The notes below the pieces were generated by a model. That model had not been told where the DNA came from. It did no database searches and was given only the letters and a program-made list of their open reading frames with translations. This document shows positions 1-64,000 of a stretch of 64,000 bases of DNA, one piece after another. The DNA lies in NCBI GenBank assembly GCA_947568835.1, contig OX387609.1, forward strand, positions 562,001-626,000, written 5' to 3'. The translations under genes were made by a program, and so were the position numbers. How positions within the stretch are numbered: the first letter of the stretch is position 1; each line of letters opens with the position of its first letter. This DNA comes from Protonemura montana (taxonomy: Eukaryota > Arthropoda > Insecta > Plecoptera > Nemouridae).

Positions 1-3000
1 GCCTCGTCTTCGTCTTCGTCTTCGTCTTCGTCCTCGTCCTCGTCTCCGACTTCGTCTTCGTCTTCGTCTTCGTCTTCTTCCGGTCTTCGTCTTTGTCTTC
101 GTCCTTGTCCTCGTCTTCGTCCTCGTCCTCGTCTTCGTCCTCGTCATCGTCTTCATCTTCGTATTCGTCTTCGTCTTCTTTCGGTCTTCGTCTTCGTCCT
201 CGTCTTCGTCTTCGTCTTCGTCCTCGTCCTCGTCTTCGTCTTCGTCCTCGTCTTCGTCTTCGTCTTCGTCCTCGTCTTCGTCTTCGTCTTCGTCCGCGTC
301 CTCGTCTTCGTCTTCGTCTTCGTCCTCGTCTTCGTCTTCGTCTTCGTCTTCGTCCTCGTCTTCGTCTTCGTCTTCGTCTTCGTCCTCGTCTTACTCTTCG
401 TCTTCGTCTTCTTCTTCGTCTTCGTCCTCGTCCTCGTCTTCGTCTTCGTCTTTGTCTTCGTCTTCGTCTTCGTCTTCTTCCGGTCTTCGTCTTCGTCTTC
501 GTCCTCGTCTTCGTCCTCGTCTTCGTCTTCGTCTTCGTCTTCGTCTTCGTCTTCGTCTTCGTCCTCGTCCTCGTCCTCGTCTTCGTCTTCGTCTTCGTCT
601 TCGTCCTCGTCCTCGTCTTCGTCTTCGTCTTCGTCTTCGTCTTCGTCTTCGTCTTCGTCCTCGTCTTCGTCTTCGTCTTCTACCGGTCTTCGTCTTCGTC
701 CTCGTCCTCGTCTTCGTCTTCGTCCTCGTCCTCGTCTTCGTCTTCGCCTTCGTATTCGTCTTCGTCTTCGTCTTCGTCTTCGTCCTCGTCCTCGTCTTTG
801 TCTTCGTCTTCGTCCTCGTCCTCGTCCTCGTCTTCGTCTTCGTCTTCGTCCTCGTCCTCGTCCTCGTCTTCGTCTTCGCCTTCGTCTTCGTCCTCGTCTT
901 CGTCTTCGCCTTCGTCTTCGTCCTCGTCCTCGTCTTCGTCTTCGTCCTCGTCTTCGTCTTCGTCCTCGTCATCGTCTTCGTCTTCGTCTTCGTCTTCTTT
1001 CGGTCTTCGTCTTCGTCCTCGTCTTCGTCTTCGTCCTCGTCCTCGTCCTCGTCTTCGTCTTCGTCTTCGTCCTCGTCCTCGTCTTCGTCTTCGTCTTCGT
1101 CTTCGTCTTCGTCTTCGTCTTCTTCCGGTCTTCGTCTTCGTCCTCGTCTTCGTCCTTGTCTTCGTCTTCGTCTTCTTCGCCTTCGTCTTCGTCTTCGTCT
1201 TCGTCCTCGTCTTCGTCTTCGTCTTCGTCCTCGTCTTCGTCTTCGTCTTCGTCCTCGTCTTCGTCCTCGTCTTCGTCCTCGTCCTCGTCCTCGTCTTCGT
1301 CTTCGTCTTCGTCTTCGTCTCCGTCTCCGTCTTCGTCTTCGTCTTCGTCCTCGTCATCGTCTCCGTCTTCGTATTGTCTTCGTCTTCGTCTTCGTCCTCG
1401 TCTTCGTCTTCGTCCTCGTCCTCGTCTTCGTCTTCGTCTTCGTCCTCGTCCTCGTCTTCGTCTTCGTCTTCGTCCTCGTCCTCGTCTTCGTCTTCGTCTT
1501 CGTCCTCGTCTTCGTCTTTGTCCTCGTCTTCGTCTTCGTCCTCGTCTTCGTCTTCGTCTTCGTCTTCGTCCTCGTCCTCGTCTTCGTCTTCGTCTTCGTC
1601 TTCGTCTTCGTCTTCGTCCTCGTCTTCGTCTTCGTCTTCGTCTTCGTCTTCGTCCTCGTCTTCGTCTTCGTCTTCGTCTTCGTCTTCGTCTTCGTCTTCG
1701 TCCTCGTCCTCGTCTTCGTCTTCGTCTTCGTCTTCGTCTTCGTCTTCGTCTTCGTCTTCTTCCGGTCTTCGTCTTCGTCTTCGTCTTCGTCCTCGTCTTC
1801 GTCTTCGTCTTCGTCTTCGTCTTCGTCTTCGTCCTCGTCCTCGTCTTCGTCTTCGTCTTCGTCTTCGTCTTCTTCCGGTCTTCGTCTTCGTCTTCGCCTT
1901 CGTCTTTGTCTTCGTCTTCGTCTTCGTCTTCGTCCTCGTCTTCGTCTTCGTCCTCGTCTTCGTCTTCGTCTTCGTCCTCGTCCTCGTCTTCGTCCTCGTC
2001 CTCGTCTTCGTCCTCGTCTTCGTCTTCGTCTTCGTCCTCGTCTTCGTCCTCGTCCTCGTCTTCGTCTTCGTCTTCGTCTTCGTCCTCGTCTTCGTCTTCG
2101 TCTTCGTCCTCGTCCTCGTCTTCGTCCTCGTCTTCGTCTTCGTCTTCGTCCTCGTCTTAGTCTTCGACTTCGTCCTCGTCTTCGTCTTCGTCTTCGTCTT
2201 CGTCTTCGTCCTCGTCTTCGTCTTCGTCTTCGTCCTCGTCCTCGTCTTCGTCTTCGTCCTTGTCTTCGTCTTCGTCCTCGTCTTCGTCTTCGTCCTCGTC
2301 TTCGTCTTCGTCTTCGTCTTCGTCCTCGTCTTCGTCTTCGTCCTCGTCTTCGTCTTCGTCTTCGTCTTCGTCCTCGTCTTCGTCTTCGTCCTCGTCCTCG
2401 TCTTCGTCTTCGTCTTCGTCTTCGTCCTCGTCTTCGTCTTCGTCTTCGTCTTCGTCTTCGTCTTCGTCTTCGTCTTCGTCTTCGTCTTCGTCTTCGTCTT
2501 CGTCCTCGTCCTCGTCTTCGTCTTCGTCTTCGTCTTCGTCTTCGTCTTCGTCTTCTTCCGGTCTTCGTCTTCGTCTTCGTCTTCGTCCTCGTCTTCGTCT
2601 TCGTCTTCGTCTTCGTCTTCGTCTTCGTCCTCGTCCTCGTCTTCGTCTTCGTCTTCGTCTTCGTCTTCGTCTTCTTCCGGTCTTCGTCTTCGTCCTCGTC
2701 TTCGTCCTTGTCTTCGTCTTCGCCTTCGTCTTTGTCTTCGTCTTCGTCCTCGTCCTCGTCTTCGTCTTCGTCCTCGTCTTCGTCTTCGTCTTCGTCCTCG
2801 TCCTCGTCTTCGTCCTCGTCCTCGTCTTCGTCCTCGTCTTCGTCTTCGTCCTCGTCTTCGTCCTCGTCCTCGTCTTCGTCTTCGTCTTCGTCCTCGTCTT
2901 CGTCTTCGTCCTCGTCCTCGTCTTCGTCCTCGTCTTCGTCTTCGTCTTCGTCTTCGTCTTCGTCCTCGTCTTAGTCTTCGACTTCATCCTCGTCTTCGTC

Positions 3001-6000
3001 TTCGTCTTCGTCTTCGTCTTCGTCCTCGTCTTCGTCTTCGTCTTCGTCCTCGTCCTCGTCTTCGTCCTCGTCCTCGTCTTCGTCTTCGTCCTTGTCTTCG
3101 TCTTCGTCTTCGTCCTCGTCTTCGTCTTCGTCCTCGTCTTCGTCTTCGTCTTCGTCTTCGTCCTCGTCTTCGTCTTCGTCTTCGTCTTCGTCCTCGTCTT
3201 CGTCTTCGTCTTCGTCTTCGTCCTCGTCTTCGTCTTCGTCCTCGTCCTCGTCTTCGTCTTCGTCTTCGTCCTCGTCTTCGTCTTCGTCTTCGTCTTCGTC
3301 TTCGTCTTCGTCCTCGTCCTCGTCTTCGTCCGCGTCTTCGTCTTCGTCCTCGTCATCGTCTTTGTCTTCGTCTTCGTCTTCTTTCGGTCTTCGTCTTCGT
3401 CCTCGTCTTCGTCTTAGTCCTCGTCCTCCTCCTCGTCCTCGTCTTCGTCTTCGTCTTCGTCCTCGTCCTCGTCTTCGTCTTCGTCTTCGTCTTCGTCTTC
3501 GTCTTCTTCCGGTCTTCGTCTTCGTCCTCGTCTTCGTCCTTGTCTTCGTCTTCGTCTTCTTCGTCTTCGTCTTCGTCTTCATCTTCGTCTTCGTCTTCGT
3601 CTTCGTCTTCGTCCTCGTCTTCGTCTTCGTCCTCGTCTTCGTCTTCGTCTTCGTCCTCGTCTTCGTCCTCGTCCTCGTCTTCGTCCTCGTCTTCGTCTTC
3701 GTCTTCGTCCTCGTCTTCGTTTTCGTCTTCGTCCTTGTCTTCGTCTTCGTCTTCGTCTTCGTCCTCGTCTTCGTCTTCGTCCTCGTCTTCGTCTTCGTCT
3801 TCGTCTTCGTCCTCGTCCTTGTCTTCGTCCTCGTCCTCGTCTTCGTCTTCGTCCTCGTCTTCGTCTTCGTCTTCGTCCTCGTCTTCGTCTTCGTCCTCGT
3901 CTTCGTCTTCGTCTTCGTCTTCGTCCTCGTCTTCGTCTTCGTCTTCGTCTTCGTCCTCGTCTTCGTCTTCGTCTTCATCTTCGTCCTCGTCTTCGTCCTC
4001 GTCCTCGTCTTCGTCTTCGTCTTCGTCCTCAACTTCGTCTTCGTCTTCGTCCTCGTCTTCGTCTTCGTCTTCGTCTTCGTCCTCGTCTTCGTCTTCGTCT
4101 TCGTCTTCGTCCTCGTCCTCGTCCTCGTCATCGTCTTCGTCATCGTCTTCGTCTTCGTCTTCTTTCGGTCTTCGTCTTCGTCCTCGTCTTCGTCTTCGTC
4201 CTCGTCCTCGTCTTCGTCTTCGTCTTCGTCCTCGTCTTCGTCTTCGTCTTTGTCTTCGTCCTCGTCCTCGTCTTCGTCTTCGTCTTCGTCCTCGTCCTCG
4301 TCTTCGTCTTCGTCCTCGTCTTCGTCTTCGTCTTCGTCCTCGTCTTCGTCTTCGTCTTCGTCTTCGTCCCCGTCTTCGTCTTCGTCTTCGTCTTCATCCT
4401 CGTCTTCGTCTTCGTCTTCGACTTCGTCTTCGTCTTCGTCTTCGTCTTCTTCCGGTCTTCGTCTTCGTCTTCGTCTTCGTCCTTGTCCTCGTCTTCGTCC
4501 TCGTCCTCGTCTTCGTCCTCGTCATCGTCTTCGTCTTCGTCTTCGTCTTCTTTCGGTCTTCGTCTTCGTCCTCGTCTTCGTCCTCGTCTTCGTCTTCGTC
4601 CTCGTCTTCGTCTTCGTCTTCGTCCTCATCTTCGTCTTCGTCTTCGTCCTCGTCTTCGTCTTCGTCTTCGTCTTCGTCTTCGTCCTCGTCTTCGTCTTCG
4701 TATTCGTCTTCGTCTTCGTCTTCGTCTTCGTCTTCGTCCTCGTCTTCGTCTTCGTCTTCGTCCTCGTCCTCGTCTTCGTCTTCGTCCTCGTCTTCGTCTT
4801 CGTCCTCGTCCTCGTCTTCGTCCTCGTCTTCGTCTTCGTCTTCGTCTTTGTCCTCGTCTTCTTCCTCGTCTTCGTCTTCGTCTTCGTCTTCGTCCTCGTC
4901 TTCGTCCTCGTCCTCGTCTTCGTCTTCTTCTTCGTCCTCGTCTTCGTCTTCGTCTTCGTCCTCGTCTTCGTCTTCGTCCTCGTCCTCGTCTTCGTCTTCG
5001 TCCTCGTCCTCGTCCTCGTCTTCGTCTTCGTCCTCGTCTTCGTCTTCGTCTTCGTCTTGGTCCTCGTCTTCGTCTTCGTCCTCGTCTTCGTCTTCGTCTT
5101 CGTCTTCGTCCTCGTCTTCGTCTTCGTCTTCGTCTTCGTCCTCGTCTTCGTCTTCGTCTTTCGTCTTCGTCCTCGTCTCCGTCTTCGTCCTCGTCTTCGT
5201 CTTCGTCCTCGTCTTCGTCTTCGTCTTTGTCCTCGTCTTCGTCTTCGTCTTCGTCTTCGTCCTCGTTTTCGTCTTCGTCTTCGTCCTCGTCTTCTTCCGG
5301 TCTTCGTCTTCGTCTTCATCTTCGTCCTCGGCTTCGTCTTCGTCCTCGTCCTCGTCTTCGTCTTCGTCTTCGTCTTCTTCCGGTCTTCGTCTTCGTCTTC
5401 GTCTTCGTCCTCGTCCTCGTCCTCGTCTTCGTCTTCGTCCTCGTCATCGTCTTCGTCTTCGTCATCGTCTTCGTCCTCGTCCTCGTCTTCGTCTTCGTCT
5501 TCGTCCTCGTCTTCGTCCTCGTCTTCGTCTTCGTCTTCGTCTTCGTCTTCGTCTTCGTCCTCGTCTTCGTCTTCGTCTTCGTCTTCGTCTTCGTCTTCGT
5601 CCTCGTCCTCGTCTTCGTCTTCGTCTTCGTCTTCGTCTTCGTCTTCGTCTTCTTCCGGTCTTCGTCTTCGTCTTCGTCTTCGTCCTCGTCTTTGTCCTCG
5701 TCTTCGTCTTCGTCTTCGTCTTCGTCTTCGTCTTCGTCTTCGTCCTCGTCCTCGTCTTCGTCTTCGTCTTCGTCTTCGTCTTCGTCTTCTTCGTCTTCGT
5801 CTTCGTCTTCGTCTTCGTCCTCGTCTTCGTCCTCGTCTTCGTCTTCGTCTTCGTCTTCGTCCTCGTCTTCGTCTTCGTCTTCGTCCTCGTCTTCGTCTTC
5901 GTCTTCGTCTTCGTCTTCGTCCTCGTCTTCGTCCTCGTCCTCGTCTTCGTCCTCGTCCTCGTCTTCGTCTTCGTCCTCGTCTTCGTCTTCGTCCTCGTCC

Positions 6001-9000
6001 TCGTCTTCGTCCTCGTCTTCGTCTTCGTCTTCGTCTTTGTCCTCGTCTTTGTCCTCGTCTTCGTCTTCGTCTTCGTCTTCGTCCTCGTCTTCGTCCTCGT
6101 CCTCGTCTTCGTCTTCTTCTTCGTCCTCGTCTTCGTCTTCGTCTTCGTCCTCGTCTTCGTCTTCGTCCTCGTCCTCGTCTTCGTCTTCGTCCTCGTCCTC
6201 GTCCTCGTCTTCGTCTTCGTCCTCGTCTTCGTCTTCGTCTTCGTCTTGGTCCTCGTCTTCGTCTTCGTCCTCGTCTTCGTCTTCGTCTTCGTCTTCGTCC
6301 TCGTCTTCGTCTTCGTCTTCGTCTTCGTCCTCGTCTTCGTCTTCGTCTTTCGTCTTCGTCCTCGTCTCCGTCTTCGTCCTCGTCTTCGTCTTCGTCCTCG
6401 TCTTCGTCTTCGTCTTTGTCCTCGTCTTCGTCTTCGTCTTCGTCTTCGTCCTCGTTTTCGTCTTCGTCTTCGTCCTCGTCTTCTTCCGGTCTTCGTCTTC
6501 GTCTTCATCTTCGTCCTCGGCTTCGTCTTCGTCCTCGTCCTCGTCTTCGTCTTCGTCTTCGTCTTCTTCCGGTCTTCGTCTTCGTCTTCGTCTTCGTCCT
6601 CGTCCTCGTCCTCGTCTTCGTCTTCGTCCTCGTCATCGTCTTCGTCTTCGTCATCGTCTTCGTCCTCGTCCTCGTCTTCGTCTTCGTCTTCGTCCTCGTC
6701 TTCGTCCTCGTCTTCGTCTTCGTCTTCGTCTTCGTCTTCGTCCTCGTCTTCGTCTTCGTCTTCGTCTTCGTCTTCGTCTTCGTCTTCGTCCTCGTCCTCG
6801 TCTTCGTCTTCGTCTTCGTCTTCGTCTTCGTCTTCTTCCGGTCTTCGTCTTCGTCTTCGTCCTCGTCTTCGTCTTCGTCCTCGTCCTCGTCTTCGTCTTC
6901 GTCTTTGTCCTCGTCTTCGTCTTCGTCTTTCGTCTTCGTCCTCGTCTTCGTCTTCGTCCTCGTCTTCGTCTTCGTCCTCGTCTTCGTCTTTGTCCTCGTC
7001 TTCGTCTTCGTCTTCGTCTTCGTCCTCGTTTTCGTCTTCGTCTTCGTCCTCGTCTTCTTCCGGTCTTGGTCTTCGTCTTCGTCTTCGTCTTCATCTTCGT
7101 CCTCGTCTTCGTCTTCGTCCTCGTCCTCGTCTTCGTCTTCGTCTTCGTCTTCTTCCGGTCTTCGTCTTCGTCTTCGTCTTCGTCCTCGTCCTCGTCTTCG
7201 TCCTCGTCTTCGTCTTCGTCTTCGTCTTCGTCCTCGTCTTCGTCTTCGTCTTCGTCTTCGTCCTCGTCTTCGTCCTCGTCCTCGTCTTCGTCTTCGTCTT
7301 CGTCCTCGTCTTCGTCTTCGTCCTCGTCTTCGTCTTCGTCCTCGTCCTCGTCTTCGTCCTCGTCTTCGTCTTCGTCCTCGTCTTCGTCTTTGTCCTCGTC
7401 TTCGTCTTCGTCTTCGTCTTCGTCCTCGTTTTCGTCTTCGTCTTCGTCCTCGTCTTCTTCCGGTCTTGGTCTTCGTCTTCGTCTTCGTCTTCATCTTCGT
7501 CCTCGTCTTCGTCTTCGTCCTCGTCCTCGTCTTCGTCTTCGTCTTCGTCTTCTTCCGGTCTTCGTCTTCGTCCTCGTCTTCGTCTTCGTCGTCGTCTTCG
7601 TCTTCGTCCTCGTCTTCGTCTTCGTCTTCGTCTTCGTCTTCGTCCTCGTCTTCGTCTTCGTCTTCGTCTTCGTCTTCGTCTTCGTCCTCGTCTTCGTCTT
7701 CGGCCTCGTCTTCGTCTTCGTCTTCGTCTTCGCCTTCGTCTTCATCCTCGTCTTCGTCTTCGCCTTCGTCTTCATCCTCGTCTTCGTCCTCGTCCTCGTC
7801 TTCGTCTTCGTCTTCGTCCTCGTCTTCGTCTTCGTCTTCGTCCTCGTCCTCGTCTTCGTCCTCGTCTTCGTCTTCGTCTTCGTCTTCGTCTTCGTCCTCG
7901 TCTTAGTCTTCGACTTCGTCCTCGTCTTCGTCTTCGTCTTCGTCTTCGTCTTCGTCCTCGTCTTCGTCTTCGTCTTCGTCCTCGTCCTCGTCTTCGTCTT
8001 CGTCCTTGTCTTCGTCTTCGTCTTCGTCCTCGTCTTCGTCTTCGTCCTCGTCTTCGTCTTCGTCTTCGTCTTCGTCCTCGTCTTCGTCTTCGTCTTCGTC
8101 CTCGTCTTCGTCTTCGTCTTCGTCTTCGTCCTCGTCTTCGTCTTCGTCCTCGTCTTCGTCTTCGTCTTCGTCCTCGTCTTCGTCTTCGTCCTCGTCTTCG
8201 TCTTCGTCTTCGTCTTCGTCCTCGTCTTCGTCTTCGTCTTCGTCCTCGTCTTCGTCTTCGTCTTCGTCTTCGTCCTCGTCTTCGTCTTCGTCCTCGTCCT
8301 CGTCTTCGTCTTCGTCTTCGTCTTCGTCTTCGTCTTCGTCCTCGTCCTCGTCCTCGTCTTCGTCTTCGTCTTCGTCCTCGTCTTCGTCTTCGTCCTCGTC
8401 TTCGTCCTCGTCTTCGTCTTCGTCTTCGTCCTCGTCCTCGTCCTCTTCCTCGTCTTCGTCCTCGTCTTCGTCTTCGTCTTCGTCCTCGTCTTCGTCTTCG
8501 TCTTCGTCCTCGTCTTCGTCTTCGTCTTCGTCCTCGTCTTCGTCTTCGTCTTCGTCCTCGTCTTCGTCATCGTCTTCGTCTTCGTCCTCGTCTTCGTCTT
8601 CGTCCTCGTCCTCGTCTTCGTCTTCGTCCTCGTCTTCATCTCTGTCTTCGTCCTCGTCTTCGTCTTCGTCCTCGTCTTCGTCTTCGTCCTCGTCTTCGTC
8701 CTCGTCTTCGTCTTCGTCCTCGTCTTCGTCTTCGTCATCGTCCTCAACTTCGTCTTCGTCTTCGTCCTCGTCTTCGTCTTCGTCTTCGTCTTCGTCTTCG
8801 TCCTCGTCTTCGTCTTCGTCTTCGTCCTCGTCCTCGTCCTCGTCTTCGTCTTCGTCTTCGTCTTTGTCCTCGTCTTCGTCTTCGTCTTTCGTCTTCGTCC
8901 TCGTCTTCGTCTTCGTCCTCGTCTTCGTCCCTGTCCTCGTCTTCGTCTTCGTCTTCGTCTTCGTCCTCGTCTTCGTCCTCGTCTTCGTCTTCGTCTTCGT

Positions 9001-12000
9001 CTTCGTCCTCGTCTTCGTCTTCATCTTCGTCTTCGTCTTCTTCCGGTCTTCGTCTTCGTCTTCGTCTTCGTCTTCGTCCTCGTCTTCGTCTTCGTCCTCG
9101 TCCTCGTCTTCGTCTTCGTCTTCGTCTTCTTCCGGTCTTCGTCTTCGTCTTCGTCCTCGTCCTCGTCTTCGTCTTCGTCCTCGTCATCGTCTTCGTCTTC
9201 GTCTTCGTCTTCTTTCGGTCTTCGTCTTCGTCCTCGTCTTCGTCTTCGTCCTCGTCCTCGTCTTCGTCTTCGTCTTCGTCCTCGTCTTCGTCTTCGTCTT
9301 CGTCCTAGTCTTCGTCTTCGTCCTCGTACTCGTCTTCGTCTTCGTCTTCGTCTTCGGCCTCGTCTTCGTCTTCGTCTTCGTCTTCGTCCTCGTCCTCGTC
9401 TTCGTCTTCGTCTTCGTCCTCGTCCTTGTCCTCGTCTTCGTTTTCGTCTTCGTCCTCGTCTTCGTCTTCGTCTTCGTCCTCGTCTTCGTCTTCGTCTTCG
9501 TCCTCGTCTTCGTCTTCGTCTTCGACTTCGTCTTCGTCTTCGTCTTCGTCTTCTTCCGGTCTTCGTCTTCGTCTTCGTCTTCGTCCTCGTCCTCGTCTTC
9601 GACTTCGTCTTCGTCTTCGTCTTCTTCCGGTCTTCGTCTTCGTCTTCGTCTTCGTCTTCGTCCTCGTCTTCGTCCTCGTCCTCGTCTTCGTCCTCGTCAT
9701 CGTCTTCGTCTTCGTCTTCGTCTTCGTCTTCTTTCGGTCTTCGTCTTCGTCCTCGTCTTCGTCCTCGTCTTCGTCTTCGTCCTCGTCTTCGTCCTCGTCT
9801 TCGTCTTCATCTTCGTCCTCGTCATCGTCCTCGTCTTCGTCTTCGTCTTCGTCTTCGTCCTCGTCTTCGTCTTCGTCTTCGTCTTCGTCCTCGTCTTCGT
9901 CTTCGTCTTCGTCCTCGTCTTCGTCTTCGTCTTCGTCTTCGTCCTCGTCTTCGTCTTCGTCCTCGTCTTCGTCTTCGTCTTCGTCTTCGTCTTCGTCCTC
10001 GTCTTCGTCTTCGTCTTCGTCCTCGTCCTCGTCTTCGTCTTCGTCCTCGTCTTCGTCTTCGTCCTCGTCCTCGTCTTCGTCTTCGTCCTCGTCTTCGTCT
10101 TCGTCCTCGTCTTCGTCTTCGTCCTCGTCTTAGTCTTCGTCCGCGTCCTCGTCTTCGTCCTCGTCTTCGTCCTCGTCTTCGTCTTCGTCTTCGTCTTCGT
10201 CTTCGTCTTCGTCCTCGTCATCGTCTTCGTCTTCGTCTTCAGCCTCGTCTTCGTCTTCGTCTTCGTCTTCGTCTTCGTCTTCGTCCTCGTCCTCGTCTTC
10301 GTCTTCGTCTTCGTCCGCGTCCTCGTCCTCGTCTTCGTCTTCGTCTTCGTCTTCGTCATCGTCCTCGTCTTCGTCTTCGTCTTCGTCCTCGTCCTCGTCT
10401 TCGACTTCGTCTTCGTCTTCGTCTTCGTCTTCGTCTTCGTCTTCGTCTTCGTCCTCGTCTTCGTCTTCGTCTTCGTCTTCGTCCTCGTCTTCGTCTTCGT
10501 CTTCGTCTTGGTCCTCGTCTTCGTCTTCGTCCTCGTCTTTGTCCTCGTCTTCGTCCTCGTCTTCGTCTTCGTCTTCGTCCTCGTCCTCGTCTTCGACTTC
10601 GTCTTCGTCTTCTTCCGGTCTTCGTCTTCGTCTTCGTCCTTGTCCTCGTCTTCGTCTTCGTCTTCGTCTTCGTCCTCGTCTTCGTCTTCGTCTTCGTCCT
10701 CGTCTTCGTCTTCGTCCTCGTCTTTGTCTTCGTCTTCGTCTTCGTCCTCGTCTTCGTCTTCGTCTTCGTCCTCGTCTTCGTCTTCGTCCTCGTCTTCGTC
10801 TTCGTCTTCGTCTTCGTCTTTGTCCTCGTCTTCGTCTTCGTCTTCGTCTTCGTCCTCGTCTTCGTCTTCGTCTTCGTCCTTGTCTTCTTCCGGTCTTCGT
10901 CTTCGTCTTCTTCCGGTCTTCGTCTTCGTCTTCGTCTTCGTCCTCGTCTTCGTCTTCGTCCTCGTCCTCGTCTTCGTCTTCGTCTTCGTCTTCTTCCGGT
11001 CTTCGTCTTCGTCTTCGTCCTCGTCCTCGTCCTCGTCTTCGTCTTCGTCCTCGTCATCGTCTTCGTCTTCGTCTTCGTCTTCTTTCGGTCTTCGTCTTCG
11101 TCCTCGTCTTTGTCTTCGTCCTCGTCTTCGTCTTCGTCTTCGTCCTCGTCTTCGTCTTCGTCTTCGTCCTAGTCTTCGTCTTCATCTTCGTCTTCGTCCT
11201 CGTCTTCGTCTTCGTCTTCGTCTTCGGCCTCGTCTTCGTCTTCGTCTTCGTCTTCGTCTTCGTCCTCGTCCTCGTCTTCGTCTTCGTCTTCGTCCTCGTC
11301 CTCGTCCTCGTCTTCGTCTTCGTCTTCGTCCTCGTCTTCGTCTTCGTCTTCGTCCTCGTCTTCGTCTTCGTCTTCGTCTTCGTCTTCGTCCTCGTCTTCG
11401 TCTTCGTCTTCGTCTTCGTCCTCGTCTTCGTCTTCGTCTTCGACTTCGTCTTCGTCTTCGTCTTCTTCCGGTCTTCGTCTTCGTCTTCGTCTTCGTCTTC
11501 GTCCTCGTCCTCGTCTTCGACTTCGTCTTCGTCTTCGTCTTCTTCCGGTCTTCGTCTTCGTCTTCGTCTTCGTCCTTGTCCTCGTCTTCGTCCTCGTCCT
11601 CGTCTTCGTCCTCGTCATCGTCTTCGTCTTCGTCTTCGTCTTCTTTCGGTCTTCGTCTTCGTCCTCGTCTTCGTCCTCGTCTTCGTCTTCGTCCTCGTCT
11701 TCGTCCTCGTCTTCGTCTTCATCTTCGTCCTCGTCATCGTCCTCGTCTTCGTCTTCGTCTTCGTCTTCGTCCTCGTCTTCGTCTTCGTCTTCGTCTTCGT
11801 CCTCGTCTTCGTCTTCGTCTTCGTCCTCGTCTTCGTCTTCGTCTTCGTCCTCGTCTTCGTCTTCGTCTTCGTCCTCGTCTTCGTCTTCGTCTTCGTCTTC
11901 GTCTTCGTCCTCGTCTTCGTCTTCGTCCTCGTCCTCGTCTTCGTCTTCGTCCTCGTCTTCGTCTTCGTCCTCGTCCTCGTCTTCGTCTTCGTCCTCGTCT

Positions 12001-15000
12001 TCGTCTTCGTCCTCGTCTTCGTCTTCGTCCTCGTCTTCGTCTTCGTCCTCGTCTTAGTCTTCGTCCGCGTCCTCGTCCTCGTCTTCGTCTTCGTCCTCGT
12101 CTTCGTCTTCGTCCTCGTCTTCGTCTTCGTCTTCGTCTTCGTCCTCATCTTCGTCTTCGTCTTCGTCTTCGTCTTCGTCCTCGTCTTCGTCTTCGTCTTC
12201 GTCTTCGTCTTCGTCTTCGTCTTCGTCCGCGTCCTCGTCCTCGTCTTCGTCCGCGTCCTCGTCCTCGTCTTCGTCTTCGTCATCGTCCTCGTCTTCGTCT
12301 TCGTCTTCGTCTTCGTCCTCGTCTTCGTCTTCTTCTTCGTCTTCGTCTTCGTCCTCGTCTTCGTCTTCGTCTTCGTCTTCGTCCTCGTCCTCGTCCTCGT
12401 CTTCGACTTCGTCTTCGTCTTCGTCTTCGTCTTCTTCCGGTCTTCGTCTTCGTCTTCGTCCTTGTCCTCGTCTTCGTCTTCGTCTTCGTCTTCGTCCTCG
12501 TCTTCGTCTTCGTCTTCGTCCTCGTCTTCGTCTTCGTCCTCGTCTTCGTCTTCGTCTTCGTCTTCGTCCTCGTCTTCGTCTTCGTCTTCGTCCTCGTCCT
12601 CGTCTTCGTCTTCGTCTTCGTCTTTGTCCTCGTCTTCGTCTTCGTCCTCGTCTTTGTCCTCGTCTTCGTCTTCGTCCTCGTCTTCGTCTTCGTCTTCGTC
12701 CTCGTCCTCGTCTTCGACTTCGTCTTCGTCTTCGTCTTCGTCCTCGTCTTCGTCTTCGTCCTCGTCTTTGTCTTCGTCTTCGTCTTCGTCCTCGTCTTCG
12801 TCTTCGTCTTCGTCCTCGTCTTCGTCTTCGTCCTCGTCTTCGTCTTCGTCTTCGTCTTCGTCTTTGTCCTCGTCTTCGTCTTCGTCTTCGTCTTCGTCCT
12901 CGTCTTCGTCTTCGTCTTCGTCCTCGTCTTCTTCCGGTCTTCGTCTTCGTCTTCTTCCGGTCTTCGTCTTCGTCTTCGTCCTCGTCTTCGTCTTCGTCCT
13001 CGTCTTTGTCTTCGTCTTCGTCTTCGTCCTCGTCTTCATCTTCGTCTACGTCCTCGTCTTCGTCTTCGTCCTCGTCTTCGTCTTGGTCTTCGTCTTCGTC
13101 TTTGTCCTCGTCTTCGTCTTCGTCTTCGTCTTCGTCCTCGTCTTCGTCTTCGTCTTCGTCCTCGTCTTCTTCCGGTCTTCGTCTTCGTCTTCTTCCGGTC
13201 TTCGTCTTCGTCTTCGTCCTCGTCTTCGTCTTCGTCCTCGTCCTCGTCTTCGTCTTCGTCTTCGTCTTCTTCCGGTCTTCGTATTCGTCTTCGTCTTCGT
13301 CCTCGTCCTCGTCCTCGTCTTCGTCTTCGTCCTCGTCATTGTCTTCGTCTTCGTCATCGTCTTCGTCTTCGTCCTCGTCCTCGTCTTCATCTTCGTCTTC
13401 GTCTTCATCTTCGTCTTCGTCCTCGTCTTCGTCTTCGTCTTCGTCTTCGTCCTCGTCTTCGTCTTCGTCTTCGTCTTCGTCTTCGGCCTCGTCTTCGTCT
13501 TCGTCTTCTTCTTCGTCTTCGTCTTCGTCTTCGTCCTCGTCCTCGTCTTCGTCTTCGTCTTCGTCCGCGTCCTCGTCCTCGTCTTCGTCTTCGTCTTCGT
13601 CCGCGTCCTCGTCCTCGTCTTCGTCTTCGTCTTCGTCCTCGTCTTCGTCTTCATCTTCGTCTTCGTCCTCGTCTTCGTCTTCGTCTTCGTCTTCGGCCTC
13701 GTCTTCGTCTTCGTCTTCGTCTTCGTCTTCGTCTTCGTCATCGTCCTCGTCCTCGTCCTCGTCCGCGTCCTCGTCCTCGTCTTCGTCTTCGTCTTCGTCC
13801 GCGTCCTCGTCCTCGTCTTCGTCTTCGTCTTCGTCCTCGTCTTCGTCTTCGTCTTCGTCTTCGTCCTCGTCCTCGTCTTCGTCTTCGTCTTCGTCTTCGT
13901 CTTCGTCCTCGTCTTCGTCTTCGTCTTCGGCCTCGTCTTCGTCTTCGTCTTCGTCTTCGTCTTCGTCCTCGTCCTCGTCTTCGTCTTCGTCTTCGTCTTC
14001 GTCCTCATCTTCGTCTTCGTCCTCGTCTTCGTCTTCGTCTTCGTCTTCGTCCTCGTCTTCGTCTTCGTCTTCGTCTTCGTCCTCGTCTTCGTCTTCGTCC
14101 TCGTCTTCGTCTTCGTCCTCGTCCTCGTCTTCGTCTTCGTCTTCGTCCTCGTCTTCGTCTTCGTCTTCGTCTTCGTCCTCGTCTTCGTCTTCGTCTTCGT
14201 CCTCGTCTTCGTCTTCGTCCTCGTCCTCGTCTTCGTCTTCGTCTTCGTCTTTGTCCTCGTCTTCGTCCTCGTCCTCGTCTTCGTCTTCGTCCTCGTCCTC
14301 GTCTTCGTCTTCGTCTTCGTCTTCGTCTTTGTCTTCGTCTCCGTCCTCGTCTTCGTCTTCGTCCTCGTCTTCGTCTTTGTCCTCGTCTTCGTCTTCGTCT
14401 TCGTCTTCGTCTTTGTCCTCGTCTTCGTCTTCGTCTTCGTCCTCGTCTTCGTCTTCGTCTTCGTCCTCGTCTTCTTCCGGTCTTCGTCTTCGTCTTCTTC
14501 CGGTCTTCGTCTTCGTCTTCGTCTTCGTCCTCGTCTTCGTCTTCGTCCTCGTCCTCGTCTTCGTCTTCGTCTTCGTCTTCTTCCGGTCTTCGTCTTCGTC
14601 TTCGTCCTCGTCCTCGTCCTCGTCATCGTCTTCGTCTTCGTCCTCGTCATCGTCTTCGTCTTCGTCATCGTCTTCGTCTTCGTCCTCGTCCTCGTCTTCG
14701 TCTTTGTCTTCGTCTTCGTCTTCGTCCTCGTCTTCGTCTTCGTCTTCGTCCTCGTCTTCGTCTTCGTCTTCGTCTTCGTCTTCGGCCTCGTCTTCGTCTT
14801 CGTCTTCGTCTTCGTCTTCGTCTTCGTCTTCGTCCTCGTCTTCGTCTTCGTCTTCGTCCGCGTCCTCGTCCTCGTCTTCGTCTTCGTCTTCGTCCGCGTC
14901 CTCGTCCTCGTCTTCGTCTTCGTCCTCGTCTTCGTCTTCGTCTTCGTCTTCGTCTTCGTCTTCGTCTTCGTCTTCGTCTTCGTCTTCGTCCTCGTCTTCG

Positions 15001-18000
15001 TCTTCGTCTTCGTCTTCGTCCTCGTCCTCGTCCTCGTCTTCGACTTCGTCTTCGTCTTCGTCTTCGTCTTCTTCCGGTCTTCGTCTTCGTCTTCGTCCTT
15101 GTCCTCGTCTTCGTCCTCGTCCTCGTCATCGTCCTCATCATCGTCTTCGTCTTCGTCTTCGTCTTCGTCTTCTTTCGGTCTTCGTCTTCGTCCTCGTCTT
15201 CGTCTTCGTCTTCGTCCTCGTCTTCGTCCTCGTCTTCGTCTTCGTCCTCGTCTTCGTCTTCATCTTCGTCCTCGTCTTCGTCCTCGTCTTCGTCTTCGTC
15301 TTCGTCCTCGTCTTCGTCTTCGTCTTCGTCCTCGTCTTCGTCTTCGTCTTCGTCCTCGTCTTCGTCTTCGTCTTCGTCTTCGTCTTCGTCTTCGTCCTCG
15401 TCTTCGTCTTCGTCCTCGTCCTCGTCTTCGTCTTCGTCCTCGTCTTCGTCTTCGTCTTCGTCCTCGTCCTCGTCTTCGTCCTCGTCTTCGTCTTCGTCTT
15501 CGTCCTCGTCTTCGTCTTCGTCCTCGTCTTCGTCTTCGTCTTCGTCTTCGTCCTCGTCTTCGTCTTCGTCCTCGTCCTCGTCCTCGTCTGCGTCTTCGTC
15601 TTCGTCCTCGTCTTCGTCTTCGTCCTCGTCCTCGTCTTCGTCTTCGTCTTCGTCCTCGTCTTCGTCTTCGTCTTCGTCTTCGTCCTCGTCTTCGTCTTCG
15701 TCCTCGTCCTCGTCTTCGTCTTCGTCTTCGTCCTCGTCATCGTCTTCGTCCTCGTCTTCGTCTTCGTCCTCGTCCTCGTCTTCGTCTTCGTCTTCGTCTT
15801 TGTCCTCGTCTTCGTCTTCGTCCTCGTCTTCGTCCTCGTCTTCGTCTTCGTCCTCGTCTTCGTCTTCGTCCTCGTCTTCGTCTTCGTCTTCGTCTTCGTC
15901 TTTGTCCTCGTCTTCGTCTTCGTCTTCGTCTTCGTCCTCGTCTTCGTCTTCGTCCTCGTCTTCTTCCGGTCTTCGTCTTCGTCTTCGTCTTCGTCTTCGT
16001 CCTCGTCTTCGTCTTCGTCCTCGTCCTCGTCTTCGTCTTCGTCTTCGTCTTCTTCCGGTCTTCGTCTTCGTCTTCGTCTTCGTCCTCGTCCTCGTCCTCG
16101 TCTTCGTCTTCGTCCTCGTCATCGTCTTCGTCTTCGTCATCGTCTTCGTCTTCGTCCTCGTCTTCGTCTTCGTCTTCGTCTTCGTCCTCGTCTTCGTCTT
16201 CGTCTTCGTCTTCGTCCTCGTCCTCGTCTTCGTCTTCGTCCTCGTCTTCGTCTTCGTCTTCGTCTTCGTCCTCGTCTTCGTCTTCGTCTTCGTCTTCGTC
16301 CTCGTCTTCGTCTTCGTCTTCGTCCTCGTCCTCGTCCTCGTCTTCGACTTCGTCTTCGTCTTCGTCTTCGTCTTCTTCCGGTCTTCGTCTTCGTCTTCGT
16401 CTTCGTCCTCGTCTTCGTCTTCGTCCTCGTCCTCGTCTTCGTCTTCGTCTTCGTCCTCGTCTTCGTCTTCGTCTTCGTCTTCGTCCTCGTCTTCGTCTTC
16501 GTCTTCGTCCTCGTCTTCGTCTTCGTCCTCGTCCTCGTCTTCGTCCTCGTCCTCGTCTTCGTCTTCGTCTTCGTCTTCTTCCGGTCTTCCTCTTCGTCTT
16601 CGTCTTCGTCCTCGTCCTCGTCCTCGTCTTCGTCTTCGTCCTCGTCATCGTCTTCGTCTTCGTCATCATCTTCGTCTTCGTCCTCGTCCTCGTCTTCATC
16701 TTCGTCTTCGTCTTCGTCTTCGTCCTCGTCTTCGTCTTCGTCTTCGTCTTCGTCCTCGTCTTCGTCTTCGTCTTCGTCTTCGTCTTACGCCTCGTCTTCG
16801 TCTTCGTCTTCGTCTTCGTCTTCGTCTTCGTCCTCGTCCTCGTCTTCGTCTTCGTCTTCGTCCGCGTCCTCGTCCTCGTCTTCGTCTTCGTCCTCGTCCT
16901 CGTCTTCGTCTTCGTCTTCGTCCTCGTCTTCGTCTTCGTCTTCGTCTTCGTCCTCGTCTTCGTCTTCGTCTTCGTCTTCGTCTTCGTCCTCGTCTTCGTC
17001 TTCGTCTTCGTCTTCGTCCTCGTCCTCGTCCTCGTCTTCGACTTCGTCTTCGTCTTCGTCTTCGTCTTCTTCCGGTCTTCGTCTTCGTCTTCGTCCTTGT
17101 CCTCGTCTTCGTCCTTGTCCTCGTCCTCGTCTTCGTCCTCGTCATCGTCTTCGTCTTCGTCTTCTTTCGGTCTTCGTCTTCGTCCTCGTCTTCGTCCTCG
17201 TCTTCGTCTTCTTCTTCGTCCTCGTCTTCGTCTTCGTCTTCGTCCTCGTCTTCGTCTTCGTCTTCGTCCTCGTCCTCGTCTTCGTCTTCGTCCTCGTCTT
17301 CGTCTTCGTCCTCGTCCTCGTCTTCGTCTTCGTCCTCGTCTTCGTCTTCGTCCTCGTCTTCGTCTTCGTCCTCGTCTTCGTCTTCGTCCTCGTCCTCGTC
17401 TTCGTCTTCGTCCTCGTCCTCGTCTTCGTCTTCGTCCTCGTCCTCGTCTTCGTCCTCGTCCTCGTCTTCGTCCTCGTCTTCGTCTTCGTCTTCGTCTTCG
17501 TCTTCGTCTTCATCCTCGTCTTCGTCTTCGTCTTCGTCCTCGTCTTCGTCTTCGTCCTCGTCCTCGTCTTCGTCTTCGTCTTCGTCCTCGTCTTCGTCTT
17601 CGTCCTCGTCCTCGTCTTCGTCATCGTCTTCGTCCTCGTCTTCGTCTTCGACTTCGTCTTCGTCTTCGTCCTCGTCTTCGTCTTCTTCCGGTCTTCGTCT
17701 TCGTCTTCTTCCGGTCTTCGTCTTCGTCTTCGTCTTCTTCCGGTCTTCGTCTTCGTCTTCGTCCTCGTCTTCGTCTTCGTCCTCGTCTTCGTCTTCGTTT
17801 TGGTCCTCGTCCTCGTCTTCGACTTCGTCTTCGTCTTCGTCTTCTTCCGGTCTTCGTCTTCGTCTTCGTCTTCGTCCTCGTCCTCTTCTTCGTCCTCGTC
17901 CTCGTCTTCGTCCTCGTCATCGTCTTCGTCTTCGTCTTCGTCTTCGTCTTCTTTCGGTCTTCGTCTTCGTCCTCGTCTTTGTCTTCGTCTTCGTCTTCGT

Positions 18001-19231
18001 CTTCGTCCTCGTCCTCGTCTTCGTCTTCGTCTTCGTCTTCTTCCGGTCTTCGTCTTCGTCTTCATCTTCGTCTTCGTCCTCGTCCTCGTCTTCATCCTCG
18101 TCCTCGTCTTCGTCTTCGTCTTAGTCCTCGTCCTCCTCCTCGTCCTCGTCTTCGTCTTCGTCTTCGTCCTCGTCCTCGTCTTCGTCTTCGTCTTCGTCTT
18201 CGTCTTCTTCCGGTCTTCGTCTTCGTCCTCGTCTTCGTCTTCGTCCTCGTCTTCGTCTTCGTCTTCGTCCTCGTCTTCGTCTTCGTCTTCGTCTTCGTCT
18301 TCGTCCTCGTCTTCGTCTTCGTCTTCGTCTTCGTCCTCGTCTTCGTCTTCGTCTTCGTCTTCGTCTTCGTCTTCGTCTTCTTCCGGTCTTCGTCTTCGTC
18401 TTCGTCTTCGTCCTCGTCTTCGTCCTCGTCTTCGTCTTCGTCTTCGTCTTCGTCTTCGTCTTCGTCTTCGTCCTCGTCCTCGTCTTCGTCTTCGTCTTCG
18501 TCTTCATCTTCGTCTTCGTCTTCGTCCTCGTCTTCGTCTTCGTCTTCGTCTTCTTCCGGTCTTCGTCTTCGTCTTCGTCTTCGTCCTCGTCCTCGTCTTC
18601 GTTTTCGTCCTCGTCCTCGTCTTCGTCTTCGCCTTCGTCTTCGTCTTCGTCTTCGTCCTCGTCTTCGTCTTCGTCTTCGTCTTCGTCTTCGTCCTCGTCT
18701 TCGTCTTCGTCTTCGTCTTCGTCTTCGTCTTCGTCTTCGTCCTCGTCCTCGTCCTCGTCTTCGTCTTTGTCTTCGTCTTCGTCTTCGTCTTCGTCTTCGT
18801 CTTCGTCTTCTTCCGGTCTTCGTCTTCGTCTTCGTCTTCGTCCTCGTCTTCGTCTTCGTCTACGTCTTCGTCTTCGTCTTCGTCTTCGTCCTCGTCCTCG
18901 TCTTCGTCTTCGTCTTCGTCCTCGTCCTCGTCTTCGTCTTCGTCTTCGTCTTCGTCTTCGTCTTCGTCTTCTTCCGGTCTTCGTCTTCGTCTTCGTCTTC
19001 GTCCTCGTCTTCGTCCTCGTCCTCGTCTTCGTCTTCGTCTTCGTCCTCGTCCTCGTCCTCGTCTTCGTCTTCGCCTTCGTCTTCGTCCTCGTCTTCGTCT
19101 TCGCCTTCGTCTTCGTCCTCGTCCTCGTCCTCGTCCTCGTCTTCGTCCTCGTCTTCGTCTTCGTCCTCGTCATCATCTTTGTCTTCGTCTTCGTCTTCTT
19201 TCGGTCTTCGTCTTCGTCCTCGTCTTCGTCT

Positions 19232-19266
<35 letters not shown>

Positions 19267-21333
19267 TTCGTCTTCGTCCTCGTCCTCGTCTTCGTCTTCG
19301 TCTTCGTCTTCGTCTTCGTCTTCGTCTTCTTCCGGTCTTCGTCTTCGTCCTCGTCTTCGTCCTTGTCTTCGTCTTCGTCTTCTTCGTCTTCGTCTTCGTC
19401 TTCGTCTTCGTCTTCGTCTTCGTCCTCGTCTTCGTCCTCGTCTTCGTCTTCGTCCTCGTCTTCGTCTTCGTCTTCGTCCTCGTCTTCGTCTTCGTCTTCG
19501 TCCTCGTCTTCGTCCTCGTCCTCGTCTTCGTCTTCGTCTTCGTCTTCGTCCTCGTCTTCGTCTTCGTCTTCGTCCTCGTCTTCGTCTTCGTCTTCGTCCT
19601 CGTCTTCGTCTTCGTCTTCGTCTTCGTCCTCGTCTTCGTCTTCGTCTTCGTCTTCTTCCGGTCTTCGTCTTCGTCTTCGTCTTCGTCTTCTTCCGGTCTT
19701 CGTCTTCGTCTTCGTCTTCGTCCTCGTCTTCGTCCTCGTCTTCGTCTTCGTCCTCGTCTTCGTCCTCGTCTTCGTCCTCGTCTTCGTCCTCGTCTTCGTC
19801 TTCGTCTTCTTCGTCTTCGTCCTCGTCTTCGTCCTCGTCTTCGTCCTCGTCTTCGTCTTCGTCCTCGTCTTCGTCTGCGTCTTCTTCCGGTCTTCGTCTT
19901 CGTCCTCGTCTTCGTCTTCGTCCTCGTCTTCGTCTTCGTCCTCGTCCTCGTCCTCGTCTTGGACTTCGTCTTCGTCTTCGTCTTCGTCTTCTTCCGGTCT
20001 TCGTCTTCGTCTTCGTCTTCGTCTTCTTTCGGTCTTCGTTTTCGTCCTCGTCTTCGTCTTCGTCCTCGTCTTCGTCTTCGTCTTCGTCCTCGTCCTCGTC
20101 TTCGTCTTCGTCTTCGTCTTCGTCCTCGTCTTCGTCCTCGTCCTCGTCATCGTCTTCGTCTTCGTCCTCGTCTTCGTCTTCGTCTTCGTCCTCGTCTTCG
20201 TCTTCGTCCTCGTCCTCGTCTCCGTCCTCGTCTTCGTCTTCGTCCTCGTCCTCGTCTTCGTCTTCGTCTTCGTCTTCTTTCGGTCTTCGTCCTCGTCCTC
20301 GTCTTCGTCTTCGTCCTCGTCTTCGTCTTCGTCTTCGTCCTCGTCCTCGTCTTCGTCTTCGTCTTCGTCTTCGTCCTCGTCTTCGTCCTCGTCCTCGTCA
20401 TCGTCTTCGTCTTCGTCCTCGTCTTCGTCTTCGTCTTCGTCCTCGTCTTCGTCTTCGTCCTCGTCTTCGTCTTCGTCCTCGTCTTCGTCTTCGTCCTCGT
20501 CTTCGTCCTCGTCTTCGTCTTCGTCTTCGTCTTCGTCTTCGTCTTCGTCTTCGTCCTCGTCTTCGTCTTCGTCTTCGTCCTCGTCTTCGTCTTCGTCTTC
20601 GTCTTCTTCCTCGTCTTCGTCTTCGTCTTCGTCCTCGTCTTCGTCTTCGTCTTCGTCTTCGTCCTCGTCTTCGTCTTCGTCCTCGTCCTCGTCTTCGTCT
20701 TCGTCCTCGTCCTCGTCTTCGTCTTCGTCCTCGTCCTCGTCCTCGTCATCGTCCTCGTCTTCGTCTTCGTCTTCGTCTTCGTCTTCGTCCTCGTCCTCGT
20801 CTTCGTCTTCGTCTTCGTCCTCGTCCTCGTCTTCGTCCTCGTCCTCGTCTTCGTCTTCGTCTTCGTCCTCGTCCTCGTCTTCGTCCTCGTCTTCGTCTTC
20901 GTCTTCGTCTTCGTCGTCGTCCTCGTCTTCGTCTTCGTCCTCGTCCTCGTCCTCGTCCTCGTCTTCGTCTTCGTCTTCGTCCTCGTCCTCGTCCTCGTCT
21001 TCGTCCTCGTCTTCGTCCTCGTCTTCGTCCTCGTCTTCGTCTTCGTCTTCGTCTTCGTCTTCGTCTTCGTCCTCGTCTTCGTCTTCGTCTTCGTCTTCGT
21101 CTTCGTCTTCGTCTTCGTCTTCGTCCTCGTCCTCGTCTTCGTCTTCGTCTTCGTCTTCGTCTTCGTCTTCTTCCGGTCTTCGTCTTCGTCCTCGTCCTCG
21201 TCTTCGTCTTCGTCCTCGTCCTCGTCTTCGTCTTCGCCTTCGTCTTCGTCTTCGTCTTCGTCTTCGTCTTCGTCCTCGTCTTCGTCCTCGTCCTCGTCCT
21301 CGTCTTCGTCTTCGTCTTCATCCTCGTCCTCGT
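1..21333. repeat. 21 kb two-variant hexamer satellite (TCTTCG / TCCTCG)
   Basis: The stretch is an almost uninterrupted tandem of TCTTCG and TCCTCG hexamers, which differ at one T/C position and are mixed irregularly. Every hexamer carries one CpG, so CpGs recur at 6-bp spacing. At irregular intervals short spacers of the form CTTCTTCCGGTCTTCG or CTTCTTTCGGTCTTCG interrupt the phase; other single-base variants (TCATCG, TCTTAG, TCCGCG, TCGACT) occur sparsely. Because 6 is a multiple of 3 and neither hexamer creates a stop in any of six frames, ORFs above 3,000 codons appear. They encode only alternating dipeptides (Ser-Ser, Leu-Arg, Phe-Val on plus; Asp-Glu, Thr-Lys, Arg-Arg on minus), and each spacer rotates one reading into another. 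I do not call any of them genes. The left edge lies outside the window. Confidence 0.97.
4850..6660. repeat. Higher-order duplication inside the hexamer satellite (about 1,189 bp offset)
   Basis: Within the hexamer array the segments near 4850-5470 and 6039-6660 carry the same sequence of variant hexamers and rare marks. Examples are the TCTTGGTCC variant at 5055 and 6244 and the CCTCGGCTTC variant around 5326 and 6515, each 1,189 bp apart. A shorter related offset of about 400 bp occurs between about 6900-7100 and 7300-7500. This shows segmental duplication of long blocks rather than only slippage of single hexamers. Confidence 0.8.
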
Positions 21334-22690
21334 CAATTGTGTGCAGTCCCATATGATAACCAAGTTTTAAGATCCTTGTGTTCTATGCTTGTGCTTATTG
21401 CTATGTCAATTGTGTGCAGTCCCATATGATAACCAAGTTTTAAGATCCTTGTGTGCTATGCTTGTGCTTATTGCTATGTCAATTGTGTGCAGTCCCATAT
21501 GATAACCAAGTTTTAAGATCCTTGTGCGCTATGCTTGTGCTTATTGCTATGTCAACTGTGTGCAGTCCCATATGATAACCAAGTTTTAAGATCCTTGTGT
21601 GCTATGCTTGTGCTTATTGCTATGTCAATTGTGTGCAGTCCCATATGATAACCAAGTTTTAAGATCCTTGTGCGCTATGCTTGTGCTTATTGCTATGTCA
21701 ACTGTGTGCAGTCCCATATGATAACCAAGTTTTAAGATCCTTGTGTGCTATGCTTGTGCTTATTGCTATGTCAATTGTGTGCAGTCCCATATGATAACCA
21801 AGTTTTAAGATCTTTGTGTGCTATGCTTTTGCTTTTTGCTATGTCAATTGTGTGCAGTCCCATATGATAACCAAGTTTTAAGATCCTTGTGTGCTATGCT
21901 TGTGCTTATTGCTATGTCAATTGTGTGCAGTCCCATATGATAACCAAGTTTTAAGATCCGTGTGTGCTATGCTTGTGCTTATTGCTATGTCAATTGTGTG
22001 CAGTCCCATATGATAACCAAGTTTTAAGATCCTTGTGTGCTATGCTTGTGCTTATTGCTATGTCAATTGTGTGCAGTCCGATATGATAACCAAGTTTTAA
22101 GATCCTTGTGTGCTATGCTTGTGCTTATTGCTATGTCAATTGTGTGCAGTCCCATATGATAACCAAGTTTTAAGATCCGTTTGTGCTATGCTTGTGCTTA
22201 TTGCTATATCAATTGTGTGCAGTCCCATATGATAACCAAGTTTTAAGATGCTTGTGTGCTATGCTTGTGCTTATTGCTATGTCAATTGTGTGCAGTCCCA
22301 TATGATAACCAAGTTTTAAGATCCTTGTGTGCTATGCTTGTGCTTATTGCTATGTCAATTGTGTGCAGTCCCATATGATAACCAAGTTTTAAGATCCTTG
22401 TGCGCTATGCTTGTGCTTATTGCTATGTCAACTGTGTGCAGTCCCATATGATAACCAAGTTTTAAGATCCTTGTGTGCTATGCTTGTGCTTATTGCTATG
22501 TCAATTGTGTGCAGTCCCATATGATAACCAAGTTTTAAGATCCTTGTGTGCTATGCTTGTGCTTATTGCTCTGTCAATTGTGTGCAGTCCCATATGATAA
22601 CCAAGTTTTAAGATCCTTGTGTGCTATGCTTGTGCTTATTGCTATGTCAATTGTGTGCAGTCCCATATGATAACCAAGTTTTAAGATGCT
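21334..22690. repeat. 73-bp tandem satellite, about 18.6 copies
   Basis: A 73-bp unit with core GTGTGCAGTCCCATATGATA followed by ACCAAGTTTTAAGATCC repeats with near identity. Starts of the TGTGTGCAGT motif at 21338, 21411 and 21484 fix the period. Point variants such as TGTGCGCT versus TGTGTGCT recur in several units. The array joins the hexamer satellite directly at a shared GTC (CTCGTCAATTG), with no unique spacer. Confidence 0.95.
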
Positions 22691-22763
22691 TGTGGTTGTG
22701 CTTATTTGTATTTAATGCCCACGCATGTGTCGGCTAAGAAATGGAATACACTCACCACGTCAC

Positions 22764-22884
22764 GCGGAGTCAGTAGCATGTAAATCTTCAACAACGTTGG
22801 TCACCGAAGAAAGATCGCGACCGAGGGCAGTGAGGTTGATGAACTCAGCCTGTCCAATGCTTGATGACATGTCCATTGTATCCA
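22764..22884 (-). CDS. Candidate exon, unknown protein (low confidence)
   Basis: On the minus strand a pyrimidine-rich acceptor (CCTGTCTTTTCTCAG) ends at 22885 and is followed by about 40 open codons. The reading begins with two nearby ATGs and contains GQAEFINLTALGRDLSSVTN, which has a protein-like composition with alternating hydrophobic residues. A possible donor GTGACG lies at 22763, while a stronger donor (GTGAGT at 22755) lies just after an in-frame TGA. The piece could therefore be an internal exon, a last coding exon or chance. It sits between two satellites, so any downstream exons would have to lie across the 73-bp array. I do not recognise the family. The plus-strand ORF at 22725-22913 is its antisense. 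Confidence 0.25.
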
Positions 22885-22907
22885 CTGAGAAAAGACAGGC
22901 GTGCATC

Positions 22908-23330
22908 GGTTAAAACTTGGTTAAAACTTGGTTAAAACTTGGTTAAAACTTGGTTAAAACTTGGTTAAAACTTGGTTAAAACTTGGTTAAAACTTGGTTA
23001 AAACTTGGTTAAAACTTGGTTAAAACTTGGTTAAAACTTGGTTAAAACTTGGTTAAAACTTGGTTAAAACTTGGTTAAAACTTGGTTAAAACTTGGTTAA
23101 AACTTGGTTTAAACTTGGTTAAAACTTGGTTAAAACTTGGTTAAAACTTGGTTAAAACTTGGTTAAAACTTGGTTAAAACTTGGTTAAAACTTGGTTAAA
23201 ACTTGGTTAAAACTTGGTTAAAACTTGGTTAAAACTTGGTTAAAACTTGGTTAAAACTTGGTTAAAACTTGGTTAAAACTTGGTTAAAACTTGGTTAAAA
23301 CTTGGTTAAAACTTGGTTAAAACTTGGTTT
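22908..23330. repeat. 11-bp tandem satellite (GGTTAAAACTT), about 38 copies
   Basis: A near-perfect tandem of GGTTAAAACTT with one variant copy (GGTTTAAACTT) near 23107. The unit is the reverse complement of AAGTTTTAACC-type sequence found inside the 73-bp satellite 220 bp to the left, where AACCAAGTTTTAA occurs in every unit. Confidence 0.96.
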
Positions 23331-24069
23331 AGGCTCAACATTTGTTATTCTCTAAATCAATGGAATTATGCAAACATCAAGCAAGTGAATGTAGGCAACA
23401 AATACAAAGGAACATTTAGTTATTAGCACAAATTTAAATCAGAATGGAATGTTTTGTGATGTAGAGATACATTACCGTTAAGTCTGGCTTTATTTTCTTT
23501 GATGCCACATTAGTAACATCCCTCACTGCCCCCTCAACAAACCATGATGATATATTTCCACTTTGTATTGCATCTTGAAATATTGAAACCTACCTGTCAA
23601 GAGTCACTGCTGTAGGATGAGTTGAAGTTGACAGCTCAACTCTATGTCCTTCCAGACTTCACTGCAAGCTAGAATCAAACAAACACAAAGTCAGAAGATG
23701 GTTGCATTGGCCATGTGGCACTGATCTAATGAGGTCTGTGAATGAGGGGATGATGAGGCTGCTTTTCAGACTCTGAGTAAAAGTACAATGAATACAACAA
23801 AACTGGGAGCCGAGATAATCGCAGTGGTTATTTTTAGCACGCTATTTTTGCTATTTTTCCATAAAAGCGCAATGTTCTGAAAGTATTAGAACCAAAAAGT
23901 TATTTTATTTGAGCAGACATACTTCTAATTATAAGTAATACAATAGTTTTCTTGGATCTTGCATAGTATTTTCATGTTTGACGCGTTTCGCTGACCAATA
24001 AATTCCACTAAATTACTAAATTGTACCACCTGTAACAATAAATTAAATTTGACTTTCTCATTTTGCAAG
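23331..24069. other. Low-copy DNA; SINE 3' fragment, no supported gene
   Basis: AT-rich non-repetitive sequence. A possible minus-strand exon at about 23597-23675 (acceptor TTGATTCTAG, donor CAG/GTAGGT) has stops in the frames I checked, so at best it is untranslated. Positions 23709-23764 hold a minus-strand fragment of the 5S-SINE 3' module, listed separately. No other gene signal is visible. Confidence 0.6.
23709..23764 (-). repeat. Fragment of 5S-SINE 3' module
   Basis: On the minus strand this reads CTCATTCACAGACCTCATTA then GATCAGTGCCACATGGCC. It matches with few changes the end of the 3' module shared by the 5S-derived SINEs at 37140-37445, 42147-42412 and 62212-62530. It is a diverged, truncated copy without the promoter head. 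Confidence 0.7.
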
Positions 24070-24642
24070 CGATTCCAGCTCGATAAGAAGGGTTGTCCAA
24101 GTTATCTTCCATGTCCTCAAGCTGCCGCTTGCAGTTTCTTCAAATCTGCCTTGCCTTGCGCTCCTTGCTAATCTTTCGTAGACCAAAAACGAAACGTGTA
24201 TTCACATCATACCAAAAAAGCTTAACCAGCAGCTGCAATTACTCTTTTCTCTGATGAATCGAAGGCAAACTCAGCTTTACAACGTTCACAAAAAGTTTCA
24301 GTTTTGATGCAAGACTATTATGCACACTGGTCACTGTAGAGATGCACGATTTGTCGTGGCACTCGCGACAAGCAACGAAGCTCTGCAGAGCAACCGTCAA
24401 AAGTTCCATTTTGATAATTTCGTTACCACTGTCTGGACTATTCTCACTGATTTCTGAATCTTCAAAGTGTCCTTCCAACTTTTGTCTTGACGAACTTAAA
24501 AAAGGCGTTATTGAGCGCCTGGTACCAGGCGTATTTAACCCCACTTTTGCTTCTTTTCCACTACAACATCTTGAGGCTTAAAAACTGATTTTATCTGAAA
24601 GCTTTGCTTCCGCTTCTTCGTTAAACGTAAACAACAAGGCAT
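24070..24642 (-). pseudogene. Mutator-like transposase remnant, frameshifted and internally deleted
   Basis: A minus-strand ATG at 24642 opens a basic segment (KKRKQSFQIK), followed in another frame by the 24544-24239 reading. That reading contains VACRECHDKSC and SLASKLKLF. A one-base shift in a T run then continues it as CERCKAEFAFDSSEKRV, and a further shift as YDVNTRFVFGLRKI. The spaced cysteine pairs, the LASKLKL strand and the DVNTRFV..LRKI motif resemble, from memory, the Mutator-like transposase domain of animal MULE-type proteins. After a stop, NPSYRAGIA resembles the C-terminal tail of such proteins, which implies an internal deletion. At least three frame breaks make it non-functional. 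No terminal inverted repeats were found. The family assignment needs a profile search. Confidence 0.55.
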
Positions 24643-25545
24643 TATCAAATATGGCACAAACAAAACCATATAAAACGATCGAAGTAAACTGAAGTATACC
24701 ACCTCTGATACCACTCAAATCGGAACCAACATCTAATCAACATCTGTTCAACAAGGACAGCCGGTACAGACGAATGTTGGCGCAACTATTTAAATTTTGA
24801 TTCAGCCAAATTCAGCCTGATATTGAAAATGACAAAGCAGGATTGAAAAATAACAAAACTTGGTTACCATATTCAGAAAATTAATGCCATGCACGATATG
24901 CTATTGCAAATCGATCGATATAAAACAATCCTGTAATTGTAAGAATAATACTACATAACCGTAATTATATGTTTGAAAAGCTAAAACATCAAATGGAAAA
25001 ATAAAAAATTGAAAAAATTGTTTTTTGTACATTTCCTTGAGTCTGGGTCACCTGAAGAAGCTGTAAGAATCTGTGTTCCTTTCAACGGATCGAGATAACA
25101 TGTCAACTGGTCGCTTGTTCAGCCGACAGTTTTTTTTTTAAATTGACTAATTTTACTAAACTATCACAAAAGACTAGTAATTTAAACAAGTGTGACTTTT
25201 GTGATTTAGCTTTTAGATGAATACTTATTATGGATTACGTTAGAGGCGGTTATAGTTGATGCATGTTTTTACGAACTCATGCATTTGGCACAATTTATTG
25301 TAAAACTGATGAAGCCATCAAATGAACAGTATCAATGAAAAGCGTAGCTAACAACTGTATATAATTCTGAAGCAAAAATTAGGGAGTAACTATCAAGTAA
25401 ATGTGTATCACAATGTATCCTCGTGATTACTCTCATTTCACAACCACCTCCATGCAATCATAGATTGCATCCTTGTTGAGCCTGTACACCGGCCAAATTC
25501 CTGAACACAATGGTTAGCTACCCTGAACTTCATTAGCATAGGAAT
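24643..25545. other. Low-copy AT-rich DNA, no supported gene
   Basis: No coding signal or array is seen. At 24857-24874 the sequence AAAACTTGGTTACCATAT is, with one mismatch, the reverse complement of part of the 73-bp satellite unit (ATATGATAACCAAGTTTT). It is an isolated diverged relic of that unit outside the array. Confidence 0.6.
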
Positions 25546-26534
25546 CCACCCTTGCCCTTCTAGAACACCACCTTTATCATGAAGACCAGAGTGCAACATG
25601 TGATCTCTTGTCTTAACTGCAATAGCATATAAATCACCACTGTCAACAGCCACCCTTGACTTTCTAGAACACCACCTTTATCATGAAGACCAGAATGCAA
25701 CATGAGATCTCTTGTCTTAACTGCAATAGCATATAAATCACCACGGTCAACAGCCAACCTTGACTTTCTAGAACACCACCTTTATCATGAAGACCAGAGT
25801 GCAACATGAGATCTCTTGTCTTAACTGCAATAGCATATAAATCACCACGGTCAACAGCCACCCTTGACTTTCTAAAACACCACCTTTCTCATGAAGACCA
25901 GAGTGCAACATGAGATCTCTTGTCTTAACTGCAATAGCATATAAATCACCACGGTCAACAGCCACCCTTGACTTTCTAGAACACCACCTTTATCATAAAG
26001 ACCAGAGTGCAACATGAGATCTCTTGTCTTAACTGCAATAGCATATAAATCACCACGGTCAACAGCCACCCTTGACTTTCTAGAACACCACCTTTATCAT
26101 GAAGACCATCTAGTGCAACATGAGATCTCTTGTCTTAACTGCAATAGCATATAAATCACCACGGTCAACAGCCACCCTTGACTTTCTAGAACACCACCTT
26201 TATCATGAAGACCAGAGTGCAACATGAGATCTCTTGTCTTGACTGCAATAGCATATAAATCACCACGGTCAACAGCCACCCTTGACTTTCTAGAACACCT
26301 CCTTTATCATGAAGACCAGAGTGCAACATGTGATCTCTTGTCTTAACTGCAATAGCATATAAATCACCACGGTCAACAGCCACCCTTGACTTTCTAGAAC
26401 ACCACCTTTATCATGAAGACCAGAGTGCAACATGAGATCTCTTGTCTTAACTGCAATAGCATATAAATCACCACGGTCAACAGCCACCCTTGACTTTCTA
26501 GAACACCACCTTTATCATGAAGACCAGAGTGCAC
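25546..26534. repeat. 104-bp tandem array, about 9.5 copies
   Basis: The unit contains TTCTAGAACACCACCTTTAT, AGACCAGAGTGCAACATGAG and ATAAATCACCACGGTCAACA. Repeats are near identical; one unit near 26107 carries a 3-bp insertion (CTAGTG instead of GAGTG). On the minus strand each unit reads as GDLYAIAVKTRD then GLHDKGGVLESQGW. Because 104 is not a multiple of 3, the frame changes at each unit, so short overlapping ORFs of 65 codons appear. The leftmost unit reads on out of the array (25653-25438), ending in NHCVQEFGRCTGSTRMQS and a stop. The array may have amplified part of an old exon, but I do not recognise the protein. Confidence 0.93.
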
Positions 26535-26593
26535 TATGTGATTTCTTATTAACTTAAGAAGGGTGGTTTTCCAGATATCCGCATTCCAACATA

Positions 26594-26887
26594 TGTGTTC
26601 CCACCCTTGGTCGACTGCAGCCGAACACTTGCCAGTATATATAGTCCAGTTTTTGAAAGCAGTAGCAAGAGAGTAGCCAGTACTGAGCCAGTAAGAACAC
26701 CTCCACGTCAGTCGTCGTCAAAAAGTAACATCTTGTAAAATCACGTTTAGACTTGTAATTCTGATTGATAGAAATACACAGAAACTTATTCAATTTGCCA
26801 ATTTCCCAACAAGTCTAGTTTTTCAACTAAAGTCTGATTTCAAACTGAGCAAGTGCGACGCTGCAAGAATCCATTCCCCTGGTGAGT
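26594..26887 (+). promoter_or_regulatory. TATA-containing segment ending at a consensus splice donor
   Basis: A clean TATATATA box lies at 26636-26643. About 240 bp downstream CCATTCCCCTG is followed by GTGAGT (26882-26887), a consensus donor. There is no long reading frame between them, so it could be a promoter with a noncoding first exon. It could also be part of an LTR: the stretch 26594-26811 begins TGTG and ends CCCAACA. No second LTR, target duplication or primer-binding site was found, so both readings are tentative. Confidence 0.25.
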
Positions 26888-27880
26888 TACTTTATAATAA
26901 TATATACTTGTAAAATCTCATGCATAAACTTAAACTCAGTGATTGTTCGTAACCACTTTTATACCTCTTTTCAATTCTTTACCACTGTATCATTTACTAA
27001 ACTTGTCATCTGTTCCAATTTTTCATCACCTATGTTTCTAAATAAAATCCATTGATAAATTCCACGTAACGTTTGTAATTCAGTGTAAAAATCGGGATAC
27101 CGCCCGTCGAACCCTCGTATTGCTTTCCTCCGAACTTTCGGTTTTCATTGAAATATCAAAAGGGAAAACCCATGATACAAGGATCTAAAAAACAGCAGAA
27201 TTATCGTCTGTCGGGACTAAAGACTGTCTAGACTTTAGGTCTGGAAGGCCATGCAGATGTCACGCCATTGACGCAGGGAGTTCGCGGTCGACCGGGAAGC
27301 AGAGGTTATCAAGGCGTCGAGATAACTAAGAGAGAAGTGTGATTAACACATTTCACAACCACCGCTTTCCAACCGTTTGGTTAATATTGTCACTTTCATT
27401 TGTAAAATTCAATGAAAGTCTTCAAGTTGTTTACAAATTGGTAGCATCGAGTTTACAGGTAGACCCGAGAAACTCTATGGTGGTAAAGTTGTATCATTCC
27501 CAGGATTACAACATGTAGGAAAATATGGCTGATCTCACAACCATCTAGCAACATTACCCCAAGCTGTCACGTGCTCATGTTGCCACAATTTCTGCATCTG
27601 ATTGGCCATTATCATTGACAGTTTGGTCCCTGGAAATACTATGTATAGTAAAGTCACTATCACTTGTTCCTGAACCCAATGTTGTTACACTGATCTCATG
27701 ACCACAGTGTTAACTAGCACCAACGTAACACCTGCCTACCAGGATCCCTGCTCACTAACTTTTTCCAAAGCAATAGCCGCTGCACTGGCTGCGAAAGCCG
27801 CAATGTCACACAATAGGGAAATCTCATTTAGATTATTATTTAATTAATATCATTGTCTTCAAATACGCATTCAAAATAAA
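26888..27880. other. Low-copy DNA, no supported gene
   Basis: No long reading frame, array or recognisable element is visible in this stretch. Confidence 0.6.
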
Positions 27881-27972
27881 ATGATGGTCACCCATCCAAT
27901 ACCTGACCCAGCGCAGTGTTGCTTAACTTTCATCCCTCCAACCTCTCTCCTGAACAGAACTGGTCATGTGTC
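27881..27972 (-). repeat. Single 91-bp unit of the 5S-derived SINE
   Basis: On the minus strand this is one unit with the 5S-like core AAGTTAAGCAACACTGCGCT followed by GGATGGGTGACCATCAT. The linker ACCAGTTCTGTTCAGGAGAG also matches the arrays elsewhere. No 3' module follows, so it is an isolated or truncated copy. Confidence 0.85.
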
Positions 27973-28039
27973 ATATTTCAGGGAAAAGGTAACCGTGATA
28001 TATCGATAAACAGTCATTACATTGTGTACATGAAGAGCA

Positions 28040-29155
28040 CGCGAGACAGTCAGCAGATAGCCACTCTAGCGAGACAGTCAGCATATAGCCACTCTAGCGA
28101 GACAGTCAGCAGATAGCCACTCGAGCGAGACAGTCAGCAGATAGTCACTCTAGCGAGACAGTCAGCATATAGCCACTCTAGCGAGACAGTCAGCAGATAG
28201 CCACTCTAGCGAGACAGTCAGCAGATAGCCACTCTAGCGAGACAGTCAGCAGATAGCCACTCTAGCGAGACAGTCAGCAGATAGCCACTCTAGCGAGACA
28301 GTCAGCAGATAGCCACTCTAGCGAGACAGTCAGCAGATAGCCACTCTAGCGAGACAGTCAGCAGATAGCCACTCTAGCGAGACGGTCAGCAGATAGCCAC
28401 TCTAGCGAGACAGTCAGCAGATAGCCACTCTAGCGAGACAGTCAGCAGATAGCCACTCTAGCGAGACAGTCAGCAGATAGCCACTCTAGCGAGACAGTCA
28501 GCAGATAGCCACTCTAGCGAGACAGTCAGCAGATAGCCACTCTAGCGAGACAGTCAGCAGATAGCCACTCTAGCGAGACAGTCAGCAGATAGACACTCTA
28601 GCGAGACAGTCAGCAGATAGCCACTCTAGCGAGACAGTCAGCAGATAGCCACTCTAGCGAGACAGTCAGCAGATAGCCACTCTAGCGAGACAGTCAGCAG
28701 ATAGCCACTCTAGCGAGACAGTCAGCAGATAGCCCCTCTAGCGAGACAGTCAGCAGATAGCCACTCTAGCGAGACAGTCAGCAGATAGCCACTCTAGCGA
28801 GACAGTCAGCAGATAGCCACTCTAGCGAGACAGTCAGCAGATAGCCACTCTAGCGAGACAGTCAGCAGATAGCCACTCTAGCGAGACAGTCAGCAGATAG
28901 CCACTCTAGCGAGACAGTCAGCAGATAGCCACTCTAGCGAGACAGTCAGCAGAAAGCCACTCTAGCGAGACAGTCAGCAGATAGCCACTCTAGCGAGTCA
29001 GTCAGCAGATAGTCACTCTAGCGAGACAGTCAGCAGATAGTCACTCTAGCGAGACAGTCAGCAGATAGTCACTCTAGCGAGACAGTCAGCAGATAGCCAC
29101 TCTAGCGAGACAGTCAGCAGTTAGCCACTCTAGCGCGACAGTCAGCAGATAGATA
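28040..29155. repeat. 28-bp tandem satellite, about 40 copies
   Basis: The unit GACAGTCAGCAGATAGCC plus ACTCTAGCGA repeats with period 28 (starts at 28045, 28073 and so on). Variants such as AGTCACTC and CATATAGCC are scattered near the two ends, while the centre is almost homogeneous. It is not a CRISPR array: there are no spacers. Confidence 0.96.
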
Positions 29156-29163
29156 GAACACAC

Positions 29164-29484
29164 ATAGATAGAGCATAGGATCCAGCCAGCTGATCTCAAA
29201 TAACCTGAATAGAGCATAGGATCCAGTCAGCTGATCTCAAATAACTTGAATAGAGCATAGGATCCAGCCAGCTGATCTCAAATAACCTGGATAGAGCATA
29301 GGATCCAGCCAGCTGATCTCAAATAACCTGAATAGAGCATAGGATCCAGTCAGCTGATCTCAAATAACTTGAATAGAGCATAGGATCCAGCCAGCTGATC
29401 TCAAATATCCTGGATAGAGCATAGGATCTAGCCAGCTGATCTCAAATAACCTGAATAGAGCATAGGATCCAGTCAGCTGATCTC
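29164..29484. repeat. 41-bp tandem repeat, about 7.8 copies
   Basis: The unit contains AGAGCATAGGATCCAGCCAG followed by CTGATCTCAAATAACCTGA. Two variants (CCAGCCAG/ACCTG and CCAGTCAG/ACTTG) alternate in part. The last unit changes within GATCTC into the neighbouring 10/11-bp array. Confidence 0.93.
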
Positions 29485-31088
29485 GCCAAATCTCGTCTAA
29501 ATCTCGCCAAATCTCGCCTAATCTCGTCTAAATCTCGCGAAATCTCGCGAAATCTCGTCTAAATCTCGCCAAATCTCGTCTAAATCTCGCCAAATCTCGC
29601 CTAAATCTTGTCTAAATCTCGCCAAATCTCGCCAAATCTCGTCTAAATCTCGTCTAAATCTCGCCAAATCTCGCCAAATCTCGTCTAAATCTCGCCAAAT
29701 CTCGCCAAATCTCGTCTAAATCTCGCCAAATCTCGTCTAAATCTCGCCCAATCTCGCCAAATCTCGTCTAAATCTCGCCAAATCTCGTCTAAATCTCGCT
29801 AAATCTCGCCAAATCTCGCCAAATCTCGTCTAAATCTCGCCAAATCTCGTCTAATTCTCGCCAAATCCCGCCAAATCCCGCCAAATCTCTTCTACATCTC
29901 GTCTAAATATCGCCAAATCTCGTCTAAATCTCGTCAAATTTCGCCAAATCTCGCCAAATCTCACCAAATCTCGTCTAAATCTCGCCAAATCTTGCCAAAT
30001 CTCGCCAAATCTCGCCAAATCTCGTCGAAATCTCGCCAAATCTCGCCAAATCTCGTCGAAATCTCGTCTAAATCTCGCCAAATCTCGTCTAAATCTCGCC
30101 AAATCTCGCCAAATCTCGTCGAAATCTCGCCAAATCTCGCCAAATCTCGCCAAATCTCGCCAAATCTCGCCAAATCTCGTCTAAATCTGGTCTTAATCTC
30201 GCCAAATCTCGTCTTAATCTCGACAAATCTCGCCTAATCTCGTCTAAATCTAGCCAAATCTCGTCTTAATCTCGCCACATATCGCCAAATATCGTCTTAA
30301 TCTCGCCAAATCTCGCCAAATCTTACCGAATCTCGTCTAAATCTCGCCAAATCTCGCCAAATCTCGTCTAAATCTCGCCAAATCTTGCCAAATCTCGTCT
30401 AAATCTCGCCGAATCTCGTCTCAATCTCGTCAAATCTCGCCAAATCTCGCCAAATCTCACCAAATCTCGCCAAATCTCGTCTAAATCTCGCCAAATCTCG
30501 TCTAAATCTCACCAAATCTCACCAAATCTCGTCTAAATCTCGCCAAATCTCGCCAAATCTCGTCTGAAACTCGCCAAATCTTGTCTAAATCTCGCCAAAT
30601 CTCGTCTAAATCTCGCTCATCTCGCCAAATCTCGCCATCTCGTCTAAATCTCGCCAAATCTCGTCTATATCTTGCCAAATCTCGTCTAAATCTCGCAAAA
30701 TCTCGTCTAAATCTCGTCAAATCTCGCCAAATCTCGCCAAATCTCGCCAAATCTCGCCAAATCTCGTCTTAATCTCGCCAAATCTCACCATCTCGTCTAA
30801 ATCTCGCCAAATCTCGCCATAACTCGCCAAATCTCGCCAAATCTCGTCTAAATCTCGACAAATCTCGCCAAATCTCGCCAAATTTCGCCAAATCTCGTCT
30901 TAATCTCGCCAAATCTCGCCAAATCTCGCCAAATCTCGCCAAACCTCCTCTAAATCTCGCCAAATCTCCTCTAAATCTCGTCAAATCTCGTCTAAATCTC
31001 GCCAAATCTCGTCTTAATCTCGCCACATCTCGTCTTAATCTCGCCACATCTCGTCATATTCTCGTCTAATTCTCGTCTAATTCTCGTC
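29485..31088. repeat. 10/11-bp mixed satellite (CTCGCCAAAT / CTCGTCTAAAT)
   Basis: About 1.6 kb made of two related words, CTCGCCAAAT (10 bp) and CTCGTCTAAAT (11 bp), in irregular order with scattered substitutions (CTTGCC, CTCACC, CTTAAT). The mixture of lengths prevents any stable frame. The short ORFs here (for example minus 30153-29851, rich in RFGEIWRDLARFRRD) are repeat translations, not genes. Confidence 0.95.
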
Positions 31089-31236
31089 TACCGTTTTCCG
31101 GTCTTCCGGTCTTCCGGTCTCCCGGTCTTCCGGTCTTCCGGTCTTCCGGTCTTCCGGTCTTCCGGTCTTCCGGTCTTCCGGTCTTCTGGTCTTCCGGTCT
31201 TCCGGTCTTCCGGTCTTCCGGTCTTCGTCTTCGTCT

Positions 31237-31280
<44 letters not shown>
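31089..31280. repeat. 8-bp, 6-bp and 3-bp repeats in series (CTTCCGGT, CTTCGT, GTC)
   Basis: About 16 copies of CTTCCGGT (31095-31224) run without a break into three CTTCGT hexamers and then about 14 copies of GTC up to 31280. The junction TTCCGGTCTTCGTCTTCG is the same sequence that forms the spacers of the 21 kb hexamer satellite at the left of the window. Confidence 0.95.
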
Positions 31281-31281
<1 letters not shown>

Positions 31282-31303
31282 ACATTTGACTCATTTGACT
31301 GAC

Positions 31304-33272
31304 TTAACGTTCTGTCTCTACCTAGAACCTGCACACTCAACGGTTTAACATTAACGTTCTGTCTCTACCTAGAACCTGCACACTCAACGGTTTAACATTA
31401 ACGTTCTGTCTCTACCTAGAACCTGCACACTCAACGGTTTAACATTAACGTTCTGTCTCTACCTAGAACCTGCACACTCAACGGTTTAACATTAACGTTC
31501 TGTCTCTACCTAGAACCTGCACACTCAACGGTTTAACATTAACGTTCTGTCTCTACCTAGAACCAGCACACTCAACGGTTTAACATTAACGTTCTGTCTC
31601 TACCTAGAACCAGCACACTCAACGGTTTAACATTAACGTTCTGTCTCTACCTAGAACCAGCACACTCAACGGTTTAACATTAACGTTCTGTCTCTACCTA
31701 GAACCTGCACACTCAACGGTTTAACATTAACGTTCTGTCTCTACCTAGAACCTGCACACCCAACGGTTTAACATTAACGTTCTGTCTCTACCTAGAACCT
31801 GCACACTCAACGGTTTAACATTAACGTTCTGTCTCTACCTAGAACCTGCACACTCAACGGTTTAACATTAACGTTCTGTCTCTACCTAGAACCTGCACAC
31901 TCAACGGTTTAACATTAACGTTCTGTCTCTACCTAGAACCAGCACACTCAACGGTTTAACATTAACGTTCTGTCTCTACCTAGAACCAGCACACTCAACG
32001 GTTTAACATCAACGTTCTGTCTCTACCTAGAACCTGCACACTCAACGGTTTAACATTAACGTTCTGTCTCTACCTAGAACCAGCACACTCAACGGTTTAA
32101 CATTAACGTTCTGTCTCTACCTAGAACCTACACACTCAACGGTTTAACATTAACGTTCTGTCTCTGCCTAGAACCTGCACACTCAACGGTTTAACATTAA
32201 CGTTCTGTCTCTACCTAAAACCAGCACACTCAACGGTTTAACATTAACGTTCTGTCTCTACCTAGAACCTGCACACTCAACGGTTTAACATTAATGTTCT
32301 GTCTCTACCTAGAACCTGCACACTTAACGGTTTAACATTAACGTTCTGTCTCTACCAAGAACCTGCACACCCAACGGTTTAACATTAACGTTCTGTCTCT
32401 ACCTAGAGCCTGCACACTCAACGGTTTAACATTAATGTTCTGTCTCTACCTAGAACCTGCACACTCAAGGGTTTAACATTAACGTTCTGTCTCTACCTAG
32501 AACCTGCACACTCAACGGTTTAATATTAATTTTCTGTCTCTACCTAGAACCAGCACACTCAACGGTTTAACATTAACGTTCTGTCTCTACCTAGAACCTG
32601 CACACTCAACGATTTAACATTAACGTTCTGTCTCTACCTAGAACCTGCACACACAACGGTTTAATATTAATGGTCTGTCTCTACCTAGAACCTGCACACT
32701 CAACGGTTTAACATTAACGTTCTGTCTCTACCTAGAACTTGCACACACAACGGTTTAACCTTAAATGTTCTGTCTCTACCTAGAACCTGCACACTCAACG
32801 GTTTAACATTAACGTTCTGTCTCTACCTAGAACCTGCACACACAACGGTTTAACCTTAAATGTTCTGTCTCTACCTAGAACCAGCACACTCAACGGTTTA
32901 ACATTAACGTTCTGTCTCTACCTAGAACCTGCACACTCAACGGTTTAACATTAACGTTCTGTCTCTACCTAGAACCAGCACACACAACGGTTTAACATCA
33001 ACGTTCTGTCTCTACCTAGAACCTGCACACTCAACGGTTTAACATTAACGTTCTGTCTCTACCTAGAACCTGCACACTCAACGGTTTAACATTAACGTTC
33101 TGTCTCTACCTAGAACCTGCACACCCAACGGTTTAACATTAACGTTCTGTCTCTACCTAGAACCTGCACACTCAACGGTTTAACATTAACGTTCTGTCTC
33201 TACCTAGAACCTGCACACTCAACGGTTTAACATTAAGGTTCTGTCTCTACCTAGAACCTGCACACTCAACGG
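31304..33272. repeat. 47-bp tandem satellite, about 42 copies
   Basis: The unit contains AACGTTCTGTCTCTACCTAG, AACCTGCACACTCAACGG and TTTAACATT. Period 47 follows from AACGTTCTG at 31306 and 31353. A recurrent variant, CCAGCAC for CCTGCAC, is interspersed, as are CACACAC and CACACCC variants. Confidence 0.96.
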
Positions 33273-33880
33273 TCAAATTAACAAACATATGCGAGAAGTC
33301 TCGATTGTTTAGTGCGATGCTCATTACATTCAAACTATTGAACTCGCTACCCCGCTTTGCCCGGCACAGAATTTGAGCACTCTTCAAGAAAGTTTCATTG
33401 ACATGAGAAACGTTTGATCCTGAGCCCGTTAGTCACTTGTGTATTTTATAGTTTTTATTGAATTGTTGAGTAAAGTCATAGGCAACTTGATTCTAAATAT
33501 CGAGTGGCTAAACATTTCATCGCAGGCAGAAGCAGCCTGCGATGAAATAAATGAATTTGGTTAGGAAATAGAAAAATTGAAAAAATAAATAGCCAGTTGA
33601 ATGTATTGAAAATGTCTGGGTTGGCACTGCCTACCGTTGACTGCATGCCCCTGTGAACACCTCATCCTGGTGGCAGTGACAGGAAGCTTTCTTCAATAAG
33701 CCATCTTGACTTGAAGCGTAGTGCCCGTCGTATTGCGATTGGTCGAGAAGGTTGCGTTGAGGTTGGTCCATCTAGCAGGAGTCTGAGGAAGTTAAGATGC
33801 TGCGTTAGAGTCCGCGGCAAGATAATGTCAACCTCCCTTTAAAGCAAGACAAGTATCTGGTGTTCAGCTCATACTTTGTT
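33273..33880. other. Low-copy DNA, no supported gene
   Basis: No coding signal is seen. A 9-bp inverted pair GCAGGCTGC / CATCGCAGG-type sequence near 33520-33545 can fold into a short hairpin. Confidence 0.5.
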
Positions 33881-35020
33881 AGACCAGAGATTGATATTCT
33901 GAATGGTTGTTCGAGTGCACGGGCTTTTAAATGTAATATTATAATAACACCAAGAAATGCAGGCTTCTTTGCTAATCAGAGGTTAACAAATGTATTCCAG
34001 GAAATTGAATTCAAGCTGTTCATGTTGATTGACTTGCACTGTTTTGACATCAGGTCATGTGGCACTGGTCTAATGGCGTCGGTGAATGAGTGGATGATGA
34101 TGAACCTAACCTAGCCTAGGAAGAGGAGGTGAAACCCGGTGCCGGCACGTAGCCTACTCCTGTCGAAGACCAAGGGGACCACCGGCTTAACGTCCCTTCC
34201 GAAGGACGGTACAACGCGAACAACAGGATTCCTTCACAAATCCATGCTGTCGAGAGGTTGATAAGCAAGGCGAGTGAAGTTGCTGAACTTACTTTCATCC
34301 CTCTAGCCTCTTTCACGAACAGAACTGGTCATGTGCATGATAGGCAACCATTCAATACCCGACCCAGCGCAGTGTTGCTTAACTTTCATCCCTCCAACGT
34401 CTCTCCCGAACAGAAGTGGTCATGTGTATGGTCACCCATCCAATACCTGACTCAGCGCAGTGTTGCTTAACTTTCATGCATCTAACCTCTCTCCCGAACA
34501 GAACTGGTCATGTGTATGATGGTCACCCATCCAATACCTGACCCAGCGCAGTGTTGCTTAACTTTCATCCCTCCAACCTCTCTCCCGAACAGAACTGGTC
34601 ATGTGTATGATGGTCACCCATCCAATACCTGACCCAGCGCAGTGTTGCTTAACTTTCATCCCTCCAACCTCTCTCCCGAACAGAACTGGTCATGTGTATA
34701 ATGGTCACACATCCAAAACCTGACCCAGCGCAGTGTTGCTTAACTTTCATCCCTCCAACCTCTCTCCCGAACAGAACTGGTCATGTGTATGATGGTCACC
34801 CATCCAATACCTGACCCAGCGCAGTGTTGCTTAACTTTCATCCCTCCAACCTCTCTCCCGAACAGAACTGGTCATGTGTATGATGGTCACCCATCCAATA
34901 CCTGACCCAGCACAGTGTTGCTTAACTTTCATCCCTCCAACCTCTCTCCCGAACAGAACTGGTCATGTGTATGATGGTCACCCATCCAATACCTGATTCA
35001 GCGCAGTGTTGTTTAACTTC
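33881..35020 (-). mobile_element. 5S-derived SINE with 8 internal 91-bp units (minus orientation)
   Basis: Read on the minus strand, the copy starts at about 35020 inside a 5S-like sequence (GTCACCGAAGTTAAACAAC). It continues through eight 91-bp units to about 34290. The shared 3' module follows (34296-34043), containing CGGAAGGGACGTTAAGCCGG and CATTCACCGACGCCATTA. A further 160 bp (to 33881) is shared only with the copy at 41473-42571. Each unit keeps box A (AAGTTAAGCAAC), an intermediate element (GGTCAGG) and box C (TTGGATGGGTGACC) of a 5S gene. The 5' end is truncated relative to the copy at 36465. No target duplication was found. Confidence 0.85.
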
Positions 35021-35129
35021 GGTGACTTGGTAGCTAAGTCATACCTATGTGGGTATCCTATGTATCTCCATATGTATTTTTAAGTATTATATTGTATTTT
35101 GAAATGTCTTTTTAACACTGACCTGTCTG

Positions 35130-36110
35130 CCCTGCTGAAAATTCTTAGCAAGATCTTGCAAGATCTTGCAAGATCTTGCAAGATCTTGCCAATTTCTTGG
35201 CAATTTGTGATGGTCTTAACGCATGAAAGCAAATAAAGACAACATTAAATTTTTCACAGATAATAGAACACGTGATAGGATTTCGATCTGTGATGGTCTC
35301 AATTTTTGGCCCAGCCCTGGACAAAAAAAGGCTAACTTTTACCAAAATTTTGTTATCATTTTTTTGCGAGAAAATGAAGGGGGGGTGCTCCCTTGATATT
35401 TTCACAGATGATAGAGTACGTGATGGGCTTTCGATCTGTGATGGTCTGAATTTTTGGCCCAGCCCTGGACAAAAAAAGGCTAACTATAACCAAAATTGTG
35501 TTATCAATTATTCGCGAGAAAATGAAGGGGGGGTACTCCCTTGAAATTTTCACAGATGATAGAGTATGTGATGAGCTTTCGATCCGTGATGGTCTTAATT
35601 TTTGGCCCAGCCCTGGACAGAAATGAGAATAAGCCTAGAAAACTCATAAACGCTAGCCTTCAAAAATACGTGATGTACTGAACGAAACAGGCTTATCACG
35701 TAGGCCATCACGTACATCAGGCCATCACGTACTCAATATACGTACTCAAATACACAATACATTAGTTTTTAAGTTATTGACCCTGATTATTTTGTTTAGA
35801 TGCATTTAGGAAGCTTGAACTTGGTAATTGTTATAATTTTATGTGGTTCTTTTGTTATTGGAAAATTGTCAGGACTGCTCAAACCTCTGAAGAAGTAACT
35901 AGTATATGTTACGAAACGTCGGGAAATTTAGTAGCCCTTTACTTAGCATTCAAAACCCAGTTCAAATAGTTTTTCTAAAAATCTTATAAGAACTTGGCAA
36001 GATCTTAAACAATCGTGGCAAGTTCTTGGCAAGATCTTGCAAGTTCTTGGCAAGATCTTACAAGATCTTGCAAGATCTTACAAGATCTTACGTAAGATTT
36101 TTCAGCAGGG
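35130..36110. mobile_element. 981-bp terminal-inverted-repeat element, class unresolved
   Basis: The ends are CCCTGCTGAAAATTCTTA (35130-35147) and its inverted partner (36093-36110), 17 of 18 matching. Inside each end lies a cluster of AAGATCTTGC repeats (35150-35200 and about 36005-36090). GCAAGATCTTGC is itself a perfect palindrome, so both ends can form cruciforms. The interior carries a 148-bp direct repeat (starts near 35285, 35433 and 35581). It also has a hammerhead-like segment at 35887-35917. There is no transposase frame, so it is non-autonomous. The flanks show no convincing target duplication (at most TG), so I leave the superfamily open. Confidence 0.6.
35285..35625. repeat. 148-bp direct repeat within the TIR element
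   Basis: GATCTGTGATGGTCTCAATT followed by TTTGGCCCAGCCCTGGAC recurs at 35285, 35433 and 35581 with modest divergence. Each full unit contains a G run (AATGAAGGGGGGGT). Confidence 0.85.
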
Positions 36111-36450
36111 TGTTTAATCAAACAAATTTTAAGAACATTACAAGCAAACAAAAAAAAGTGTAGAATTTTGCTCTGATGAAACTGTTTTTTTCCTAAAAAA
36201 AAGCTTGGCGTAATTCAACATAAGATGTGTTACAATTGTCGACAATGATTTCTGCAAAGGTGATGTTTGTGACCTCTTTCCGACAGACTTCCTCATCACT
36301 GCGTCAATTTAACCGAGCTAAGCCGACGTCAACTTTGTCGTGAGGCCGCGACAATTCAGATAAATCTTAATCATATCAAGCCTAACGAAGAGTTAACGAT
36401 GAGAATCCAAACCAACGAACCTTTCCGAGACCGACGGAAAGCAGACAGCC

Positions 36451-36464
36451 AAACGGTCTACACC
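36451..36464. repeat. Target-site duplication, left copy
   Basis: CAAACGGTCTACAC lies immediately before the 5S-derived SINE and is repeated exactly at 37446-37459 after its TAA-rich tail. Confidence 0.9.
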
Positions 36465-37445
36465 GAACGGTTTGGCGTGTTGGAAACACCGGTTCTCGTT
36501 AGATCACCAAAGTTAAGCAACATTGCGCTGAGTCAGGTATTGGAAGGGTGACCATCATACACATGACCAGTTCTGTTCGGGAGAGAGGTTGGAGGGATGA
36601 AAGTTAAGCAACACTGCGCTGAGTCAGGTATTGAATGGGTGACCATCATACACACGACCAGTTCTGTTCGGGAGAGAGGTTGGAGGGATGAAAGTTAAGC
36701 AACACTGCGCTGAGTCAGGTATTGAATGGGTGACCATTATACACATGACCAGTTCTGTTCGGGAGAGAGGTTGGAGGGATGAAAGTTAAGCAACACTGCG
36801 CTGAGTCAGGTATTGAATGGGTGACCATCATACACATGACCAGTTCTGTTCGGGAGAGAGGTTGGAGGGATGAAAGTTAAGTAACACTGCGCTGAGTCAG
36901 GTATTGAATGGGTGACCATCACACACATGACCAGTTCTGTTCGGGAGAGAGGTTGGAGGGATGAAAGTTAAGTAACACTGCGCTGAGTCAGGTATTGAAT
37001 GGGTGACCATCACACACATGACCAGTTCTGTTCGGGAGAGAGGTTGGAGGGATGAAAGTTAAGCAACACTGCGCTGAGTCAGGTATTTGATGGGTGGCCA
37101 TCATACACATGACCAGTTCTGTTCGGGAGAGAGGTTGGAGGGATGAAAGTTAGTACAGCAACTTCATTCGCCTCGCTTATCAACCTCTCGACAGCATGGA
37201 TTTGTGGAGGAATCCTGTTGTTCGCGTTGTACCGTCCTTCGGAAGGGACGTTAAGCCGGTGGTCCCCTTGGTCTTCGACAGGAGTAGGCTACGTGCCGGC
37301 ACCGGGTTTCCCCTCCTCCCTTCTAGGCTAGGTTAGGTTCATCATCATCCTCATCATCATCCACTCATTCACCGACGCCATTAGACCAGTGCCGCAGGGC
37401 CAGTTGTCAAAACAGTGCGTCGTTAAACACCACAAATAATAATAA
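36465..37445 (+). mobile_element. Complete 5S-derived SINE with 7 internal 91-bp units and target-site duplication
   Basis: The element starts CGAACGGTTTGGCGTGTTGG and continues AACACCGGTTCTCGTTAGAT, which aligns with the 5' half of animal 5S rRNA. Box A, the intermediate element and box C follow. A linker of about 43 bp leads into six further units of 91 bp, each restarting at GATGAAAGTTAAGCAAC and repeating the 5S internal promoter. At 37142 the reading changes to GATGAAAGTTAGTACAGC. This begins a roughly 300-bp 3' module (CGGAAGGGACGTTAAGCCGG, CATTCACCGACGCCATTA) ending in GTCGTTAAACACCACAAATA and a TAA-rich tail. Perfect 14-bp target duplications flank it, so the tandem-bearing element was inserted by retrotransposition, or its array changed in place afterwards. 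Typical units lack any run of four Ts, the Pol III stop. Confidence 0.92.
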
Positions 37446-37459
37446 CAAACGGTCTACAC
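37446..37459. repeat. Target-site duplication, right copy
   Basis: CAAACGGTCTACAC is identical to 36451-36464 and directly follows the TAA-rich tail of the SINE. Confidence 0.9.
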
Positions 37460-37637
37460 ACACCGATCGCCACGGTAATGTGAGACCTCACCGCCCGATG
37501 TCACGACCGTAACCAATCCCGCCAAGCGTTGCTCGGTCTTCGAGCCTGATGAACGACTGGCCAATCACAGGCTCGCTTGGGCTTTGACCTTACGCTTATC
37601 CTGACCACCCAGTACTGAACAGAAAACAGCTGTCAAG

Positions 37638-37757
37638 GTGTTTTATTATTAACAACACTATAACCGTCTCGAAAATTGATGCCCAAACGCAGACTCAACC
37701 CCGATCTCCACCTGTCGCGGGTGTTGCTCTAACCAATTGAGCTACTTGGACACTGGA
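37638..37757 (-). mobile_element. tRNA-derived SINE, single-unit copy (minus)
   Basis: On the minus strand the head is GTCCAAGTAGCTCAATTGG, a perfect A box in a D-arm context (GCTC...GAGC), followed by AACACCCGCGACAGGTGG. A degenerate B box (GGGGTTGAGTC) comes next. The tail is GCATCAATTTTCGAGACGG then TTATAGTGTTGTTAATAATA. The tail holds TTTT, which would serve as a Pol III stop. Confidence 0.8.
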
Positions 37758-37758
37758 T

Positions 37759-37863
37759 TGTTTTTAGATAGCTCAATGGTTCAGAGCAACACCCGCGACA
37801 GGTTCGAGTCCCCATTTGGCCATCAATTTTTGAGACGGTTATTGTGTTGATAATAATAAAATA
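37759..37863 (+). mobile_element. tRNA-derived SINE, single-unit copy (plus)
   Basis: The head contains A box TAGCTCAATGG and a consensus B box GGTTCGAGTCC at 37801-37811. The tail CATCAATTTTTGAGACGG then TTATTGTGTTGATAATAATA matches the neighbouring minus copy. The two copies lie head to head and form an imperfect palindrome of about 220 bp. Confidence 0.82.
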
Positions 37864-40800
37864 CCCCGCGCATTGCAAGCGTTTGCAATTAAAATCAGAT
37901 TTCATCCTAAGCTGTCTAGGTGGCTTATAAGCTGCGACTACCAGCTGTTTTCGCAGTATGAAAGATGACCAAGACAAGGCGGTGGAAACGTTGGTTTAAG
38001 CTAAAACAATTTTGACAGAACTGCAAGCTTGACCAACGTCAGCCAGTGGCTCCAAACCACTCCTTGCCGCACTCATCTGTTTCCATCAAGTATCCTTCTT
38101 AGGTGCAGACAAGTGCAACAATTGGTTATTAAACAGCTGAGAATGGACGACGCTCACGTGCTTACTGGGTCATTCACCGATCGCTATCAATTCTTGTTAA
38201 CAAAACTTACCTTCCAGTGACGGGAGCTTTTGTTTGCAGGTCCCTTGCGTTCACGTTCGGGTGTCGTTGTATCGGCTTGCCGATGTCACTTGTTTTATCA
38301 GTCACTTGTTCTCCTCGGCACTCGACTGATCCCTTGCGAAGCGTGGTGTGCGGTCAGTTGTCCCAAGTTTCCCCGATCTGGAATTATACATCAGTGTTAA
38401 AGCTTCCTGGAGCGCGTTTAGTCTTTCCTGAAGTTCCTGAAGGCTTAGAGAAACAAGTTCTGCTAGAAGTGTGAAAGTCATTTTATTTTTATGAGTATCA
38501 AAGAGTCGATACGATCTCCAAATTTGGAAAAGTAGCGGGAAAATTGTTGAAATGTGTCTGCGGTGTAGCAGCACACGTAAGTTCAGGGCGATATGATGAT
38601 GAGTTTAATTGTGTAGTATTGTGATGGGATTGGATGGTCGCATGGGACGGCAGCGGAAAGTTTGTATCTGTAACATTACAAAGCTTGTGGCTGCTGTCGA
38701 ACTGGTCTGGACATTTGAAATAGCGGCAAGGGAGGCTGGGATTGGGCTGAGCTGACAGAGCAAAGTGGGCACAATTTAGGAGCGGTACTTGAGATTGTTA
38801 TTGCAAATATTATTTGCTAGTTACTAGCAAGCAGAAAAACGTGTAATTAATTTGAAACTATAAAAATGGATTTAAAATTGTCCATACAAAATCAGTATTT
38901 GGCCAGAAGGATTTTAGATATTCTGTAAAATGCCAAATATAGCAATTAAAAATCTGAAAAAATAATTCACGTTTGATCACAGAAAGTAGCATTATGAAAT
39001 TAAAAAGAATGAATCAACATGATGCAGAAATGTGGGATCAGACATGTGAACAAGCCTTGCAATCATCTGGATCAGTTTGCTTTCAATACAATGTATGGAA
39101 AGAAAGCCATGAAACAGAAAACTATTATAAAAATGTAGTTGTAAATAATTAATCTCGTAGGTCACCCGAAGTTTTCCAAGAGCTGAGACAGGGAACTGGA
39201 TGTTGGAAAATTATGCTAACAGATTTTCTATTGGCGAGCGAAAAAGCGAATCAATTTATTCGATCAAGTGTGTGGTTAAATAAAACAAGTGTTTTAGGTG
39301 AAAATGGCGAGATAACAGTTGGAAACCTGTTGCTAAGTAAAGCCATCTATATACCTACCCTGAGCACGACCCCCAAGTAACTTTCAATGCACAATTATCT
39401 TGCAGTTATTCGGTTTAATAATAGTGCGTAGCTCTCTAATTATTAACTAATATTATATTGGGAGTTTTATCTCACAAACAGAACTGGTTGTGTCAGGATT
39501 TGTACATTTATAACGCAATAAATCAAGTTGTCTTATCACCCAGCTAGCGGGTCGACCAGGCGTCCACTCAACGGTTTCCCGGCTCAAAATGGCGGAGCTA
39601 GGTAATATTTCCGAGTGCCCCGCCTAACGAAGACTATGGACGGCGAGTGCCGTTAAACCAATGGTAGAACAATGTCAACCAATGACGACCGACTTCACAG
39701 TAATATTTGAAATGTGAAAATCACAAATAAATTCGATAAAATTAAAGGCCAATGAAAGAATGATGAAAAAAGTGGAGATTATTATAGAAAATAAATATAA
39801 TCGTCAAGTTTCCCACGTGTACCACCCGGTATAAGTTTATAAATTATTTATCGATGATGGTAATAATTTGAATATTGTGTTCTGGCCAGCCCTGGCTTTC
39901 AGGCAATCTTGAGCCGGCAAAACTAATTTCATAGCACGAGACGAAACTAAAGTATCAGGATTGTTCAATTATTGGCGAAATCAAAGAAAAACAAATTGTG
40001 AAACTTACAGGACGGCGTTGATCGCGGTTAGAGGAACGATTACACTTATTTTTTAAGATTTTAATCGAATGTTTTTAGGACGAGTTCACGTTCATTGGCG
40101 GGAAACAGAGCGGGAAGATGTCGCGTCTCTTTGACCCAAGTCAAAAGTCATACTGGAGAGTAATAAAAATATGTGTAATAAAATATCGTCGGGTTTCATG
40201 GTGATGTTAAGATGACAAATATCTGCATGGGAGAATCTTGAGATGGGTTGGGCATCAAACGAAATTAAATTAGATGGGTTAATAATATCAGAGAAAATAC
40301 TCTCCAGTCTTCATTTGTCTCTTGCAGTCACGTGCGACTACGGAGTCAAAATGTTGTCCACGTATAAGCGTGAACTCAAATAAACAGTAAATAATATCTT
40401 AGTTGATAATTAGCGCTAGAGAACAAAAAGAAATCACTCACGGAATGACACCGACGCGGTGGAAATGAGTTGGTAGATTTATTTGCAAGACAATGTCTGG
40501 GTCGACAAGTTCACCAAGAGTCCAGCTGATCTCGATGTCACCAACCAATCTCCACTCATCACAGTTCGTGTTGTAGTTCGTGAGAGGAATTCATCGTCCG
40601 TTCGATCGTTGCCCAAACATCAAAAGTAACTAAATCAAGCAATACATGCAATAACAGCTGCTAGCAGACTTGACACGAGATCACGAGAGTAAAATAAACC
40701 GACGTCGGCAAGGTACGTATTTGTTTTAAATTTCAGTAACCCATCTAAATTGTAGTCACACAACAAATCGGTCCTACTCGTCTCGTCACATTTATTAGAG

Positions 40801-41472
40801 TCTCAAGCAAAGACCATAGACAATGTTCTTTTAGTATCTAAGTTAAACTGTCCCAAATGACAACAAAACACCTCTGAATTTTCTGCAGCTGTTCTGGTCG
40901 CTGTTTTTGAAATCTCTGGCAAATCGTTGGTCGGGTTGTAAAATCTTACTTCGCTGCTAGGATCGGTCTGCTCGTACACCTCGAGTCGGTGACATTCCAA
41001 CCTCAGGGATATGGGATAATATCGAATCAAATCGCAATACCTTCTAAACAGTCCAGTTGACACTGAAACATACGTTGGTATTCGGGTAGTTAGTCGACAT
41101 GTCTCCAAGATCTGCTTCCTTCCTTCCTTGAGATTGTATGTCTCAATTACTCACGGTTTAATTAACAATTAGTAATCCCTTGGAGTTATTTCTCTGTAAA
41201 TGCACTGCCGATCAGCGAGAGCCAAATCCGCGCTGTTTTGAAAAGCACACGTATTTGCTTCCACAACACTCGCCAATGTTTGGCAGACTGACCTACTAAC
41301 ATGCGCTCTGTGACTTCTGCACATGGTCCCCCGAGGAGGGGTGGATCATACCGCCCCTACTCTGACCACAGCTCCCACGTCTCACGCGTAGTACTTTTAA
41401 ATCTTTCCTGATTTATTCTTACCCAATCAAATTGTTGAATACTAACCAACATTCCTTTATTATCCACTCACC
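37864..41472. other. 3.6 kb low-copy DNA, no supported gene
   Basis: AT-rich sequence without arrays. Two minus-strand frames have a protein-like composition: 38574-38302 (with a leucine-rich stretch LSLQELQERLNALQEALTLM, amphipathic) and 41108-40803. Neither matches a family I recognise, and neither has convincing paired splice sites. At 39591 ATGGCGGAGCTAG is followed by GTAATA and could be a tiny first exon, but nothing connects to it. Confidence 0.5.
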
Positions 41473-42571
41473 CCACGGTTTGGCGTGTTGGAAACACTGG
41501 TTCTCATAAAATCACCTAAGTTAAGCAACACTGCGCTGGGTCAGGTATTGCATGGGTGACCATCATACACATGACCAGTTCTGTTCAGGAGAGAGGTTGG
41601 AGGGATGAAAGTTAAGCAACACTGCGCTGGGTCAGGTATTGGATGGGTGACCATCATACACATGACCAGTTCTGTTCGGGAGAGAGGTTGGAGGGATGAA
41701 AGTTAAGCAACACTGCGCTGGGTCTGGTTTGGATGGGTGACCATCATACACATGACCAGTTCTGTTCGTGAGAGAGGTTGGAGGGATGAAAGTTAAGCAA
41801 CACTGCGCTGGGTCAGGTATTGCATGGGTAACCATCATACACATGACCAGCTCTGTTCGTGAGAGAGGTTGGAGGGATGAAAGTTAAGCAACACTGCGCT
41901 GGGTCAGGTATTGGATGGGTGACCATCATACACATGACCAGTTCTGTTTGGGAGAGAGGTTGGAGGGATGAAAGTTAAGCAACACTGCGCTGAGTCAGGT
42001 ATTGGATGGGTGACCATCATACACATGACCAGTTCTGTTCGGGAGAGAGGTTGGAGGGATGAAAGTTAAGCAACACTGCGCTGAGTCAGGTATTGGATGG
42101 GTGACCATCATACACATGACCAGTTCTGTTCGGGAGAGAGGTTGGAGGGATGAAAGTTAGTACAGCAACTTCACTCGCCTTGCTTATCAACCTCTCGACA
42201 GCATGGATTTGTGGAGGAATCCTGTTGTTCGCGTTGTACCGTCCTTCGGAAGGGACGTTAAGCCGGTGGTCCCCTTGGTGCTCTTCGACAGGAGTAGGCT
42301 ACGTGCCGGCACCGGGTTTCACCTCCTCCCTTCTAGGCTAGGTTAGGTTGATCATCATCCACTCATTCACCGACGCCATTAGACCAGTGCCACATAGACA
42401 GATGTCAAAACAGTGCAAGTCAATCAACATGAACAGCTTGAATTCAATTTCCTGGAATACATTTGTTAACCTCTGATTAGCAAAGAAGCCTGCATTTCTT
42501 GGTGTTATTATAATATTACATTTAAAAGCCCGTGCACTCGAACAACCATTCAGAATATCAATCTCTGGTCT
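41473..42571 (+). mobile_element. 5S-derived SINE with 7 internal 91-bp units (plus orientation)
   Basis: The copy begins with the 5S-like head ACGGTTTGGCGTGTTGGAAA at about 41474 and carries seven 91-bp units with boxes A, IE and C. It enters the 3' module at 42147 with GATGAAAGTTAGTACAGC. After GTCAAAACAGTGC (about 42412) the sequence does not continue into the GTTAAACACC tail of the 36465 copy. It runs instead for 160 bp identically with the minus-strand copy at 33881-35020. That makes these two copies, including a stretch of flank, an inverted duplication about 7 kb apart. Confidence 0.88.
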
Positions 42572-43037
42572 TACATTGCCTGGCGTTGATCTTACAGCAT
42601 TCGTTTCTCTCTTGAAACTAACATGCGTTTTGTGATTTCAGTTGTGTAAAGCTTCGCTGTTCACTTTTACTCTCTGGGAGCACATTAATTTTATTGAGCA
42701 ATTATTATTAATTATTATGTCGAACTATTAGTGCAGTGATTGAACTCGGTGAACTATCATCGGTATGACCAACAGATCAGCTCGGTAGGAGATCTAGCAA
42801 TGCACGGCTCTCTGATTCAAGTTACATTACAGTTTCCTGGGATGAAAGTCAAGAACGAATGACTGGAATTAATGTGTGTTTGTCTAGGTTTAAAAGTGAG
42901 GGTAGTTGACTGGAGATGTTACCAACTCTTGCTGATCTATGTGGGTCAGACAGAGACAGACTCTAGCCCCGTCTGTGTTGTGCAAGTGAGAGAGAAGATA
43001 CTGTCATGTTATGCTTCTCTCATGAACCAGCCTCGTA

Positions 43038-43236
43038 CACATTCCATGAAGCCAATGCTCGGACAGAACTAGTATGAAATGTTGCATGAAATGTCTCCAG
43101 ATATTACCAATCATCAGCCCACGCTATGACCCGGAGGTCATGCTTTCATTCACCGAGACCCAGACCCCTCTTACACATCCCACCCTGTTGTAATAACTTG
43201 CGTCGTCAAACACTAAAAATCAATAAATAAATTGTA
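43038..43236 (+). mobile_element. Second SINE-like family, copy 1
   Basis: It shares CATTCCATGAAGCCAATGCT near its start with the copy at 45085. Near its end the two share CATTCACCGAGACCCAGACC-type sequence, GTTGTAATAACTTGCGTCGT and CAAACAC. The end resembles the 3' end of the 5S SINEs (CATTCACCGACGCC...GTCGTTAAACACC), which suggests a common LINE-recognised tail. No promoter head was recognised. Confidence 0.6.
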
Positions 43237-43594
43237 TACGTAGCTGATAACAATAATAATAATAATAGTAAGATTATTGTCGATTTTGATCAATACATTT
43301 GATCAACACAGACAGTCATTATTTAATTAAAAAATACAGAATGTTCAGTGTGACAATGTCCTTTTAAACCTCCTATTAACCTCCTATTAGCTATTCACCC
43401 ATTAAGCTAAAAGGAGGTTGTAAAACGGTGGGTGTATTACCACGCCAGTTAGACCTCCTATTAAACTAATCGTCGAATAGCGGCAAATCGCGCCGGAGCA
43501 ATTTTTGTTTTTGAAATTGGTACCCCTAATCGCATATCTCGTGACGATTCGACGGCGCCTACTTCACATTAATAGCATTCGACTGTCAACAAAG
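43237..43594. promoter_or_regulatory. Upstream region of the Myb/SANT gene with AACCTCC hairpin
   Basis: The interval contains an imperfect inverted repeat, AACCTCCTATTAGCT (about 43378-43392) against AGCTAAAAGGAGGTT (about 43406-43421). A third CCTCCTATTAAACT copy lies near 43453, and a CpG-rich stretch (CGGCAAATCGCGCCGG) precedes the ATG by about 100 bp. There is no TATA box close to the start. The regulatory role is inferred from position only. Confidence 0.3.
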
Positions 43595-44834
43595 ATGGCG
43601 AACGCAGGCAAGCGAGTTCGGAATTTTAACTTCAATAGCGAAGAATGCGAGAAGTTATTAGCCGTGGCAAAAGATTACGCAAGCATAATAGAATGCAAAA
43701 AAACAGACGCCACGACTTGGCGTGAAAAGGTAAGTTACTTATTTTTGTATTTTTTAGTTATTGAACAATATTTGCCTTTGAGCACTAGGTTAGGCTGCAT
43801 GGCTAGTTGTTCGGCCGACTCACTAGACATTCTTGCCAATGATATGCTCATATTTGTTTTACCTACAGTTGCGAGCATGGGACAAAATTGCCGAAAAGGT
43901 CAACAGCGGGACGCTGAATAAACGGACTGCAGTATCGCTAAGGCTGAAGTTCGATACTCTGAAGCGCCGTGCCAGAAAAATGCACAGCGAGCGAAGGCAG
44001 TACCAGCTGCAGACTGGGGGCGGGCCATTCACTCCTCCAAAAGAGAAGGACGAGGAAGTTTTGGAGGGAGTCCTCGGAATGATATCTCTGTCAGCCAAAG
44101 GCTTGCCTGCATGCTTCGACAGCGATCTAGGTAAATAATTGCTTGTTGTAGCAAACTTATATGGCAGGCACCATCCTATGCATCCAGGCACTTGGACTTG
44201 GTCTCACCGACTGTGCCAGGAAGCACTCGAAGAATATTATAACATATTATTTATTATTATGCAGGATTTATCGAGCCACGTAAATACTAATCAAGGACTT
44301 GGCATTTTTTGCAGCGTCAAGCAGTAGGCAAGCCCTGGTGGACAGGGATATGCATTCCGAGGAGGAAGACGAGGGAGCTCTTTTAAACGAAGATGAAGTA
44401 AGATTTTAGCGTACATACACTATTCACCTTATTTTCTGCATCTAATTATTCCCTAAAATGTATTTCGAACTTGAATATCTCCATTGCTTTATTCACTGTT
44501 TTATTTGTCACGGAAACTGTACTTTCCAGTTCAGGGCTTACTACAGGCTTAATTTTCAGGTCTTACTATTTATTTAAAAATACAATGTCCTGAAAGTTTG
44601 TGTAGTATCATGCAAATTTTCAATTTATTGACATCCAAATGGTTATTATTTCAGTTGATGATGGGTGATCTTCACTTAAAAGTGCCAGAAGCAGGGGTCG
44701 AAGATCCAGAACCAACCGTTCTGGAGGAAGAAACTGTACAATGGACAAAAGATTATGGTCCTTCCATGCTACGACGCGCGAAGCATCCATCGCTGTCAAG
44801 CAGTGGCCGAGGTAGGCATGGTCATACTGGGTGA
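43595..44834 (+). CDS. Myb/SANT-like DNA-binding domain protein, spliced
   Basis: Four exons join in frame. Exon 1 (43595-43729) is followed by donor GTAAGT; exon 2 (43869-44130) by donor GTAAAT; exon 3 (44315-44397) by donor GTAAGA; exon 4 (44655-44834) ends at TGA. All acceptors end in CAG, and phases 0, 1 and 0 are consistent. The product is about 219 residues. Residues about 8-98 form a Myb/SANT-like domain of the type seen in NAIF1/FSBP and Harbinger Myb-like proteins. It has tryptophans at 42 and 49, a basic recognition-helix region (SLRLKFDTLKRRARKMHSER) and the signature TGGGP at 94-98. The C-terminal half is acidic (SEEEDEGALLNEDE). The start ATG has a good context (AAAGATGG); the frame is also open upstream from 43505, but that part has no protein character. 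Nuclear DNA binding is inferred. It could be a host gene or a domesticated or transposon accessory gene. A donor at 44812 may link to exon 5 at 45502. Confidence 0.85.
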
Positions 44835-45084
44835 TGCATTGCGAATTGACCTAGACAGGTTTTTATGTTGCAAACATTTTGCGCTTTAGTGTTTCAACAT
44901 TTGCTTTCTACACTAATGTAGCGTTAATAATGGGTCTTCAGCAGCGTGAAAACAGCTAATTTTTTTTTAGAAAATATTATCAGCAGCTAGGCTCTACTAA
45001 CATTCTACTGACTAAATGGTGAAGCGTGGCACTTCATTTTTTTAACATCAATATTTAAAAAAATATTTCAGTTTAGGACAGATA

Positions 45085-45380
45085 GACATTCCATGAAGCC
45101 AATGCTCGGACCGAACTAGCGAACTAGACCAGAGTTTTTTTTGCGTGCCACAATTTATTATGATATGTTGCTCTAAAGACCCGTAAGTCTCCAGCGAATC
45201 CTGACAGCTCCTATGATTGTTTCTCAGGTTTCTTCCCATAATATCAGTCCAAGCTATAATTCGAAGATCATGCTAGTATCGGAGCTGTCAATCTTTCATT
45301 CACCGAGGCCCAGACCCCTCTTTCACGCCCAGTTGTAATAACTTGCGTCGTCAAACACCAATACTCAATCAATTAATTGC
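45085..45380 (+). mobile_element. Second SINE-like family, copy 2
   Basis: It starts with CATTCCATGAAGCCAATGCT as in the 43038 copy. It ends CATTCACCGAGGCCCAGACC, GTTGTAATAACTTGCGTCGT, CAAACACCAATACTCAATC. The middle is about 100 bp longer than copy 1. It lies in the last intron or 3' flank of the Myb/SANT gene. Confidence 0.6.
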
Positions 45381-45501
45381 ATCAGTAGCTAATTGCTTTC
45401 CTAACCTAATCCGTGGGATCTGAAGTTCAACGAAGAATCTGACGATTTATTATCTGCGACAAAACGCAGCAATAAAACAATGCATGGTTTTTTTCCTGAA
45501 G

Positions 45502-45587
45502 ATCGCTATGATGAATTGAGAACTGCCCCATGGAGGCAACAGTTCTTTCAGAGACAAGTTGGTCCAGTGGCTGAACAGCTGTTCTAA
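45502..45587 (+). CDS. Candidate alternative last exon of the Myb/SANT gene
   Basis: A strong pyrimidine tract and acceptor (GGTTTTTTTCCTGAAG) precede a short open stretch reading RYDELRTAPWRQQFFQRQV and ending EQLF-stop at 45585-45587. Its acceptor phase matches the donor at 44812 (GAG/GTAGGC, phase 1), so splicing would replace the exon 4 stop and give about 240 residues. The minus-strand ORF here is its shadow. A transcript would settle it. Confidence 0.4.
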
Positions 45588-45730
45588 CTAATAACATTAC
45601 ACAATTATTGAAGGGGGTGAAGGCTATGATGAATTGAGAACTGCCCCATGGAGGCAACAGTTCTTTCAGAGACAAGTTGGTCCAGTGGCTGAACAGCTGT
45701 TCTAACTAATAACATTACACAATTATTGAA
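45505..45730. repeat. 118-bp tandem duplication of the candidate last exon
   Basis: The segment from GCTATGATGAATTGAG (45505) to ATTATTGAAGGGGG is repeated exactly once at 45623. It duplicates nearly the whole candidate exon with its stop. The second copy has GTGAAG instead of the pyrimidine-rich acceptor. Confidence 0.93.
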
Positions 45731-45757
45731 GGGGGGGGGGGGGGGGGGGGGGGGGGG
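45731..45757. repeat. Poly-G tract of 27 bases
   Basis: An uninterrupted G27 directly follows the 118-bp duplication, whose first copy ends in only five Gs. Such a tract can form G-quadruplexes and is prone to length error in assembly. Confidence 0.97.
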
Positions 45758-45837
45758 TCTTAATTGTCAACCGTAGAATATTGAACTCGGTGCATTCTCA
45801 ATAAGTATCAGTAATAATTACATGTTAGTGGGCCCTT

Positions 45838-46005
45838 CGCTGGGATCACCGAAGTTAAGCAACACTGCGCTGCGTCAGGTGTTGGATGGGTGACCATCAT
45901 ACACATGACCAGTTCTGTTCGGGAGAGAGGTTGGCGGGATGAAAGTTAAGCAACACTGCGTTGGGTCAGGTGTTGGATGGGTGACCACCGAACGGTTCGG
46001 CGTGT
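45838..46005 (+). repeat. 5S-derived SINE fragment, about 2 units
   Basis: GGGATCACCGAAGTTAAGCA matches the 5S rRNA box A region more closely than any other copy in the window. One linker and a second unit follow, then CACCGAACGGTTCGGCGTGT, which is the 5' head sequence seen at 36465. The order head-after-unit suggests an older dimeric arrangement. There is no 3' module. Confidence 0.8.
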
Positions 46006-48720
46006 TGGAAATCTTGGGTCGAAGTCGTTGATGGAGAAGGCATCATCGAGCAGTCAGGAGGTTTTGTTTCTTTGCCGGCATATGGTTACTCTTCCCTCTT
46101 AATTCAGATGCTAGAGGTGTTAGAGAAGTTAGAGGTGTTAGAGTTGTAAGAAGAGTTATAGGTGTAAGAGGTGCTGAAGGTGTTGAGTCCCTGACCTGTC
46201 GCTGAAACAGCGCCAACCGGAAACTAGGCAAGCAGTGGACAAAAGTCGTGACTATGGTGACTTCTAAGATATTTAATAGAAAATTAGGGAACCCTAATAT
46301 AGGACCGTAGCGAATATGACAAACAAATAAAGACTAATCGGCGTCTATAGAAGCTGGTTACCACCAACTTAGTTTCCCTCAGATAACTGGTGCCCGACTG
46401 ATATCCAGTATGAAGTTGCCACTAGCATGTCATCGCGATCATGACTAGAGGCATTGAGGACGCAACGGCCTCAACCTATTCTCAAACGTATTGTTACGTC
46501 AGGCTTTGTTGTAGATTACATTTTTATAATTTTATAATTTTTAAATTGAAGAACCGAAATATTCAAACAGTTTTTCAACATATTGTCAGCCACCATGCGT
46601 CACGATGGTGAGCGTAGAAGTGTTGGCCGCATGAAGCCGCCGTCGGTACCCGCGAAGGGTTTCGACGTCGGCACGCCAACTACGACGACTAACGGACTTA
46701 CCGAGACAAATAAGAAAATACAGCAAACAAGGGCGCCAGGCTTCAGAAACCCGGCAGCCGTCGGTAATTGGACTGGTACATTTATTGATATTTTCGGATC
46801 GGGCAACAGTACCGAGCGGCGATAGTAAATACAAAAGACTCGCTGGCCAAAGGCACAACCGGCATAAATTACACGCGTGACGACGAACATTAAAAACTGG
46901 TTCACTCCCGCGTTGACAGGGGATGGTTCCTAGGTCGGTGTGTTCATAGCAAGGGTTGCCGTCGTCCAGAGCGAGGCAGGAAGACAGGTGAAGGCACCGT
47001 CCGGCCTTCGAGTCCGGTAGTAACAACAATAAATTATTCACTTGCTTCATATCAATGTTTAGATCTGTTTAGTTTTCATCCTTACCGAGGATCGAAATCT
47101 TACTCTGGGTAGCGATAGCCAGTATCGGGCGGCATGCATCGAGTGTCAAAGGCATCTTTGGACGCGTCGCCGAGGCTAATGCAACATACATATCGTCATT
47201 TCTGGGTACCTATGCGATTTCATTGTTTATGTTCGGGAAACCACACGAGGCAGAGAATGTGTTTGCTTATCCGAGGCTTAGTGCCAGCGAGTGTGGTTAT
47301 AGCGAAATACTCCCAATAAGTCCATGCAATGAATCCAGACAGAGTATGTTTAGCCGCATTTTTTAAAAAGATACCGTCGAGGCTATCGATGCGACTTGGT
47401 TAATCAAAACATCCACATCAAACATGCACTCTCATATCATATCATATCATTGTAGGCATAGTAGCATTCCCCATCACACCTGCATTATTGCATAGGTCGG
47501 TGCACCCAATTCCATTCCTACTGCACGTGCAAGTGGAGTTTACGCTGCAGGATTACTTTGATTTGATTGAAATTTTTCAACATTTCCATGGCTGTTAGAC
47601 CCTCGAAGTACACAAGCGAGACGAAATTTCTGCCCAGGCTCTGACACCAGCCACTTTCTTTGGGACCTATCACCACAAATAATAAAAATAAGAAGAAGAA
47701 AAAAATGGAGACGGCATTTAAATTCAAGTTCAAAAAAGTCTTGAATTGCTTTGAATATTACTTTGGCAAACTTACGCCATATTTTTGGAAATTGCACGTG
47801 CGAGTTTACCCAAGTGCTACATTGTCATGCAGCTCGTGTCACGTGCTGATGAACTGCCCATTCTCTCGGGGGTATTTTGGCAATTGAGATAGGTCGCGAC
47901 ACTGCTATCTTAAAACGCAGCGCATTTAGCGAGTAATGAAACTTTCGGAATTCCTTGTTTGTATCGTACAATTTAACCACCAAACTTCGATCGGTGCGCA
48001 CCATTTCCAAAATGTCTTGGTCTGCCAATTTGGCCAAATGTGACAACTCGTCACATTTAATTCAGTTGACGCCAGATCCTTTATTTACCGATTCCGAAAA
48101 CCGAACAAAACAGTGTCACAGCCGGACAGTGCATGCTCATTCACCGTCACCATAAGACCAGTGCTGCATGACCAGATGTCAAAACCCCAATAATCAATTA
48201 TTCAATCAATAGATTTTCGTTCGGTAGTTGAAGCCGGGTTTAGTTACTCAAGATAGCAAGAAATCGTGTCGTGGATAATTTTAAACCCATTTAGAAAATT
48301 CGGGCTCAAATTTTCTTCTACCTCAAGAAACCTCATTATGCTGTCATCATTTTACAAGATGTTTCAATTCGACAATCTCAATGGGCTGCTTGTTGGGGTC
48401 AGGCTCAACCAGCGGCACATCCTGATAAAACATGGCTGACATTTAAATACCCCTTAGGAGGCTACAATCATGCCCGCTAAGCCAATCAGGAACTCAGCAA
48501 TGGACCATGGGAAAAAAGACCATACGCGCAAATTCGAACATAAAGAAATTAAAAATATTGCGAATAATTCAAAGATATACAAAAACGACTTCAATCTATG
48601 CACAAAATTAAATAAATCACATAAAATGACATAAAAATGACTTATATACTGAGAATGCACTAAAAGGACACAATTACGACTAAAATAATAAACTTACCAG
48701 AGAAGCGTGAATGTCTAAAT
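46006..48720. other. 2.7 kb low-copy DNA, no supported gene
   Basis: Overlapping frames exist on both strands around 46583-47050 (plus 46583-46825, minus 47050-46586). Neither has a recognisable domain, and at least one must be a shadow. The minus frame 48046-47825 contains LADQDILEMVRTDRSLVVKL and looks protein-like, but lacks recognised homology or clear splice sites. 46090-46190 is a purine-rich (AGAGGTGTTAG) low-complexity patch. 48136-48210 holds a SINE 3' fragment. Confidence 0.5.
48136..48210 (+). repeat. Fragment of 5S-SINE 3' module
   Basis: CTCATTCACCGTCACCATAA followed by GACCAGTGCTGCATGACCAG and ATGTCAAAAC matches the end of the 3' module. A CAATAATC-type tail follows. Confidence 0.7.
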
Positions 48721-48729
48721 CAGCTGTAA

Positions 48730-49290
48730 TTACCAGACGAAAACCCGGTCTAACTAAACAATCTAGTACATTAATAAGAACATACAGACGTGCCTTAAGG
48801 CAGAAGGAAAATTTAGGCCTGATTTTCTGCAGGGGTTAAACGGCGTCCACATCCCAACACACATACGATTCCTTGCTACCTTGAGTAACTAAACCGGCCG
48901 TTACTATCAAACGAAAACCCGGCTGAACTCAAAAATCTTGTACAATAATAATATCATACTGAGGTACCTTAAGGCGGAAGGAAAATTTGGAAGTGAAAGT
49001 TACAGGAATCCCGGAAAACAGGAAAACCCGGTCCAACTACAAAATCTTGTACATTAATAAGAACATACAGACGTGCCTTAAGGCGGAAGGAAAATTTAGG
49101 CCTGATTTTCTGCAGGGGTTAAACGGCGTCCACATCCCAACACACATACGATTCCTTGCTACCTTGAGTAACTAAACCGGCCGTTACTATCAAACAAAAA
49201 CCCGGCTGAACTCAAAAATCTTGTACAATAATAATATCATACTGAGGTACCTTAAGGCGGAAGGAAAATTTGGAAGTGGAAGTTACAGGG
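48730..49290. repeat. 283-bp tandem duplication with nested halves
   Basis: CATACAGACGTGCCTTAAGG occurs at 48781 and 49064, giving a period of 283. Within each unit AAAACCCGG...CCTTAAGGCGGAAGGAAAATTT occurs twice, so the starts alternate at spacings of 174 and 109 bp (48740, 48914, 49023, 49197). Confidence 0.9.
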
Positions 49291-51920
49291 ATTCCAGTTT
49301 TACAAGCACCGCAAACTCGTGACATTCCTTTTCATCCAGGGATCCCAATTAAAAGGCTATAGGGTTGTAAATTTTTATATCACAACACAATATATATATA
49401 ATGACATTAACATCGCCATCAAATACAATTCAAATGTTTTAACAATATCTGAATTACTACTCACGTGTTTGTGTTCACGTAAATCTTGCTAACTGTGAGA
49501 GTGATTTATTTGATATTTCCAAGCGTTTGTTCCGTGAGGTCAGTGGTCATGGCCGATTATAATCTGTGATTTGTGAAGATTATAATCAATCGCCCAGCAT
49601 TAGCTTAACTTAAGACGCGCGAAAACCATGAAAAACGAACGTCCGAGGCGGGCCTCACGGGTGCAAACGGGAACATTATGCAGGCGAGCGATAAAGTCCT
49701 ATGGCTTGTAAATTTGGTCACATGAATCTCAAAGCATCTGAGGAAACTCTACTCTCCCTTATGACTCTATCTGCTATGATTTTACGTTAACTTAATTGAT
49801 CACAATATTACATATTCTAGGCGTAAGGCAAACTAAGATAAAAAAACACAACATGAGAGAAGACAAAAAAAATTGGACATGAAAACTAGAAGATCAAATT
49901 AACCTAATTCCAGCGACCCTCAACGATGGACAAAGTGACAAAGAAACGACCATTCTACACCAAAACCGAACAAATCTAACAAATCTAACAAACCTAACAA
50001 ACCTAACAAACCTAACAAACCTACTACGGTTCGGTACCGAACCAATCTAACTGTGAAAAACGAAACAGCCTCTAGCAAGAACCTACAACAATCCAAAACT
50101 TGGACAGGAAGTCTAACAACAATGGCCTTGTCCCCAAATTTTTCTCGACTTCTCTCATGTCACACAAATGAATCAAGAATTATGAATATTTCCCGAACTC
50201 GAGACTTGAACAGCCTCTGAACTGACGTGACGTTAAGCCCCACAAAGCAAGCAATTAAATATGTTATCTATCTAACAAAAGTTGCCCCATGTTTCCTCAG
50301 ACGCCTGATAAAACTCTCACAGAGCGTTCTTGCTACAATTTCCAGGGCTTGAAGCAAGGTCTCGTCGGAGGAAGCCAAGATGCATCGGCTTCCAGCAGCG
50401 ACTCGTGGAGTTCATCTGAAGACAACAGAATAAAGTGACATTAGATTCATTGCCAGGTACATGACGACTCTTGCACTCAGTAAAACATGCTCCGGACAGC
50501 TACGTTTACTCGGGGAAAAGTGCAAATCCAGCTTTTGAACGAAATGAAACATGGGCTTTATTTTACTTGTCATGAACCTTTGATTGGGTTTAGTTTTGTC
50601 AGCTGTTTTCTAGTGTTCACGACGGGTCGAAAGTCAGTGCAAAATGCAAACGAACTGTTGTGGAGATCAAGAACTAGTTTTTGCTAACATTGCACTGCTT
50701 CATTGAATGTGGAAAATGTGTGGAAAAAGTGAAGAACTGGCAAACAAAGAACTATTTTCTTGTGGACTTGAGAACTTGGATAAAGCTTGCGCTGATATTT
50801 CATTGTTGGGGACGAAGGATTAACATAATATATTTGTGCCAGCATTGTTGGGATCTGTCAATAGAGTGCGTTTACCATTGCGGTAAGTGTATCAGTCATA
50901 TATTATCAGATGTATGTGAAGGCTCGTGCCAACTTACATCTATCGACGCTGCAGTAGCGACGTCTCGATGACGCAGGTAGGAGATCGGATTCTGTCCCAC
51001 CGCGACCAGCAATCAGATCGCGGACAACGTTCCATGTAAACCAAGGCTTGAGTGGAAACCTGCGTGAAAAGGAAGGCCGCGGATTAGTCGACACATTCAA
51101 TTAGTTTCCGCTAGACGGTCGCTAGCAACAACTTTTTCAGGTGAAGTTCAAGTATGTACCACGTGAGTTAAAGAGGCTGGGGGTCGATTTCACGAATTGG
51201 AACAGATTCTTTGAGAGGGTAGTTGTGCACGCTATCAGTTTATTTCTAATTGTTAGCATTTTGAAATGAAATGTCATCTTGCAATGAAAGCTTTAGTTTG
51301 GAGCAGGGAGCTTGACATCCATGCAGTACTACTGAAGTAAGATGGTTCAAAGCGTACCTCTAGTTTTGTGGTCCGGCACATTCCATCGTAAGTCTCTTGT
51401 CTGAGGGAAGTCGTATCGCTCTGGTTCCTCGATGTCTTCACGATCACTTTCCTTGATCGTGACCAAAAACTGCAGACAAAACAAAAAATACGTTAGTCAC
51501 GAGTACCAGCAGTTGGCAACGCCACTGGGACGGGGAGATGCGACATTTAAACAAGCAAACGATGGACGGACTCGTTTAGTGCAAGGAAAGTTGGAAGAAA
51601 CGATTCTTTGCAGGGGATTTATTGTGGAAAATGCTGATCGAATCCTGGCTTACCATTGGTCAGTCGAGCAGCGTATCCATCTTCATTCTTAACCAGGGTC
51701 TCGGGAGACGAAGATTTACGGGCGCCGATTCTGTAGCCTCGCGGTCAGCTGGGAATCAAAGGACTTAAATGAAACAAACTTTATGCGGAAAAATTTCATT
51801 GGGCGCAGATATGCACCATGTTTGACAGTTATTATGTTAATCTAGTCAAGAGTCGACGATTCATCGGTCTCTACTCAACTTGTTAAATAATTTGTAATAT
51901 TTATTTGTTGGCTCACCTTT
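49291..51920. other. 2.6 kb low-copy DNA; one weak exon candidate
   Basis: A short CCTAACAAA repeat lies at about 49970-50025. At 50346-50438 an acceptor (TTGCTACAATTTCCAG) precedes GLKQGLVGGSQDASASSSDS and then an acidic-serine tail and stop. This resembles a terminal exon, but no upstream exons were found. Other frames (50681-50971, 51432-51692) have no recognisable content. Confidence 0.4.
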
Positions 51921-52336
51921 GTTGCCACGGCGACTGGCCAGGTACTGGGAGTCGAACCAGAACCCTCTTCTAAACTGCGTTCCATCTTTGTTGCCACGGC
52001 GACTGGCCAGGTACTGGGAGTCGAACCAGAACCCTCTTCTTAACTGCGTTCCATCTTTGTTGCCACGGCGACTGGCTAGGTACTGGGAGTCGAACCAGAA
52101 CCCTCTTCTAAACTGCGTTCCATCTTTGTTGCCACGGCGACTGGCCAGGTACTGGGAGTCGAACCAGAAACCTCTTCTAAACTGCGTTCCATCTTTGTTG
52201 CCACGGCGACTGGCCAGGTACTGGGAGTCGAACCAGAACCCTCTTCTAAACTGCGTTCCATCTTTGTTGCCACGGCGACTGGCCAGGTACTGGGAGTCGA
52301 ACCAGAACCCTCTTCTAAACTGCGTTCCATCTTTGT
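51921..52336. repeat. 69-bp tandem array, 6 copies, open on both strands
   Basis: GTTGCCACGGCGACTGGCCA starts units at 51921, 51990 and so on with near identity. Since 69 is 23 codons, several frames stay open. The longest (minus 52412-51861, 183 codons) reads GTQFRRGFWFDSQYLASRRG-type 23-residue repeats with short unique ends. Each unit also contains, on the minus strand, GGTTCGACTCC, an exact consensus Pol III B box. I cannot tell whether the open frame is used. Near-perfect DNA identity including silent sites argues for recent expansion rather than protein selection. Confidence 0.9.
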
Positions 52337-53139
52337 TGCCGAGATGATGATCAAGTTGGTAGCCATGGAGCTGATGCAACAATTGGCCAGTCGAGTTGGT
52401 AGCATTGTTCACGTTGCAACTTGAAGACGCCGCTGTCAGACTGCGGACTTTACGTTCGCAACAATGAAATCAAAAAAAAAAACTGTGTTATTGCCTGGCA
52501 GTTGATTATTAGACGCTGAAAGATGAAGGTGTCCGTCATTAGGTTCCTGTGACGTGGATTAAACATGGACATAAGTTAGTGATAGAGAAAAGCAAGTAGA
52601 AATAACATCAAACGCAATTAGTACAGTCAGGTACAAAATCAAAAACATAGTCGCGAACAGGTACATTTATAAACATTAACACAAACATTAACACAAACAG
52701 GAACATTTAAAGCCACAACATTTGTTACAATCTTACACTTGACAACCACAACAGTTCCTGATTCCAAACTCTCGTTCCCACCACGATTCCTCCAGTTCAG
52801 ATCGTGCCAGCTATACAGGCCGGCAGCATAAACGCAGTAAAAACGCAGTAAAATCGCATCAAAAACGCAGAATAAACGCAGAATAAACGCAGAATAAACG
52901 CAGAATAAACGCAGAATAAACGCAGAATAAACGCAGAATAAACGCAGTAAAAACGCAAGACTTATCACGGTACCGAAGCGAAATCGTAATGAACGCTGAG
53001 GAAAGAGGTCGTAGTATTAGCGCTTCGAGTGGAGTGTGCATCATGCGGTGCCCACATGCCATGCAGAAGATGAAGACTCGTCGGCTCGTGGACCCGTTGG
53101 CTCGTGGATGACTGCTACCTGTAGATACCTGTTGCCTAA
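52337..53139. other. Low-copy DNA with an 11-bp repeat
   Basis: Only the AATAAACGCAG array is notable. The minus-strand ORFs 52968-52639 and 53188-52859 translate that repeat (FILRLFCVYSA) and are not genes. Confidence 0.6.
52835..52962. repeat. 11-bp tandem repeat (AATAAACGCAG), about 11 copies
   Basis: About seven perfect AATAAACGCAG units are flanked by degenerate ones (AAAAACGCAGT, AAAATCGCATC). Confidence 0.93.
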
Positions 53140-53304
53140 AGCCTGAATTACACGGTTCAACTCTTCTTTCAATTCTTGAATTCAACACTTGAATTCAATA
53201 AAGATTGAACGAAAAATTGAAGGGAAAGATTGAATAAAAATTCAAAAAATTTCTTGAAAAAAATTCAAGAATTGAAAGAAGAGTTGAACCGTGTAATTCA
53301 GGCT
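53140..53304. mobile_element. 165-bp MITE with 43-bp inverted repeats and TAA duplication (Harbinger-like)
   Basis: The left end AGCCTGAATTACACGGTTCA (from 53140) and the right end (to 53304) are perfect inverted repeats over about 43 bp. TAA flanks both sides (53137-53139 and 53305-53307). TWA target duplications are typical of PIF/Harbinger-type elements. The interior is AT-rich and noncoding, so it depends on a transposase elsewhere. Confidence 0.9.
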
Positions 53305-53307
53305 TAA

Positions 53308-53647
53308 CTGGTTGTGTTTGTGTGAGGCCTTGAAGCGCTAACCCAAGACCACTTAGCTGATGTTGAACGCAAACATCCCGGCCGGCCGAGGTAACAGATT
53401 ACGCGCCCGTGTCCCGATTCCGATGACGACGAGAACCGCGGGCGAGTCTCGGCGTCGAAGCCTCGGCGTCGAAGTCTCGGCGTCGAAGTAGACTCAATCT
53501 TGGCGGGGCCTGCAACGAACAGAGATATACTCGAATCAATAACCAGCTTCAGTTTTAATTTCATTGTTGAATTTTAAATTGATGCAATCGCTCGCAATTA
53601 CTAGGGTAGTTTATTGTTAGGAACATAATTAACCCACCATAAATTGG
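53308..53647. other. Low-copy DNA, no supported gene
   Basis: A short GGCGTCGAAG repeat (CTCGGCGTCGAAG three times) occurs near 53450-53490. The minus frame 53564-53304 is not recognised. Confidence 0.5.
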
Positions 53648-53722
53648 TGGCTAGTCGGGGTCTCGAACCCGGTCCGTCCAGTCATGGTTTTGCTCAAACA
53701 TCCAACTGAGCTAATAGGACAA
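53648..53722 (-). mobile_element. tRNA-derived SINE head with intact A and B boxes
   Basis: On the minus strand TTAGCTCAGTTGG (A box, 53702-53714) lies in a D-arm (GCTC...GAGC). GGTTCGAGACC (B box, 53659-53669) sits in a T-arm-like CGGG...CCCG stem. The acceptor ends do not pair, so this is not a functional tRNA gene. A short AT-rich tail follows to about 53610. The sequence upstream of it (53740-53850) is a diverged relative of the leader at 55310-55422. Confidence 0.75.
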
Positions 53723-53857
53723 GAGCTTTTCGGGTGGATTTTAAAGCGTCGAATACGAATGACGGGTGAATGACCAAGAGGCCGTGCATGGTCACAGTCA
53801 CTCTGATTCTATCCACATCCATTCAACCTCGGTGACTCAATGCTTGCGATGGGCAAA

Positions 53858-54612
53858 GTATTTTTTTATTAAGAACACAAATACCCTCTAAAATATAGAT
53901 GATTCAACGAGGACTGGAATCTCGTTCTCCACCTGTCACGAGTATTGCTCTAACCAATTGAACTACTTGGACCCCGATCTCCACCTGTCGCGGGTGTTGC
54001 TCTAACCAATTGAGCTACTTGGACCCCGATCTCCACCTGTCGCGGGTGTTGCTCTGACCAATTGAGCTACTTGGACCCCGATCTCCACCTGTCGCGGGTG
54101 TTGCTCTAACCAATTGAACTACTTGGACCCCGATCTCCACCTAGGTCGCGGGTGTTGCTCTAACCAATTGAGCTACTTGGACCCCGATCTCCACCTGTCG
54201 CGGGTGTTGCTCTAACCAATTGAGCTACTTGGACCCCGATCTCCACCTGTCGCGGGTGTTGCTCTAACCAATTGAGCTACTCGAACCCCGATATCCACCT
54301 GTCACGGGTGTTGCTCTAACCAATTGAGCTACTTGGACCCCGATCTCCACCTGTCGCGGGTGTTGCTCTAACCAATTGAACTACTTGGACCCCGATCTCT
54401 ACCTGTCGCGGGTGTTGCTCTAACCAATTGAGCTACTTGGACCCCGATCTCCACCTGTCGCGGGTGTTGCTCTAGCCAATTGAGCTACTTGGACCCCGAT
54501 CTCCACCTGTCGCGGGTGTTGCTCTACCCAATTGAGCTACTTGAACAGGAGACTTACTTTGGAGAGGATTTTAGTGAATTTAATGAGAACGACGAATCTT
54601 CAAGGACCAAGA
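53858..54612 (-). mobile_element. tRNA-derived SINE with 12 tandem 52-bp heads (minus)
   Basis: Read on the minus strand: a leader (54612-54546, CACTAAAATCCTCTCC) similar to that at 55352-55422; then twelve 52-bp units built on GTCCAAGTAGCTCAATTGG and AACACCCGCGACAGGTGGAG; then a tail (about 53905-53858, GAATCATCTATATTTTAGAG, TTTGTGTTCTTAATAAAAA). The tail is a diverged version of those of the single-unit SINEs at 37638 and 37759. Every unit retains an A box and D arm, but the B box is fused into the next unit's 5' end (GGGGTCCAAGTAGC). TTTT occurs only in the tail. Confidence 0.85.
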
Positions 54613-55351
54613 TCACCAATTTCTGAAAGGTTTTTAGTGTTTCTAACAATAAAACATATGCAATCGTGAAATGTTGTTCGGCAATATGAAAGGAGAAAAC
54701 ACAATTTAAATTTTGTCAAATTCAGTGGTCGATTGGGGCAGCCCCAGGAATTGAAATGTGACTAAATCATGACAAAAAAGCACGCTGGGTCTCGGACTAC
54801 CTCAACGATACAAACAAGGAGGAGACTGGCAAAGTACTGGAGAGCAAGGCAACAGGTGATGAAGGATGATGGAATCTCAATTCATGGAACGAGAGTTCTC
54901 AATTGAAAAAAACCTTTCCAAAAATCGCGTCCAAGTCTTGGCTTTTAGGTGCTGTTTCCTTACGATGGTGAAAGATAAAAGAACGTTTGATAAATTGAAA
55001 TAAGAAATCAAATCTGTTGAAACAGATAGTAAGCCCGGGATGATGCTTAAGGTTTGGCATTACGTGACGAATTGTTGTTTTTTAAAACCAAGCATCGAAA
55101 CAAACTGAACGTTTGCACTCTCAAAAACAAGTAACTTGGGGAAAAACTTCACGGCAAGGGAGGGAAGTTCTTTATGAAGCAAAAAAATGCTTTTTTCTTA
55201 TTATGAACTCTATAGCCGTCTCAAAATTGATGCAAGTTAAATAATATTTTAACTAAATAAAACGCGTCCAACGTCAAATTGAAGTTACTCGAGTTTGACA
55301 GGTTGTGACGTGATATAGCGTCACTGGAATCAGAGTGACTGCGAGTATTCA
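54613..55351. other. Spacer between inverted tRNA-SINE arrays, no supported gene
   Basis: AT-rich, noncoding. A minus-strand tRNA-SINE tail (TTGCATCAATTTTGAGACGG) lies at about 55201-55236. Confidence 0.6.
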
Positions 55352-55842
55352 CAGCCTCTTGGTTCTACTCCTTGGAGATCCGTCATTCTCATCAAATACA
55401 CTAAAATCATCTCAAAAAGCCAGTGTCCAAGTAGCTCAATTGGTTAGAGCAACACCCGTGACAGGTGGAGATCGGGGTCCAAGTAGCTCAATTGGTTAGA
55501 GCAACACCCGCGACAGGTGGAGATCGGGGTTCAAGTAGCTCAATTGGTTAGAGCAACACCCGCGACAGGTGGAGATCGGGGTCCAAGTAGCTCAATTGGT
55601 TAGAGCAACACCCGCGACAGGTGGAGATCGGGGTCCAAGTAGCTCAATTGGTTAGAGCAACACCCGCGACAGGTGGAGATCGGGGTCCAAGTAGCTCAAT
55701 TGGTTAGAGCAACACCCGCGACAGGTGGAGATCGGGGTCCAAGTAGCTCAATTGGTTAGATCAACACCCGTGACAGGTGGAGATCGGGGTTCAAGTAGCT
55801 CAATTGGTTAGAGCAACACCCGCGACAGGTGGAGATCGGATT
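55352..55842 (+). mobile_element. tRNA-derived SINE with 8 tandem 52-bp heads (plus), tail missing
   Basis: The leader 55352-55422 (CACTAAAATCATCTC, CAGTGTCCAAGTAGCTC) precedes eight 52-bp units (A boxes near 55437, 55489 and onward to 55801). Two junctions read GGGGTTCAAGTAGC and the rest GGGGTCCAAGTAGC. After the eighth unit the sequence leaves the element without the usual tail, so the 3' end is truncated. It lies in opposite orientation to the 12-unit copy. Confidence 0.85.
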
Positions 55843-57526
55843 GAAACGCAGGTAACCAGAAATTAAATAAACTAGGCAACACGCGAGGGTTATAAAACCA
55901 ATGTTTGTAGCAGGTTTTGTGAAATGAAGAGGAATGACAAAGCATTGAAAGACTCACCCAAACAATGAAGCGACGACTCCATCTTGTCTTTCATGGGCGG
56001 TCAATGTTCGTCCATGTTGCTGCTCTTGGGTTGAAGGCGTCCCATGTCTGAAAAACAGACGCCATTATTAGACAATTAAACACATTCTAACCACGACTCC
56101 TCGTTGCCTGCAACAAGTGCAATTGTACGCCATTCGTTCAGCAAAGCTACAACAGCGTTTTGAAGTTAATTGCAAAAATAATGTCAAAATGAAGTGGATA
56201 TTGAAATAAACGATAGCAGTAAATCTAATAATGATTGTAATAGCGCCTCTGATATTGCATCCCCGTATTTTCTCTGCTGTTAAAGTTGAAGCCAAATAGA
56301 TTATTTATAATTAAAAATGCTGGGTTAAATGTCCTCGGGTAGATTCTAATTCATACTAATAACATTAATGTACACGATGTGGCGACCGAGAGTCGAGCTG
56401 CGACGATTGAATTATTTAGTTGAATTGTAAAAAACGTAAAATGTCAAGTTACCGAAATAATTTGAGAGACATTTCGAGTCAACAGCAAGCAAGTTGATCT
56501 TCCACAGAGTTGTCTTGGCCAAGAGACGAGAAGACAGCACAACGTTCTCGTCGGAGAGTTCAGAAGCGAATGCCCGAGCTCCGCTAAAAACAGCCAGTAA
56601 ACGGTTGGTGCGTGTTGGCGGGAAGTGGACTACCTGCTAATTGAACGACGCCACCTGGCTGCATGCAGTGGTACTTAGCCGAACTGCTTGGAAAATATGA
56701 ACACATTCAAGAGAAAACATATTCCTCGGCACAAATTTTTCTTGCACTTACGAAACAAATTGATTTACCGTACAATTTCACAAAATAAATATAGTTTGGT
56801 AAATATATGTGTACCCTAGCTACTTCCCCAGTTGCATGCATAGATGGATAGCTCGCTAGGTACATAAAAGATGGCGTTTTAATAGCAGTGTTTTATGCGG
56901 TTGATCTTTATAATTACAAGAGCATAGCGCTAGATTTTATTAGAATCGTAGTGTTTAATGTCATTGTCAACGGTCTTTAAAATTTACAAAAACTGCGTCA
57001 AATCTCCTAAAAATCCGTCAATTAAAGATAAAAATATGAAAATTAGGAATTCCATTTCTCAAAATACTTTTGGTAGCTCTGAAAAAGGCTCGAAGCCTAA
57101 GATAAGTGAATATTTGTTGAGTTTTCTTGCTCACTTTCCTAATCTAGTGCATTTATTTGATCGTGTAGCATTTTGTTAGTTTGCATAAAACTTTGATACC
57201 GACGGCACACATATCTAATTGAGTGGTGATTAATATACATCGACAAAAAGTCTACCTAAACGAGGCAGTTATTTTCTATAAATAGCTGAACAACGTTTAA
57301 TGCGTACCCCAACTATTACCTAATCACATACCTGTCCTTTGTGTGGTAAAAATTCGCTGAGAAATATGTGACCCTCTCCGCAGAGAGGTATGCCAATATG
57401 TCAAATGTGATGAAAGCGGTCAAAGTTATTTAAAGCTCAATTCGTCATTTGATCGTGTATCTGCAGTGTACAGGACTTTAGCTCGTCGAAAGATAAAACC
57501 AAGAAAGACAAACAAAATGTGAAAAG
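55843..57526. other. 1.7 kb low-copy DNA, no supported gene
   Basis: No recognisable domain, array or element. Frames at 56295-56068 (minus) and 56958-57179 (plus) are short and unremarkable. Confidence 0.6.
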
Positions 57527-60500
57527 GGTGACCATCATACACATGACCAGTTCTGTTCGGGAGAGAGGTTGGAGAGATGAAAGTTAAGTAACACTGCGCT
57601 GAGTCAGGTATTGGATGGGTGACCATCATACACATGACCAGTTCTGTTCGGGAGAAAGGTTGGAGAGATGAAAGTTAAGTAACACTGTGCTGGGTCAGGT
57701 ATTGGATGGGTGACCATCATACACATGACCAGTTCTGTTCGGGAGAGAGGTTGGAGAGATGAAAGTTAAGCAACACTGCGCTGGGTCAGGTATTGGATGG
57801 GTGACCATCATACACATGACCAGTTCTGTTCGGGAGAGAGGTTGGAGAGATGAAAGTTAAGCAACACTGCGCTGGGTCAGGTATTGGATGGGTTACCATC
57901 ATACACATGACCAGTTCTGTTCGGGAGAGAGGTTGGAGGGATGAAAGTTAAGCAACACTGCGCTGGGTCAGGTATTGAATGGGTGACCATCATACACATG
58001 ACCAGTTCTGTTCGGGAGAGAGGTTGGAGGGATGAAAGTTAAGCAACACTGCGCTGGGTCAGGTATTGGATGGGTGACCATCATACACATGACCAGTTCT
58101 GTTCGGGAGAAAGGTTGGAGGGATGGAAGTTAAGCAACACTGCGCTGAGTCAGGTATTGGATGGGTGACCATCATACACATGACCAGTTCTGTTCGGGAG
58201 AGAGGTTGGAGGGATGGAAGTTAAGCAACACTGCGCTGAGTCAGGTATTGGATGGGTGACCATCATACACATGACCAGTTCTGTTCGGGAGAGAGGTTGG
58301 AGGGATGAAAGTTAAGCAACACTGCACTGGGTCAGGTATTGGATGGGTGACCATCATACACATGACCAGTTCTCTTAGGGAGAGAGGTTGGAGGGATGAA
58401 AGTTAAGCAACACTGCGCTGGGTCAGGTATTGGATGGGTGACCATCATACCCATGACCAGTTCTGTTCGGGAGAGAGGTTGGAGGGATGAAAGTTAAGCA
58501 ACACTGCACTAGGTCAGGTATTGGATGGGTGACCATCATACACATGACCAGTTCTGTTGGGAGAGAGGTTGGAGGGATGAAAGTTAAGCAACACTGCGCT
58601 GGGTCAGGTATTGGATGGGTGACCATCATACACATGACCAGTTCTGTTCGGGAGAGAGGTTGGAGGGATGAAAGTTAAGCAACACTGCACTGGGTCAGGT
58701 ATTGGATGGGTGACCATCATATACATGACCAGTTCTGTTCGGGAGAGAGGTTGGAGGGATGAAAGTTAAGCAACACTGCACTGGGTCAGGTATTGGATGG
58801 GTGACCATCATATACATGACCAGTTCTGTTCGGGAGAGAGGTTGGAGGGATGAAAGTTAAGCAACACTGCACTGGGTCAGGTATTGGATGGGTGACCATC
58901 ATACACATGACCAGTTCTGTTTGGGAGAGAGGTTGGAGGGATGAAAGTTAAGCAACACTGCACTGGGTCAGGTATTAGATGGGTGACCATCATACACATG
59001 ACCAGTTCTGTTTGGGAGAGAGGTTGGAGGGATGAAAGTTAAGCAACACTGCACTGGGTCAGGTATTGGATGGGTGACCATCATACACATGACCACTTCT
59101 GTTCGGGAGAGAGGTTGGAGGGATGAAAGTTAAGCAACACTGCACTGGGTCAGGTATTGGATGGGTGACCATCATACACATGACCAGTTCTGTTTGGGAG
59201 AGAGGTTGGAGGGATGAAAGTTAAGCAACACTGCACTGGGTCAGGTATTGGATGGGTGACCATCATACACATGACCAGTTCTGTTTGGGAGAGAGGTTGG
59301 AGGGATGAAAGTTAAGCAACACTGCACTGGGTTAGGTATTGGATGGGTGACCATCATACACATGACCAGTTCTGTTCGGGAGAGAGGTTGGAGGGATGAA
59401 AGTTAAGCAACACTGCACTAGGTCAGGTATTGGATGGGTGACCATCATACACATGCCCAGTTCTGTTCGGGAGAGAGGTTGGAGGGATGAAAGTTAAGCA
59501 ACACTGAACTGGGTCTGGTATTGGATGGGTGACCATCATACACATGACCAGTTCTGTTTGGGAGAGAGGTTGGAGGGATGAAAGTTAAGCAACACTGCGC
59601 TGGGTCAGGTATTGGATGGGTGACCATCATACACACGATCAGTTCTGTTTGGGAGAGAGGTTGGAGGGATGAAAGTTAAGCAACACTGCGCTGGGTCAGG
59701 TATTGGATGGGCGACCATCATACACATGACCAGTTCTGCTCGGGAGAGAGGTTGGAGGGATGAAAGTTAAGCAACACTGTGCTGGGTCAGGTATTGGATG
59801 GGTGACCATCATACACATGACCAGTTCTGTTCGGGAGAGAGGTTGGAGGGATGAAAGTTAAGCAACACTGCGCTGGGTCAGGTATTGGATGGAAGACCAT
59901 CATACACATGACCAGTTCTGTTCGGGAGAGAGGTTGGAGGGATGAAAGTTAAGCAACACTGCGCTGGGTCAGGTATTGGATTGGTGACCATCATACACAT
60001 GACCAGTTCTGTTCGGGAGAGAGGTTGGAGGGATGAAAGTTAAGCAACACTGCGCTGGGTCAGGTATTGAATGGGTGACCATCATACACATGCCCAGTTC
60101 TGTTCGGGAGAGAGGTTGGAGAGATGAAAGTTAAGCAACACTGAACTGGGTCAGGTATTGGATGGGTGACCATCATACACATGACCAGTTCTGTTCGGGA
60201 GAGAGGTTGGGGGGATGAAAGTTAAGCAACACTGCACTGGGTCAGGTATTGGATGGGTGACCATCACACACATGACCAGTTCTGTTCGGGAGAGAGGTTG
60301 GAGGGATGAAAGTTAAGCAACACTGCACTGGGTCAGGTTTTGGATGGGTGACCATTATACACACGACCAGTTCTGTTTGGGAGAGAGGTTGGAGGGATGA
60401 AAGTTAACCAACACTGGGCTGGGTCAGGTATTGGATGGGTGACCATCTTACACATGACCAGTTCTGTTGGGAGAGAGGTTGGAGGGATGAAAGTTAAGCA

Positions 60501-62530
60501 ACACTGCGCTGGGTCAGGTATTGGATGGGTGACTATCATACACATGACCAGTTCTGTTCGGGAGAGAGGTTGGAGGGATGAAAGTTAAGCAACACTGCAC
60601 TGGGTCAGGTATTGGATGGGTGACCATCATACAAATGACCAGTTCTGCTCGGGAGAGAGGTTGGAGGGATGAAAGTTAAGCAACACTGCGCTGGGTCAGG
60701 TATTGGATGGGCGACCATCATACACATGACCAGTTCTGTTCGGGAGAGAGGTTGGAGGGATGAAAGTTTAGCAACACTGTGCTGGGTCAGGTATTGGATG
60801 GGTGACCATCATACACATGACCAGTTCTGTTCGGGAGAGAGGTTGGAGGGATGAAAGTTAAGCAACACTGCGCTGGGTCAGGTATTGGATGGAAGACCAT
60901 CATACACATGACCAGTTCTGTTCGGGAGAGAGGTTGGAGGGATGAAAGTTAAGCAACACTGCGCTGGGTCAGGTATTGGATGGGTGACCATCATACACAT
61001 GACCAGTTCTGTTCGGGAGAGAGGTTGGAGGGATGAAAGTTAAGCAACACTGCGCTGGGTCAGGTATTGAATGGGTGACCATCATACACATGCCCAGTTC
61101 TGTTCGGGAGAGAGGTTGGAGAGATGAAAGTTAAGCAACACTGAACTGGGTCAGGTTTTGGATGGGTGACCATCATACACATGACCAGTTCTGTTCGGGA
61201 GAGAGGTTGGGGGGATGAAAGTTAAGCAACACTGCACTGGGTCAGGTATTGGATGGGTGACCATCACACACATGACCAGTTCTGTTCGGGAGAGAGGTTG
61301 GAGGGATGAAAGTTAAGCAACACTGTGCTGGGTCAGGTATTGGATGAGTGTCCATTATACACATGACCATTTCTGTTTGGGAGAGAGGTTGGAGGGATGA
61401 AAGTTAACCAACACTGGGCTGGGTCAGGTATTGGATGGGTGACCATCTTACACATGACCAGTTCTGTTGGGAGAGAGGTTGGAGGGATGAAAGTTAAGCA
61501 ACACTGCGCTGGGTCAGGTATTGGATGGGTGACTATCATACACATGACCAGTTCTGTTCGGGAGAGAGGTTGGAGGGATGAAAGTTAAGCAACACTGCAC
61601 TGGGTCAGGTATTGGATGGGTGACCATCATACAAATGACCAGTTCTGCTCGGGAGAGAGGTTGGAGGGATGAAAGTTAAGCAACACTGCGCTGGGTCAGG
61701 TATTGGATGGGCGACCATCATACACATGACCAGTTCTGTTCGGGAGAGAGGTTGGAGGGATGAAAGTTTAGCAACACTGTGCTGGGTCAGGTATTGGATG
61801 GGTGACCATCATACACATGACCAGTTCTGTTCGGGAGAGAGGTTGGAGGGATGAAAGTTAAGCAACACTGCGCTGGGTCAGGTATTGGATGGAAGACCAT
61901 CATACACATGACCAGTTCTGTTCGGGAGAGAGGTTGGAGGGATGAAAGTTAAGCAACACTGCGCTGGGTCAGGTATTGGATGGGTAACCATCATACACAT
62001 GACCAGTTCTGTTCGGGAGAGAGGTTGGAGGGATGAAAGTTAAGCAACACTGCGCTGGGTCAGGTATTGAATGGGTGACCATCATACACATGACCAGTTC
62101 TGTTCGGGAGAGAGGTTGGAGGGATGAAAGTTAAGCAACACTGCGCTGAGTCAGGTATTGGATGGGTGACTATCATACACATGACCAGTTCTGTTCGGGT
62201 GAGAGGTTGGAGGGATGAAAGTTAGTACAGCAACTTCACTCGCCTTGCTTATCAACCTCTCGACAGCATGGATTTGTGGAGGAATCCTGTTGTTCGAGTT
62301 GTACCGTCCTTCGGAAGGGACGTTAAGCCGGTGGTCCCCTTGGTGCTCTTCAACAGGAGTAGGCTACGTGCCGGCACCGGGTTTCCCCTCCTCCCTTCTA
62401 GGCTAGGTTAGGTTCATCATCATCATCCTTATCATCATCCACTCATTCACCGACGCCATTAGACCAGTGCCGCATGGCACGTTGTCAAAACAGTGCTAAG
62501 TTAAACACCACAAAATAATAATAATAATAA
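57527..62530 (+). mobile_element. 5S-derived SINE with about 51 internal 91-bp units
   Basis: The array starts abruptly within box C (GGGTGACCATCATACACATG), so the 5' head is missing. It runs about 51 units of 91 bp to 62216, then enters the 3' module with GATGAAAGTTAGTACAGC, CGGAAGGGACGTTAAGCCGG and CATTCACCGACGCCATTA. It ends GTTAAACACCACAAAATAAT plus a TAA repeat. Almost every unit keeps 5S box A, IE and box C. A GCGCTG/GCACTG difference in the IE region groups neighbouring units, and only rare units (60337, 61153) contain TTTT. The short ORFs here (MCMMVTHPIPDPAQCCLTFI and the reverse) are repeat translations. Confidence 0.93.
60340..62340. repeat. 1,000-bp higher-order repeat (11 units) inside the 5S-SINE array
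   Basis: Rare marks recur exactly 1,000 bp apart: GTTAACCAACACTGGGCTGG (60404 and 61404), GTTCTGTTGGGAG (60463 and 61463), GTTCTGCTCGGG (about 60643 and 61643) and GTTTAGCAACACTG (60766 and 61766). Eleven 91-bp units, one lacking a base, make 1,000 bp. This shows block duplication of many units at once. Confidence 0.9.
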
Positions 62531-63593
62531 ATTTGTAAACTGTGTAATTTCATGTAACAAGGGTTATTACCACATACATCGGTAAGGGGCCTGTCTCTTC
62601 CTCTACATTCACTTGGAAATTGACACCCCAAATAGAGATTGCGAAAATTGATTGAAAACAACCGGAAATGGTTTTAAAATGAACATTATTTGTAAGCGTT
62701 TAAACATTTATAAACATTCAAACGAGATCACACAAATAAATGACAGTAAAATCGTACTTACAATAATTTAAATGAGAAGGCACATAATTAGTTTCAGACC
62801 AATCTTTCACACCTTGTCCTGGCCGTATCAATGCAGTTCGAATTCTAGTTCTGAATTATAATTTCTGTTGTTACGGTTACGTAAACCTTCTCACTAAGTA
62901 TTCATTGATAACTTGTAAAATTATTTAAGTGAATAAACAACCGAAGTCTGATAAATAAATGTGAAATCATTTCCATCTGAAATTGTTCGATGACTTTGTT
63001 CGTGACGTCACAGTTCGTGAACATGGCCGCCTGTCACAGCTGAGCTTGGCGAAGTAGGATTTTAGTTTTGACTAAATATGTAAATTACGTCTTGCATCAA
63101 TAGAATTTCGCTGTTCAAAGTTAAGAAAGGATGCAGGTCGCTGATCAAGTTAATGAATTAGATCTTCATGGTTGGTACAAGAGATCTAATAGAAGATAAC
63201 ATGGTAGCTGATGGTAGGTAGTGGTCGTAGGCTCGAATTCTTCATTCTATAGTCAGAGCTATAGTGTTTATAAATTGGTTTGTTCTCTTCACCAGGACAC
63301 CTGCTTCTGTCTAAGCGTTCAACGAGGAAGCAGCATTGGGTCTGACCAACCTTGTAGCATAGACGACTCTGGGCTGAATGTTCGATGTCAACATTAGGAA
63401 GACGATTCAATCCAACCTCGAGTGGCTTGTTTAGCTTGATTTCATGAAATCCTTCTTCAGAAGGTTGCTAACCAAGAGAAAAATGTGAAGCTCGCAGACA
63501 CCGCAAGAAAAACACAGTGCTTCGTGCTCTCCACCACATTTGCGTTGGTACCTAATTGAACTGGGTTTTGACTGTTAAGTAAATACTAAGTAA
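62531..63593. other. Low-copy DNA before the Penelope-like fragment
   Basis: No gene is supported. A TGACGTCA palindrome occurs at about 63004. Near 63440-63475 the minus strand reads CTTCTGAAGAAGG followed by the palindrome GATTTCATGAAATC, a motif of the kind found near Penelope-like termini. Confidence 0.5.
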
Positions 63594-64000
63594 ATTAAAC
63601 TGAACAAAGACCCCACAACAAAATTTGAGAAGAGATTAACAGAATGCTTAGAGAAAGTGCCAATAGAAGAAAAGTTAATCAGAAAATTAGTTTCAAAAGC
63701 TTATGGGTTACCAAAAATTCACAAAATAGATTGGGAAAAGCAGAGGATAGTTGAGAAGAGATACAAGTGCCAATGCGAGTAGTAATCAGTGTGATAGGTG
63801 CACCAGCACATGAAATAGCTAGAACCATAGGAAAAGTCCAATAATTAACCAGTAATGAAAGCTAAATCATTTGTTAAGAATTCTCAAGACTTTTTATCAA
63901 AGGTAAAACAGGTACATTTGGAAGAAGGAGATATGCTGGTTAGTTTAGATGTTGTTGGACTATTTAGTAACATTCCATTTAACAAAACAATAGGAATTTT
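63594..64000 (+). pseudogene. Penelope-like element reverse transcriptase fragment, frameshifted
   Basis: The first frame (63594-63781) contains NKDPTTKFEKRLTECLEKV and then YGLPKIHK (63702-63725), a hallmark of Penelope-like RTs, before a stop. A second frame from 63770 reads RVVISVIGAPAHEIARTIGK and stops at 63842. A third frame from about 63850 reads SFVKNSQDFLSKVKQV and then LVSLDVVGLFSNIPF (around 63936-63980), matching the conserved DVxSLFTNIP motif of the RT A region. Two frame changes in 400 bp show decay. The catalytic YxDD region and any GIY-YIG endonuclease domain would lie beyond the window. The order of motifs agrees with a plus-strand element. Confidence 0.85.

Follow-up and report, generated by a model that had tools for sequence, protein, structure and literature searches.

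The 5S-rRNA-derived SINEs described to date include zebrafish SINE3, AmnSINE1, OS-SINE1, and the insect element HaSE3 (PMC3747384; PMC3272025). As presented in these sources, SINE3-type SINEs combine a 5S-like head bearing the boxes of a type 1 promoter with an unrelated body, a LINE-like tail, and target duplications, and the element studied here is built in the same way (PMC3747384; PMC3272025). They are described there with one 5S head, whereas in many copies of the present family the promoter segment is repeated 2 to approximately 52 times. Tandem arrays are also known from Satellite 1 of Xenopus laevis and Hy/Pol III of Hydromantes, in which the tRNA-related region of a SINE-like element is repeated (PMC9659126). 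These two are tRNA-related and are listed in that source as satellite DNA (PMC9659126); in contrast, most arrays of the present family keep a 3' module, and some are flanked by target duplications. Part of a SINE has likewise been tandemly amplified in PcH-sat, a limpet satellite from Nin-SINE; according to the published account, however, PcH-sat comes from the 3' part of the SINE, has no boxes A and B, and is pericentromeric (PMC11121367), unlike the promoter-unit arrays here.

In this study, we analyzed a 64,000-nucleotide stretch of the Protonemura montana genome (C12:562001-626000; hereafter, the window), which contains a SINE with seven promoter units approximately 0.6 Mb from the left end of C12 (18.2 Mb). 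Two-headed SINEs, such as Twin of Culex, have a fixed pair of tRNA heads. They resemble the present element in having more than one promoter region per mobile unit and differ from it in that Twin has no variable-number array. No described family with a 5S-promoter VNTR in a SINE was found among the matches listed in the open-access literature, and we know of no described family with such a promoter-array structure. Both Pol III satellites of SINE origin and SINEs with two heads are already known; a retrotransposed 5S-promoter VNTR appears to be new.

Anatomy of the element and its family

The target insertion and the other family elements of the window are as follows.

36450-37459: whole target insertion including the target duplications (5S-like head, seven units, one 3' module, and TAA tail)
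36450-36463, no strand: left 14-bp target duplication CAAACGGTCTACAC, read from the letters; a single joined-flank copy with 3 mismatches is present at an empty paralogous site
36464-36509, plus strand: head of 46 bp, the 5' half of a 5S-rRNA-like sequence (Rfam RF00001)
36510-37146, plus strand: seven tandem units of exactly 91 bp each, with AAAGTTA at either end
37147-37445, plus strand: single 3' module, starting AAGTTAGTACAGC and ending in the TAA-rich tail AATAATAATAA
37446-37459, no strand: right 14-bp target duplication CAAACGGTCTACAC
34036-35019, minus strand: second family element, with eight units, a 3' module, and at most a head remnant
41475-42416, plus strand: third family element, with a head, seven units (one with small deletions), and a module; no clear target duplication
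57526-62524, plus strand: fourth family element, headless, with 52 units including a partial first one (from unit position 37), a module, and a TAA tail; no clear target duplication

The array of the target gave 97% matches in TRF (score 1204). Rfam 5S_rRNA (RF00001) matched the head plus the first unit over model positions 1-120 with 59.9 bits (E = 3.3e-12 for a 461-base stretch and 4.6e-10 for the window). Letters, TRF, and Rfam therefore bear out the anatomy proposed in an earlier note on this DNA, namely a 5S-like head, seven 91-bp units, and one module with a TAA tail. The canonical head starts with (A)CCGAACGG, and the same start is found in single-unit copies with target duplications. 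In the target, the repeated segment reads CACC(AAAGTTA)AGC ... GATG(AAAGTTA)GTAC, with AAAGTTA at both ends; where the head of a copy ends in CACCG, the shared repeat is only six bases, AAGTTA. Box A, the intermediate element, and box C were read by eye, at the places and under the names that we take to be theirs. Every unit shows a clear box A and a clear 5' portion of box C, and the 3' portion of box C has drifted away from 5S. The earlier claim that each unit contains all three thus holds only for the core. TTTT is absent from the target element, so Pol III could read through it; in the family, TTTT occurs in 26% of modules and 4% of units, and the tail is a short-repeat TAA tail.

A second register with a period of 92 bp, comprising the head and unit positions 1-45, was seen at L088:440-680 and as a spacing of 92 at C12:11909068-11909378, which indicates that the head has been tandemly duplicated in more than one way. 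At 45852-46011 of the window, a unit is joined to a head at the junction point of this register.

The whole genome (258.5 Mb, 34 contigs) was searched for the head and the junctions, as the earlier note had proposed, and these were found in thousands. With 3 mismatches allowed, the head matched 6,672 times, the unit-to-module junction 9,290 times, and the unit-to-unit junction 26,402 times; reversed control patterns gave no matches in the genome at 3 mismatches. Many copies are dispersed, and 5'-truncated ones also occur. By the homology of its head, its duplications together with an empty site, its dispersed copies, and its truncations, the element is a 5S-rRNA-derived SINE of the SINE3 type. 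Before counting, 12 of the 98 parsed elements were dropped as duplicates of the target insertion or of host repeats shared between loci.

Unit number was sampled on C1 in the first 30 exact matches listed for the head and for the unit-module junction, which is not a random draw and covers one chromosome end. Among the 30 head-chosen loci, 27 could be parsed: 26 have a single unit, shortened in two cases, and one has two units. The remaining three had no recognized unit-module junction. The 30 junction-chosen loci comprised 20 one-unit copies and 10 with two to at least 17 units. One unit is the norm in these samples. The seven units that had been reported for the target are one state of a labile array and not a fixed trait of this copy. 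Multi-unit copies made up 9 of the 10 loci at 0.5-1.5 Mb of C1 versus 1 of the 20 at 1.8-15.2 Mb (first 30 listed; Fisher p = 6.7e-6). Further arrays lay more interior, several of them within larger repeated host sequence. L082 and L094-L099 (C1: 20.98, 22.42, 23.32, 25.10, and 26.09 Mb) have flanks in common, indicating that SINE arrays are carried there by a larger repeated host sequence. In three of these places, the arrays form an inverted pair a few kb apart.

Arrays and modules mostly occurred together; their independence had been named in advance as the outcome that would count against a SINE with an internal array. In loci chosen solely by unit-unit junctions, 15 of 21 arrays ended in a 3' module and six did not. 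In all fetched sequence, the figure was 38 of 46, which is biased upwards since many loci were chosen by a module junction. Arrays with the same left context were counted once, and those running off the edge of a locus were left out. The arrays are mostly, not always, part of the SINE, and some are decoupled from it; independence of a mobile element, by which satellite DNA would be recognized, was not what the arrays displayed.

Family fragments and several other repeats are also present in the window. As read by eye, the 34036-35019 element has a 3' flank in common with the 41475 element. A 21-kb block of the hexamer TCGTCT (4-21334) is followed by other tandem arrays to approximately 33.3 kb. 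At 51917-52340, a 69-bp unit with a box-B-like GGTTCGACTCC on the minus strand is repeated six times and is bounded by a short GGCAACAAAG repeat (by eye), a candidate for a further tandemly amplified head of Pol III-like type. A 52-bp tRNA-like unit with a box-A-like TAGCTCAATTGGTTAGAGC forms two inverted arrays, at 53926-54543 and 55425-55839, their arms 97% complementary over 403 bases and approximately 0.9 kb apart. The target SINE has a MITE-like element as its neighbor (37637-37865); the inverted ends of this element are 65 bp long (85%), and an inverted pair of the tRNA-like sequence of the 52-bp arrays lies between them. ARAGORN, run with bacterial settings, found no tRNA within the window. 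A decayed reading frame was read by eye at 63560-64000; its motifs presumably resemble those of a Penelope-type reverse transcriptase.

Insertion and subsequent change in unit number

The target insertion is bracketed by a perfect 14-bp duplication, as had been reported, and a homologous empty site with a single copy of the 14-mer exists elsewhere. The target flanks joined at one 14-mer copy had a single genome match, at C4:21940862-21940896 (L083), with 3 mismatches. The alignment to L083 extends through both flanks, at 81% over 460 columns, and lacks the element; this related locus with flanks, one 14-mer, and no element indicates that the target is a real insertion. L080, which has a lone 14-mer, was considered as an empty site and rejected because its flanks are unrelated and the match is due to chance. 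Joined-flank searches of the genome found no empty sites for L085 and L103. For L097, a sequence 74% identical to the joined flanks was present without the insert.

The test for target duplications took in the 68 elements, among 86, for which both flanks and a nearly intact 3' end were available. In 26 of them, a word of 9 bp or longer recurred in the two flanks, against a mean of 0.2 when flanks were randomly re-paired (longest word among the re-pairings, 10), which excludes chance. Single-unit elements had such a word in 18 of 40 cases and multi-unit elements, at a lower rate, in 8 of 28; the other 20 multi-unit elements had no duplication of 9 bp. The one-unit copies start with (A)CCGAACGG and finish in the tail, and many have duplications of 9 to 14 bp.

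The 14-mer of the target occurs 26 times in the genome, 25 times in 14 copies of the target insertion (the window's included) and once in the unrelated L080. All 14 copies lie within 2 Mb of a contig end, and for 11 the distance is under 1 Mb. Copies at left ends are on the plus strand and those at right ends on the minus strand, the pattern that duplication between chromosome ends would be expected to leave. As assembled, they have 1, 3, 3, 3, 4, 5, 5, 5, 6, 6, 6, 6, 7, and 7 units. Six pairs, from two groups of three copies, are without differences in 838-900 flank bases, and the members of every pair differ in unit number, by one to three: for example, L074 and L081 have 7 and 4 units with 0 differences over 838 flank bases, and L002 and L078 have 3 and 6 units with 0 differences over 884. 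As the same insertion with identical flanks holds unlike unit numbers, unit number changes after insertion. These pairs support one of two possibilities that the earlier note had raised, that of a head expanding quickly after insertion. L072, whose downstream flank is the most different among the copies (8/380), has one unit, so the target copies do not fix unit number at insertion. The upstream flanks of L070 and L072 are strongly unlike the rest; this divergence probably lies beyond a breakpoint and gives no age estimate.

Arrays also exchange sequence. L069, a copy of the target insertion, carries the 3' flank of another family element, which indicates that arrays recombine with each other. 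In L082 and L094, the units form a higher-order repeat of four, a pattern that usually marks unequal exchange. All seven units of the target have A at unit position 22, and several duplicates of the target insertion hold units with G, so exchange between loci is also at work.

Origin of the multi-unit copies

Multi-unit copies with an exact duplication were found at unrelated sites, together with two whose duplications lie in simple sequence.

Target: seven units, 14-bp duplication
L010: two units, 14-bp duplication
L103: seven units, 13-bp duplication
L097: four units, 15-bp duplication
L087: five units, 10-bp duplication in simple sequence
L108: two units, 12-bp duplication in simple sequence, 3 nt from the head

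L085 is headless; its first unit is cut at position 53, and seven full units and the module follow (eight units). An exact 14-bp duplication, AAACACTGGACTCC, stands on both sides, flush with the cut. Since the cut unit is without its first 52 bases and slippage cannot rebuild full units from it, the template of L085 most likely had at least two units. L105 (four units, cut at 56, 9-bp duplication) points the same way more weakly. Twelve headless copies begin within a unit and retain the module. Nine of them are multi-unit; seven of these nine have no duplication of 9 bp, including L089 and L100, whose left edges are unclear. Some copies appear to have jumped with several promoter units already present. 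The other possibility raised earlier, that the promoter VNTR is part of the inherited unit, is accordingly supported for at least two units by the duplications at unrelated sites and by L085. Internal-promoter starts were considered as the origin of the headless 5' ends at unit positions 36-63 and dropped: a start would be expected at approximately position 45, 47 nt before box A, and the 12 ends lie at 11, 12, 37, 38, 39, 42, 53, 56, 61, 62, 63, and 64 (42 being L100, with its edge in degenerate repeats), without a peak at 45. The headless ends neither support nor exclude internal starts.

Two unit lineages were distinguished by unit position 22, where G, in our alignment to a 5S sequence, is presumably the 5S-like state, in or near the intermediate element. 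Of 47 one-unit copies, 34 had A and 11 had G; G was found in 132 of 174 internal units (85 of 124 without the 52-unit element). In the 22 head-bearing arrays, the first unit had A in 14, versus 8.9 expected in random order (p = 0.0046), and the order A-then-G was seen nine times versus G-then-A once (two-sided p = 0.021). In L103, the first unit has A and six units have G, and A-then-G also occurs in L097, L107, L016, L015, and L017. Exact counts across the genome, 68 A to 90 G next to a head and 2,880 A to 7,691 G next to a unit, agree in direction, with a modest contrast. In a tree of the 3' modules of 73 of the 86 elements (module of at least 220 bases), multi-unit copies clustered, with 14 changes against a shuffle mean of 24 (0 of 500 shuffles as low). 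The tree was poorly resolved (51 of 70 inner branches open), and the multi-unit copies did not form one clade.

These results are probably best explained by SINE insertion, change of the array after insertion, and reverse transcription of multi-unit templates acting jointly. It has to be weighed against an account in which every array arose after insertion: a one-unit SINE would insert, its promoter segment would expand as a minisatellite, mostly near chromosome ends, and multi-unit RNA would never be reverse-transcribed. The predominance of one unit in the samples, the fast shifts of unit number at one insertion, the contrast between the left end of C1 and its interior among the first 30 loci listed, and the scatter of multi-unit copies across the module tree all suit such an account. 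It is nevertheless quite unlikely, because copies cut within a unit cannot regrow the lost part and yet 9 of the 12 headless copies hold further full units, because one of them is flush with an exact 14-bp duplication, and because the two unit lineages are mixed in a recurring order. Evidence against the joint explanation comes from the same copies, since just one truncated multi-unit copy, L085, has a long exact duplication, L105 has 9 bp, and the other seven have none of 9 bp; a truncated copy might, moreover, have gained units through conversion by other arrays. The lower duplication rate of multi-unit elements, the poor resolution of the module tree, the one-unit copies with G at position 22, the modest contrast in the genome-wide counts, the TTTT in some modules and a few units, and the lack of an empty site for L085 and L103 in the joined-flank searches also count against it. 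That the template RNA of some copies itself held two or more promoter units is strongly supported.

Arrays might instead be made in one step at insertion, if the reverse transcriptase slipped between the AAAGTTA repeats of a one-unit RNA and so copied the unit repeatedly. The position of these repeats exactly at the unit ends fits slippage, which would also account for truncated multi-unit copies with duplications, and slippage retrotransposition in a SINE's tail was reportedly described by Tu et al. in 2004 (cited in PMC3747384). Slippage predicts identical units at birth, however, and L103, with its 13-bp duplication, consists of one A unit and six G units; the same order in the five further arrays tells against it as well, although later conversion could also yield such an order. 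We consider one-step slippage unlikely. Finally, the arrays could be passengers, multiplied by duplication between chromosome ends and within larger host repeats and not by their own retrotransposition. This holds for the present copies of the target, whose insertion was itself spread between chromosome ends, and it agrees with the flanks common to L082, L094, and L096 and with L097 and L099, which represent a single insertion within a repeated host. Several of the multi-unit copies, however, differ in their flanks and have exact duplications of their own, and the distinct flanks speak against passenger status at L010, L085, L087, and L103; as a general explanation it is very unlikely.

Under the joint explanation, the first duplication of the promoter segment would have taken place between the AAGTTA or AAAGTTA repeats at the unit ends. 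Arrays would then grow, shrink, and swap units after insertion by unequal exchange or conversion, as the higher-order repeats and recombinant flanks suggest, and recombination near chromosome ends may be the motor of this change. Some multi-unit copies would be read through in transcription and reverse-transcribed, either whole or 5'-truncated. The target may be one such insertion, afterwards spread by duplication between chromosome ends.

Implications of promoter arrays in a SINE

A more far-reaching proposal is that this SINE lineage has a type 1 Pol III promoter VNTR in its transposing RNA, with each unit putatively starting transcription, the arrays acting as self-renewing multi-start sources, and unit number selected for transcript output. 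We regard this as doubtful. Promoters derived from 5S are thought to be weak in new places and reliant on upstream signals (Kapitonov and Jurka, cited in PMC3272025). Tandem 5S promoters in one SINE would put an upstream unit ahead of a downstream unit. With copies in the thousands and unit numbers from one to dozens, the genome offers a natural dose series in which transcript output and new insertions can be related to unit number. The family presents a satellite-like array formed within a mobile element and apparently moved by it.
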